A DNA stretch of 64,000 nucleotides from Nymphaea colorata (Eukaryota; Streptophyta; Magnoliopsida; Nymphaeales; Nymphaeaceae), in contig NC_045145.1 in NCBI RefSeq assembly GCF_008831285.2, positions 3,574,723-3,638,722 of the forward strand, read 5' to 3'. The notes under the pieces are model-generated. The model was given only the letters and a program-made list of their open reading frames with translations. It had not been told where the DNA came from and did not search any database. The translations under genes and the position numbers were made by a program. Within the stretch, counting starts at the first letter, position 1. Each line of letters opens with the position of its first letter. Shown one piece after another: positions 1 to 64,000 of this stretch.

Positions 1-757
1 TTGGCAAACAACATTGTCAACCGGCTGGCCGAACGATCTCATTTTCTCATAAAACAGAGTTGAAAAAGAAGAGGAATGATGGGGAAATGCTAAGCAAGCA
101 AGTCAGAGAACCTAGGGTCTTAGCATGGTCTCCAATTTGTTGATCATCTCGTGGCCATTAATAAGTATTTCATATGGTTTATGCACAACCCAAAATTTCT
201 TAACATTTTCCGGCACAGTTCTGTAAAATCAAGCAAAAACAAGTAACTGGAACAATAATGATGGACACTTACCTCCATCCATTTCCAAGATCCATTGCAT
301 CTCCAAGGGCTGAACAATGACTTTCTTCTTTGTATCTTCTTCTCTTCTCACATTTTATCTCATCTTCTTTACACTCTTTTTGTATGCTCACGTGCCTTAT
401 GATAAAGAAGAAGCGATCCCCAAGCTGGTTGACACAACAGGATTGAGTGGAGGTTGGTAGATAAGCTTGGGCATGGGCAGGCCGGACTTGATAAGGAGCC
501 GGACTCTGACAGCCCAACACTTAAAACCTTAGTCTCATCCGGGCCCAATCCGATTAAATATATATAATAAAATACTATAATTATATACAAATCAATAAAA
601 ATATATATTAAAAAATTACTATCATGCCCACCCGGGCTTAATCGAGGTACCCAGTGTCCTTTTTTTTAGGTCAGAGTCAAGACCGTCGAGCACTCGGCCT
701 GAAACCCAGCCCTATACAAGGGGTCACCGACATTCAAATTGAACGGTGGCCTTGTAC
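1..757. other. Unassigned 5' edge; possible degenerate MITE
   Basis: I recognise no gene here. From about 470 to 720 a GC-rich stretch with GGGCCC-type words, then a very AT-rich core (about 550-620), then another GC-rich stretch resembles the internal organisation of the MITE that follows at 758. I could not find matching ends or a target-site duplication, so this is only a possible degenerate relative. Confidence 0.3.
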
Positions 758-1124
758 TAGACCTGGGCAACGGGCCGAGTGGGATCGGGCCGGCCCGATA
801 AAACCCGGCCCGGGTTGGCCCGTCGGGCCTGAACCCGGCCCGATAGACCGGATCCCAGCCTCGACCCAGCCCGTTTGGTAATAAAAAAATATTTTTTAAT
901 TATAAAATAAATTTTTAGTAATATAAAATATATTTTTACTAATAAAATACATATTATTAAATTTTTAAAAATTAAAAAAATTATTTTTTAATTTACAAAC
1001 GGGCCGGGCCGGGCCGACCCGGGCCGCACATCAGGCCCAGCCCACCGGGTCATTTTCTCGGCCCAAACCCGGACCCGACCGGGCCCAAGTACCGAGTACC
1101 TGACTGGCCCATTGCCCAGGTCTA
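758..1124. mobile_element. hAT-like MITE with 8-bp target duplication, copy 1
   Basis: The element begins TAGACCTGGGCAA and ends TTGCCCAGGTCTA, perfect 13-bp terminal inverted repeats. It is flanked on both sides by the same 8 bp, CCTTGTAC (750-757 and 1125-1132). An 8-bp duplication is the signature of hAT-superfamily transposition. Inside, two GC-rich arms full of GGCCCGG words flank an AT-rich core (about 885-1000), so the strand can fold back on itself. No transposase is encoded, so it is a non-autonomous element. Relatives sit at 12002 and 43264. Confidence 0.88.
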
Positions 1125-2890
1125 CCTTGTACCCCAAAAGAATTGAGATTGAGTGGAGATTTCAGCTTTTTTTATAGTAAAAAGGAAATGGGAGGGTTAA
1201 TAACTTTAACCACTCCTCTCCTCATGTGTGTCTGGATCCTGCCTATCATAGGTGGACCCAAGATCCAAAAACCCAACACAATTTATATTAATTCAAGGGT
1301 TGATTCTCCATGTACAAAATATATCTATCCATCTATATATATATATGAAGCCAAAGTTGTTCATGGCTAGTTGCAAGTGGAGAGCCATCAATCTATCTCA
1401 AACAAAAGAGCAGGTCGCTACAATTGAAAGAAATCCCCACGTATATTGCTTCCTAGTGTTCTGATTCGGCAGACGAAAATGACATGTATCGACTAACAAC
1501 TTTCATTCACAAATAAATCTTTGAAACATTTACAAAAAGCACCTCATTTTTAATGAAAAAAAATTCATTTGACCGCTTATTTTGTTTGAGATTTAGTCTA
1601 ATTCAAATTGTAAAATGCAGAGTGTCGAAAAAATGTGTGTTTCCGTGAAAAAACATTGGATGATAGCAACTAGACATCGCAAAATGCATTCACGTTTCAT
1701 AAGATGAGCATTGTGCATGCATGGTGTTGTCTACTTCAAGGTATTTACGACAAAGACCACATCAAAAGCAGACAGACCCGTCTCCTCTGGATCAGAACTT
1801 TCTGGGGGAGTGTCCATATGATATCGTTTATGATTCCCAGCTTCTTGCAGAATAGATAGAGAGAGAGAGATGGAGGAGTTGAAATCCTCCAGCCATGTCC
1901 AGGGGAATCCACAAGCATCGTATATATATCAGTGATATAAAATGCGTTTTTCCAAAAAAACGCAAAAAATGTAATAAATTAAATGGCCATTTAAAACGAA
2001 AAAAACCACGTTTTTAAAAAAAATGGTTATCAATTTTTTTAATGGCAAACAGGTTTTCTATTTTTTATTTTTTATTTGTTGCAAATTTGCTTTATCTTCG
2101 CATTTTTTTCAAAAAAACGTGATAAATTAAACAACCATTTAAAAAATGCATTTTTTAACATAAAAAAAAATAAAAAAACACGTTTCTTTCATGTTTTTTC
2201 GTTTTTTTTCAGTTTTTTTAATGCCAAACAGTTTTTTTTTTTATTTGTTGCAAATTTTCTTACCTTTTGATGTTTGTGTCTTTAGTTTCTCATTTAATTT
2301 ACTTTTCTCTTATTTTTAGTTTTTTAAAATTTTTAAAAATTTACTGTTTCTCTCAAGTTTGCGGTATTATACTCAAGAAAAACATCACCGTTTAAAACTT
2401 TGAGTCGTTATTTGTGACTATGATGTGTGTATATAGTCCAAATGAGAAGAGAAATATTGTTGACATAGCAAAATGTGTCATAAAGGGGTGTATATGTATG
2501 GTTTTCAGGATTGTAACATGCATGAATAAGTTGGAAGTTTCAAATCTACCGGTCTCGTCGGGAAAAGATCGTTTAGATCTGATGCATGGTTTGGATTTTA
2601 TGAAGATCTAAAATCGACAGTTTCGGATTATTTGAATATCTTTTAAACTAGGGAGTCATAAAGTTCAATATACTAGGGAGTCACAAAGTTCAATTCATAC
2701 TTCCGGAATTTATTGGTGAAGAATTTTAAGGTAGAGCAGAGATCTTGACGAACCAGCTGGTTGGTCTGCTAAAAGTAGTGAAGTACTGTTGTATTTATTC
2801 ACTGTGTGTGTTCCTAAAGTTTTGCGTTCCCAAGTTCTCTGCTCTAAAATCATTCAATCAGGAGAAGCAAAACAATGCAAATAACAAGAT
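1125..2890. other. Intergenic, no gene seen; local repeats
   Basis: There are only short open frames without codon structure or splice signals. The stretch holds an AT-rich imperfect tandem repeat (1941-2262, listed separately) and a roughly 24-bp tandem duplication of the phrase CTAGGGAGTCA-AAAGTTCAAT at about 2649-2694. Confidence 0.5.
1941..2262. repeat. Imperfect tandem repeat, two units of about 160 bp, AT-rich
   Basis: Two successive units share the same order of words: an ACG-flanked A-run, AATAAATTAAA, CCATTTAAAA, CACGTTT, TTTTTTTAATG-CAAACAG and TTTATTTGTTGCAAATTT. The second unit starts near 2098. Runs of A and T near each end make both units partly self-complementary. There is no coding capacity. 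Confidence 0.6.
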
Positions 2891-4297
2891 TTGAAACATA
2901 TCAGTTTAATCTACAACGGAATACAGCAAACAAATCTTGGTCACGCATCCAATTTTGGTAAAAGCAAAGTACAGCAGTGCATTCTAGATCCCAATTATTG
3001 CCCGAGCACTGACTGCATACAAGAAACTCAGAAATGCTCACTCCAAAACTGTTGCTCAGGAACATGTTGTCCCATTTTGCCCCACATACATCAATTCTCA
3101 ATATAAATTCTTCAATTGCAACTAACAAAAAGCATGCCAAAAATAAGGATGTACAACTTCCATGAAATGAAGCAATACAGAGGTTATATTCATCACCAAA
3201 ATGGTTGAAAGGGAACATGATGTTAGCAAGAAATGTCTTGCTTCCACTAATCTCCTAAAGCTTGGCAAGGTTCACGGACAAAAACCCACCTGTTCTCCAA
3301 TGGGGCCACTCTACTTGACAAGCAGGATCCATTTTGTCTGTCTTGTTCTCCAATCCATTGTAGTATGAAATAATTTGGACTCTTGCGCATCTTCTATACA
3401 TTAAGCTGATCTTGACATTTAGAATTATAGCTGCTATCAGTGATCTTGGTCTCATATGTAGCTGATGTAGACCATCTCATGTTGGCAAACTGTGCAAGGG
3501 CTAATGTCTAGGCAATAACGAATGACAGATCGGTATCATCATAATAAGTCAATAAATTTCTGAATAAGTTTAAAGGACAGTAGTGTTTGTGCACTACCAA
3601 CATAATTGTAGAGGTTGAACGTGGACCTCATTAGCAAGTTGGCCACTTGAATATATGCTTTCCAGGGATTCTTGCTTTTCAGTATCCTCTGTTTGCTTGC
3701 AACTGGGAAAATGTCTGGAAAGGGAAGAAGGCCTGGACAAGCCAAGCCTTCTCTGGAACAAGATCAATGTCAGCATTATGAGATAGAAAGTTCTTCCATA
3801 CAATAGAAGAAAGGTAAAAGGTAGGTGAAAGCTTTGTGGTTATTTTTCCTGCATGTTTAAAATATGTGTTTGTAGGAGGAACATATGTTCCAAGAACATA
3901 AGATTTTCACCGAACACTACAGTTCTGGCATAGATGTTTTATTCTACCAATTAGAAGGCCACTCAAGATAATAAAGCTTTGAAGGACCAAATTCTGTCAC
4001 TAGAATTTATTTTCAGAATCTGCTTGTGCAGGAGTGGCCCACCCGAGAAGGAATTCATTACTCCAATCTAGCATCCTCTCTCCCTGCTCTTAACAGGAAC
4101 ACAGCTGTTTTCTGATTGAACTAGTTTTCGTCAAACCGATCGACACATGGTTGTATTTGTATGGCTGAGAACCTGAGACTATTCAAATAGCCTTAACGAG
4201 TAATGAATTCCTTCTAGACCCTGCCCTTGGTGTGCAACGGCACTTGTGCCTCTTACCATTGAAAGCATTCAGCCAGACTTGTAGTCAGAGGTATATA
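2891..4297. other. Unassigned DNA
   Basis: Short minus-strand open frames (for example 2901-3218 and 3255-3455) look more like transcribed untranslated sequence than protein. I see no domain motif and no convincing chain of splice sites. A real gene on the minus strand cannot be excluded without transcript data. Confidence 0.35.
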
Positions 4298-4460
4298 GGG
4301 GTCGTTTTGGTAACAGTTACACATTGTTACTGTCATAAATCTGACAAAAAATAATAAAATAGATTGGTGGATACTTGCAATAATGTTCTCTGAACTTGCC
4401 CCATTTTTGGAGGCAAGTTCATGGGACACTAGCAGACTGTTACTATTGCCAAACAGCCCC
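4298..4460. mobile_element. MITE of about 163 bp (GGGG-YYGTTT-GG ends)
   Basis: The left end reads GGGGTCGTTTTGGTAACAGT. The reverse complement of the right end reads GGGGCTGTTTGGCAATAGT, so these are imperfect terminal inverted repeats of about 20 bp. The triplet ATA flanks both sides. The size and ends resemble PIF/Harbinger-like or hAT-like MITEs; I cannot decide which. A near-identical-length relative is at 15582 and a weaker one at 42108. Confidence 0.6.
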
Positions 4461-5213
4461 ATAAGGCATGTAGTGTGCACATGTGTATAAAGGCATGCAA
4501 GAAGTGAGTTCCCCAGACTTATATTTTACTGGATATGGCTTATTGACAACATGAGTCATACACATTTGGATGATCTTGGTTTTTAAGTTTCATCTCTTCT
4601 CAACCTTGATGTCTGTTACTGAGGCGTGTCTATCTGACAGGAGATATCAATATATATGCCATGTTCTTAAATTTACATAGAATTTTATTACAATGAGAAA
4701 AAATTACTTACTACACTTTGCAGGAGGAAAACAAGTGCCTTTGATAAAAAAACAGGGAGAACCCACGTTCTTGTGACTAGGCACAGAAACCCCCGACATG
4801 CAGACAGCAACATACATAGGACCCAAGCGAGCCAGATACTTAGAATTTACATTCAAATTGTCTGCTTCTTCCCTCCTAAGGTCACTAGGAGTCCCAAACA
4901 AGATTAGTCGACGGCATGCCGGAAAAATGTAACCTTCATGTGGCAACCGGCAGGTCCACGTCCTCTTCGCTAAAGCCACTGATAGATCATCTGGCAACTT
5001 AAAGACAAGCCATATCTTTAATCACCTAAATTTCTTTAATAAGGATAATTATCCTGTCTTCATCCGTGAAAGGTAATACGTGATGCTCCTTAGTTTCTTC
5101 TCTTGCTGGTCCAAGGCAAAAAAAAAGAGAGAGAAAAAAAGAAGAAGAAATGCACCAGTGAGTCCTTGGAACCCACAGAAGTCCATGTCTCCTTAATTAC
5201 GCTAGGATCTGTG
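4461..5213 (-). other. Probable 3' UTR of the bHLH gene
   Basis: The sequence downstream of the bHLH stop codon has no further recognisable exon. On the minus strand an AATAAA polyadenylation-type hexamer lies near 4685-4690. The open frame at 4704-4997 has no recognised domain and is most simply untranslated sequence. Confidence 0.4.
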
Positions 5214-8200
5214 TCACATCAATGGATTCATATCCCTGTAGAATGAGGTGTGTGTTGGAGTACTGGTGTCTGTTGACGGCGGCTGCTGCTGCTGGTGCTG
5301 CTGCCATTGCTGGTAAAATTTTGCTACCCTGTTGTAGTAATCCATATGATTCAAGGACTGCACCAAACATATAATGAAGCATATGAGAAGTGCATAATAT
5401 TTTATATATTTAAGTGCACAGTGAATTTTCACTCTCTTCATTTCAAGTTCTTTTAGGAAAATTTTGATAGATTTTGCTCTTAATCTCATAAAACAGCTCT
5501 CATGTTCACGAGTTGATTATATGAGAACGAGGTCAGGCCTTCCTTCATGTCTACAGTATGGGTCATCCAATTATCACAGGGATGATCCCAATCCAGAATA
5601 TGAGCCGTAGAATAAGACGGTTAAGCAGAAAATTACACTTACCCGAGTTCACCAACTCAGACTGAACAGAAGGTTAAATTGTGTCAGAAAATGATGGTAA
5701 AGACTTCCAGAAAATAGTTCAAAGAATCAGACTCTTGTATGTGTTTGGACAGTTTACATAAACAAATTTCTTAGCTGTTTCTTACATCAACTGTAATGAG
5801 GGACCCAAAACAACTGACAATCTCCTAAGTAGCCGGCTTCGGTTCCAGTCGTTGAGAGGCCAGAAATTAAGACAACTACCAATATGTGGCCACAACCTAC
5901 AAACTCTTCAAGGCTTTCAATTTCATCAATATAAGACTAACCAAATAGATGTGATCTCCAATTCTTAAGACCAAGAAAATAACCTAAAAATCCTGTATAC
6001 GTATAATGGGATTCAGATATCATTTTGAGGTTCATTTTTTAGGTTGGGATCCATGTATATGGCCAGTTCTTCTAAAAATATGTAACTAAAAGGAAAAGCG
6101 ATCGACCACTGCGGTTGCGGTTGCTCACCTGAGCCAAGAGGGTGCCGTAAAGGTCACCGGGAAGAGGGCTCGAAATGGAAGACGATGAGTCCTGGCTCGC
6201 CCGTGCAGGGAGTTGGGAGGGCAGCAGGGGAGGGACGAATCCCGGTGGAGCCGCGTGGAGAAGAGGAGACGGCGGCACCGGCGCCATGCCCACGGAGCCC
6301 ATGGGCATGGCCGGTATGCCGAAGCCTCCCATACCCATGTGCCCCATGAGCGGCCCCATCGGCATCTGCTGAGCCATGGCCATGGCAGGCATCATCAGCT
6401 GGGGCGTCATGGCCCGCACACTCATCATCTGCACCTGTGCCTGCAGCTGCTTCAAGTACTCGATCACTTCGTCCAGCATCGATGCTTTGTCCGTCTGCAT
6501 GATGTCAACCATCACGAGTGTGAGGACTGATGATGCTTATGATACCGCAAATGAGATCGTCTTCGTAAATCTACAACTATTTTTAATATATGAATCCTTA
6601 TAAATAAATAAATAATCGACTTTGTAAGTTTTGATTAATACACTCAATACGTCTCTCATCACATCAATTTGAGAGAAAAATAGCTTGGCCATACTCAACA
6701 TAGATTGTTCATCCAGATAAGTTTTTTCAACCTATCATGCCAAAACAGTTAGGGATAAAGACCTTAACTACGAAAATGATGATGATAATGACAACATGAT
6801 ATTGTGATGACGTAACATCCCAAAAATGTAGTCGCATATAAAATTGTAACAAACAATGGTAACAATCTAAAAGGTTTATTTTTCATATATAAGATTAGTA
6901 ATAATGTTGAAGAACTTATAAAAGATAAGTGATTGGTTATCTGACACGTAATTTTTTCTAGTCCAAACAAAATCTACTAGGAGGTAGGTTGAGATCGACC
7001 CGTGACTTGAACCTGGTGTAGGAGTGGATCGAACTGGAGTTGATTAAGTAGACACCTGTTTTACCACCTTGTTATGTTTGTCACGTCATCTTAATTTGTG
7101 TTTATGGCGCAAATGATTATGATAGTGATTGCATGAAAATGATGTTGATCAACAGGCCAATGTCTAACTTACAAGTGCACTTGTATTTATGCTGATATTG
7201 ACTATCTAAATGGAGCCGCGGGTTAAAGAAGCAAGTGGAAAGCATCAAAGCTAACTATTGTAGTTAATGAATAATCTTTTCATCATCATCAATGCCATGC
7301 ATATGGTTCGCTCTTGGTAAAGGAAGGTATATCAAATGAATTACAAAAGAAATTGACGTTCTATTTGCTCATTTGTTTACCTTGTTGGAGTTTGGCACAA
7401 GTTTTTGTAGAGCTTTCATCTTTTGATTGATCCGATCTCGTCGTCTCTGCACCAACAAAAAAAAAGAAATCACCTTCTTTACTTCAGCGTACGTATATCT
7501 ATTTTATTTCACTAATTTTCTAAAGTTGTTTGCTTCTTTACACATATTTTTTGAATGAAAAGATTTGAACATCTTAATTGCTTCTTAGTCACTTGAAAAT
7601 CATGAAATATATGAACGAGAATAATAAAAAATATGTACTTTTCTAACCTATCATTCTCAACATTCAATGTGTCCAAAGCTATCAGCCCCACATCATCATC
7701 TATGTATAGTAAAGAGGTGGTGCCGTGGTCGGTAAATGTCATTTTTAACCATACACTCCTCTTATTTGGGTGTTGTCATACTAGCACTAATGCTCTGAAT
7801 CTCAGAATAACATTCCATTCAAAATACAGTTTTTTTCAGAACTTTTTCGACTTTTGTTAGAAAAAAAAAATTTACGGAAAAGTACACATGTATTTTTATA
7901 GTACAATTTTTAAAAGAGCTACAAGTGTCTTTTTATTAATATATTTTGAAAATCCATGGGTGCATGGCACTCATTTTTTTATGAAAATTGAACCCATGGC
8001 TGGCTTTATATTTGCAGCTAGCTGCTATAACAACTAAGCTAAATGCATTCAACAATATTAAAACTTTAAAATCACATTATACATCCTCTTTTCGTAAAAT
8101 TTTACAAAAAAAAATTGTGGAAAAATTTTCTTGCTGCTCCTATGTTTGAGGAGAATTTTTGTCATGAAAGCTGCTAAGCTTTGTTTTGTCATTATGAAAA

Positions 8201-9572
8201 TAAAAGCAGTATATGGAAAAAAAAGCCCACCCTTTCTAGTTCATTATGAACATCAGCCGAGCGGCTACGTTTGGTGGACATCGAGGTCATCTGATCTTTG
8301 TTGCATGTTCCCCCTTCCAGCCTTCTCTGGAATCACAAGTAGCCAAATTTGTAAATACCACATTTTATTGACCCAATATATTAAAAAAAACTATATTTGA
8401 ATTTATTTTAGTTTATTTTTGCTCATTCAGGCGGGCTAGTCTATGGTTCTATGATTCGTCTTTAGATGACTAAACTCACTTAGTGCATTTTGGGTTCGAA
8501 ATAACCAAAATTAAACTGACATAATCTGATTTTGATTAATTAATGGTGCCAAAATTCAGCAAGCTTTATAACAGTATAGAAACATTGGATGTGTGTTGAT
8601 CATAAACAAAGTTTCAGCCGTGCTTTTGGAAAAAAGAAAGACATCCGCAACAAAGGACACTTCAGACTGCTAAAGATTTTCCAATGGATGTGAAAAAAGC
8701 TTGATAATTGTCGAGGGCGCCGTTCCTCACCTTCTTTCCTCCCTGGCTGCTGACATCGTTCTCCTCTTTTACAGGTTTGGAGGAGAAATCGCCGTTCTCC
8801 ATCATCGTCTCCGGCGGATCCGGCGTTTCACCTGCCATGGTCCCGCTGGCCTTCTTTGGCACCCCGGACTCGCTGTAGTCGGTGACGTCTGCTCCTAGCC
8901 ACGTCCATTTTTCCTCCGCCATCAGCTCGTCGGCCGCATCCATTCCGCTGCTGGATCCGGCAAATGACATGTTTGGGGGATTATGGCAGGCAACAAATTC
9001 CGGGAGTTCAGTCTTGTTGCAACTCGGAGACTGACAGCAAGCCGCTTGGTTCACCACAGATTCAAGAGTTCCATTGTTCCCGGCCCAACTGAGCCTCGAT
9101 TCTGGCTTGGCTGTTGCGTTCCGGTTGAGGCTGCTCAGCTCATGCATGATCAGGCTGCCGTTCTCCCACGTCAATTCAGCTATTTCGGAAAATGAGCTGC
9201 GGGAAGGGAAAACAAAGATGCGTGAGTTACTTTTTCCGGTCACCGGAAAAACCATCTCACTCTATTCTCAAGCTCGCGGGTCCAATATAAACCAGCTTTC
9301 TAGCTCACCATGTATATCGGCTTCAAGAAAAGGATGTATAAGATGAAATTTGAACTCACCAATCAAAGAAATAGATCGACCAACTTAACTGGTGAGAAAT
9401 TTACCGAAACCATTTGAAAGATCAAATTTATGTGACGGGTAACAAGTTCTAGATTTCCAATGGCACAGAGACATTTTTTCAACACCATGACACTAAAAGA
9501 TGGTTGAGCTCGAGCTTGATGCACTCACCATGGATGAGCAGTGGGCTTGACTGTCGGAACGAGCTGGTTCAT
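5214..9572 (-). CDS. UNE10: bHLH transcription factor, UNE10/PIF7 clade
   Basis: Light-signalling bHLH factor, nuclear, expected to bind G-box/E-box DNA as a dimer. Six exons join in phase to 393 residues: 9572-9529, 9196-8731, 8326-8231, 7446-7381, 6494-6129 and 5357-5214. The phases (2,0,0,0,0) all agree with GT-AG junctions. The N-terminus carries the phytochrome-B-binding-type motif AELTWENGS (residues 21-29) and ESVVNQAA typical of this clade. The basic region KRSRSADVHN lies near residue 189. The 66-bp exon encodes RRRDRINQKMKALQKLVPNS, the loop and helix 1 region, with H, E and R contact residues present. Helix 2 starts TDKASMLDEVIEYLKQLQ. A Met/Gly/Pro-rich tail follows, and the last exon holds YNRVAKFYQQW, like the UNE10 C-terminus. 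The start codon in exon 1 opens MNQLVPTV. The length matches family members (about 370-400). A reverse AATAAA near 4685 may end the transcript. Oddity: the phyB-binding motif has Ser where Gln is usual. Confidence 0.93.
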
Positions 9573-9707
9573 GTTTCAGTAGCCTCCTATCCTCCTCCTC
9601 CTCCTTCTTCTTCTTCTTGATCTGCTTCTTCTTCTGAACAAATAAAGTTAAACGAACAAGATCCTGGTCATTTATATTACACCAATCAATCTGTGTGTGG
9701 TACTCCC

Positions 9708-9730
9708 CACACACACACACACACACACAC
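9708..9730. repeat. (CA)n microsatellite upstream of the bHLH gene
   Basis: A run of CA dinucleotides about 140 bp 5' of the bHLH start codon on its non-template side. It probably falls in the promoter or 5' UTR. A purine/pyrimidine-rich CTT/CTC tract (about 9590-9640) lies between it and the start. Confidence 0.9.
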
Positions 9731-11798
9731 TCATAGAGAGAGACAGAAAGGTCATCAAATCTGGCTGTTGTTTGTCTCCCACTTGCATGGAAGAAAGTGC
9801 ATCTTAAATGGCTCTGCATTTCAAGATTTAATCCTGGACGTCCAATCGGATGTTTTTTTGTGGCTTAGATGGGATCCCCATGAAGTAAACTGCAAAATAT
9901 TGAGTGGCCAATTTGAGTTGGATTGGACGGCTAGGATCAAGAGATTTGAGCACCGCCAAAGATCGTAGCGCAGGGAGCATGTCTTTGTCATGGCCCAGTG
10001 GATGAGGTTAGGCCCACGGAAAGAGCCTGATGGCCCAAATAAAGATTTTGCTGGTCCTGACCCATCCTTCTCTTGGTAGGCCCCGACCATTCAAGGCATC
10101 CCACATGTTTCCAAGTATATGGGTGTTCTATCCCTTGAGGGCATTTTTGATGGGGACCTAGCCCACTTGAACTCGGGTTGACTCATCCAAAGCCCCGGAT
10201 GTTGAGTAGAGATGTCAATAGATTGGATTCAATCACATATACCCTTAATAGTGTCTTCATTTTCGGATATTTGAATTTGGATCAGAATATGAACAAAGAA
10301 AAGTAATATCTGAACCAAAAGTTTGATTTCTCAATCCTAATCGGTTTTGATTCCGAGTTTTATATTCATATCTAAATCCGAATACAAATTTTAAACTGAA
10401 TCCGACTGATTTTAAAAAATGTAAGATCATTGGATATAGGATATTTATTTAAAACTAAATTTGATTGAATCTGAATCCGATCATATGTTTATGCAAATCT
10501 GAATCCGATCTGATTTCTTAATCGAATATTAAAATTTTTTCATACCCAGTTTTTTCTTAATGTTCAGGTTGGCTATCTCATTAAATTCAGATATACTGGC
10601 ATCCCTCATATTGAGTCATCATTAAATTCAGATATACTGGCATCCCTCATATTGAGTCATGTTCTAGAACAATGCAGTCTCATGTGGGTGCTATCCACTC
10701 ACCGATTTAAAACCATGTCGTATTAGAGAACGCTCATGCACCTAAACCAAATCAGAGATGTTCACGTCTCTCTTTTATAAATAGTGATGTAAATGGTTCA
10801 GATTCTGATAACCTAAACAAGTCAACTCATATTTGGTCTAAGTCCACATGAAAGAGAGAATAACTAAACTCCTCAAGAAATATTCTGACCATTCACATCC
10901 ATATTCATATAAACTGATAAACAACTATCATATCCTGGATCCATGGGATAACATTCTTCTTTTTTCAGTTTTTGGTCTTTGGAGCTTCTCAAATGTAAGT
11001 TTCTAATTGCCTTGTAAATTTCGATCCCTTCAATCAGAAGAGCGATTCATTAATCTAAGAGTATAATTTGCTCCATCTTGATCTTGCATGATAGGAAGCA
11101 ACAAGGTTGAGTCGGGTAGGAGAAAACCAAGTATGATTCAAATTCTTTCTGATGCTCTTTCTCTCATGCATCCTCCCAATTGGATACAGTAATTTGCGTG
11201 CATGTGGGTTTTTCGAAACCAGTCACAAAATATTATGAGGAATAAGGGTTGGATATGAACTTTGGCTCTCTGCATTCTGCATTCGATAAAATGAGACTAA
11301 TTTTATTTTAGAAGTCAATTTTCAAGTCTCCCTTTCTTTTGCAGTATAATAAACGATAGTTATGACTTGGAAAAGAATGGAGAGAGAGAAAGAGAGAGAG
11401 AGAGAATTTACTATCTTTGGCAAGGAAAAACCTTCAACTTATTTACATGTTTGTCATGATGAAAAGGAACATAAAGGCAATTTTGAAACAAATGAACAAA
11501 AAATTGTCAAAGTCATATTATAAATTTGTGGTGAATACGTGTCATTTGGAAACTGGTCCCGAACGAAGGCGACCAATTTTGGTCTTCGTGGGTACTGTGT
11601 GGGCAATTGCCTACACTGGGCAATAAAAACTATTTATTTTTATATAGACATTTTAGTTAGGGTAATTTTTCCATTTTTATATTGGTACCCTTTAAACATT
11701 TAGAATTTTATAACTGGTGCAATTTGACCAAAAATTCTTGTCTGCTCAAAGGGAAATCGCTGTCTCGGATCATTCGGATTAGTTAGTTCAAGTTCGGA
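9731..11798. other. Intergenic, no gene seen
   Basis: No protein domain, RNA gene or coherent exon chain was recognised. It contains a 41-bp tandem duplication (listed separately), a GA microsatellite near 11382-11405, and AT-rich stretches with repeated ATCCGA-type words (about 10200-10530) typical of old repetitive DNA. Confidence 0.5.
10580..10660. repeat. Exact 41-bp tandem duplication
   Basis: The 41-bp phrase beginning ATTAAATTCAGATATACTGG occurs twice head to tail, at 10580 and 10621, with no mismatch that I can see. It is a recent local duplication. Confidence 0.9.
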
Positions 11799-11884
11799 TC
11801 CATTGCAATAGAAAAGAGAAATGAATGATTATAATGTGGATCGGATGCGTCATGATCTTTCTTTAGTACCAGGCCCACCAAATA
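11799..11884 (+). repeat. Short duplicated segment (partner at 34698)
   Basis: About 86 bp starting TCCATTGCAATAGAAAAGAG is almost identical to 34698-34783, with a few substitutions, in the same orientation. It lies on the left of the truncated remorin duplicate exactly as its partner lies on the left of the full remorin. It may therefore mark the outer edge of one larger duplicated block. Confidence 0.8.
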
Positions 11885-12001
11885 CGTGGATCAAATCCAA
11901 GAAGGCCCCAAACATTGCAATTGTGGATCCATGTCACACCACCAAAAGCGAATCCTGTGTATAATAAGTCTCACGTTGGGGTCCGGATTCAATATTGTGG
12001 C

Positions 12002-12219
12002 TTAAGCCTGGGCAACGTGCCCAGGTACCCCGCCTGATGGGGCCCGATTATTTTTTTATTTTTTATTATTTTTATTTGTTAATGATATATATTTTATTAT
12101 TAAAAATATATTTTGTATTTAAAAAATATTTTTTATTTTAATCGGGCTGAACCCAAGCTCAGGTATTGGGTGTCGAGCCTAGACTCAGGTATCAGGCATC
12201 GGGCCAATGCCCAGGTCTA
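12002..12219. mobile_element. hAT-like MITE, copy 2 (218 bp)
   Basis: The ends TTAAGCCTGGGCAA and ATGCCCAGGTCTA are imperfect inverted repeats matching the element at 758. The flanks are the same 8 bp, ATTGTGGC, at 11994-12001 and 12220-12227. GC-rich arms surround an AT-rich core (about 12050-12140). It has no coding capacity. The element is shorter and more diverged than copy 1. Confidence 0.85.
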
Positions 12220-12227
12220 ATTGTGGC

Positions 12228-13378
12228 CATCTTCTGTGTATTTAAAACCGACACTGTGTTCCAAGTTAGTCGGAATGGGCATCCGGCCATAGTTGGCAAA
12301 CTTGCTAATCCAAGTCGCAGGTCACTTGAGTCAGTTAGGATCATCCATTTACTAGAACAAGAGTCATTGTTCACCAAATCATCTGGAATCCTCAATTAGG
12401 AAATAATTTTTTTTTAATAGAGGTCAATTCCTATTTTTTCAAAAAGTTTGAAGGTGACAATTTAGCATTTTAAAAAGTTCAATAGGTAAAATTGAAACTT
12501 TTAAAACTAGAGACATGTTCCTCCAATCAAACACCTTCTTATTCAAGGTGATCAATCTAGCCACACCCAAGTCCATTAAGCTGCACGATCCCTGGAAGGT
12601 CTATGTCTGGTAGAAGAGGGTCATTAAGTGTTCTAGCCCTAGGAAGGTTCCTCTCCATCATAAAAGAAAAGTAAACTATGGAACTCAGTTTAGTTCAGAG
12701 ATAGGTAGCGTCTGGAAGGGCATGTGTCCTATAGAGCTACTTTGAAACTTTAAATTTATAGTTGGATTTAAGTGGACCTAAGCCCAGTTATAAGAGAGAC
12801 CCACAAGGGTCACTGCCACATGAACATAAATGGACTTAGTTGTTAGCTATTACCCAATCTAAAAATTTTTCTGGTTCTGCCTTTGCCAGACATAGAGACT
12901 AAAGTAAGTGCCCAATGTGTGGAAAGATAAATGATCCCAATATCATTGGCCAATTAATCAAACCCTAGGTCCTTACTTTTCGTCATAGACATTAGATAGA
13001 AAGCGATCCAGAGGCTTCTATGCATCAGCTGGACCAACCTAGACAGCGGCGTCGACACGCTTTGGAACCACAACGTTCCCAAGAAGTAGGCAAAGAAAGA
13101 AAATGGCAGCTGAAAGGGTGAGGCCCAAGGGACCACGGCGCCGGCCTGGCCGGGCTGGGCCTGAATCTGCCTTCCACGAGCCTGCCCATGCAAGACAGGG
13201 CATGTGACCAAGTTGGTGTCTCTGAAAAGGCTTGCGCCTATGGACCGCGCGAGAGAGAGGTTGTATGGACGTGGTTGCCACCGTTTGCTATTTGAAAGCA
13301 GCAGCTGAGTTATTACAAGCGAGCTAGCTGTATGATTTCCGTCATTTTCTTAGTGTGAAACCATGAAAATCTTGTTAC
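12228..13378. other. Unassigned DNA downstream of the truncated remorin
   Basis: No recognised gene. A half copy of another repeat end, CATAGTTGGCAAAC, lies at 12288 (full element at 41040). On the minus strand two overlapping GC-richer open frames (13039-13281 and 12954-13211) exist. If the sequence upstream at 13379-13466 is really an exon, a splice acceptor near 13291 would open into the second of these frames. I recognise no protein family in either. Confidence 0.35.
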
Positions 13379-13466
13379 CTTGTCAAGTATCTATTTGCTT
13401 CGGCCCCAGCATGTACACCACAGCCTCCGCTAGCCTTTCTTGACATCTGCATTTTCTCAGCAGCGC
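13379..13466 (-). other. Exon-like open segment in phase with the truncated remorin
   Basis: On the minus strand an 88-bp segment is bounded by ACTCTTAG upstream and AAGGTAACA downstream, good acceptor and donor sites. Read in the phase left by remorin exon 3 (one leftover base) it is fully open and includes QMSRKASGGCGVHAGAEA. I do not recognise this peptide. The phase match is one-in-three by chance, so this is only a candidate for a new downstream exon of a chimeric transcript. Confidence 0.25.
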
Positions 13467-13750
13467 CTAAGAGTGTGCCAAACGGTTTAACGAACTTATC
13501 TGGGTAGGACCAAACTAAACCCAAATCCAAAAAATACATTACGCAACTAAAAATTTTCAATTTTTTTAGTGTAAATCTTTTTTCTTTTCAATTAGCTGTG
13601 GTGGAGCCATGGCCTAGGCGGGCCCCCCTCCCTCCGCCCCTCCTGCCTGCCATTGTGATTCAGCCATTGAAGAGCTGCAGCGTAAGCTTGTTGAGTACCG
13701 TACTAACATGGTATAATAAATGAATTCTTCAACAAAGATTCGTACTAACA

Positions 13751-15492
13751 TGTCAAATTGTGCCAAGAGATACACCCCAGGTATCACATTCTTAACCGAG
13801 AGAACTTATGTACTAACATGAATATTAGCTACTTAAATTATTTAGGATCAGGGGCGACTTTGGCCGCGGCCATTAATTAAAGCTGTAAAGAACCGTAAAC
13901 TACTAGTACCTCTATATTGCTTGTCTTCTTTAGAGGACTTCCAGGATAGCCGTCTGGACATATCACCAAGCTGTGAAGGACTTGCTGCGCCTTCCTCTCT
14001 TCTTCTGCTAAGCTTAAATCTCGAATCCATTCCTTCACCGGACCTCCTCTGGTTGAAACCATCAGGTTCTTCCACCATTTTTATGGCATAAGCAGATGCC
14101 GCCACGGCAGTTTCAAATTGACCATCTCTACTTGGTTCATACCCTAAAGGTACACCTTTTAAGCCAGGTATCTGCCATCCGAACACGTTGATACCTTCTT
14201 TTTTCTCTGCAAAATCAGCCAAAACAATAGCTCTATTGTCTATATGGCATTCATCTCATCTCTCTCTCTCTCTCTGTGTGAGAATGAAATGGAAACGGAA
14301 ACACGAGCTCATTTACACAAGAATATTTTTCTTGTTGACATCATATATAGGAATTAAAGAAAATATATGTTAAACGTATTCGTTGGACCAAGAAGTAGTC
14401 TGTCATAGTAATCATCTATGTCATGTAAACTATGCATTTCCAACTGCTACAAATTGGCATGAATTGCGTCAAACTTGCAACTTACAGCTTTAGAATTTGG
14501 ATACTGTCGCACACTTGCACCTCGTGAACAACCAAAATGAAGAATCAAATTGCAACCCCCGGATTACAAATCAAAAGCGACATACTGCAATTTTTTTTTT
14601 TTTGGGGTTTTCTGTTGTCACCAGTATGGGCAGTATTTTGAGCCAAAATAGCTCCTAATGCCATTTGGGCAATCTTGCTATATTTTTGAATCATCAGAAT
14701 ATGCGTGATAAGCTCATGCTATTCCCGATCTTTTGGGAGGAAAAAAAACCTTAGTTGTTCTTTGCATTTTCGTTTCTTTTGTAATTTATAGAACTTCTTT
14801 GAAAGTTTATTAATAGTTTTGTAAGAAAATAGTAAGACTGAGAGTTTCACATTGCTTCCGTTATTACCTTTTCATGTTTTGAATCCTTTTCAAGATTTTC
14901 TCGGGAAACAAAATTTAGAACCTCGGCTGAAGATGTTCCTGCCTAATTGCCAATAGGAATATTGGTGACTAATTTCATTTTCATCACAACTAAGGAAAAT
15001 GAATTTGCCTTGTGATAACAATCAGGTCCGAGAAATTGATTTTCCTGTTTAGAGAACCAGGACACAAGTTGCCGAATGTAAGCAGAGAGTTCCCGGTAAC
15101 AAGACCCTACCACCGTTACGATCATCCAAATTTTCAGCAATACCTCTGAAAGATTGGCCCTTCCGTATGGAGATCTGACGCCCTCTTCTGTTAACAGGTT
15201 CCTGACTTTCCTCTCCAATGCCACTAAATGTTACCCTGTAATCAGACATAACCATCTGGCTGTTAGGACTGAAATTGGAGAACTTATTCTGAGTTTCAGA
15301 TGATGCCACGATATGATCAGCTTTCATGGCACCCAGATGGATTTTTGTGGGCTAGGATTCAAATTACTTTCACAGACTTGGCATGAGCCAAGAATAAAAC
15401 AATTGCCATCTTCATTGTGCAGGCTTACCGCAGTTGTTGAACCAGGCCTTCCATTGTTTTGCCAGTATGAACTTCTGCGCTTCTGTCGAACT
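13751..15492. repeat. Segmental duplication, copy 1 (partner 37237-38993)
   Basis: About 1.74 kb is nearly identical to 37237-38993 in direct orientation. The left edge is the word TGTCAAATTGTGCC; the right edge is CTTCTGTCGAACT, after which the copies diverge abruptly. It covers the first three exons of a remorin gene plus their introns. Introns are as well conserved as exons, so the duplication is recent. Confidence 0.95.
13910..15454 (-). pseudogene. Truncated remorin gene, exons 1-3 only
   Basis: Partial duplicate of the intact remorin at 36026-38955. Exon 1 (15454-15429, MEGLVQQL), exon 2 (15235-15111) and exon 3 (14206-13910) are intact, with the same splice sites and phases. They encode the disordered N-terminal half, including AVAASAYAIKMVEE. 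Exons 4-6, which hold the conserved remorin C-terminal coiled-coil and membrane anchor, are absent because the duplication ends at 13751. Compared with the full copy I find two amino-acid changes (Ile for Val before NVFGW; Asn for Ser in DGF-QRR) and about three silent ones. Without its C-terminal domain it cannot be a normal remorin. It could still be transcribed and joined to new downstream sequence at 13379-13466. Confidence 0.88.
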
Positions 15493-15581
15493 TGCAGGAA
15501 GATGATGCTTTATGAATTGTGGATGCAGATGTTGATGTCTCTTGGAGGATGTTGGCACGATTACAGTTTTTTGTATCTTTA

Positions 15582-15743
15582 AGGGCTGTTTGGCAAGAGG
15601 AACACGGTATGACTTTCATAAATCTGCCTCAAATATTGGAACAAATTCATGAAACACTTGTTCAAGTGGTTCATGAACCTACCTTAATATTTCGGGTAGA
15701 TTTGTAGAACACTCAAACAATATTCCTGATGCCAAATGGCCCT
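15582..15743. mobile_element. MITE of about 162 bp (AGGGCTGTTTGGCAA ends)
   Basis: The left end AGGGCTGTTTGGCAAGAGGAA pairs with the right end, whose reverse complement is AGGGCCATTTGGCATCAGGA. The flanking triplets are TTA and CTA. The length agrees with the element at 4298-4460. It lies just upstream of the truncated remorin, outside the duplicated segment, so it probably inserted independently. Confidence 0.65.
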
Positions 15744-16994
15744 CTAGGGGTACTTCTGTGACTTTAACTCATGATTTTCTTCCTATTTGAGGTGTCTTCC
15801 ATCTAATTTCTTGTATTCCAGCACAAAACAACGCTGCAAAGTCAGAAATCAGCTGAATGTAGATTTGATCCTGACCGCGATGGACCTGCATGAATTATAG
15901 GCCAACTTAGAGATTTTATATGGTTTGTTTTATTAGTAGTTTCTTTTTAAGGCATTGAAGGACGGGATTCTTTGCGTCTTTCGTAGAACATGCTCTCCAT
16001 GAATGTAATGAGAATATCTTCTGTTATTCAGGTAGATATTATTATGCAAAAAATTGTATCTAGGTATTAGGACATGATATTCACTCGATAGTCAATATAC
16101 ATCATGATTGACTTGTCTATACATTTAGATTATACAAAAAATCGATGTAACTAAGAGAGGTGGTGCTAGAAACACCCCCTATATCACGGGTTGGGCTTCT
16201 CTGAACAGGTCCAAAAATATCTGATCCTGTGTTGTAATCTTTCGATCTCATTCCTGTTGAAGGTCCTCCGTTGTACCATAAATACTCTGTTTTGAAGTCT
16301 AAAACCCTTTCTGCAGGAAATACGCCAGTTGCCCCTTAAGCTTTCCCAGACGAAAGAAGCGGTGAGTAATTTCCATGTACCTGTACTAAAGAATTCCCAA
16401 TATTGGCGAAGTAGCTGTTTTTGAGCGCGATTCTTCCAAAGCATTTAGTTGTTCTATGGAGGCTAAGTATATATTATATAATCTACTTGGTGCATGTGGA
16501 CTCAAGAAGCTTTCGGTTGATGTTGCTCGCAATTCTTTTGTGAAGTCTCTGATGCAAAGGTCGGGAAATGTTATGGCAAGGTTGATTGCATATTCAAATT
16601 GGAATCTTGTTTCATATTAATAGTGATGGTAAGTATGATAAGTTGGGGAGATCAGTTACGAAATTCAGATTAATAAACCAGCATAATATTTGCTTGCTCA
16701 TTCTCGGATGTGCATGGAGAGTTACATTATCTGTTGGGTCACCACACATAGCAATAGCTCATTATGGCGTTAAGAGTTTGCATTTGGAATCGTCCATATC
16801 CCTCTCTCTCTCTCTATCCAATAGCACGATTTGCCCTGTGAGATGTGATATTTTTGCAGTTTGCAATGGGCACAGAATTTGTAGGTGTTAATTTTGTTTT
16901 TCTAAATGCCGCCTATAATTCTTCTCTCGTACATTAACCAGTGAAGTGCCTTCTATTTCGCCATTAAAGATAATTAATGCTCAACATGGATGGC
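15744..16994. other. Unassigned DNA with exon-like fragments
   Basis: No gene is recognised. On the plus strand 16318-16362 is an open 45-bp segment between TTTCTGCAG and GTGAGT, encoding EIRQLPLKLSQTKEA. A further open stretch (about 16440-16580) includes KYILYNLLGACGLKKLS. These may be exons of a plant gene or its remnants, but a stop in frame near 16406 and the lack of other exons argue for decay. CT microsatellite at about 16800. Confidence 0.3.
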
Positions 16995-17409
16995 CCTTTT
17001 CTGTTTTTGAAAGAAAGTTCGAAGGTAAATGAAGGATTGAACCTATCCTTGGTGCTGTATCAAAACTTCTGGATGTACTTTCTCGGCGGCCTAAGGTCGA
17101 TAACTGACGACCAAACTTTTTATGGCTTGCCAGCTCAACCTACGATGTTATACTCCTATGAGTGTTAGGTATCTAAGGCTCAGATTGCATGAAAAAAATT
17201 GTTCACAAATACCAACTAAATGATCGAAATCTTTAAAATGGAAAGACAGAAATCTGACATCCGTAAGAAATAGGGTAGTTAACGAACAATAATTACATAT
17301 ATCACCAATGTTGTTGTTCGTTACTACAGACAAGTAGTTACAGGAAAGGTTTCAGGAACCTGCCATGGTACCACCAATAATCTGTCGACCAAGATATATA
17401 CACACAACA
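16995..17409 (-). repeat. Detached fragment of the 1.5-kb array unit, inverted
   Basis: About 415 bp matches the second half of the tandem units at 24-31 kb, in the opposite orientation. It runs from the phrase TTTCTGTTTTTGAAAGAAAG to the phrase TATATACACACAACA. It carries the open frame containing SLVLYQNFWMYFLGGLR on the plus strand, which is on the minus strand in the array. It lacks the hairpin and the membrane-protein half of the unit. Confidence 0.85.
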
Positions 17410-19086
17410 CCTGAATCGGACTTTTCAGTTTAGATGTGCAGCATGATCCAAAAACAGGAAGTGTATCTAGAAATCTGCCGGCCCGTTCAGTTCCCAGCTA
17501 TAAACCAAGAAGTTGGAGCTTGTTCATCGTACTGAAAAAGGCATGAACTTAGCTAGCGAACACCACATTAATAGCCATAAAGTTTATTTGTGAAAAAAAC
17601 GTACTGAAGACGAATCAGAAAACTGAATGAATTACTTCTAGCAGTTAAAAATTCTTTTGTTGTTAAAAATTCTTGGGTTATAGGCCATTAGTAGCTGCCA
17701 AAGTGCTGTTGCCAAAAAAGTTCTCATATTTAAATATCCTTTGTCCCTAGAAGGGGCTCAATCTTGAAAATACCACTCTTAAGTCAAAGAAGCACATAAA
17801 CTTTTCTGGCGATGACAGACAAGCATACATGACGGCAAAATGATCTGATCATTTTAGGGTAACCACAGAAGATAATCTGTCAAATCATTATGTCATGGAC
17901 TCGATTAGAATTGTCCGTAAAATATGTATTCTTAGATTTAGCTGTCTAATTCTTTCCAGCTCAATATATCCTGTCATTAAAAAGCAGCAGGCCTACATCA
18001 TACATGCATTGGCTGATAATCTAGCATTAGTTACTCTTTCTACAAGTCTCCCCAAAACAGCCCTCTCTGCTGGCGTCCGATTTGCTAACCCAGTCATCAA
18101 CAAAGGTATCAGTGAAAATGATTTGAAGACAATTTTTTAGTCCCATCTTTATACATTGCTGGATAAATGCCTCAGCCCATGCAGATATGAATCTTTTCCA
18201 ATCTATAAAACTTCTCTTTTTAACTTGACATATTTCTCCTTAGATCGCTTTGAGTAAAATTGCCATACGACGGATCTGTAAAAGAACTGCATGAACAAAC
18301 ACAAAATCCGTATTTACATGAATGAAAACCTGCGTACGGGAATATGCATGCAATGGGTGCTTTTTTTTTTTTCTTTTTTCTCTTTTGTGGTCTGCAAATA
18401 GCTAGTTGGAAGTAGGCACAAAAACAATTACAGGCGCTACCAAAACAAGAACGCTAACAAAACAAGAACTCAAGACATGCCCGAATGCACATGGTTGCAG
18501 TCAAGGGATATGCATAAACACACAGAAACTAGTTAGATCCAAATATGGAATGAGTCACAAAGTGGCACATTTGCTGTAGAAACGGTAGTTAAAAATTAGA
18601 GGTCCATCTTCAGTCTTAGTCAAAGGAGATTATGACAGCAACCCCATAATGGATCATAACTAAGTCATTGTCTTGTAATGTAAAATGAACAGGTTGAACC
18701 TTATTGTAAAACCACAAGAGGTTGAAGGGAAGCTTCCTCTCAAAGCAAAGCCACTGCACCTCTTCTATTTCTCTCCAACATAACTGTGCTCATTTCGATG
18801 GCACACCCAGTGTGCCATCTCATAAAAACTCTCCCAAAAATAGAAACCCTAGAACCGCCAATTTGTAATAATAGCTCTCTACAGAAATATACAGAGTCTA
18901 GCTCATCCAACACGAATGAACAATCTGCCTCTCAAACACCATTCACAGACATTCAGTAATTGTTTTATCCGTTGTTATCAATTCATTAGAAAAAAATATA
19001 CTACATAGAAAGGCCCCCATAATACTGTTTTTTGATGAACTAACAACAAAAGCATTATGAAAATCGAAGGCCTCAATACACACACA

Positions 19087-19155
<69 letters not shown>

Positions 19156-20739
19156 TCAATTCACAAAAATTATATATCATATAAGAGGCTGTCACAAATG
19201 AAGGAGAGAGTGAGGGCGCCCCAGGACCATGCAGAAAGCCATAGATGTGTGTTCTATTATCAATTTTTAACGAGGTATAAACTATTGAATTTCACCTTAC
19301 ACATAATTGAATTTTTATGTTTAATGTTTTACCCATGATCAAGACTTGACGCAATAAGAATACTTAGGATCTCTTACCTCCCTAAAGAACATACTCGTGT
19401 ATGAGAAATACCCAGCCTAGTATATGCTTTAATTAACAAACTATGACAGAAACATCCACAATTATGGTTCTCGTTGCAAGGTAATCATAAATAGATTACC
19501 TACATAGAGACGCATGCATGCACATGCAAACTTGGAAGCACTGGCAGACATGTCGACATTCTGTGTATTTTGTTGCCTGGAGAATAAGGGGACAGGATGT
19601 TAGGAAATTTTATAACTTATAAGTCAAGTAGGATGAAGAGAACCAGGTGCTGCTCGTGTCCATTGCACATGCCATGTTACTGCAGCTTCCACCTTGAGTT
19701 TAGCACCATGATTATATTCCAACCATCTAATAAGGCTGGGTTTGTTTAGTTCCTTAAGATTCAGTATAAGCTTAATGAGATCACAGAACAGTTTTTTATT
19801 CTCCGTATTTATCGTGTATTCTGCATGAAGTCTTGTCCTGATTTAAAGGTTGATATGCAAAAGCAACAATTTTGTGGGACTAACATAATGAATGCGAAGA
19901 CCCATCTATTCATAACGTCTTCACCTGGACGTGTATCATTCTTGGAAATTTTCCATGTGCGAGTGTGCCAATGAAGAGTGAGAATCATTGTGATACATCC
20001 ATACATTCGGACTGGTTCTGCTCACCTGCACGTTAAACCACCTGTGCCCAGAGAAGGTCCGCACAGCTGAGAATCATCCATCTTCCCTGCATTGGTCAAA
20101 ACACGCCATGGCATCCTCAGTCGGCTCTTTATGTATGCATGAGTCCAACATTTTAACCGTAACTTTCGATTCAGAAATATGTCATAAAGTATTTCAAGTG
20201 GCAGAGGAGCCACACACTTCATTTGTCATTCTGCACTTCTCTTACCACCTCAAAAACTTCTAAACTTAGCTATAGCCACAGTTTGGTGGTAAATAAATCA
20301 GCAGAAAACCCTCCTACCTATGCTTATGGAGGGAAGGATATCTAAAAGAAGGTGTAACATAATAAAGAGAAATGAACAAAAAATTCAAGCTAGTATTAGC
20401 TGGAGCAATACGAAGGAGACCTTAGACTTATGAAGATAATTTACTCAATGGTTCCCTTAATCACCATGTATAGAACACAAAAGAGTAGCTCAAGAATTAA
20501 GCGCCATTAAATGGAAGACCAAGATGACCAACCCAAAAACATATCAAGGTAGAGTGATAATAATAAGAGTGCTTCTTCTAGATGAAAAAGATAAATAAGA
20601 AAAATAAGTGAAAGCGGACGAACTGATTGGCGAAAGGAAGAGAATTCTTCATGAACGCTCTGGCTGAAGGGGAAGAACATGCAATAGTACAACATAATTA
20701 GCAAATAATCGTTCAAACGTACTGTTGTGTGGACATGAA
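17410..20739. other. Intergenic, no gene seen
   Basis: About 3.3 kb without a convincing coding chain. It contains a long AC/AG microsatellite (19077-19152) and a T-run near 18361. It lies 3' of the XXT pseudogene, so part may be its former 3' untranslated region. Confidence 0.5.
19077..19152. repeat. Compound (AC)n(AG)n microsatellite
   Basis: About 25 bp of AC repeats pass directly into about 50 bp of AG repeats. It is a long, probably length-variable, simple repeat. Confidence 0.95.
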
Positions 20740-22115
20740 CTAACCAATGGTTCTGTGATCCGTAAACAAATGCAGGATGTCGAAGCTGAAGCTTGTCTTG
20801 GAAGACGACTCGTTTCTTGTCCTCTTGATCTTGGGAGTTTTGAGACTCTTATGAGTGAAACCATAAATCTGAAGAATCTGGTTGTCTGCAAAATTGAAGG
20901 CCCTCTCCATGCTGCTCAAGCACCTCTCCATTGGATAATCACCATAGCTCCCGCAATGTTTGCATCCAACAAAGTGGGTGACGAAAGGCCACCACCCATC
21001 ATCCCCCAAGCCAGGATGGTACTTTTCTTGCATCTCTTCGTACCGATCGACCAAGGCCAGCCCAGTACCCATGGAGAAAGTAAGAATTCTCAATGAAGAC
21101 CTTATTCATCCACTGCTCCTGCTGAGTGATTAGCAAGTAGATGAGCGCGGACTAATCGTCGGCCTCGAATGCAGGCCGGCTCTTAAGGTTCGCCGTGAGT
21201 ATTTTCCCTGCTTCGTCTCGAATAGGGCCTTTAGGTCCCATGGGTGCCCAGGCATCCAACAGGTCCAGCGACCATTGGCAGTTCCTGAAGAGGAAGCTGC
21301 CCGTGTTGACAGCAATCCACGATTTTTGGTTGAAGAGGAGATTCTCGTAGCCAAGGAGGACAAAATTGTAGTCCTCGTACTTGTGCATCGGAATCTCGAA
21401 GACCATATCGGTGAAGAGGGCATCGCTATCCATCCACCAGATCCATTTGATCTCTGGGTGCGACAGCATCCGCCGTCTGATCAACGGAAGCTTAGCCCAG
21501 TAGCCGGCGAGCTCCTTGTCCAGATGAGCCATGTTGTAGACGATCTCGATCCGGTGGACGCGGCAGTAGTCGATCTTGTTCTTATGGCCTTGAGCAGGTA
21601 GTGGTCGCCGATGGCGTTATCGCAAGGGTTCGGCTGGGAGCCGGTCACAAGGAGGATCCGAGGCTTACCATCTATGTAACTGGGGAATTCCGGATTCTGA
21701 GCAAGCTAGAGTTTCCTCTGCTCATCCCAATCGGTGATCTTAGGGCCCAGAGTGTAGGTCACGTTGGCGAGTCCTGCTGCCGCTTCACTTGGCTTGCCGA
21801 GCGCATTCTCGCCGCTGCCTCCACCGGCGGCATCAGTGCCACCACCACCATCACCACCACGAGTAGCAGCCGTGACTTCAACGTCGTCGTCCGGGTCGTG
21901 ATCAGATCTGATCTCTTCCAGAATCCTATTCCTTTCCTCGATCAGCTGCTGATTGTTGTGGCGTCGCCGTCGCCGCCGAGATTGCCGACACCGATGGTGT
22001 CCCTCAGAACAAGAATAGTGACGAAGCCGCAGAGGATGCTGATCTTGATATTGTTGAAGGTCTTCTGGATCTGCCTGCCTCTGGGGATGCCCGAAGCCCT
22101 CGAGGACATCCTCAT
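20740..22115 (-). pseudogene. XXT5: Dead xyloglucan 6-xylosyltransferase (GT34, XXT5-like)
   Basis: Remnant of an intronless GT34 enzyme that adds xylose to the glucan backbone of xyloglucan in the Golgi. In order on the minus strand I see the N-terminal RGRQIQKTFNNIK, the signal-anchor ILCGFVTILVLR, TYTLGPKITDWDEQRK, AHLDKELAGYWAKLPLIRR, the catalytic WWMDSDALFTD (DXD-type), GSFLFRNCQWSLDLLDAWAP, HPGLGDDGWWPFVTHFVG and ERAFNFADNQILQIYGFTH. At least five lesions break the frame: a 1-bp loss near 21955, TAG for the expected Trp at 21706-21708, a 1-bp loss near 21583, TAG for the expected Gln at 21152-21154, and a 1-bp gain near 21053. The lesions are spread along the whole frame and not at long homopolymers, so sequencing error is an unlikely explanation for all of them. 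The C-terminal end after KRTRNESSSK diverges. Confidence 0.92.
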
Positions 22116-23955
22116 GTTGGGGGGCAAGAAGAAGCACTCTCACCTCCATATTTGCCTCCCTCCTCCCCTCTCTGCCTCCTCTACAATTCAATAACACAAA
22201 AAAGATCTACCAACTGATCCACCTCTGACAACAGAATGAGAGAACACCTCTGACAACAGAATGAGACAGAATGAGACAGAATGAGAGACAGCAGACGGGA
22301 GAGAGAAAGACAGAGAGAATGGATCACCTTCTTGCTTTTAGTAGAGACGGCCGCATATAGCGCTCAAACGACAGGAGCAGAGACAGGAGCAGAAGTAGAA
22401 AGACGATAATTGGTGCTAACAACAATCAGCAGAGGAAAGGGCTTGCTATCAAGATGTATTCATTGGAAACCTGAAATTGGCGCCGTCCGAGATCTGTCAT
22501 TTATATTTACATAAGGACGGAGGCGCGGGTCAGATGAAGCTCACGCTACCTAAATCGGCTTAGCTTTTCTAAAACATTAGAGATCTTGTCGCAAACCCAA
22601 ACGCATAAACAAGTCCGGTTGTGGATAAGGTTGCAGAAGGATCAAATTAGGAACCTGCATTGCAAAATGAACAGTCGATCGGAAAACTCAATGATGTATG
22701 TGCTTGGATAGTTGTTGAATGCTTAAAATTTGATCGTTCTAATGTTCTGTAAATCATCACTAAAACTGCTATAAACTACTATCCCTGCATCACAAACAAT
22801 AACTAAATACTAGTTTAATAAATTTTTTAGTAAATTTTTAAATTGTAACTATTCAGCAAAAACTACAGTATTGAACTCTCCCAAGTATATCGATTGATAA
22901 ACGACTGTCGTTGTAGATTGGAAGCTTGAAAATGGCAACTTTTGAGCGAGACAAATATGTCTGTTACTTCGCATTTCACTGGCTGGACAAATGTGTCTGT
23001 TCCTTTGCCAAGTGAAATCTGTATAAGGATGAAAGTTTTAATCTTATAATCACCTAAGGATGAGTGTTGAGTCCTTGTATTGCCTCTCGACAAAAATTAA
23101 TAAACTAAGCAAATAAGTTTGCACAATTATACCTCTTAATAAATTATATCCCTTAAAAAATATAAAATGGCAAAACAGCATAGCCGTAACAAAAACAGAA
23201 CGTAAGTGGTAACTTTTACAAATTTAAACATAAAACCAATAAGTTCAGTTCACAACATCAATGTCAGAACATCTCTGCCACCATTGGCGTCACTGAAAGC
23301 TAGAACACTTTTTTTTTCCACACCAATCCTTGTTGACTTTAAGTTTGCAAGTTCAATCCATCGATACATTTTTCCTGAACCTACAAATATTGAAAAAAAA
23401 AAAAATTAGTGGTCTCCCTACATCCCTGTACATGCATGGGAAAAGTTAAAGTGATCTATACCTTGAACGATGATGAGATGAGCCGTGCACGTTCCAATGA
23501 CAATGATCAAACATAGCTGCATAAGAACTAAAGAGATCTTCATAATTTTGTGTCAACGGCCCTCATTAATTGCAAGTCCTATAAGATGAGTGAATATTGG
23601 AAGCGTATGCACAAAGAGAAAGAATGAAAGTGTGAGGATGAACAACATCAAAATTAACGAGTAGACGAGCCAACTTGCCGACAGCTTCACCATGAAGATA
23701 ATCTTTAGAAGAAATAGAATGTCGGAGAACTTAACCGGCATACATATTTTTGCAGTTTCAAGTGGTCGACGGTCCTCCCTTTGGTTGATTGATCACTGAA
23801 TCAGAACTGTGCGTCGAATGTTCAGTTGGGATCTGAAACTATATATTTTTTGTTGATGACTCAATTTCTTGTTGTTGTGGTGTTGTTGAGGGAGGCATAT
23901 GTATTCGGCTATTAAGCCGTGAAAGAATAATCCCCGTGGTTTGATGTCAGCAGCA
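22114..23955 (-). repeat. Left arm of a large inverted repeat (partner 31613-33703)
   Basis: Read on the minus strand, this arm first carries one array unit (unit 0, 23898-23136). It then joins, at the word AAGAGGTATAATTGTGCAAAC, about 1 kb that is the 5' flank and leader of the XXT gene, ending at the XXT start codon. The right arm has the same junction and the same order on the plus strand. Numerous small indels separate the arms, so the event is not very recent. Confidence 0.88.
23136..23898 (-). pseudogene. Array unit 0: decayed membrane-protein frame, inverted
   Basis: Inverted member of the family described under unit 4. It opens MPPSTTPQQQEIESS but meets a stop within about 20 codons (near 23840). 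The membrane segment SASWLVYSLILMLFILTLSF (23553-23741) is still open. Exon-2-like sequence follows to 23136. It is unlikely to be functional. Confidence 0.6.
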
Positions 23956-24200
23956 TGTTAGCAAACATTTTTATAAACTCATAACAGTCAAAGAACTGTT
24001 ATTTTTTTCATTATTCTATACTTTTGAAAGCATTTCTTCATAGTGTCAAAATAGCTACTTTTTCTCACAAATTTTTACCTACGCCAGCAATCATTCTAGA
24101 GGTTTCCCACATATTTCTTTGCTAACATGCTGCTGGCATCAGGTCATGGGGATTATTCTTTTACGGCTTAATAGCCGAACACATATGTCTCTCTCCACAA
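23890..24200. repeat. Unit-start hairpin (type example; recurs at each unit)
   Basis: The sequence from GAGGCATATGT through TCGGCTATTAAGCCGTGAAAG to CAGCAGCATGTTAGCAAA is repeated in reverse complement about 170 bp further on (GCTAACATGCTGCTGGCATC through TTTACGGCTTAATAGCCGAA to ACATATG). The two ATG-containing outer ends face away from each other, so a divergent pair of frames could start from one shared hairpin. Equivalent hairpins lie near 25391-25700, 26880-27195, 28393-28700, 29891-30190 and 31380-31690. Confidence 0.85.
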
Positions 24201-24948
24201 CACCGCAACAACAAGAAATCTAGTCCTTGACAATAGACTTAGAGCTTCAGATCTCAACTGAACTTTCGAGGCACAGTTCCCATTCAGCGATCAACCAAAG
24301 GGAGGACCGCGACCACTTGAAACAGCAAAAATATGTATGCCGGTACAGTTTTCCCGCATTCTATTTCTTCTGAAGATTGGCTTCATGGCGAAGATGCCGG
24401 CAAGTGTATCGTTTACCCGTTAATTTTGATGTTGTTCATCCTCACACTTTCATTCTTTCTCTCTGTGCATACGCTTCCAATGTTCACTCATCTTATGGGA
24501 CTTGCAATTAATGAGGACCGTCGACACAAAATTATGAAGATCTCATTAGTTCTTATGCAGCTATGTTTGATCATTGTCATTGGAACGTGCACGGCTCATC
24601 TCATCATCGTTCAAGGTATAGATCACTTTAACTTTTCCCATGCATATAAAGGGATGTAGGGAGACCACTAATTTTTTTTTTCAATATTTGTATATTCGAG
24701 AAAAATGTATCGAGTTCCTGAGATGGATTGAACTTCCAAACGTAAAGTCAATAAGGATTTGTGGGGAAAAGAAAAGTGTTCTAGCTTTCAGTGACGATAA
24801 TGGCGGCAGAGATGTTCTGGCATTGATGTTACAAACTGAATTTATTGGTTTTATATTTAAATTTGTAAAAGTAGCCCATTATGTCCGGTTTTTGTTACGG
24901 CTATGTAGTTTTTCCTTTTTATATTTTTTAAGGGATATGATTTATTAA
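24185..24948 (+). pseudogene. Array unit 1: decayed membrane-protein frame
   Basis: Same architecture as unit 4. The start ATG at 24185 is followed after 12 codons by TAG where other copies have GAG. A later frame (24333-24659) keeps the membrane helices (PLILMLFILTLSFFLSVHTL). An exon-2-like frame containing KCIEFLRWIELPN is open to 24948. Confidence 0.6.
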
Positions 24949-25154
24949 GAGGTGTTGCACGTCTACACTGTTGTGTGTATATATTCTAGTCGACAGATTA
25001 TTGGTGGCACCATGGCAGGTCCCAGAAACCCTTTCTGTAACTACTTGTTCGCAGTAACAAACAACAACATTGGTGATATATGCAATTATTGTTCGTTAAC
25101 TACCCTACTTCTTACCGATACCAGATTCCTGTCTTCTCATTTTAAAGATCTCCA

Positions 25155-25370
25155 TCATTTAGTTGGTATTTGTGAACAATTTTTTATTGCAATTTGAGCC
25201 TTAGATACCTGACACTCATAGGGGCATAACAACGTAGGTTGAGCTGCCAAGCCATAAAAAGTCTGGTCGTCGATTCCCAACCTTAGGCCGCCGAGAAAGT
25301 ACATCCAAAAGTTTTCATAGAGCACCAAGGATACGTTCAATCCATCATTTACCTTCGAACTTTCTTTCAA
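25155..25370 (-). other. Minus-strand open frame of unit 1 (unrecognised)
   Basis: An open frame containing SLVLYENFWMYFLGGLR followed by TFYGLAAQPTLLCPYECQ. The residues after ECQ may be intron, since GTATCT follows Gln. The corresponding frame is open in unit 3 (28160-28372) and in the detached copy near 16980-17165. I do not recognise the family. Conservation of the frame among copies hints at former coding function, but recent duplication explains it equally well. Confidence 0.3.
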
Positions 25371-25684
25371 AAACAGAAAAACCCCCGTGAGGGAGGCATA
25401 TGTGTTCGGCTATTAAGCCGTGAAAGAATAATCCCCGTGGCTTGTTGTCAGCAGCATGTTAGCAAACATTTCTTTAAACTCATAACAGTCAAAGAACTGA
25501 TATTTTTTTCATTGTTTCATGCTTTTGAAAGCATTTTTTCATAGTGTCAAAATAACTATTTTTTTCCACAACTTTTTACCTACGTCTGCAGTCATTTTAG
25601 AGTTTTCCCACATATTTCTTTGCTAACTTGCTACTGGCATCAGGTCACGGGGATTATTCTTTCAAGGTTTAATAGCCGAACACA

Positions 25685-26455
25685 TAGGTCTCTCTCCACA
25701 ACACTGCAGCAACAAGAAATCGTGTCATCGTCAATAGACATAGAGCTTCAGACCCCAACTGAACTTTCGACACACAGTTCTCATTCAACGATCAACCAAA
25801 AGGAGGACCGTCGACCACTTGAAACTGCAAAAATATGACAGCCGGTATAGTTCTCCGGCATTCTATTTCTTTCGGAGATTGGCTTCATGGTGAAGCTGCC
25901 GGTAAGTTGGCTCGTCTACTAGTTAATTTTGATATAGTTCATCCTCACACTTTTATTCTTTCTCTCTGTGCATACACTTCCAAAGTTCACTCATCTTATG
26001 GGACTTGCAATTAATGAGGGCCGTCGACACAAAATTATGAATATCTATTTAGTTCTTATGCAGCTATGTTTGATGATTGGCGTCGGTGTGCGCGGCTCAT
26101 CTCATCATCATTCGACGTATATACCACTTTAATTTTTCCCATGCATATCGAGGGATGTAGGGAGACCACTAACTTTCTTTTTCAATATTTGTAGGTTTGG
26201 AAAAAATGTATCGAGTTTCTGAGAATGATTGAACTTCCAAACTTAAAGTCAACAAATATTGGTGCGGAAAAGGAAAGTGTTCTAGCTTTCAGTGACGCCA
26301 ATGGCGGCAGAGATGTTCTGGCATTGATGTAGTGAACTGAACTTATTGGTTTTATGTTTAAATTTGTAAAAGTAGCCCCTTACGTCATGTTTTTGTTACG
26401 GCTATGCTCTTTTTCAATTTTATATGTTTTTAAAGGTTATGATTTGTTAAGAGGT
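25685..26455 (+). pseudogene. Array unit 2: most decayed membrane-protein frame
   Basis: The start codon equivalent is AGG instead of ATG (about 25686). The first membrane segment is out of frame, TAG replaces the expected codon in exon-2-like sequence (near 26329) and the usual final TAA is changed. No long open frame remains. Confidence 0.6.
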
Positions 26456-27183
26456 GTTACACGTCTAAACTGTTGTGTGTATATATTCTAGTCGACAGAT
26501 TATTGGTGGCACCATGGCAGGCCCCTGAAACCTTCTCTGTAACTACTTGTCTGCAGTAACGAACAACAATATTGGTGATATCTGCAATTACTGTTCGTTA
26601 ACTACCCTACTTCTCACTATCTTCTCATTTTAAAGATCTCCATCATTTAGTTTGTATTTATGAACAATTTTTTTCTTGCAATCTGAGCTTTAGATACCTA
26701 GCACTCACATGAGCATAACATCGTAGGTTGATCTGGCAAGCTATAAAAAGTCTGGCCGTCGGTTCCCAACCTTAGGCTGTCGAGAAAGTACATTCAGAAG
26801 TTTTGATATAGCACCAAGGATACGTTCAATTATTCATTTACCTTCGAACTTTCTTTCAAAAACAGAAAAGTCCCCGTGAGGGAGGCATATGTATTCGGTT
26901 ATTAAGCCGTGAAAAAATAATCATCGTGGCTTGATTCCAGCAGCATGTTATCAAATATTTATATAAACTCATAACAGTCGAAGAACTGATATTTTTTTTC
27001 ATTGTTCCATGCTTTTGAAAGCATTTTTGCATTTTTTCATAGTGTCAAAATAGCTACTTTTTCCCACATATTTTTACTTACGTTTGCAATCATTTTAGAG
27101 GTTTCCCACATATTTCTTTGCTAACATGCTACTGGCGTCAGGCCACGGGGATTATTCTTTCACGGCAGAATAGCCGAACACAT

Positions 27184-27950
27184 ATGTCTCACTCTACAAT
27201 ACCGCAACAACAAGAAATCAAGTCCTCGACAACAGACATAGAGCTTCAGATCCCTACTAAACTTTCGACGCACAGTTCCCCTTCAGCGATCAAATAAAGG
27301 GAGGACCGTCGACCACTTGAAACTGCAAAAATATGTATGCTGGTACAGTTCTCTGGCATTCCATTACTTCTGGAGGTTGGCTTCATGGCGAAGCTGCCGG
27401 CAAGTTGGCTTGTCTACCCGTTAATTTTGATGTTGTTCATCCTCAGACTTTCATTCTTTCTCTGTGTTCATACGCTTCCAATGTTCACTCATCTTGTGGG
27501 ACTTGCAATTAATGAGGGTCGTCGACACAAAATTATGAAGATCTATTTAGTTCTTATGCAGCTATGTTGGATGATTGGCGTCGGAACGTGCGCGGCTCAT
27601 CTTATCATCATTCGACGTATAGATCACTTTAATTTTTCTCCATGCATATCCAGGGATGTAGGGAGACCACTAATTTTCTTTTTCAATATTTGTAAGTTTG
27701 GAAAAAATGTATTGAGTTCCTGAGATGGATTGAACTTCCAAACTTAAAGTCAACAAGGATTGGTGTGGAAAATAAAAGTGTTCTAGCTTTCAGTGACGCC
27801 AATGGTGGCAGAGATGTTCTGGCATTGATGTTGCGAACTGAACTTATTGGTTTTATGTTTAAATTTGTAAAAGTAGCCGCTTACGTCCTGTTTTTGTTAC
27901 GGCTATGCTGTTTTTTAATTTTATATTTTTTAAAGGATATGATTTATTAA
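27184..27950 (+). pseudogene. Array unit 3: membrane-protein frame with early stop
   Basis: The frame opens MSHSTIPQQQEIKSS but ends at TAA where other copies continue (near 27296). From 27337 an uninterrupted frame keeps LLLEVGFMAKLPASWLVYPL, the following hydrophobic helix, HKIMKIYLVLMQLCWMIGVG and CAAHLIIIR. A separate exon-2-like frame runs to 27950. Confidence 0.6.
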
Positions 27951-28159
27951 GAGGTGTTGCATGTCTAAACTGTTGTGTGTATATATTTTGGTCGACAGAT
28001 TATTGGCGCACCATGGAAGGTCCTTGAAACCTTTCCTGTAACAACTTGTCTACAGTAACAAACAACAACATTGGTGATATCTGCAATTACTGTTCGTTAA
28101 CTACCTCACTTCTTATCGATACCAGATTCCTGTCTTCTTATTATAAAGATTTTCATCAT

Positions 28160-28372
28160 TTATTTGGTATTTGTGAACAATTTTTTTCTTGCAATCTGAG
28201 CCATAGATACCTGAAACTCATAGGGGCATAACATCGTAGGTTGAGTTGGCAAGCCATAAATTGACTGATCGTCGGTTCCCAACCTTAGGCCGCCGATAAA
28301 GAACATCCAGAAGTTTTGATACAGCACCAATGATACGTTCAATCCTTCATTTACCTTCGAACTTTCTTTCAA
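28160..28372 (-). other. Minus-strand open frame of unit 3 (unrecognised)
   Basis: Open frame with SLVLYQNFWMFFIGGLRLGT and YGLPTQPTMLCPYE, homologous to the frame at 25155-25370. The frame is broken in units 2, 4 and 5 as far as I can read. No family recognised. Confidence 0.3.
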
Positions 28373-28685
28373 AAACAGAAAAATCCCCCTGAGGGAGGCA
28401 TATGTGCTCAGCTATTAAGCCGTGAAAGAATAATCCCTGTGGTTTGATGTCAGCAGATGTTTTTAAACATTTCTATTAACTCATAACAGGGAAAGAACTG
28501 AGATTTTTTTCATTGTTTCATGCTTTTGAAAGCAGTTTTTCATAGTGTCAAAATAGCTACTTGTTCCCACAAATTTTACTTACGTCTGCAATCATTTGAG
28601 AGGTTTCCCACATATTTCTTTGCTAACATGCTGCTGGCATCCGGCCACGGGGATTATTCTTTCACGGCTTAATAGCCGAACACAT

Positions 28686-29456
28686 ATGCCTCCCTCCACA
28701 ACACCGCAACAAGAAGAAATCGAGTCCTCGACAATAGACATAGAGCTTCAGATCCCAACTGAACTGAACTTTCGATGCACATTTCTCATTCAGCGATCAA
28801 CCAAAGAGAGGACCGTCGACTTCCTGAAACTGCAAAAATATGTATGCTGGTACAGTTCTCCGGCATTCTATTTTTTCTGGAGATTGGCTTCATGGCGAAG
28901 CTGCCGACAAGTTGGCTCGTCTACCTGTTAATTTTGATGTTGTTCATCATCACACTTTCATTCTTTCTCTCTGTGCATACGCTTCCAATGTTCACTCATC
29001 TTATGGGACTTGCAATTAATGAGGGCCGTCGACACAAAATTATGAAGATCTACTTAGTTCTTATGCTGCTATGTTTGATAATTGGCGTCGGAACGCGTGC
29101 GGCTCATCTCATCATCATTCGACGTATATATCACTTTAACTTTTCCCATGCATATACAGGGATGTAGGCACACCACTAATTTTTGTTTTCAATATTTGTA
29201 TATTCGAGAAAAATGTATCGAGTTCTTGAGATGGATTGAACTTCCAAACTTAAAGTCAACAAGGATTGGTGTGAAAAAGAAAAGTGTTATAGCTTTCAGT
29301 GATGTCAATGGCGGCAGAGATGTTCTGGCATTGATGTTGCGAATTGAAGTTATTGGTTTTATGTTTAAATTTGTAAAAGTAGCCCACTACGTCCTTTTTT
29401 TGTTACGGCTATGTTGTTTTTCCACTTTATATTTTTTAAGATATATGATTTATTAA
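28686..29456 (+). pseudogene. Array unit 4: best-preserved membrane-protein frame
   Basis: The family consensus reads as a polar N-terminus (SSTIDIELQIPTEL, then HSAINQREDRR), a long hydrophobic hairpin (FLEIGFMAKLPTSWLV, LILMLFIITLSFFLSVHTL), a basic loop NEGRRHKIMK, a third helix (VLMLLCLIIGVG) and AHLIIIR. A possible intron (CGAC/GTATAT to about 29205) follows, then a second exon with KCIEFLRWIELPNLKST and a C-terminal helix FVKVAHYVLFLLRLCCF ending at 29456. In this copy a 5-bp duplication (CTGAA, near 28765) shifts the N-terminal frame. The remainder, 28775-29167, is open. I do not recognise the family. Every copy has a different lesion. Confidence 0.55.
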
Positions 29457-30177
29457 GAGGTGTTGCACGTCTAAACTGTTGTGTGTATATATTCTAGTCG
29501 ACAGATTATTGGCGGCACCATGGCAGGTCCTTGAAACCTTCTCTGTAACTACTTGTCTCCAGTAATGAACAACATTGGTGATATCTGCAATTATTGTTCG
29601 TTAACTACCCTACTTCTTACCGATACTAGATTCATGTCTTCTCATTTTAAAGATTTCCATCATTTAGTTGGTATTTATGAATAATTTTTTTCTTGCAATC
29701 TAAGCCTTAGATACCTGACACTGGCAATAACATCATAGGTTGAGCTGGCAAGCCATAAAAGTCTAGTCGTCGGTTTCCAACCTTAGGCCGCTGAGAAAGT
29801 ACATTCAGAAGTTTTAATACAGCACCAAAGATACGTTCAATCCTTCATTTACCTTCGAACTTTGTTTCAAAAACAGAAAAATCCCCATGAGGTAGGCATA
29901 TGTGTTCGCTATTAAGTCGTGAAAGAATAATCCACATGGCTTGAAGCCAGCAGCATGTTAGCGAACATTTCTACAAGCTCATAAGAGTCAAAGAACTGAT
30001 ATTTTTTTCATTGTTTCATGCTTTTGAAAGCATTTTTTCATAGTGTTAAAATAGCTATTTTTTTCCACAACTTTTTACCTACCTCTGCAATCATTTTAAA
30101 GGTTTCCCACTTATTTTTTTGCTAACATGCTGCTAGCCACGGGGATTATTCTTTAACGGCTTAATACCCGAACACAT

Positions 30178-30945
30178 ATGTCTCCATCCACAACATCGCA
30201 ACAACAAGAAATCGAGTCATTGACAATAGACATAGAGCTTCAGATCTCAACTGAACTTTCGATGCAATGTTCTCATTCGGCGATCAACCAAAAGAAGCAC
30301 CGCCGACCACTTGAAACTGCAAAAAATATGTATGCCGGTACAGTTCCCCAGCATTCTATTTCTTCTGGAGATTGGCTTCATGGCGAAACTGTCGGCAAGT
30401 TGGTTCGTCTACCCGTTAATTTTGATGTTGTTCATCCTCACACTTTCATTCTTTCTCTCTATGCATACGCTTCTAATGTTCAATCATCTTATGGGACTTG
30501 CAATTAATGAGGGCCGTCGACACAAAATTATGATGATCTATTTAGTTCTTATGCTGCTATGTTTGATGATTGGCGTTGGAACGTGCGCGGCGCATCTCAT
30601 CATCATTCGACGTATAGATCACTTTAATTTTTCCCATACATATCCAGGGATGTAGGGAGACCACTAATTTTCTTTTTCAATATTTGTTGGTTCGAAAAAA
30701 ATGTATCGAGTTCCTGAGATGGATTGAACTTCCAAAACTTAAAGTCAACAAGGATTGGTGCGAAAAAGAAAAGTGTTTTAGCTTTCAATGACACGAATGG
30801 TGGCAAAGATGTTCTAGAATTGATGTTGTGAATTGAACTTATTGGTCTTATGTTTAAATTTGTAAAAGTAGCCCCTTGCGTCATGTTTTTGTTACGGCTA
30901 TGTTGTTTTTCCATTTTATATTTTTTAAGGGATATGATTTATTAA
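30178..30945 (+). pseudogene. Array unit 5: membrane-protein frame with frameshift
   Basis: The N-terminus is open from ATG 30178 (SPSTTSQQQEIESL) but an extra A in the A-run near 30325 shifts the frame, so translation ends at 30507 in a wrong frame. The correct frame resumes as 30311-30655 with the usual hydrophobic helices. The exon-2-like part has a TGA near 30828. Confidence 0.6.
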
Positions 30946-31612
30946 GAGGTGTTGCACGTATAAACTGTTGTGTGTATATATTCTGGTCGATAGGGCACCA
31001 TGGCAGGCCCCTGAAACCTTCCCTATAACTACTTGTCTGCAGTAACGAACAACAACATTGGTGATATCTGCAATTACTGTTCGTTAACTACCCTACTTCT
31101 TACTGATACCAGATTTATGTGTTCCAATTTTAAAGATTTTCATCATTTATTTGGTATTTGTGAATAATTTTTTTCTTGCAATTTAAGCCTTAGATACCTG
31201 ACACTCATAGGGGCATAACATCGTAGGTTGAGCTGGCAAGCCATAAAAAGTCTGGTCGTCGGTTCCCAACCTTAAGCCGCCGAGAAACTACATCCAGAAG
31301 TTTTGATACAGCACCAAGGATACGTTCAATCCTTCATTTACCTTCGAAATTTCTTTCAAAAACAGAAAAATCCCCGTGAGGGAGGCATATGTGTTCGGCT
31401 ATTAAGCCGTGAAAGAATAATCCCCGTGGCTTGATACCAGCAGCATGTTAACAAACATTTCTATAAACTCATAACAGTCAAAGAACTGATATTTTTTTTC
31501 AATGTTCTATGCTTTTGAAAGCATTTTTTTCATAGTGTCAAAATAGCTACTTTTTCCCACAAATTTTTACTTACGTCTGCAATCATTTTAGAGGTTTCCC
31601 ACATATTTCTTT

Positions 31613-33703
31613 GCTAACATGCTGCTGGCATCAGGCGACGGGGATTATTCTTTCATGGCTTAATAGCCGAACACATATGCCTCTCTCCACAACACCGCAA
31701 CGATAAGAAATCGAGTCCTCGACAATAGACATAGAGCTTCAGATCCCTACTGAACTTTTGACGCATAGTTTCCATTCAGCAATCAACCAAAGAGATGACC
31801 ATCGACTTCTTGAAACTACAAAAATATGTATGCTGGTACAGTTCTCCGGCATTCTATTTTTTCTGGAGATTGGCTTCATGGCGAAGTTGTCGGAAAGTTG
31901 GCTCGTCTACCCATTAATTTTAATGTTGTTCATCCTCACACTTTCATTCGTTCTCTTTATGCATACGCTTCCAATGTTCACTCATCTTATGGGACTTGCA
32001 ATTAATAAGGACCGTCGACACAAAATTTTGTAGATGTATTTAGTTCTTATGCAGCTATGTTTGATGATTGGCGTCGGAACGTGCGCGGCTCATCTCATCA
32101 TCATTCGACGTATTCATCACTTTAATTTTTTCCATGCATATCCAAGGATGTAGGGAGACCACTAATTTTCTTTGTCAATATTTGTAAGTTCGGGAAAAAT
32201 GTATCAAGTTTCTGAGATAGATTGAACTTCCAAACTGTTAAAGTCAACAAGGATTGGTGTGGAAAAGAAAAGCATTCTAGCTTTTAGTGACGCCAATAGC
32301 GGCAAAGATGTTCTGACATTGATGTTGCCAACTAAACTTATTGGTTTTATGTTTAAATTTGTAAAAGTAGCCATTTACGTCATGTTTTTGTTATGGCTAT
32401 GCTGTTTTTCCATTTTATATTTTTTAAGGGATATGCTTTATTAAGAGGTATAATTGTGCAAACTTATTTGCTTAGTTTGTTGATTTTTGTCGAGAGGCGA
32501 TACAAGAACTCAATACTCATCCTTAGGTGATTATAAGATTAAAACTTTCATCCTTATACATATTTCACTTTTCAAAGAAATAGACACATTTGTCCAGCCA
32601 GTGAAATGCGAAGTAACAGGCATATTTGTCTCGCTGAAAAGTTACCAATTTCAAGCTTCCAATCTACAACGACAGTCGCAAGTGGTCGAGATTTGGTATG
32701 AGTAAATATACTGAATCGGATCTCTATCTTTTAATGCATTTTTCAGTCCGGAATACAATCCATTTGTGGCCAACACCAGTGATTTTAGCAAATCTAGCAA
32801 AAACTTGGAACCTACAACTAAGGTCGCTAGTGGTATTAATTTGCTTGAGAATTTCGTCAATCGATATACTTGGGAGAGTTCAATGCTGCAGTTGTTACTG
32901 AATAGTTACAATTTAAAATTTTACTAAAAAATTTATTAAATTAGTATTTAGTTATTGTTTGTGATGCAGGGATGGTAGTTTACAGTAGTTTTAGTGATGA
33001 TTTACAACATTGGAATGATGAAATTTTAAGCATTCAACAACTATCCAGCACATACAGCATTGAGTTTTCTGATCAACCAGATCTGATTTCTGTTCATTTT
33101 TCAATGCATGTTCCTAATTCGATCCATCTGCAACCTTATCCACAATCGGCCAGACTTGTTTTTGCGTTTGGGTTTGCGACAAGATCTGGAATGTTTTAGA
33201 AAAGCTAAGCAGATTTAGGTAGTGTGAGCTTCATCTGACCCGCGCCTCCGTCCTTCCTTATGTAAATATAAATGAAAGATCTCGGACGTCATGCACAGTG
33301 CCAATCATTCTCTCTCTCTCTCTCTCTCTTCTAGAATAGGACAGCTTTGCTCTGAGCCCTTTTTACCATGGAAGCCCTTTTTACCATGGAAGCCCTTCTT
33401 TCTATTTGGGGTTTTCAATGAATACATCTTGATAGCAAGTCGGCCAATTATCGTCCTTCTACTTCTGCTCCTGCCGTTTGAGCGCTATATGCGGTGGTCT
33501 CTACTAAAAGCAAGAAGGTGATCCCTTCTCTCTGTGTTTCTCTCTCCCTCTACCTATATCTCTTTGTCTGCTTTCTCTCATTCTGTTGTCAGAGGTGGAT
33601 CAGTTGGTAGATCTTTTTTGTGTTATTGAATTGTAGAAGAGGCAGAGAGGGGAGGAGGGAGGCAAATATGGAGGTGAGAGTGCTTCTTCTTGCCCCCCAA
33701 CAT
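31613..33703 (+). repeat. Right arm of the large inverted repeat
   Basis: Carries array unit 6 and then, after AAGAGGTATAATTGTGCAAAC (about 32447), a copy of the XXT 5' flank and leader. It ends at the word CCCCCCAACAT, which in the XXT locus runs into the start codon ATG. Beyond 33703 the sequence is unrelated. No XXT coding sequence is present, so this arm is a promoter-plus-leader duplicate. Confidence 0.88.
31677..32444 (+). pseudogene. Array unit 6: membrane-protein frame with early stop
   Basis: Opens MPLSTTPQR then TAA. The later frame 31758-32033 keeps the first hydrophobic hairpin but ends early at HKIL because ATG-AAG is changed to TTG-TAG. The exon-2-like frame (32259-32444) is open and ends normally. 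Confidence 0.6.
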
Positions 33704-33929
33704 ACATTATTACACAGGTGTGTCTTGTGAATCTGTCTCAATTTTAGAGTAGATTCATAAAATTGTAATTATCGACAAAATAGCAAAAATGTCATCACTT
33801 GTGAAGTCATCTTTCCGGCAGATTTCCTTGTTTTCTCTTTTCATTTCTAGAAAGATTTTTTGCGTTGACGAACACAAAAGGTGAATGAGAACCCAAAAAT
33901 TCGCAGAAGGTTTCTACAACATATAATAC

Positions 33930-34035
33930 CTGGTGAGATGGCCGGGGACACGGACGCCATTGCTGAATCAAGATGGAACATGAGCGGTAACCAGAAAACA
34001 AGCAAGTAGAAGAAGAAGACGCATCGAATTGCCAT
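33930..34035 (-). other. Orphan first exon with signal peptide
   Basis: The minus strand starts at ATG 34035 in a good context (CTCAATGGC) and encodes MAIRCVFFFYLLVFWLPLMF, a strong secretion signal, then MASVSPAISP. It reaches a donor CCAG/GTATTAT at 33929. No matching second exon is visible. About 230 bp further on lies the end of the right inverted arm, so the rest of the gene may have been removed by that rearrangement. Family unknown. Confidence 0.4.
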
Positions 34036-34697
34036 TGAGGGAAGATCAGATGGTTGGAATTAGTTCTTGGATGGATGAAATTTTTATGTGTTAGAGTAGG
34101 AACCATTTATGAATTGAACAAACTGCATTTTTCAAAATCAGAGAGAAAAGAAAGTAAAAACTTAAGATGTGTCCACCTTAAAATAGAATTTGAATGTGGA
34201 TCCATTAGAAAGCTGTAATAGAAATGATCATTTTGGAAGGGAAACCTGTTTTCACTTTTCATGGATTAAACCAGAATTAGTGGTTGAATGTTTGGATCAT
34301 GGATACGGTCGAATTCGATCCGTAGATCGTCATCGTCTCATGGAGCAGGCAAGGCAAGAGCCTCAGCCTAGTCCCGCGTAGGCTGGAGTTTCATTTTCAG
34401 TAGCACACGATAAAGGAACGCTAAAGGGAAAACCAGGAAGAAAGGATTCGGTGGTGGAGACGGAAAGCGGGTGGAGATGAGCAGAGCGCCCAAGCAAAGA
34501 ATGATTTCGTGAGCTTTCAGCCTCTCTCCATCAGTCGGTTGCTTTTCGGTTGTGCTTCTTGGAGAAGAAGTTTATGCGAATGAAGAATTTGCTGTAGAGG
34601 AGACGGTAAGCGCGAAGGCAGCACGTACAGAAAATGTCGATGGTGGTGCTAAGACGAAAGTCTTCCATTCTAGGTGCCGGAATCAGGTGGAGATCCA

Positions 34698-34777
34698 TCC
34701 ATTGCAATAGAAAAGAGAAATGAAAGATTATAATGTGGACCGGATGCGTCATGATCTTTCTTTAGTTCCAGGCCCGC

Positions 34778-34783
<6 letters not shown>
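34698..34783 (+). repeat. Short duplicated segment (partner at 11799)
   Basis: Nearly identical to 11799-11884 in direct orientation. It ends where an (AT)n microsatellite begins. Confidence 0.8.

Positions 34784-34817
<34 letters not shown>
34780..34817. repeat. (AT)n microsatellite
   Basis: An uninterrupted run of about 18 AT dinucleotides. Confidence 0.95.
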
Positions 34818-34818
<1 letters not shown>

Positions 34819-36025
34819 CGGTATGTCTTTTCCATAAAACTAATCATGGGATAATAAATGAATTCTTTCAAGTATAAAAGCTACCTGCACAAATCAAGGC
34901 CTATTTCTCACACAAAAACTTGTCCTTACTACCTTGAGTTGTGCATCTATGCTTGAAGCTAAACTAGTACTCTCAATGTCCATGCCTACTAAATCAAGCT
35001 CTTGTCCATGCCCAAGGCCACCAAATCAATATTGAGAAGTGGTTGGTTTGCTTCAATACCTAAACTACCAGACTTGAACTGGTTTTCATGGTGAACAAAA
35101 TCTACAATACATGCATGCTGCTACTCAAAATCAACATCAAACAAATTCTAAAGCCTAAGTCACAAATTGGCATGTTCATTTGTCTTTCAACTTGGTTCTC
35201 TACTATATTTTTTTATGATACTAATTGGATTGATGCAGCAGTAGAGCCAGAAAATTTTGGTTGAGGGCACTGTTAGTGGCGGAGCCAGAAAATTTTATCC
35301 AAGGGGCGCTAACCTAAGTGGGTTTGGTGCTTATGGGGTGTATTGACGTGAGTCTGGCGTGGGCACTACATTTGACTGGAACCTGGTCCAGGTCCCTCGT
35401 AATAAACTTTAAGGACTGTCTAGTCTCTAGCTTAGTAGGTTGGGTGCCTGTGGGGCACTAACCTGGGTTTTGGCATGGGGCACTGCACCTCGCTGGACCC
35501 GGTCCAACTCTGTCACAATAGAAGCTTTCACTGGCTAGTGTGGGCAGTGGCCCACAACAGTCACACGATAGCTCCACTACTGGTTTTGTTATTTTCATTG
35601 TGACACGCTTATTTCATAGGATTGCGCTTAATTGAACTATTAAGGGTAATTGAACCTCTAGTTCAATCAAAGACTGCATTAGATCTATTGAGACGTGATT
35701 CGGATTTTAAACTTGGGCACTTCAAATTTCTGAAGATGCACGCTTATGTGGCTTCTCCGCTTTAACAGCTAATGTTATCAAATCCAACCAATACATTCAT
35801 TTAGAACATAATCCAGTCAGTGATCATGGCTTCCTGCTTGCTTTTCATCTTAGCCATGCCGATAGCCTTGGCGTTACAGGAAAGGCAATTATTCTCTCTT
35901 TTTGTAATTGAGTTTTCATCACTATACACTAGAATTGTCCTTGAGGTGGACGGATGTGATCCTTGGTGGTGCAGATTTCTTTTTATTTGTTACAGCTGCT
36001 TGAATTGCACCACTGATCTTAGTTC
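34818..36025. other. Intergenic, no gene seen
   Basis: The phrase GGAGCCAGAAAATTTT occurs near 35245 and again near 35279, and a relative GGAGCCAGAAATTTTTT near 44019, so old dispersed repeat sequence is present. No coding chain is recognised. Confidence 0.45.
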
Positions 36026-38955
36026 TCAGAAGCAGAAGCAAGTCTGAGGAGCCTCTCCCGTTAACCTGATCCTTCGCGCTCTTTCCTTTACCTTCATCTC
36101 TTCATTTCTTCGTTTCTCCTCTGCCTGAGACCTTGCACCACCTGCAATCTTATTCACAGACTTCATTTCATCCCGATATTCCCCAGTAGCTATTGCTATC
36201 TTCCTCTCTAGTTCTTCCTGCAATGCCAACAAAACCGATGACATGGTAACTAGTAATTCTCATAAAGACGTCCTTGGTTTCAAAGAAATCGTGCAACAAT
36301 TACTTGCTTCCTCTCCAGTCTAGATTTTGCTCTCCTTTGCCTCTTCTTCTCCCAAGCTTCAATTGCCTTCACGGATTCTTCATACCTGAAAATTCTTCCT
36401 CGTTGAGAGAGAGCAGTTTCCATATTAACCACGAGAACATGCAAGTAAAGGTTACCTCTGTTGTATTGCAGCCAATTTTGCGATTTCCCAAGCAGCAGCT
36501 TTCATCTCATTATTGTTACTTGCTAGCTTGTTTGGTAACCTCGGAGCTACATAATTTGTAGGTCTTGATGCAGGCCTCACTGTACCGCTACCATTGGAAA
36601 CCTTTCTTTTCTCTGTTGATGTCGGTATTCTTCCCATCGTTGGAGTTCTTCCTGGCTTTGGTCCGTCTACCGTAATCTCTGGTGTTTTTGATGAAGCTTC
36701 CCCTGTGGCAGAACTTATAAGATAAAATTCCTTGCACATGACGGGAAGGAGAGGCAAGTGAACCAAGCCCCATCCCATGTCTTAACTGTACCTAACCCAT
36801 TTGATCAGATATCTCAGTTCCTGAATCTAGGTGGGCATCCTCAATCTGGATCTTGAACTGTAGACAATTGAATTCAGTGTACCTTTTTTTCCTTTTGAGA
36901 AGCAGAGAACTTTGCAAATTCCCTGGCATGGAAGTTCAGATTTGACCCAAAGGGAATCAAATCTGATTTGCTAAAAAAGATTACAGTATTGTCCTGTTTG
37001 CAAACTTGTAAACACAGTAACTTGAATCCACAAAAGCAATGATCAATGGTAGCATCATTTGATGGATGAACGCAGACGAAAATTTTCTGAACGTATATAT
37101 TTCTAACAGCGGCAACAATTATAAGATTAAGATGGCAGTCTTAGTGACTAGTTGACGTTTATTACATGAAAGGAGGTTTTACTGTCATAAATTCACACTT
37201 TCTTTTAGTTGGCAGTCTGGGTTTTAGACAGACTTCTGTCAAATTGTGCCAAGAGATACACCCCAGGTATCACATTCTTAACCGAGAGAACTTATGTACT
37301 AACATGAATATTAGCTACTTAAATTATTTAGGATCAGGGGCGACTTTGGCCGCGGCCATTAATTAAGGCTGTAAAGAACCGTAAACTACTAGTACCTCTA
37401 TATTGCTTGTCTTCTTTAGAGGACTTCCAGGATAGCCGTCTGGACATATCACCAAGCTGTGAAGGACTTGCTGCGCCTTCCTCTCTTCTTCTGCTAAGCT
37501 TAAATCTCGAATCCATTCCTTCACCGGACCTCCTCTGGCTGAAACCATCAGGTTCTTCCACCATTTTTATGGCATAAGCAGATGCCGCCACGGCAGTTTC
37601 AAATTGACCATCTCTACTTGGTTCATACCCTAAAGGTACACCTTTTAAGCCAGGTATCTGCCATCCGAACACGTTGACACCTTCTTTTTTCTCTGCAAAA
37701 TCAGCCAAAACAATAGCTCTATTGTCTATATGGCATTCATCTCATCGCTCTCTCTCTCTGTGTGTGAGAATGAAATGGAAACGGAAACACGAGCTCATTT
37801 ACACAAGAATATTTTTCTTGTTGACATCATATATAGGAATTAAAGAAAATATATGTTAAACGTATTCGTTGGACCAAGAAGTAGTCTGTCATAGTAATCA
37901 TCTATGTCATGTAAACTATGCATTTCCAACTGCTACAAATTGGCATGAATTGCGTCAAACTTGCAACTTACAGCTTTAGAATTTGGATACTGTCGCACAC
38001 TTGCACCTCGTGAACAACCAAAATGAAGAATCAAATTGCAACCCCCGGATTACAAATCAAAAGCGACATACTGCAATTTTTTTTTTTTTTTGGGTTTTCT
38101 GTTGTCACCAGTATGGGCAGTATTTTGAGCCAAAATAGCTCCTAATGCCATTTGGGCAATCTTGCTATATTTTTGAATCATCAGAATATGCGTGATAAGC
38201 TCATGCTATTCCCGATCTTTTGGGAGGAAAAGAAAAACTTAGTTGTAAGTCATTCTTTGCATTTTCGTTTCTTTTGTAATTTATAGAACTTCTTTGAAAG
38301 TTTATTAATAGTTTTGTAGGAAAATAGTAAGACTGAGAGTTTCACATTGCTTCCGTTATTACCTTTTCATGTTTTGAATCCTTTTCAAGATTTTCTCGGG
38401 AAACAAAATTTAGAACCTCGGCTGAAGATATTCCTGCCTAATTGCCAATAGGAATATTGGTGACTAATTTTATTTTCATCACAACTAAGGAAAATGAATT
38501 TGCCTTGTGATAACAAACAGGTCTGAGAAATTGATTTTCCTGTTTAGAGAACCAGGACACAAGTTGCCGAATGTAAGCAGAGAGTTCCCGGTAACAAGAC
38601 CCTACCACCGTTACGATCATCCAAATTTTCAGCAATACCTCTGAAAGATTGACCCTTCCGTATGGAGATCTGGCGCCCTCTTCTGTTGACAGGTTCCTGA
38701 CTTTCCTCTCCAATGCCACTAAATGTTACCCTGTAATCAGACATAACGATTAACGATCTAGCTGTTAGGACTGAAATTGGAGAACTTATTCAGAGTTACA
38801 GATGGTGCCACGATATGATCAGCTTTCATGGCACCCAGATGGATTTTGGGGGGCTAGGCTTCAAATTACTTTCACGGACTTGGCACGAGCCAAGAAAAAA
38901 CAATTGCCATCTTCATTGTGTAGACTTACCGCAGTTGTTGAACCAGGCCTTCCAT
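36026..38955 (-). CDS. Remorin family protein
   Basis: Plant plasma-membrane nanodomain scaffold protein. Six exons join in phase to 322 residues: 38955-38930 (MEGLVQQL), 38730-38606, 37692-37396, 36702-36456, 36385-36304 and 36217-36026, all GT-AG. The start is chosen because MEGLVQQLR then VTFSG parallels the N-terminus of long-form remorins, with a strong GTAAGT donor. The N-terminal half is basic and disordered, with GRQISIRKGQSF and AVAASAYAIKMVEE. The conserved C-terminal domain (about residues 210-315) contains AAAWEIAKLAAIQQRYEES, IEAWEKKRQRRAKSRLERK and EEKRRNEEMKVKERARRIR, a coiled coil. It ends in TCFCF, a terminal Cys-rich anchor typical of remorins. The first three exons lie in a segment duplicated at 13751-15492. 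The alternative upstream reading at 38744 (MSDYR) would begin inside intron 1. Confidence 0.93.
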
Positions 38956-38993
38956 TGTTATGCCAGTATGAACTTCTGTGCTTCTGTCGAACT
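37237..38993. repeat. Segmental duplication, copy 2 (source copy)
   Basis: Direct partner of 13751-15492. It is likely the source because the remorin gene continues unbroken to its C-terminal exons here. A short insertion near 38750 and T-run length near 38080 are the main length differences. Confidence 0.93.
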
Positions 38994-41039
38994 CTAAGAA
39001 CCAGACGAGCCCATCGACGTTTATTTGAAGAAACCAGAAACAAAGGGAAGAAAAGTGATGACTGATTATTTTTTGTGTTAAAAAATTGGTTGCTGCATGA
39101 GGTAGAGAGGGAAGAAAGCTGTTCCTTCGTGGTCTGCCGCTTTTTGGATCCTATTGCAAATGCAGGAAGCCAAGCATTGCTTTTTCTTGTTGTACCTCAA
39201 GGATTTCTTGGATAGCGGGTTTCCCAACTTTTCTCTCTTTTTTTGAAGTAAAGGTAGGCTATGGATGTTGTGAAGGTATTCAAAAAGTGGGTATTGATAG
39301 TTTGTTACAAAAGGTTTGAAGTGTTGATTCGGATTCGAATGCTAAAGTGCCTTTTGGTGCCCCTTCCATTTCCTTCCTGTTCTTTCTTCTCTTTTTAGGT
39401 TTCTTTGGTGTCCTTTGGGGTGAACACCGGCCGAAGCCACATTGTTCTATATATTTTTATAAACAAGGAGTGCCTTCCAAGTCTTCTCATGCGTGAGTTT
39501 AGGTTGTGTTGAACTAAGTTCATGGAAAAGGTTTTTTTTTTTTTCCCTTCAAATAGTAAGCATTCTTGAGACAGCTTGGTATCACATGAATTTAAGATTC
39601 CAGATTAGCTTATGAAACATAAATGTCACCCACATGAACAGACGTAGATGTGATTGAAAATGTAATAAATGGCTCATTCATAATATGATTTCTGCATCAA
39701 AAGACATTATTCTCAAATTAGTTCCTGAATTTTTCAAGTCTTAGCAATCAGATTTGTGTTTTCGTTGTGGATGTGAAATTAACACAGCCCCAAATCTCCA
39801 ATGCTGTTGCACTCAAGTGTCCCAATGTGGCAATAACGATATCAACACATATAGTCAATGGATGGACTAAGATCAAGTTTAGATCACTTCATTCATATTC
39901 ATGAATTTGCACCAATTTTTAGTCTGCATTCATAAAATAGTTATGTATTGTTCCTTCTACCAAACGGGTCTGTGATGATGATAATGAATTAACCAGGAAC
40001 TTCATAAAATAATTTACACTGTACGCACAAGAATTTTCGAGCTTTTTTTTCGCTTTTCGGTAACTTCAAGGATCCAAATGATCGGGATGTCCCAAAATGA
40101 ATTCGCCGTGATAAACTTTGTAGATTATCATCAACAACTAACTCAAAGAAATTGATGAACAAAAAAAAATCTCACCACAAATGTAAGTTTACACAAGAAT
40201 GAAAAAAGGGGAAAAAATCAAATAAAAAGAAACTATTTTCATCCATAAAAAGGAGAGAAGGGGGGTTTGTTAGCTTCATACAAAATATGATATAAAAGGA
40301 AAGTACGGGTAGATTTCTATTTTTCTTTTATATTTATTTATTTTTTGGCAAGAAAGAATGTGAATCTCTAAATAATATTGGGATCTTCAAATGATCTATT
40401 CCAATTTGGCTTTTGCAAAATGATCGATCTTCAAATTATAAAAGTGCCCAATAGCGCTTAAAAATATTCTACTTTAGTCATTACATCACGCGATTCATTT
40501 TCACCTAGAAATGTTCAAAACCTTTTTTCTGAAACTATAGTAGCTAGAGACGACAGTGTTCAATAAAAATCTTGTGTGTGCGTGTGTGTTTTAAACAAAC
40601 ATGACATGTTAGTGAGAAGTTTTTTCTACCTTACAATAATATGATAACAAAATAAAAAAAATTAAAAAAATTGTCATTTGGAAAAGAATTATACCTGCTC
40701 AAGATTTTTGTCCAAATTGTACTGATATTTAGTAAGATATGATAAAAAAAACAAGTATTATTTTCAATTGAAAAGAACTTGATTGAGATTTCGTGCTTAT
40801 TTGACAGTATTATATCACCAATTGCTTGAGGGACACTAATTCAAGAAACTTTAGACTCCTCAAATATATAGTAAAACGACACACTTGCACTATATGCAAA
40901 TAACTAAAAGATTGAGGGGCACCAATATAGTAATGACCAAATAGTTATGGTAAACCAATATGTAAACAAAAATTCTTGTGGAACCCTGCAACAAGCTCAT
41001 TATTGCACAATGGCTCAAGCAAATGGGAGTTATCTGAAC
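38994..41039. other. Intergenic; 5' flank of the remorin gene
   Basis: AT-rich DNA without recognised genes. The first few hundred bases presumably hold the remorin promoter, but I cannot name elements with confidence. Confidence 0.45.
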
Positions 41040-41323
41040 CATAGTTGGCAAACTCGGTGGGCTGACTCAGGAATCGCCCAAGTCAGCTCAGATCACTAAA
41101 AATCTGGACATGAGTCAAGATAAGCACATTTCACCCTAACTCGGCTTGATTCGGCCGCACTCGCCCCTGACTTGGCCCAACTTGGCCTTCACTCACTCAA
41201 TTCAGCTGTATTGGCATATATTATGGTTATTTCAAAACTTGACCGAGTCAACAAGTCAACTAATTGACCTGGTGGCCCGGTCCTCTGCCAATCAGAGTCC
41301 GAGTCACTGGTTTGCCAACTATG
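41040..41323. mobile_element. MITE-like element with CATAGTTGGCAAAC ends
   Basis: Perfect 14-bp terminal inverted repeats: CATAGTTGGCAAAC at the left and GTTTGCCAACTATG at the right, 284 bp overall. The interior is rich in GACTCG/CGAGTC-type words. I find no convincing target-site duplication. A single end of the same kind occurs at 12288. Confidence 0.6.
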
Positions 41324-42107
41324 ATATGGAAAACGATGAGCAAGATGTAGGAAGGCATAGGATTCTGGAGGCCATTCAGTAGGATCTGAAAGAAAAGGAT
41401 GGTTTGATTTGGAGCCAGGATGGGACACCTGTTAAGGCTAGGAAAGGGTTGGGAAAAGATTCTAAGGAAAGGAACTAATGCAAGTTGGCGTTTGTTTAGT
41501 CCAACCTATGTGCTCAGTAGACAAGCTAGCAAAATCAGGTTTGTTTGTTATTCCAAATTTTATTAGCTGCTAATATCGGGAATGGATTGTTAATCTCTTT
41601 AGTGTGTGGGCAAGAGGTTAACAACCTGCCACCCAAAAAAGAAGCTCGAAAGCCTCTCCATATCCCTCCTACCTCTAGGGTCTTAGATAAGGTATGGTAC
41701 ACTGCTTGTAGTCCCAGAAGAGTAGCATTGATAGGAATCAAACCAAAGACACGCCATGCTATGCCTCTTGAGGTTGCACAGAATTAATTCATTATCATGG
41801 TTTTTCCCTTCTTCTTTTTTGGTTCATAAGTTCAAACAATAGTTTTCTAAGAAATTTAAAAGCAGATTTTTAAAGTGGTGGAATATCTTATTCGATGTTG
41901 TAATATAGAATATTTGGCATTTTAAGGACAAAACTATTTGGGTGAACAAGAGGAGTATCCTACCATGTAAGTAAAAAGCTGAAGCCTTTCCGATGCTTAC
42001 AGTAGTGTCCATGCTCTACATTTTTCATGAGATGTACCTATTCATAATTGTAGATATCTGTTTGTAGTTTATGAAGCAAAAACTGGGATGGGGGTTCTCT
42101 TCTTTAC
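41324..42107. other. Intergenic, no gene seen
   Basis: Short opposing open frames only, such as 41545-41787 and 41535-41741. No domain or splice chain is recognised. Confidence 0.4.
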
Positions 42108-42214
42108 AGGTTGTTTGGTAACAATAATGCGCTATTATTATCCCATGAATCTTCCCTCTTTTCAAGGGTGGAATCATGAGACAGTAATAGTATGTTATTC
42201 TTTTCAAATAGTCT
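42108..42214. mobile_element. Short MITE relative (weak ends)
   Basis: The left end AGGTTGTTTGGTAACAATA and the reverse complement of the right end AGACTATTTGAAAAGAATA match at about two thirds of positions. This places it as a diverged relative of the elements at 4298 and 15582. Length about 107 bp. Confidence 0.35.
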
Positions 42215-43263
42215 TTGAAGGTCATATGTTTATTCTTTTAAGAAAAAAAGAAACCCTTTTTTAAGCCTAAACAAGACAAACCACCATTATTTAGATAAAT
42301 TCAGTTATGGTCGGAAATGCTGAAAACAATGCTTAAGACTTTAAAATTGAAGACAATTAGGAGTTTGCCCATTAAAAAATGAAAAAGTGAAATCAAAATG
42401 GAAAAACGCGAAAAAAGGGTTTCTTGAATTTGTGGGAAAAATAGAAGGAAAGAGGAAAAAATTAAACCACTGTTTGTTGTTTATAGCGCTCAAATGGTGA
42501 GCAGCAATGCGAGGAAGGCCAAGCCATAGAAGGGGGAATCCAGTTTAAAACTTGGGATTGGAAATCCCGACAAACCTTTGGAGATTTACACTATTAAGAT
42601 AGTAATGGTGAAAAATCTCGAATGTCTGCAATTGCTTGCTTAATAGTCATTTCCAATGAGCAAAAATGTATAAAAAAAAAAAGGACGTAACAAGTTGTTA
42701 CCGAAGTACAAAAAGCAGAGAAATAAAAGAAGAAAAAATGAGAACATAATACACATGAGAGAAAGAGAGCAGAGAGAGGGATAGAGTTAGTCAGTAAAGG
42801 GCAAGGTATACATCACTTTACAACTAATAACAAAAAGAGGTGAAAGAAGATGAAACAATCTTGGAAAATTCTGTTAGGTAAAAACCTCTACTGTTATATA
42901 TGGGCCATTCTTTCTTAAAGTAGGTGCGATCGCTAAAAGATTATATAGACAAAGGCCACCTCGTAATTGCATATATGGATTCATATCACAATCTCAAAGC
43001 AAGTGCATCATTGTGTCATGCAAACATTCATTCTCCATACTAAGTTCTACGTGAGATCTATCAGCTTTCAATGTTCATTACAATAGTGGCTAGCTTCTTT
43101 GCTCACCAAATTTTGCATCAATTGTAGTTATATTAGTTGTTGATAAAGACTTTTTTGCATGAAATATGAGAGTTTTCTTTGTCACAACCATCTATCTATC
43201 ATTGCTCCTCGTGCTCCTCGGTGTCAATGTGCCATTTTTCACAGGATTATGCTCACACTACAT
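42215..43263. other. Intergenic, no gene seen
   Basis: AT-rich sequence with A-runs. Nothing recognisable. Confidence 0.45.
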
Positions 43264-43527
43264 AAGGTTGGGCACCGGGCCGGGCTTACCTAGCTCGACT
43301 AGTTATTGGGTTGGCCCGGGTGGGCCCGATAAGCCTAGTTCGGGCCCGATAAGTTTTTTTTAATGTTTTTTATTAATTTATATATATTTATCTATAATAT
43401 TTTATTATAATTATTTATATTTATATATTATTTTATATTAGAATATATTTTTTAATTTAATCGGGTCTGGCCCAGGCTAGGCTTGGGTTTTTTGAGTCGG
43501 GCCGGGCCGTTCCAATGCCCATGCTTA
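43264..43527. mobile_element. hAT-like MITE, copy 3
   Basis: Flanked by CACTACAT at 43256-43263 and 43529-43536 (8-9 bp identical). GC-rich arms (GGGCCGGGC, GGCCCGGGTGGGCCC) surround an AT-rich core (about 43355-43460). The ends AAGGTTGGGCACCGG and CCAATGCCCATGCTTA are imperfect inverted repeats, more diverged than in copies 1 and 2. Confidence 0.8.
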
Positions 43528-43804
43528 ACACTACATTGTATGTTTTGCTATCAATTTAGAGTTCATAGACATTTGTTTTTGCACTAGACTCATGTTTATG
43601 ATGCATTTATTGATACACAACTTAAATTATTTTATTTTTATGCCATTGAAGCTTGGTTTTACTCTACTGAACCATGGAAGCAATATGAAACAAGCAATAA
43701 ATATGGCCAAATATGAAACACTAGGTAGTTTCCTAATGCATGTACAAATAATCCAGAACTTTAGGGTGTGTTTGATAGCCTCACATGCATCAATAACCAA
43801 AGTT

Positions 43805-43924
43805 GGATCTGTTGAAAACCATGAATTTCAAATCCAATGGAAGGGTGAAAAATCATGGGTTTGAGGATTTGTTGAAAACCATGGATTTCAAATCCAATGG
43901 AAGAGTGAAAATTCATGGATTTGA
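43805..43924. repeat. 60-bp tandem duplication
   Basis: The phrase GGAT-TGTTGAAAACCATG through CATGG-TTTGA occurs twice with an exact period of 60 bp and a handful of substitutions. The period is a multiple of three and both plus-strand frames stay open through it, but no gene is recognised. Confidence 0.85.
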
Positions 43925-44029
43925 GGTTTCAGGGGGATTTGTGTCAGATTTTTCGTGCGAGAAGAGGCAATGGTGTTGCAAGAACCAAGATGGCCCATGT
44001 TTAAAGAGCTCCAATGGTGGAGCCAGAAA

Positions 44030-44145
44030 TTTTTTCTATGAGGCACTAAATATATAATTAACAAATTTTCAGTTGATCTTAGGACAGTCGCCCGAGTCTC
44101 ATGAGGCTGCCTTATATAATTGGACCCAGGTCGACTGTGGTCCAA
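44030..44145. repeat. Dispersed repeat, inverted relative at 63225-63335
   Basis: The order AGGCACTAAATATA, TAACAAATTTTC, TCTCATGAGGCTGCC, ATAATTGGACC is repeated in reverse complement near the right edge of the window, at clearly lower identity than the remorin duplicates. No coding function is inferred. Confidence 0.6.
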
Positions 44146-45785
44146 CATGTAAATTCAAAGTTTCAGCCCATGGAGCCCCCACCTATGTCTGTGTCACTGT
44201 CCTGCGTTCTAAGAATGTTGCATTCTCTTCTCTTGTTTGCTGCACTCATAAGATCTATGATGCAGTGCTCTAAAGGTGAGCGTTCTATGAGGCAGAATAT
44301 CTTAGGGGCTGTTTTATTATCCAAGATCTTAAATCTAAGGGTCTAATTTAACATGGGACGTGCCCTGGATCCAGTCTAATAAAAGATGAATTTAAGAACC
44401 ACGAAGTTAAGATCTCTATCATGATTCAAGTCCATATGTATCATTATTCAACTCTTTATTTTTCACATTGATGCTTTAATGGATTTTCTCATTTATATAT
44501 AGTGGTGCCTCAAAGAGTTTTTCTAAAATTTTTGGCCCTACCACTGGATCAAATTTATAACATCCCACTTTGAAAAGCTTAGTTTTGTATTTAAGATTGC
44601 AAATAACTTTAAAGGACTTATAAATGAGGTTATTAAATGATAGGTTGTCTCCGTTCTTAACTTTTTTGGGATTATAATGAAAATCTAGCTTCACCAAATC
44701 TGGGGCCTAAGCTCGATGTAAAAAAAAAAAAAAAAAAGGTTTCATTACAGTAATATCAAATACGAATCAATATTTTGGCTTAGAGTCCTATATGTACAGA
44801 TATGTGTGCTTTAAGAAAGAATGATAGATTGTAATACCCCAAAAGTTTAGCTACATATTTAAGGTTGTAAAGAATATTAAGAAACTTATAAAAGAGGTTG
44901 CTAAAAGGTTGTTAAGTAATTGATTGTCTTTGAGTAAAACAAAAACTTAAAAGGTCATGTTGAAATCCATCAAACCAAATGGCTCAGCATCTCCTAGCAT
45001 AAATCATAAAAACATAAGTATCCTCATTTCAATCAGCCGTTACTTGCATGCTTTAGTGTGGTCACTTCAACCTTTGCTAACCTTGATTTGCTGACACTTC
45101 ATTCGGCCGTGAATTTTGGAATTGGTAGCTGATTATGTCAAAAACATATACCGTCCTTGAAATCCACCATGCATCGACCTTTCGATGGACGCGGACGTTC
45201 ATATTTCCTTATCAGGATTCCTTGGGCCATGAAAATATCTCAGAATTGCATGTCAAAACAAAGAGTAAAACATCTCATAATAAAATTTATGTTGTTACAG
45301 AGAAACTAAAAAAAATAGTTACTGTAATATATTGAAAATTGAAAACTTTAAGCGTTCAAAACTCATCTGAAGTTAAACTTAATATGTTGACAAGATCGAC
45401 ACCAAGATGAAGAGAAAAATGAAAAAAGTTGAAACAAAATAACGAAGATAAAACATAACAGATGGTGGGATGGGAACGCTTGTTATGTGGGGAGACTCGT
45501 GGATTGCTTGACAATCGAGGTGGGGAACCTGAATTTGGCCCCCGAATCACTTGACGGCCATATGCCAAATATTCGCCTGCGCCAAACAGCGAGAAGAAGG
45601 AGAAGTGTTTCTCCCTCCTTGGATATGGGTGCCCTTCTGCACTGACAGAAGCTGGTTCTTCTCGCTTCGAAGTGAAGACAGCGAATTGGAGACACCCCTC
45701 TCAGGTTGGACCTTTCTTCGTCTGTAATGAGCTTTCTCGGTAGAAATTTGAATTCCCATGGTTTCATTCTTTGTTTCGTCCGGAG
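44146..45785. other. Intergenic, no gene seen; 5' flank of the PPR gene
   Basis: Two related AT-rich blocks (about 44545-44690 and 44825-44940) share the order CCC-AAAAG, TTAGTTTTGTATTTAAG or similar, and ACTTATAAA-GAGGTT. A third relative lies near 6800-6960. They look like copies of one old repeat. The last few hundred bases must include the PPR promoter. Confidence 0.45.
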
Positions 45786-47802
45786 ATGGTAGACACTCTT
45801 AGAACTTGGTCTCAGATTAGCCACAGCATCGATGGGTTCTGTGCCCCTAAACCATCTGTCAAACAGGGAAGCGTTAACTCTGTAAAAGCTTCCAATGTGG
45901 GCTTCAGCTTCAGGGGCAGTGGTCAATTTGGCATTCAAAATGGAAGGCTGCTGAAGCAAAGACGCACTTTTTTTTTCATATTTCGTGCTTCTTGTTCGCG
46001 CAAAAGCATGACACTAGGTCGAGAAGGAACTTACAGAAATAGCCATGAAGTGAAACCCGTGCGATTTGCCGAGTGTGAGCTTGCTTTTGAAGAAGCAAAA
46101 CACGAAGAATCCAATTTGAGTAGGGAAGGCACAGAGGAGCTACCACTGTTAAGTAATGATCCAAATCATGGCATAAAGGATTACTATCGTGAGGTCGTCC
46201 ACGGTAGTACCTTTGGTGTTGAGAAGGCGTACAGTGGGAGAAATTTTCACTTTCTAGAGGAAAGGGATGAGGGAATATTATCAGAGAGGATATTGAGTCT
46301 CAGTCGGTCAAACAAGTTAAGAAGCTTATTGGAATTATATGCGTCCATGGAGAAATCTGGCCTTCAGCCTAATTTACATGCATGCAATTCTCTCGTTTCT
46401 TGTCTAGTGAGGAACGGATTGCTTGATGACGCATTAAGAGTTTTTGAGAGGATGAAAAAGGAGGAAATGGCAAGTGGACATACTTATAGCTTGATCCTCA
46501 AAGCGATTGCAAATGAAAGGGGATGCATCTCGGCTTTGGAAATGTTCGAAGAACTAGAAAGGGAAGAGAAGCTGAGCCACAGCTGTGACATAATTTTGTA
46601 CAACACGATGATGACTATTTGTGGGAAAATGAAGCACTGGCAAAAGGTGGAACAACTGTGGAGGAGGCTAAAGCAAGATGGTTGCAAAGAAACCAGGGTC
46701 ACATATAACTTGTTGGTCAGTGCATTTGTTCAATGTGATCAAACTGAGTTGGCTCTGGATGCTGCTTTCGAAATGGTTCAGAGTGGATGGGAACTAAAAG
46801 AGGATATTCTGAAAGGCATTATCAGTTGTTGTGCAAAAGATGGGAAATGGATGTTGGCTTTGAAGTTCTTCAATCAAATGCTAAATGCTGGTCTCAAACC
46901 GAATTCTATCACATATAACGCTGTGATCAATTGCCTTGGGAAGGCTGGGGAAGTTGATCTTGCCTTTAGAGTGTATGACCACCTGAAATCTTCTGGTCAA
47001 AAGGATGACTCATACACTTGGAATGCATTGCTTACTGCACTATACCGTGTAAAACGATATGGTGATGCTCTTCAGCTTTTTGAGAGGATAAGAAAAGATT
47101 ATGTGTCTGAGATGAGCCCCCATCTCTATAATATGGCACTGAGGTCATGCCAGAAACTTGGGCGCTGGGAGAGAGCTTTGCAACTTCTATGGCAGATGGA
47201 AAGGCTTGCGATGGCTCCATCAACCACATCATACAATTTCACTATTGGTGCTTGCGAACGTGCAAGAAAGCCAGAATTTGCTTTACAAGTATATCAACAT
47301 ATGATGCATAGAAAGTGCATGCCTGACACTTTCACATATGCCTCACTGATAAGAGCTTGCATAGCAGGATCACTATGGTCCAAAGCGGAAGAAATTCTGG
47401 ATGTAAGTTATCTGTTCTTTGATTGGACTATCTGTAGTGCTTTTGTGGTTTTCATATGACAATTGGTGGTTCCATAAGAAATTATGATGTGCTCAAGAGA
47501 CCCCTTTTGATTACATATGCATGTGATTCTGAAGTTTTTTTTTTTTGTTGCATCAAATTCCCAAGCATCTCAAGTCCTTTCTTCACTTGTTCCAGCGTGT
47601 GGGTCCGAATGCATCTCTCTACAATTTGGTCATTCAAGCTTTCTGCTCTCAAGGCAAGATCATATCAGCAAAGAGACTATATATGAAGATGCGAAGCCAT
47701 GGACTTCATCCTGATGGTAAAACAAGAGCTTTGATGCTTCAACACTTACCAGAGGATTCACTTAAACAGTTCATCAAGAAGACACCATATTCCAACTACT
47801 AA
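45786..47802 (+). CDS. Chloroplast-type pentatricopeptide repeat (PPR) protein
   Basis: Sequence-specific organellar RNA-binding protein of the P class. Exon 1 45786-47402 and exon 2 47596-47802 join in phase 0 across CTGGAT/GTAAGT and TTCCAG, giving 607 residues. The start is ATG 45786: an in-frame stop at 45741 lies upstream, and the preceding open codons begin only with TTG. The first 100 residues are Ser/Arg-rich, as in a plastid transit peptide. PPR motifs run from about residue 180 to near the end, for example ACNSLVSCLVRNGLLDDALR, ITYNAVINCLGKAGEVDLAF, NALLTALYRVKRYGDALQLF and KLYMKM-type RLYMKMRSHGLHPDGKTRA. No E or DYW extension follows. The repeat order resembles the Arabidopsis protein At3g29290 (EMB2076) as I remember it; that assignment is inference. 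The single intron near the 3' end interrupts the last repeats. Confidence 0.94.
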
Positions 47803-50797
47803 ATTTTGTCTATAGTTCCTTTGTAATGTTATTGATACAAATTAGTGAGGTATTCAAATGAAGTTTTTGTCATCTGAAGTCTGTAACGCATGTAAACACA
47901 GAGCGGAGTTCAAGCCCTGAAATCCATGTGTAAAAACTTAAAAAGACAGTAGGAGGGGATAACTCTAGCTTTCAGGGTTAGTTCAGAGAGATTGACCCGA
48001 CCTGGAATTCTTAGACATCATCCATCTAACATTATATGTGTTATAACAAAATATAAAGCATAAACTTCTTTTTTCTGGACCATTTTCTCTTTCTTCTTGA
48101 TTTTGTGTTCTTGACTTCTTCCAGCTTGTGTATTCTGAAGTTATAATCATTTAGCATATCAGTACCTTCTTTTCACTCATTATTTTTTTCGTGTGGAATA
48201 TTTTGGAAAATCTGGAAGCGACTTCATGGCTTCTGGTTGTCAATTGATGCTGGAAAATGTTGATTACCTTCTTAGTAAGAGTTTAATGTTGTAGGTTCAA
48301 TTAAAACTTAGCAGTTAGATCTCACGTCTCAAACACTTTGCTTCGAATAGCTAAAAGTAAGGGTAAGTGTGAATAACGCTAAATTGTTAGATGACCATTC
48401 ACAGCAAACATTGGCTATCTTTAGCTCCAAACCCAGCTTCAAACTGATATTCCTCGGCATTCTTCTAGGAAACTAACCATGTACATCTGATCTGTGTGCC
48501 CAAGAACCTTTGAGCCAATTCTTATAGATCATGCATTTTGGATGAACAAATTAGATGTTATAGAAATTTAAAAAGCAAAATGGCCTAGATTGTCTGGCTT
48601 ACAAAATCTAATGGATACACAGCAAAGACATTATTAGAAGTCGATTCCTAGATCATATGTGCATTATTCATTTGCAATAAACCCACCAGTACGAGTTTTA
48701 CCAGGACACTGTAGTTGCAGAGTTCTCAAGTTTTTCCTTTTGTAATCATTCTAATATCTCATTGCAATACTTCGACTTAATGTGCTCTGTGTTTATGAAT
48801 GACTAATAGCTCCAGACTCCTGCAAGCTGTAGAAGATAAACAAAGCCACTAGACAACATAATTCTAAGGGGCATGACATCAGAATTCACAAACTGCCTTC
48901 TCAATATGGTGACCAAACAGCTCCGAACATATACATGGAAATAGTAGCTCATTCTGCAAAATCCGCTCAAGTTATGCAGCTACTGCCCACTAGCCTTTCA
49001 AGAGAAATAGCTTACAAATATTTAAGGCATCCTATCCTGAAACAGCTGTTAATGAATCATTTCCCTCTTACGTCTGCAATACTAAGAAGTTAAAGCTGAA
49101 CCTGACATTTATATTTAGGAACTAAGTGCTACTCTCTTCATTCGTAACTGCTTCTGGTTTTTATTGCTGGTAAATTTTCAACGTTGAAGGCTTTTATAGC
49201 TTTTGCACTATGAACAACTGAAGTCATATAGAAGTTCTAGTCGCCGCTTTTCCATTTCCGATTTTCACTTGCATGACTAAAGGTTTCTTAATCCAAAAGA
49301 GAGTTGCTGTTGAGAAGATGCAGCTCCATCAGGAAAGCAGAAAGTAACCATAAACAATGCCTTCACTCATGACATCATAAAGTTAATTATGCAGTTCCTA
49401 AGGTTGGAAGCATGAGCATTTATATTTTACAGAAATGTATTTCTTGTCGACATTTATCTTGTGAGATCATTTTTGTATTATGCAAGGTTATCAAACCTTG
49501 TCTAAACAAATAAGTCAAGTGTAAGATATTCCTTGAAACTTCATGTATCATTTTAAGATGATCAAATTGATCATATTCTGTTGATAATTGTTCTGTAGAA
49601 TTCCACTTAATCTTGTTCTTACTCTGTGCTATAGTGTTTCATCTAGATTTCTGGCGTCCGGTGAAACTGCACCATATCAGATACCGGACTTCCACAGGCA
49701 AATGGGGTTGCACAGGAGCCAACTGCAGCCTTAGTATCGATATTTGCAGTTCAACTCATGTCACTGCTATTCCCTTGTACAACCTTCAAACTAATACGCC
49801 CTTGGGCCAAGGGTCTAGCCTGGGAGTTATACTATCCTGAGGATCAATATACGATTTATCTGTTAACAAGCTCTGAATCTTTTTGTGGTTAAATAACAAG
49901 TATTAAACTCCATTTGGACGAAAATGGTTGCAGTAGGAAATTCATTCTAGTTCATCAAATCTGAAGAATTGAGGATGATATATCTGATTTCCTGGGTTCT
50001 TTCTGTTTATGATACGGAATTGTGAAAGCTGTTTTTGGGTGGTGGCAGTAGCTAGAGTGGTATGTGGATTCTCTTTCAGCTTTCTGGTGTTTGGCAGTTT
50101 CAGAGAAGGGGAAGTACGACCTATGAGCTAAGAGTGCACTTACTGTCTTCAGTTCCACCTTCATGCTACCAAGGAGGAGTCATCTTTGACTGCAGAGATC
50201 TTCTAAGCCACTGAGGCCATCACCTAAAACCATTGCAAACCAACTCTCTCTTTTTCTCTCCAACACGTTCAGAGGAAGGAGAGAGAGCCTCCAGTTTAGC
50301 TATGCTGTGGAGTACGGTAATAGCATGGCCCAAAATTGACTCGAACGCATGGTCTGTCAGACGTGAACTCAGCTTCATAGTTTATTCCAGTTTCCACCAG
50401 AATGACGTACGATTGAAACAGAAGGTAGCGATGAACCTGGATGCATAACGCTACGAACATGTTTCAAATGCTTAAATATGATATCCGCCGTGTCCAATAG
50501 GCGCACTCCGTCCCGGGAAAGAAGAAACTGGAAAGCATGGATTGAAATGGTTGTTTAAACGATATGTCCAGGGATTCCTTAATCTGATGCGGCATTCGAG
50601 GAGACATCTTGAATGAGTTAGGGAGGATTCCACCCTTGGTATTGATTGTTTTATCGATGGAAAATTTTGGACCTCCGGTTTCCTAATGTTGGAGAATCGA
50701 GCAATGGGCGGTGGTTAGCTTCTTCAACAGAAAAGTTTATCCTTGTTCAGCAGCTTCTTCTTAATCTTAATGTGGAGGAACCCTTGGAAAACAGATC
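47803..50797. other. Intergenic, no gene seen
   Basis: About 3 kb between the convergent PPR and ClpB genes. It must contain the PPR 3' untranslated region. No further coding chain, RNA gene or transposon end was recognised. Confidence 0.5.
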
Positions 50798-51130
50798 TGT
50801 TAAAAGAAAGAAATAATGAAGAGACTCTTAGAAAGAATCAATTCTCTTTCATTGAAAGTGAATGGCTTGATAGATGAAAAGTCTGTCTCTTATAAATTAT
50901 TAAAGGCTTGACAGATGAAAAGCCGTATCTCTTATGAATTAGTAATGGTTTAAGAGATGAAAAGACATGTTTCTTGACTACCTAATGGAACCCCTTGTAT
51001 CTCCTCTAAAAGAGTTTCTATACCAAAAGAATGCAAGTCAGAAATGATAGAGTAGTTGTAAACCTATTTACTGAGCCACTTTAAAAATTCATGTCTTTTT
51101 CTAATTATTTCTTCATTTTGATTTCTAACA
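50798..51130. mobile_element. Probable solo LTR (Copia-like)
   Basis: 333 bp beginning TGTTA and ending TAACA, the canonical TG...CA inverted ends. The flanks AGATC and AAATC differ at one of five bases, as an old 5-bp target duplication would. A TATA-like CTTATAAATTATT sits in the interior. No tRNA-binding site or internal retroelement sequence follows, so it is best read as a recombined solo LTR. Confidence 0.6.
50861..50985. repeat. Three tandem units of about 41 bp inside the LTR
   Basis: Units at 50861, 50902 and 50944 each carry A-TGG-TT-A-AGATGAAAAG followed by a CTCTTAT-AATTA phrase. They are imperfect and probably a subrepeat of the LTR promoter region. Confidence 0.75.
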
Positions 51131-52044
51131 AAATCAGCACCAGGACCCGAAACTTTTGTTTTGTACTTATCTTTTGGGTGACACGCCTTGTTCAATTGCA
51201 TCCTCTTCATTCAATTTTGTTGGAAATTGTATAGGAGTCTGAGGTGGAATATGGCTGGAAATCTCATTAGCGTCCTTGATTAACTTAATGAAATAGCAAG
51301 GCTTTCCCTTTTAAGTTATAGATCTTTGTGATTGGAATCTCTTGTGTCCAAGCCCAATCAAAGTGAAACCTTCTGCTTCCATGTCATGAGCATCAATCTA
51401 GACCAATCTAAAAAGAAAAAGTAACCCAATGGAGATGACAAATGCACACTTTCCATAAATATCGTAAAGCTGACACAAATGAGTCTTGATGGTCATTCCT
51501 CAATCATTCTCATTAGTCCTGACCTTTCAAAACAGTCTTCACCTTTCAAGAAATGAGTCCTGACCTTTCCATAAGGTCACTGATTCAGGTCAGACAAATC
51601 TGACATATTTTAAGATCTTACAAATGCAGAATGATCGACTACAAGCACAATTTTTTTTCCATTTCGCCTCTCACTCCTACTCACATTATCTATATATTGA
51701 ATGTATTGAAAGAAGAAAGCTAGTATATGATCCAAGGAAAAAATTTTCTTTATGTACGCATTAACAGGAGAGCCACCGTAGCGCAGTGAAACATCTATAA
51801 ATTGAAAAGTTACTTGACTGAAGGGCAGAAGGAGGAGCTTTCGTGGTTGCCACCTGGATTGCAGTTCAAGTAAATAGGCCTCCGTTTGCAGCTTAAAATG
51901 CACCCAAACTAGACCGAATATGTACAGCCAACATTGCAAGGTGATCCATGTTTCCAGGATAACCAATAATTCCAAAACTGATTACAGGAACAGAAACTAC
52001 AGGTCCAGTGTATGGAAGTTGGAATGAGAAGTGGAAACAAACTC
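51131..52044 (-). other. Probable ClpB 3' UTR and flank
   Basis: Downstream of the ClpB stop codon. Only short open frames without domains. Nothing else recognised. Confidence 0.4.
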
Positions 52045-55000
52045 TCAGAGGCTCTTAGATAGAGCTTCCTGGTCATCTACTACAGGCAATTCTTCATCAC
52101 CTTCCAGCTTCCTGAAAACCAGCTTCTGTTGCGGCAGCTGACCATTAGAGAAGGCAGTGACTTCTGTATCAACCAACACTTTGTCCTCGTCCCTGAAATC
52201 TCCCCTCAGTATGCCCTTGGCCAACTCATTCTCAACATGCTGCTGGATCACGCGCTTCACAGGCCTTGCCCCATAGTTGGGATCATAGCCAAGGCTCCCT
52301 AACAACTTGATGGCTGCATCAGTCACTTCTATCTTAATCTTCCTGTCAGCTAACCTCCTTTGTACACGTTCCAACTGTAGGTAGAAGTAAATGAGCAGCA
52401 ATAATTGTTCAGTGACTTTGCTAATCTTGTTTGCATATGCAGGTTTAACTAGAAAGCATAAACATCTCTAAGTGGTGCAGCAAAGGAAACTACAAAGCAG
52501 AAGATGGAAGGAAGAAAATAGACTCGACGATTACTTGTCTAATGTTGCAGGTATATCTGACCTGTTCGCATGAAAAATATTGTCCAAGGTGACAACTATA
52601 ATAATGTATGCAACTGAATAAAACTACGTGGGACATTAAGGCAGGATCTGACACAACTGACAAAACTTCAAAGCCTCTCAACCACCAGACTGTTGGAATT
52701 GACTGAGCCAGAGCCAATTCAATTTCATGAGCCCCAGACATTCCAGCTAAGTTGTGGTGCTTCAGATAAAAGCTGGTACTTCAGCTGATTCTAGTTTCTC
52801 ATGATTTATCATCAGTCAGCTGTCTTAAAACCAAATCATTATTTCAAGAACTCCACTTAATTTCTCAGGAGCATTTGAGATGTGTCCTAGACTCCTAGTG
52901 CAAGACAACCCTGTCAAGAGGCATTTCATTGTTTCTATCATCCTTCTCAACTAATAATGAGAAGACTTACAAAAGAAAGATGTGTCACTAAAAGTATCTC
53001 CACATCTTTGGACACTCTCTTTAACTTTTATATTTCTCTATAGCCAATCGTACTCCCAAGTCCTAAAGACTACCATCAAGTGGAATACTGGACTGTCAGA
53101 ATATAGAACCTCAAAAGAGAAAAGAAGAAGACCAGGACATAATGAAAAGGATGAAGATACCTGAAGTCGCACAATACTGTTGATTTGTTCACGGTCCAGT
53201 GGACTAAAAACAATATACTCATCAACCCGATTCATGAACTCTGGACGGAAAATGGACCTTGCTGCCTCCATTACTCTTTTCTTGATGATCTCATAAGCAG
53301 AATTTCCAGAGGTAATCTCCTCATCAGCGTTCAGAATATACTGGGAGCCCACATTTGATGTCATGATTATAACAGTGTTGGTAAAGCTTATAGTACGACC
53401 TTGGGAATCTGTCACTCTGCCATCATCGAGGATTTGAAGGAAGATATTGAAAACATCAGCATGGGCCTTTTCGATCTCATCAAAAAGGATAACAGCATAT
53501 GGTCGCCTTCGAACAGTTTCTGTTAGCTGCCCACCTTCTTCATAACCAACATAACCTGGAGGAGCACCTATAAGTCTGGAGACGGCATGTTTCTCCATAT
53601 ACTCACTCATGTCTATTCTCACCAGAGCTTCCTCTGTATTAAATAAAAAGGAAGCCAGTGCTTTTGCCAATTCTGTTTTGCCAACGCCGGTAGGGCCCAT
53701 GAACATGAAACTCGCTATGGGTCGGTGAGGATCTGAAAGACCAGCCCGGGACCTCTGTATGGCCTCTGCAACTGACCTTACTGCTGGATCTTGTCCAACC
53801 ACACGCTTGTGCAACTCCTCTTCCAGGTGTAAGAGCTTCTCCCTCTCAGATTGTTGCAGTTTTGAAACCGGAATGCCAGTCCACTTGCTCACTATTTCAG
53901 CAATGTCACTGCCAGTAACCTCTTCCCTCAGCATAGATTTACCAGACCTTTGATATTCAACCAATTCCTTTTCAGCACTTTCTAGTTGACGTTGAAGTGA
54001 CATAAGACTCCCATACTTGAGTTCTGCTGCACGATTGAGGTCATAATCACGCTCTGCCTGTTGTATCTCCAGATTTACCCTGTCAATCTACACCCAACCA
54101 TGCAATACAATAAATAGCTTATACAGCTATGCAATAAATAAATAGTTTATACAGTTGATCAGAAGAAATCAGAAAGTAACTAGACAAGTGTGCAGTATTT
54201 AAAGTGTTGAACTGGAGCAACGAACTAACTTGAATGTTTCTCACAGTATTCAACTAGTTATAGCTTTTACATTTTATCATGAGTTTTATTGAAAACACTA
54301 ACATGTTCCAAATATTCATGCTAAGCAACTTTTTACGTTTAGCATGTTCTTTAAGCACTTTTTATGCTATCATTGACTTCCATAGTTCTTTAGAATTTTC
54401 AATATTTTTCCAAAAGACAGATACTTATATTTTTTTCATTGTTCCATGTTTTTGAAAGCATTTTTTCATAGTGTCAAAATAGCTATTTTTTCCCACAAAT
54501 TTTACTTATAGCAATCATTTTAGAGGTTTGCTGAGTATATTGATACACATGCTTCATACTGTCAAAGCCATAAAAAGTGCAGTTGCAGATACATGCCAAG
54601 AACATCTTACATCTATGAAGAGGAGGAATAGGATGATCATAGGCTACAAATTCCTTTCCCAACTTTCCTTCAGGATTGTATTCTTTGTTATGAAAGGAAA
54701 CAATATGCTGGTACTATGCTGAACAAAGTTTCAAATAAAAATGCATGTCAATGATGTTACTTTTCATCTAAGTCACAATGGTACGTGGGGGAGGCCCACG
54801 TACCCATACCGGCGTACCGGCATACCAGCACAGCAAAACCAGTACGCTTGGTATGTTTGGATCAGTTTCAGGCCGGAACCGATCCAAACCACAAAAAAAA
54901 AACATTGTCTTAGACTATTTATATTTTTTTATGAGATTATAAGTAGGAAGTAGGAACTCTATTTATATTTTTTTTATGAGCTTATAAGTAGGAACTATGA

Positions 55001-58000
55001 AAGAAACATTGCCTTAATAATGTGATGATATCAATTTTGTTTCTTGGAATTAAAAATATATAATTATCGCCGTACCGCCGTACCAAGATTGGCCAAAACG
55101 CCGTACCCGTACCCGTACCCGCTTCCCCGTACCCATACCCGTACTTATGTGACAGTTTTTCATATATGAACAGCCACAACCATGGTAAGGTCTAAAATAG
55201 ATATTAATGAATAACTTAATATAATCAATTCTAGATGTTCATTTATAATATAGAGTACTAACGTGTGCTGTCCTAATATATAAAACATTAATGTTTTCTG
55301 TCATCGAATTTGCCGCACTATTTGAGCATTTTCAAGGATGAACTTCAAAAAAAAATATGCACAAGTACTTGAACTTAAATGGCTGCCAATGGGAAGTTTT
55401 TGCTGCTTTGACTGTTATGAGTTTATAGAAATGCCTTTGTGTTCCATGAATTGTTAATGTAAATGCATTGCACTAAATTGGTCTTGAAACACATAATTTT
55501 GTTTGATATCAACTCAAAAAAGAAAAAATGACTGAAACCAAACCAAAAGATCAGGAAAGGATCTCCAAAAGTTCTGAAAAATTAGAGAGCACTGTCCTTT
55601 TATCATGGGATATTTGTGGAAGTATAGGCACCGGGGTTCAGTTACCTAAGCACCCTAAGAGAAAATTATGAAATGGGTTCATCTACCTCTTCTTTTATGG
55701 ACTGTATTCGAGTCATAACAGTCTTCTCATGCTCCCATTGTTCAGTTAATTCTGCTTGCCTCTGCTTCAATAAGGAGAGTTCTGCCTCAAGACGAATCAA
55801 CCTATCTTTGGAAGCTTTATCTGTATCATTAGTAAGTGAAAGACGCTCCATCTCCAGCTTCAAAACAGAGCGGTTTATCTCATCAAGAGCAGTTGGTTTT
55901 GAAGTGATCTCCATTTTTAGTTTTGCAGCTGCTTCATCTACCAGATCAATAGCTGTAAACCCAAATGAAGAAGGTGCAAGTATAAGAGAATCCAGGAAGA
56001 TAAGACAAAGGAGGAAAGAATATGCCTATGTAACAGCGATTACCTTTATCAGGCAGAAAGCGCCCACTTATGTAACGGTCTGAAAGAAGAGCAGCCTCCA
56101 CAAGGGCACTGTCTGAAATACGAACCCCGTGGTGTAGCTCATATCTTTCACGCAGTCCACGAAGTATAGAGATTGTGTCCTCCACTGTGGGTTGATCAAC
56201 GTATACTTGCTGGAAACGACGCTCCAAGGCTGGATCTTTCTCGATATATTTTCGATATTCATCAAGAGTAGTAGCTCCAATACATCGTAGCTCTCCACGG
56301 CCAAGCATTGGCTTCAACAAGTTTCCCGCGTCCATGGCACCATTTGTGGCACCTGAAATCATCAGAATCCACCTCTATAAGATAACCTTAGCAAATGATT
56401 ACAATCCAAGGACAAGATCTTGTTTCACAAAATAGACAAGAAAGAAGGAAAAAGTGGATTCAAGTTATTGTTCTCTTCCAAACTCTCATTCAAAAAAAAA
56501 AAAAGATCAGAATCAATCTAATTCTAAATCATGAATGATCAATTTCCTTCACATGGAGTCATGTACTGCCAGTCATATATATATGGCGAATACTATGAAT
56601 ATTCAGAAAATAGAATGCCATGCAACGAGATAGTGAAGTCTTAGCCCAACTACATGAATCATCAGAAAGCATGAAATTTGCACTCATAACCTACAGAACG
56701 ATAAAGGATGGCATAAAAACATAAAATCACATTTAAAATCTGTGACTCATGCAACATATTTTTCAACCATAAAGATTAACTCCCACCTAACCAATATAGT
56801 AACAAAAAATTGTTTGGTCAAAGAACAACTCTACTCTCAAATTGATGTGCATTCTGATTCAACTGGCAAAAAAAATCAAATAGATTTTGCTAAATGAGAA
56901 GGATGATTGGCATTACCAGCACCAACAACTGTATGGATTTCATCAATAAAAAGTATTATCTGTCCCTCTGACTCTGTCACTTCTTTTAGCACCGCTTTCA
57001 GTCTATCCTCAAATTCTCCCCGGAATTTGGCTCCAGCAATGAGTGCACCCATATCTAATGATATCAACTAAAATACAGGAGGGGTACATGTTATTTGAAC
57101 ATACTTAACTCAAGATTAAAGCATTCCATGAGTAGATGCATAACATTGTGCATGACAGAAAAAGAGGCATAGTGAACTCCAATGAATCATGGTTGTGACA
57201 GTTGCTACAGAGATAACCTTTCATTCAAGATGATGCAGCAGAATCCCATCACTTCGTAGGCCAAAAAATTTCCATAAAACAAATTTGAACAATAAAATAT
57301 AACGAATATCCATGGGAAAATGAAAAGCACTAGAAACAAATGCATGCAGGGCTTGCAAAACAATGGGAGCATATGAGTTGTCATTACTGGGGGAGCACAA
57401 TATTTGTAAGTGTACAATAAATCAATCAGGCATATTTTAAAAAACACATATATAATTACACGAAATCAGATATTCATAGTGGGAATCCACTTCTTTTTTC
57501 GCAGTTTCGTAGTTGAAATCTGTTTGAGTGGGAGAAGTGCATACTTTGCGATTCATTAAGGCTTCAGGCACGTCTCCTTGCACAATTCTCTGGGCAAGCC
57601 TGTGTAAAATATTTGACAGAAAATATATTAATTTTAATAAATTAGCTGCAATATTTTGGCTAATTATATTTGAAGCAGTGAGAGTGTTACCCTTCAGAAA
57701 TTGCAGTTTTTCCAACACCAGGTTCACCAATTAATACAGGGTTGTTCTTGGTTCTTCTTGAAAGAATCTGTATGCATCTTCTTATCTCATCATCCCTTCC
57801 TATGACAGGATCTAGCTTCCCTTCCCTTGCCATAGCCGTTAAGTCCTTTCCATATTTGTCCAAGGCTTCATATTTTCCTTCAGGATCTGCAACAAGGTCA
57901 AATAAGAACAGTTGTTAGTACCCCAATTACATTGATGGGGCACTGGATGCATTGGCAAATGTAAATCAATACAGTGATAACCCCTAACTAGTTGACTATA

Positions 58001-60814
58001 AACCACCAATATATTTTAGGCTACATACTATCTCATAAGCATAAAAAGAAGAACCTAATGGGACCCAAATTCTTTAAGATAGCATTCATTTTGCAGAAAC
58101 TAACACTTTAATAATGTCAAAAATTCATTTGTGTTGAATGTTTAACTGGAGAAGAGAATACAAGAGGAAATCCTTCTGCTGATAACAAATATAGCAATCA
58201 CCAAAATTTACTGTCATTGTTTGGAACTGTTAATGTTCAATTCTTTGGATATACTGGACCACTATGCTTTTGCTTCATCATGGGCACCAGAAATATGCTA
58301 AACAAAGAAGCATCATCTGCCACTTTCTGTTGGAGTAGAATCAAGCTCTTGACAGCTCTAATCTACAAACCTCACCTCTTGCAGGGGTTCACCCGAAGCA
58401 AACAAGAAATTATCAGAATTTACAGATATGACCAAAGACCATGCCACTACAAGGTCCTCCATAGTTTCATAAGTGAGACCACAAGGACCTAACAAAATGA
58501 TGGAACAAGACTGGAAATTTTTTCAGAGTATTATCCCTTAAACATGAAATTATAACTCAAAGACTAAGGGATCGTCAACATTCTCTCTGTATTCAATTCT
58601 GTTTCTCCACCAAGTTTCAACTGTATCTAGAAAGCCCCAGAAATTGATGCTCTAGCAACTCAAGTTATGTAGCACATTATCACTAGACAATACAACACAA
58701 TAATTTTTATGCTAATATTGAGTCCTCTTTCTACAGAAAAAAAGTCCATCATTGACAATCCATAACTTAGAAGAGCACCAAATTCCTGTTACTTGATTCA
58801 TTAACAAGAGCAGGTTAGAATAGTTTCTCCAGGAACAGTACGAGGCTACTTATTGTCAAACTGTGGACCACCATTATCTTAGCAAGAAATACCAAATGAA
58901 TGGAGAAAAAAGTTTAAGGGAAGTGCATCATGCCTTGGTCAATGACTGTTTGCTTTCCCCTGATGGACTGTATTGCGGATGTTAGGGACTTGAGAGATAT
59001 CTGGAAATCCTTAAATAACTGCCTTCCAAACCGTTGATCTTGAACATACCCAAGTACTAAATGCTCAACGGACACAAATGCATCACCATATTCCTTTTTG
59101 TATTCCCTGGCTCGCTGAAACAAAGCTTCCAAATCTCTTCCTAACATAGAACCTGCCGTTTCACCGATCACCTGTCCAATAATAGCAAAAGATGGCTATT
59201 AGGATAGGAATCCATTTCTTTTGAACAGGAAGAATAACTGGTTCAGGAGGTACAGGAGACATGCAACACAAACAACAATATACTACTTAGAGGGCACAAG
59301 GAAAATAAAAAGGGACAGCAGATTCACCTAGCTGCATCAAAATGGATCCATGAAAAAAATGCATTACATTATCAAATGGAAATAGTACCCATATATCAAG
59401 TTCCAAGCCACCAAAGAATCATACTTGTCCCAAAAACATATAGCAGATGTTGAGTGTTAGAACCAATACACAAAAACATGAGAAACCCAGAAAAAGAGGC
59501 AGAAAAAAAAATTTAATGACGATACAATCAGTTTGAAGTACTCAATGGTCTTTCAACTTTGGATGAAAGGACAAGGATCAAGTTTGTCACGCCACATGAA
59601 CGTGAATACAGATATGAAACGTGTCAAAAGGCATAAAGGACGCAGAAATGAGGCAGCCGATACAATCTAAATGGCTACAAAGAAATGCTACTTAGATTTT
59701 GTACCTCATCCATGGTAGAAAAGCATAATTAATGTCCATAATCTTCAGAAACAACTTATCATTATGAGTAGTCATACTAACCAAATAGTCACTGAGCAAC
59801 AAATTGTTAGTCTTACGAGGTTTTGAATGCTACAGTTTCAGATATAAACTGTACATATATAATAGAGAAACTCAGCAATCTGCACGTCTGTCACCACCTA
59901 ACAAATATCAAATTTATTGGCAGAACCTTACCTTGGGCTGCCTCTGGATGAACCGCTCCGTCGCTTCGAGAAGGCGAGTATTATCAACACCTGCCTTCGA
60001 AAAAATGCGGCGAGCAAGCCCATTTTTCTGCTCTAAGAGTGCTTTCATTAGATGCTCCGTCTCCACGATCTGCTGTTTGCTCGCCTTCGCGACTTCTGGC
60101 GAAGAAACGATAGCTTGCCATGCCATTTCCGTAAACTCTTGCTGTGTAATCTACAATTTTGACAAGGAAATCCTCAGTCGTGAGAAAATCAATAACAAAA
60201 AGAGATTTATCACCTCCAAACCCAGCATGACAAAGGCAGAGATGCTTGTCCCATGACTAATCACGAAATCTCGTGGAAAAAACGAAACCATCTGGAATCA
60301 CCCCGAAGCTAGAAAACACAATGGCAACAACCCCGACTAAAATTACGACAAAAAATACAACTTAAACAAGAAAAGGCCAATTCCCGCAACCCCAGCAAAA
60401 CCACAACACCAAACTTCAAAGAAACAATTCCCACAAAGAAGGAAACGCCATTTTTATTGTCATGTGCGAGAAACCACAACCCCACCGAGAAAAGAAACCG
60501 GCTCGAGTACGAAAATAAATCTAAGAGTACCCATAAAAGAACATGACACAATTCCGACTCTAACATCCCGGAAAACCGCATACCCTTCCATCACTAGGGG
60601 CTTGACACCGGACAACGAAGGCCGAACCCCTCCTTGTTCGCTCTCCCTTCCTGGTTAGAAGCGCAAGGCCGTTTCTTGACGATGACATCGCGAAAGATGA
60701 CGCAATTCTCAACCTTCCCGGATGGAGAGAAAGGTTCACGCCTTTCCGACAACATTTTACTGGAGGAAGCCGAAGAGTGGACAAGTTGATGTGATAACCA
60801 GTCAACGTCGCCAT
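52045..60814 (-). CDS. CLPB3: Chloroplast ClpB chaperone (Hsp100 disaggregase)
   Basis: AAA+ hexameric disaggregase of the plastid stroma. Ten exons join in phase to 973 residues: 60814-60584, 60150-59932, 59171-58934, 57886-57691, 57599-57545, 57067-56917, 56352-56044, 55952-55687, 54087-53161 and 52374-52045. Residues 1-77 are a transit peptide, Ser/Arg-rich and ending near [12 protein letters not shown]. The Clp N-domain follows ([20 protein letters not shown]). First ATPase: Walker A GEPGVGKT (283-290), Walker [10 protein letters not shown] (near 352). The middle coiled-coil domain falls in exon 8 and early exon 9 ([27 protein letters not shown]). Second ATPase: GPTGVGKT (686-693), [11 protein letters not shown], and sensor-2 [16 protein letters not shown]. 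The presence of the middle domain distinguishes it from ClpC. The length equals the family norm (about 970). Intron 3 has a GC donor (CCAAG/GCATGA) with a normal AG acceptor. Intron 8 (1.6 kb) holds transposon debris. The transit peptide and close similarity favour the plastid form over mitochondrial CLPB4. Confidence 0.97.
54424..54535 (+). repeat. Fragment of array hairpin spacer inside ClpB intron 8
   Basis: About 110 bp (TTTTTTTCATTGTTCCATG through TTTTGAAAGCATTTTTTCAT to ATCATTTTAGAGGTTT) closely matches the spacer between the facing inverted repeats of the 22-33 kb array. A second piece near 55398-55432 (GACTGTTATGAGTTTATAGA) is the adjoining part of the same spacer in reverse orientation. 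Confidence 0.8.
54772..55153. mobile_element. GTACC-rich inverted-repeat element in ClpB intron 8
   Basis: The left end GTCACAATGGTACG and the right end CGTACTTATGTGAC are imperfect inverted repeats. Both arms are dense in GTACCC/GGTACG words (CGTACCCATACCGGCGTACC near 54798; CCGTACCCGTACCCGTACCC near 55101). The core is AT-rich and includes a local duplication of TTATATTTTTTTATGAG. It has the same general design as the hAT-like MITEs, but no clear target duplication was found. Confidence 0.5.
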
Positions 60815-61661
60815 TCCAATTCTTCAGACGAGCGCACTCTCAGAGTTTGGCTGCTTCAGGATGATACAGAAATTGTGATTCACTTGCCTGCAGTGCCTCC
60901 TTCCTCTCCTTTTCTTTTCCTTGCTCTATATCTCTGAAACGTTCATCTTCCATAAAATAGGCACGAGTTGTCTGGCATGTTCTTGGAGATTTCCAGACGA
61001 AACAAATAACTGTACGAAGAAAATCAAGTTTATTTCCTGTTGGGTAGAGCTAGAACACTCTCTCTTCCACAGGAAGAATGGCCCACCCAAGAACCAAGGT
61101 GAACTCCAGACGCTTTCTCTGTGGCGCTATCTTCCATTCTTCCTTTTCTTTTCTTTTTTTTTCTTTTTCTTCCTTTTCCTTTTTTGTGTTCTTTCATACT
61201 TTTTCCATTTCACCGAGAGGCCAAGTTATCGCGTTTGACCCGGACCCGATCTATAATCGGTTCTTTGTTAGTAGAGGAAGGGCAGAAGTTACTACAACTA
61301 TCTAATTGTCTGCTAGTTCGAATTCTGACCGACCATTGGTACAATGATGATGGCATTGGGTTATTAATTGGATAGTGTGCTTTTGCATTTGGATTCGAAT
61401 TTGTTCTGAATTAAATCTGGATCCAACTGAAGAGATGCACGTTTGTTTTGTAGAATCTCTATGAGGTTCAAATGTTGTGTCATGTTGCTGTTTAGATGAA
61501 TCGTTTTGCTATTAGAGAAAAATGGCCTTAATGAAACATAAAACAAAATCAAAGTAATTTCATTTCCATTTTCAGTAACTTTTCTCTATGGTAGACGATT
61601 AAGATGGAGACAATCTGATAGGTTCACTCTGATTAGAAATTGATTCGGGGTCTTTTAAGTT
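60815..61661 (-). promoter_or_regulatory. ClpB 5' flank (promoter region)
   Basis: The intergenic sequence upstream of the ClpB start must contain its promoter and leader. A long CT-rich tract lies at about 61137-61190. Alternating TTC and GAA words occur (near 60935 and 60985), but none makes a perfectly spaced heat-shock element, so I do not call one. Confidence 0.4.
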
Positions 61662-62563
61662 TAAGGTAGTGTTTGGATGATATAAAGCAGCGTTTTCCAA
61701 AACTTTGCAGTTTTTGAAACCTGGTGTGTTCGGAAAAGGAGAGAGATCAACCGCCATTTTTTCAAAACTGAGTTTTTCATATACTAAATTTATGTTTGAA
61801 TGGTGGAAAGGAAAGGATTTTAACAGATGAATGAGAAAAGAAAAGAAATGGTGGGAAAATGATGAAAAAAAAGAAGAAGAAACTATTATAAAATAGGGAA
61901 GAAAGGAAACCTATTCAAAAATCATGTTTGTTTAGTTCTATAAAGAAAAGGAAACGAAAAGATTAATACGCCTACACTCAATATCAGTTTTTTTTTATTA
62001 GTAGACAAGTAATATATGTCGGCAAGTGTTCATTTATTACAACTGTTCACTAAAAACTTTCGAGTAAATAGTATACATGAAAGAATCTTATTTAATTATT
62101 TAGCACAACATTTAACAAAGATAAATAACAAATAAAAATGATAAAAGGGTGGAAAATGATAATATGAGGGTGCGCGGAAGGAAATATGAGAGCGAGAGAG
62201 AGAGAGGTGACCGTTGTTTTTGTACATTTCCTTTCGGTTTTGAAGAGAGAGAGAGAAAGAGAGAGCTGTGTAGAGGGAGGGAGAGAGAAAGAGAGAGCTG
62301 GAGATGGCATATAAATCATTTCCCCTCAGTTCTTATTTCCATCCATTCACTTTCAATTTTGTAGGGGATTGAAAATGTGGCTAATTTTAGCTTCTTTTTT
62401 CCACTTCCTTCCAAACATGCATAACATTAGAACTTTCTTTTTCATCCACTCTTTCCCTCCAAACAAACAAGCTTTTATTTATGTTTTCCTTTATTTTTCA
62501 CTTGTCTCTAACCCAACAAGGTCTAAGTTTCCAACCTTCCATGTGTTACTCAGACACTCCTTA
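61662..62563. mobile_element. Possible transposon with TAAGG-AGTGT ends
   Basis: The left end TAAGGTAGTGTTTGGAT and the reverse complement of the right end, CTAAGGAGTGTCTGAGT, match at most positions, framing about 900 bp. The interior is simple-sequence rich (GA runs at about 62190-62300) with no coding capacity. The end similarity is modest, so this is tentative. Confidence 0.3.
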
Positions 62564-64000
62564 GACAGTTCTTGCTTTGAATCCTCATAGCATCAACTTT
62601 CTGCGTTGTAAAAGATGGAATCACTGATGCACAACTTAAGACATGACAAAAGCAGCATCCCAAGGCACCAAAAGTAAGCCATACACCCTAAGAGGATGAA
62701 GGGTTGTTTCGGCTATCTTATGAGTGGTAGATGAAATACTCCTCTTGCTCACCCAAAAAAAAACATTATGGAAGTCCATATTAATATATTCAGTTTGATA
62801 AAAGTGGGTCCAATGTTATCAATATTGGATCATATCGATTTGCTAATCTGCCTCTTTTCTTTTTTCATTTAAAAAGTAGTCCAAGTATAATTTAAAATAA
62901 TATCAAGAAATCCCCTCACTGAGGTAAGCTAAAATTTCTCACCCACTTTACTAGTGATGCTCTAATAAGCTCAGGTGCTAGATGCTCCTGGTACAGCATC
63001 TTTGCTTTCTCTCGTGACACTCAAGTCTCAAGCTCACTTTCATTTACATAGCAAGCAATGGCTTTACTGATGACCAAAGAACGCTCTTTTCTCTTCCTAT
63101 TGCCTTCTCTAGTCTTTCAAAAGGTTCTTCAATTCTTCTGTTGCATTCCCTCAACATAACCTGGGGCAAAGGCAGGTGGGGTCTCCGTGGGACATACTCA
63201 CTCTTTGAAACCTTAGCTCAATGTTGAAACTTGAATGAATTTTGGTCCAGTAATATGGGGCAGCCCCATGAGTTCCGGGTCACTGCTTTATGGTCAATCG
63301 AAAATTTGTTAACACTATATTTAGTGCTCCATGAAAAGACTTTATGGCTCTGCACCTGCAATATAACCATCTGTACAAGAGGTTCTTCATGGATTCAAGG
63401 TTGCTGCTGCTTGCTGCATGCATAATTCTTGGAAATCTTGTCTCTGGAATTCCTCAAGGGCTTGGCGCCTTGTTCATTGCAGATGGGGTTCCCAATGGAT
63501 TCTTTAATCGAGTAACAAATTACTTGTAGGACTTTGGATTTGGGTACACCTCAAATCAAACCCAAACCACTTTCCCATCTGCCTCATGGATGAACTCCAA
63601 AATAGGATGTCCAAGTAACCTTGACTTGGACAGGTCAAGCTGTGTGCAGTTTGTGAGGGTAAGTCTAGAATAGGGTTTCAAGCCTCTTGCATCATCACAA
63701 AGGCAGGACCAAATGAGCCATTTGACTTGAGGATGAGGCGTTTTAAAGTCTTGATTCTCTTTTATCTAATTTTGAATGTTGCTCTTCCCATTTATCTCCA
63801 GCTTCTTTCGATAGTAGATTAGGTAAATTCAATTTTTTTTTTAAAAAAAAATGATTTTCAAAACATTACTTTTAGTTTAGACTTGGTACCACTCAAAGTC
63901 ATCGTTCCTTTCACAACCAAAAAATTATTCCAAAGGTCTCCAGGAAGATGAAAAAAGCACGGGATTGTATCAAGAATGATGTACGACAACATATGACATA
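62564..64000. other. Unassigned right edge
   Basis: No gene recognised. Contains the inverted relative (63225-63335) of the dispersed repeat at 44030-44145. Confidence 0.4.

Follow-up and report, generated by a model that had tools for sequence, protein, structure and literature searches.

Tandemly arrayed gene clusters are a known class of locus. Human germline inverted duplications formed by fold-back consist of head-to-head copies around a short spacer; in the accessible text of PMC3907307 they are marked by fold-back spacers and short inverted homology, with spacers of 766-70,466 bp in the sequenced cases. In cancer genomes, templated-insertion or local multi-jump rearrangements by template switching string copied segments together while the sources stay in place, as outlined in the available part of PMC7025897. 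The Foldback transposon Tetris combines tandem repeats with inverted arms, the repeats lying inside the arms, and its copies have target-site duplications of 8-10 bp according to the portion of PMC4079207 at hand.

The locus described here shares traits with each of these. It lies in a window of 64,000 nt, the whole stretch of DNA analysed (C8:3574723-3638722), within a host genome of 407.8 Mb in 783 contigs. Compared with the human fold-back duplications, as the accessible text presents them, it is far smaller, old and diverged, has tandem units between its arms and has a shorter spacer. Whereas it resembles the cancer rearrangements in its strung-together segments with sources in place, it is inherited, belongs to a plant and holds one fusion unit five times in tandem. 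In contrast to what is described for Tetris, its tandem repeats lie between the arms, and no target-site duplication above chance was found among five end pairs tested. With tandemly arrayed gene clusters it has in common that the repeated unit includes an exon from a family clustered locally, but this unit is chimeric and free of constraint, and a palindrome surrounds the array. We read the locus as an old, fixed, complex rearrangement built from local pieces and now decaying, in which a fold-back or template switch was followed by tandem amplification (probability about 0.68); it has the look of debris left by rearrangement, not of a transposon or a functional gene. A literature search, with most subscription journals outside its coverage, returned no report of this locus.

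The features are as follows, located by self-BLAST of the window unless another source is given, with modules labelled A, sp, A', B, C and P.

16997-17409, minus strand: native module C in the XXT 3' flank, apparent source of the array's C (self-BLAST, genome search, paralog comparison)
20740-22116, minus strand: XXT5-like GT34 pseudogene with broken frames (Pfam Glyco_transf_34, XXT5 of PDB 9p3j, paralog)
22114-23130, minus strand: left arm, part P, the XXT 5' flank (self-BLAST, paralog comparison)
23131-23965, minus strand: left arm, part B'A, an inverted copy of the exon block
23966-24117, plus strand: spacer sp, centre of the first palindrome
23887-25387, plus strand: unit 1 (A-sp-A'-B-C)
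25388-26876, plus strand: unit 2
26877-28389, plus strand: unit 3
28390-29887, plus strand: unit 4
29888-31376, plus strand: unit 5
31377-32449, plus strand: unit 6, partial (A-sp-A'-B without C, continuing into P; self-BLAST, junction alignment)
31610-33703, plus strand: right arm (A'-B-P), reverse complement of 22114-23965
54423-54529, plus strand: the one further copy of sp, matching part of the spacer and lying between exons in a presumed CLPB-type gene (self-BLAST; genome search, 54428-54529)

From left to right the locus reads XXT (minus strand), P' B' A, sp and A' B C, then four more times A sp A' B C, and finally A sp A' B P followed by unrelated flank. Self-comparison of the window, a check proposed by an earlier sequence-only reading, reproduced the structure as claimed: where about five direct 1.5-kb units had been described between the arms, 23887-32449 holds five full units of 1489-1513 bp and a partial sixth of 1073 bp, enclosed by the inverted arms. 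Thus the fusion unit A-sp-A'-B-C stands five times in tandem. The full units are 89-91% identical in pairs, and the seven copies of the A'B block 88-91%, with no near-identical pair. Rfam at gathering thresholds gave 0 matches in the whole window.

The window also holds several repeats outside this structure. A direct repeat of 1.75 kb (13751-15492 and 37237-38993; 97.4% identical, starts 23.5 kb apart) flanks the XXT/array region, is younger than the array by divergence and contains a 135-codon open frame without a Pfam match. An 87-bp direct match (11798-11884 and 34697-34783; 95%) is possibly a small mobile element, and a 107-bp inverted match (75%) joins 63244-63350 and 44126-44020.

The arms are 88.6% identical over 1814 ungapped columns and align as three inverted pairs (31610-32678 with 23965-22902, 32857-33288 with 22897-22484, and 33404-33703 with 22477-22114). 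The E-values of these pieces, from 0 to 2e-85, exclude chance. These are the arms of the sequence-only reading with their inner ends moved from 23955 to 23965 and from 31613 to 31610, and the junction between an array unit and the XXT upstream region that it saw in both is indeed common to them (B|P, AAGAGGT|ATAATTG). At the palindrome centre, 23131-23965 and 24118-24953 are inverted copies, placing the block P-B-A head-to-head around a 152-bp spacer. The homology of the right arm stops at the AT of the XXT start codon. While the arms differ by ~11% overall, the outermost 131 columns (22114-22244 and 33573-33703), which adjoin that start codon, have one mismatch, a run equalled in length in 0 of 2000 shuffles; by eye, the paralog described below is also well conserved there. 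This near-identity suggests that conversion or constraint overlies the history of the arms, and may reflect 5'-UTR constraint, conversion or both.

The gene next to the left arm had been called dead, and its counterpart elsewhere bears this out. The pseudogene matches Pfam Glyco_transf_34 (E 1.4e-36) and aligns with XXT5 of PDB 9p3j as two pieces in different frames, whereas an intact paralog, with a stop-to-stop frame of 470 codons at C8:2.980 Mb, lies 0.6 Mb from the window (C8:2979426-2987525). The paralog is inverted relative to the window and has colinear flanks; among nine joined 10-kb stretches, colinearity covers window positions 15488-22901, and the two genes are 95.8% identical over 1389 bp. 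XXT and its flanks were thus duplicated between C8:2.98 Mb and the window, where the copy is broken and the A'B exon sits upstream of flank P. The 5' flank of the paralog aligns with P of both arms, and ~175 bp of it are kept in the right arm and missing from the left. The outer part of P is present upstream of the paralogous XXT; its inner ~200 bp have no counterpart there. In 90 kb around the paralog, neither an A'B block nor a second arm was found at E 1e-8 and 70 bp. The claim that the arms derive from the XXT 5' flank is therefore upheld, as the intact paralog carries outer P without the array.

To order the events, we compared P from both arms and the paralog. In the unmasked three-way alignment, the right arm is 92.0% identical to the paralog and 86.9% to the left arm, the closeness of right arm and paralog coming partly from misaligned simple-sequence columns. 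Once columns with local identity <0.7 were removed, a rule of our own making, 554 clean columns were kept, in which the left and right arms show 29 differences, left arm and paralog 53, and right arm and paralog 42. As the two arms are closest to each other in the masked columns, we conclude with moderate confidence that the inversion is probably younger than the segmental duplication of XXT.

The sequence-only reading had left the array unit as unknown. That description no longer holds: the unit combines sp with a segment of XXT 3' flank and with the first exon of a family of genes. A genome search, which skips common words and so gives copy numbers as lower bounds, placed C at 7 sites, namely the five units, 16997-17409 and C8:2985476-2985852 at the paralog. 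The paralog's C occupies the same spot as 16997-17409, with matching sequence on both sides, so that C belongs natively to the 3' flank of XXT and the array is the recipient. Of the ungapped sites at which all five units agree, 236 are the same in all, 38 unite the units with 16997-17409 against the paralog, 10 unite them with the paralog against 16997-17409, and at 4 both differ from the units. By these site counts, the array's C appears to descend from the 3' flank of the window's own XXT. A coding role for C as a second exon was rejected, since the frame that is open in unit 1 is closed by a stop at one shared position in the other four units and in 16997-17409.

For sp the same search also gave 7 locations, of which six are in the array and the seventh is 54428-54529. 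With a Pfam AAA_2 exon at 53038-54087, we take the gene holding this last copy to be CLPB-type, from the AAA_2 match and general knowledge, and its sp site to be an intron, so that the sp piece of the unit is shared with a probable CLPB intron. Copying between the array and 54428-54529 could have gone in either direction. Out of a 408-Mb genome, the non-array sites of C and sp in the window lie 6.5 kb and 22 kb beyond the edges of the array, and C, sp and the XXT flank all fall within one 38-kb stretch. A dispersed-repeat origin of C or sp was discarded, each having been found in 7 places by that search; for the unit, such a reading was kept for the exon block only, where the repeat is a gene family.

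The junctions within the array are uniform. B|C (AAGAGGT|GTT) lies at one common place in five units, and all five C|A junctions lie at one position, indicating that the array descends from one fusion unit. Few bases are shared at the junctions. The 10-mer AATCCCCGTG at C|A, which also occurs ~42 bp inside A, is possibly a templated insert; it is exact in 1 of 5 junctions and present in the others by majority letter only, and 39 of 5000 random 10-mers occur in unit 1. Each unit (6/6) begins with its own inverted repeat, with arms of 66-78 bp that are 79-92% identical and a spacer of ~150 bp.

The remaining block, A'B (about unit positions 229-731), is the first exon of an unnamed gene family resembling membrane proteins. 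The majority sequence of its seven copies has a 205-codon open stretch, matched in length by 3 of 2000 dinucleotide shuffles, and coding ancestry is supported by 57 exon-piece matches in a protein search of the genome: 13 in the window, 33 at C8:23.5-24.4 Mb, 2 at C8:22.80 Mb, 6 on C3 and one each on C5, C6 and C11. In nine members that were read out, the stop-to-stop frames span 179-249 codons, and an alignment of 11 sequences shows that these members have a hydrophobic core in common. None of the nine reached the Pfam cut-off (the exon's best E, 0.0097, is also below its cut-off), and a PDB search with the exon gave no usable family. The predicted structure of the unit-4 ORF is all helices (pLDDT 61.7, pTM 0.35). 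Among ten pairs of five intact members, dN/dS is 0.39-0.90, implying weak to moderate constraint on the family. Window copies are 69-77% identical to the compared C3 and C8 members and 59-62% to a more distant one, L022.

A closer look at this family shows that the exon is arrayed elsewhere too. At C3:7.497-7.504 Mb (C3:7496836-7503833) there are five tandem copies, 83-88% identical over the repeat, with a period of ~1.5 kb and otherwise different sequence from the window units. At C8:24.205-24.220 Mb (C8:24205377-24219821), 16 copies of the exon's first part were seen in two retrieved stretches, spaced mostly ~0.66 kb apart. A head-to-head pair at C8:22.80 Mb (L013 5064-6285; 95% alike, ~200 bp apart) has the same geometry as the window's palindrome centre, and a partial pair lies at C8:24.24 Mb. 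The combination of palindrome and tandem array had been called unlike any standard transposon; indeed no transposon signature was found in it, but these other arrays and pairs make it less singular than supposed.

The copies have decayed without coding constraint. Relative to the unit consensus, transitions are found at 64/603 CG, 63/618 CHG, 111/2105 CHH (0.053) and 61/4660 A/T positions. Raised CG and CHG transitions are the pattern expected from cytosine methylation. The P arms have similar C-to-T rates in a pairwise measure, so the excess is not specific to the array. Of the exon changes, 53/206 are synonymous (0.257; 0.268 expected under the same spectrum), and 10 stops are seen where ~10 are expected, so no coding constraint is seen since the copies arose; the two exon copies without a stop, in units 4 and 5, both carry indels. 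The tree of units and arms is near-star, with only the left-arm copy and unit 1 set apart (support 84, 8 shared sites). Transversions at A/T sites number 10/560 in the P arms, 9/475 in the B arms and 183/8560 in unit pairs, the latter not being independent; at such similar rates, arms and array look about equally old.

The likely order of events would be a segmental duplication, then head-to-head doubling and fusion, quick amplification, and decay. Fold-back with template switching, at a fork that had stalled or broken, may have produced the inversion and may also have joined C and sp; re-replication or unequal exchange would then have multiplied the unit quickly, and methylation may have driven part of the decay. 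The sequence-only reading had proposed an inverted duplication of the XXT flank plus one unit with tandem gain, perhaps by template switching; duplication and gain are borne out, although only part of one unit is inverted. Template switching in replication, which we infer, becomes more likely given that C and sp were otherwise found only 6.5 kb and 22 kb away (C also at the paralog). Such nearby sources are in keeping with fold-back plus template switching, and so are the head-to-head block with its short spacer and the common fusion junctions. The 152-bp spacer counts against the fold-back part, being shorter than the human spacers.

The finding of head-to-head exon pairs elsewhere bears on the inversion step, as such a pair may have pre-existed upstream of XXT, making fold-back unneeded there. 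On this alternative, which we regard as unlikely, unequal crossing-over made the array, and C and the inversion of P came by further breaks. The pair at C8:22.80 Mb, the partial one at C8:24.24 Mb and the other tandem arrays of the exon agree with it, but it leaves C, sp and the inversion of P together with B unexplained, sp has no match in the C8:22.80 Mb pair, and units and arms appear similar in age. In gross geometry the locus resembles Foldback elements such as Tetris, as described in the available part of PMC4079207, and might be read as a non-autonomous DNA transposon of that type, its inverted arms long and its tandem repeats internal. This reading is very improbable: the flanks at the palindrome ends share a longest word of 4 bp (96% of 300 random pairs do equally well or better), the 5 bp shared near wider ends at the 54.4-kb copy of sp are no more than chance would give, the arms are XXT host flank rather than element ends, and sp and C are not dispersed. 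That no transposase was visible in the sequence agrees with Pfam, which gave no family above cut-off among the array ORFs scanned, though non-autonomous elements lack one anyway. Transposons with Helitron-like ends were likewise set aside after an inspection by eye confined to the unit and 16997-17409.

Two further readings carry little weight beside a local rearrangement. The inverted arms and hairpins might give rise to small RNAs by which XXT or the exon family is silenced; the hairpin of unit 3, the only one folded as RNA, has a z of -10.1 against shuffles (0/100 as stable), and CG and CHG transitions are raised. We consider this a long shot, as window copies are just 69-77% identical to most family members and the C-to-T excess extends to CHH (0.053) and the P arms, so that hairpins are not singled out. 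An assembly artefact, judged here from the assembled sequence, is hardly credible, since the array copies are ~9-12% divergent with copy-specific sites; a contig duplicated in assembly is unlikely to differ so much.

With local rearrangement as the preferred reading, the locus is an inherited plant case of a complex inverted-plus-tandem rearrangement whose unrearranged counterpart and likely source pieces are in the same genome, and the survival of that counterpart and of probable source sites makes it unusually well documented. It shows how a duplicate gene may have its flank remodelled as the intact paralog persists. That one exon family has been arrayed repeatedly offers a testable clue to why sequences rearrange. 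The exon is tandem in at least three places and head-to-head here, at C8:22.8 Mb and partly at C8:24.24 Mb, and it is conceivable, if doubtful, that the exon itself is prone to rearrangement, the three arrays (window, C3:7.5 Mb and C8:24.2 Mb) differing in period or in non-exon sequence. Were the exon indeed the driver, for example through hairpins or stalled forks, plants would have in it a coding-sequence seed from which palindromic and tandem amplification recurs.
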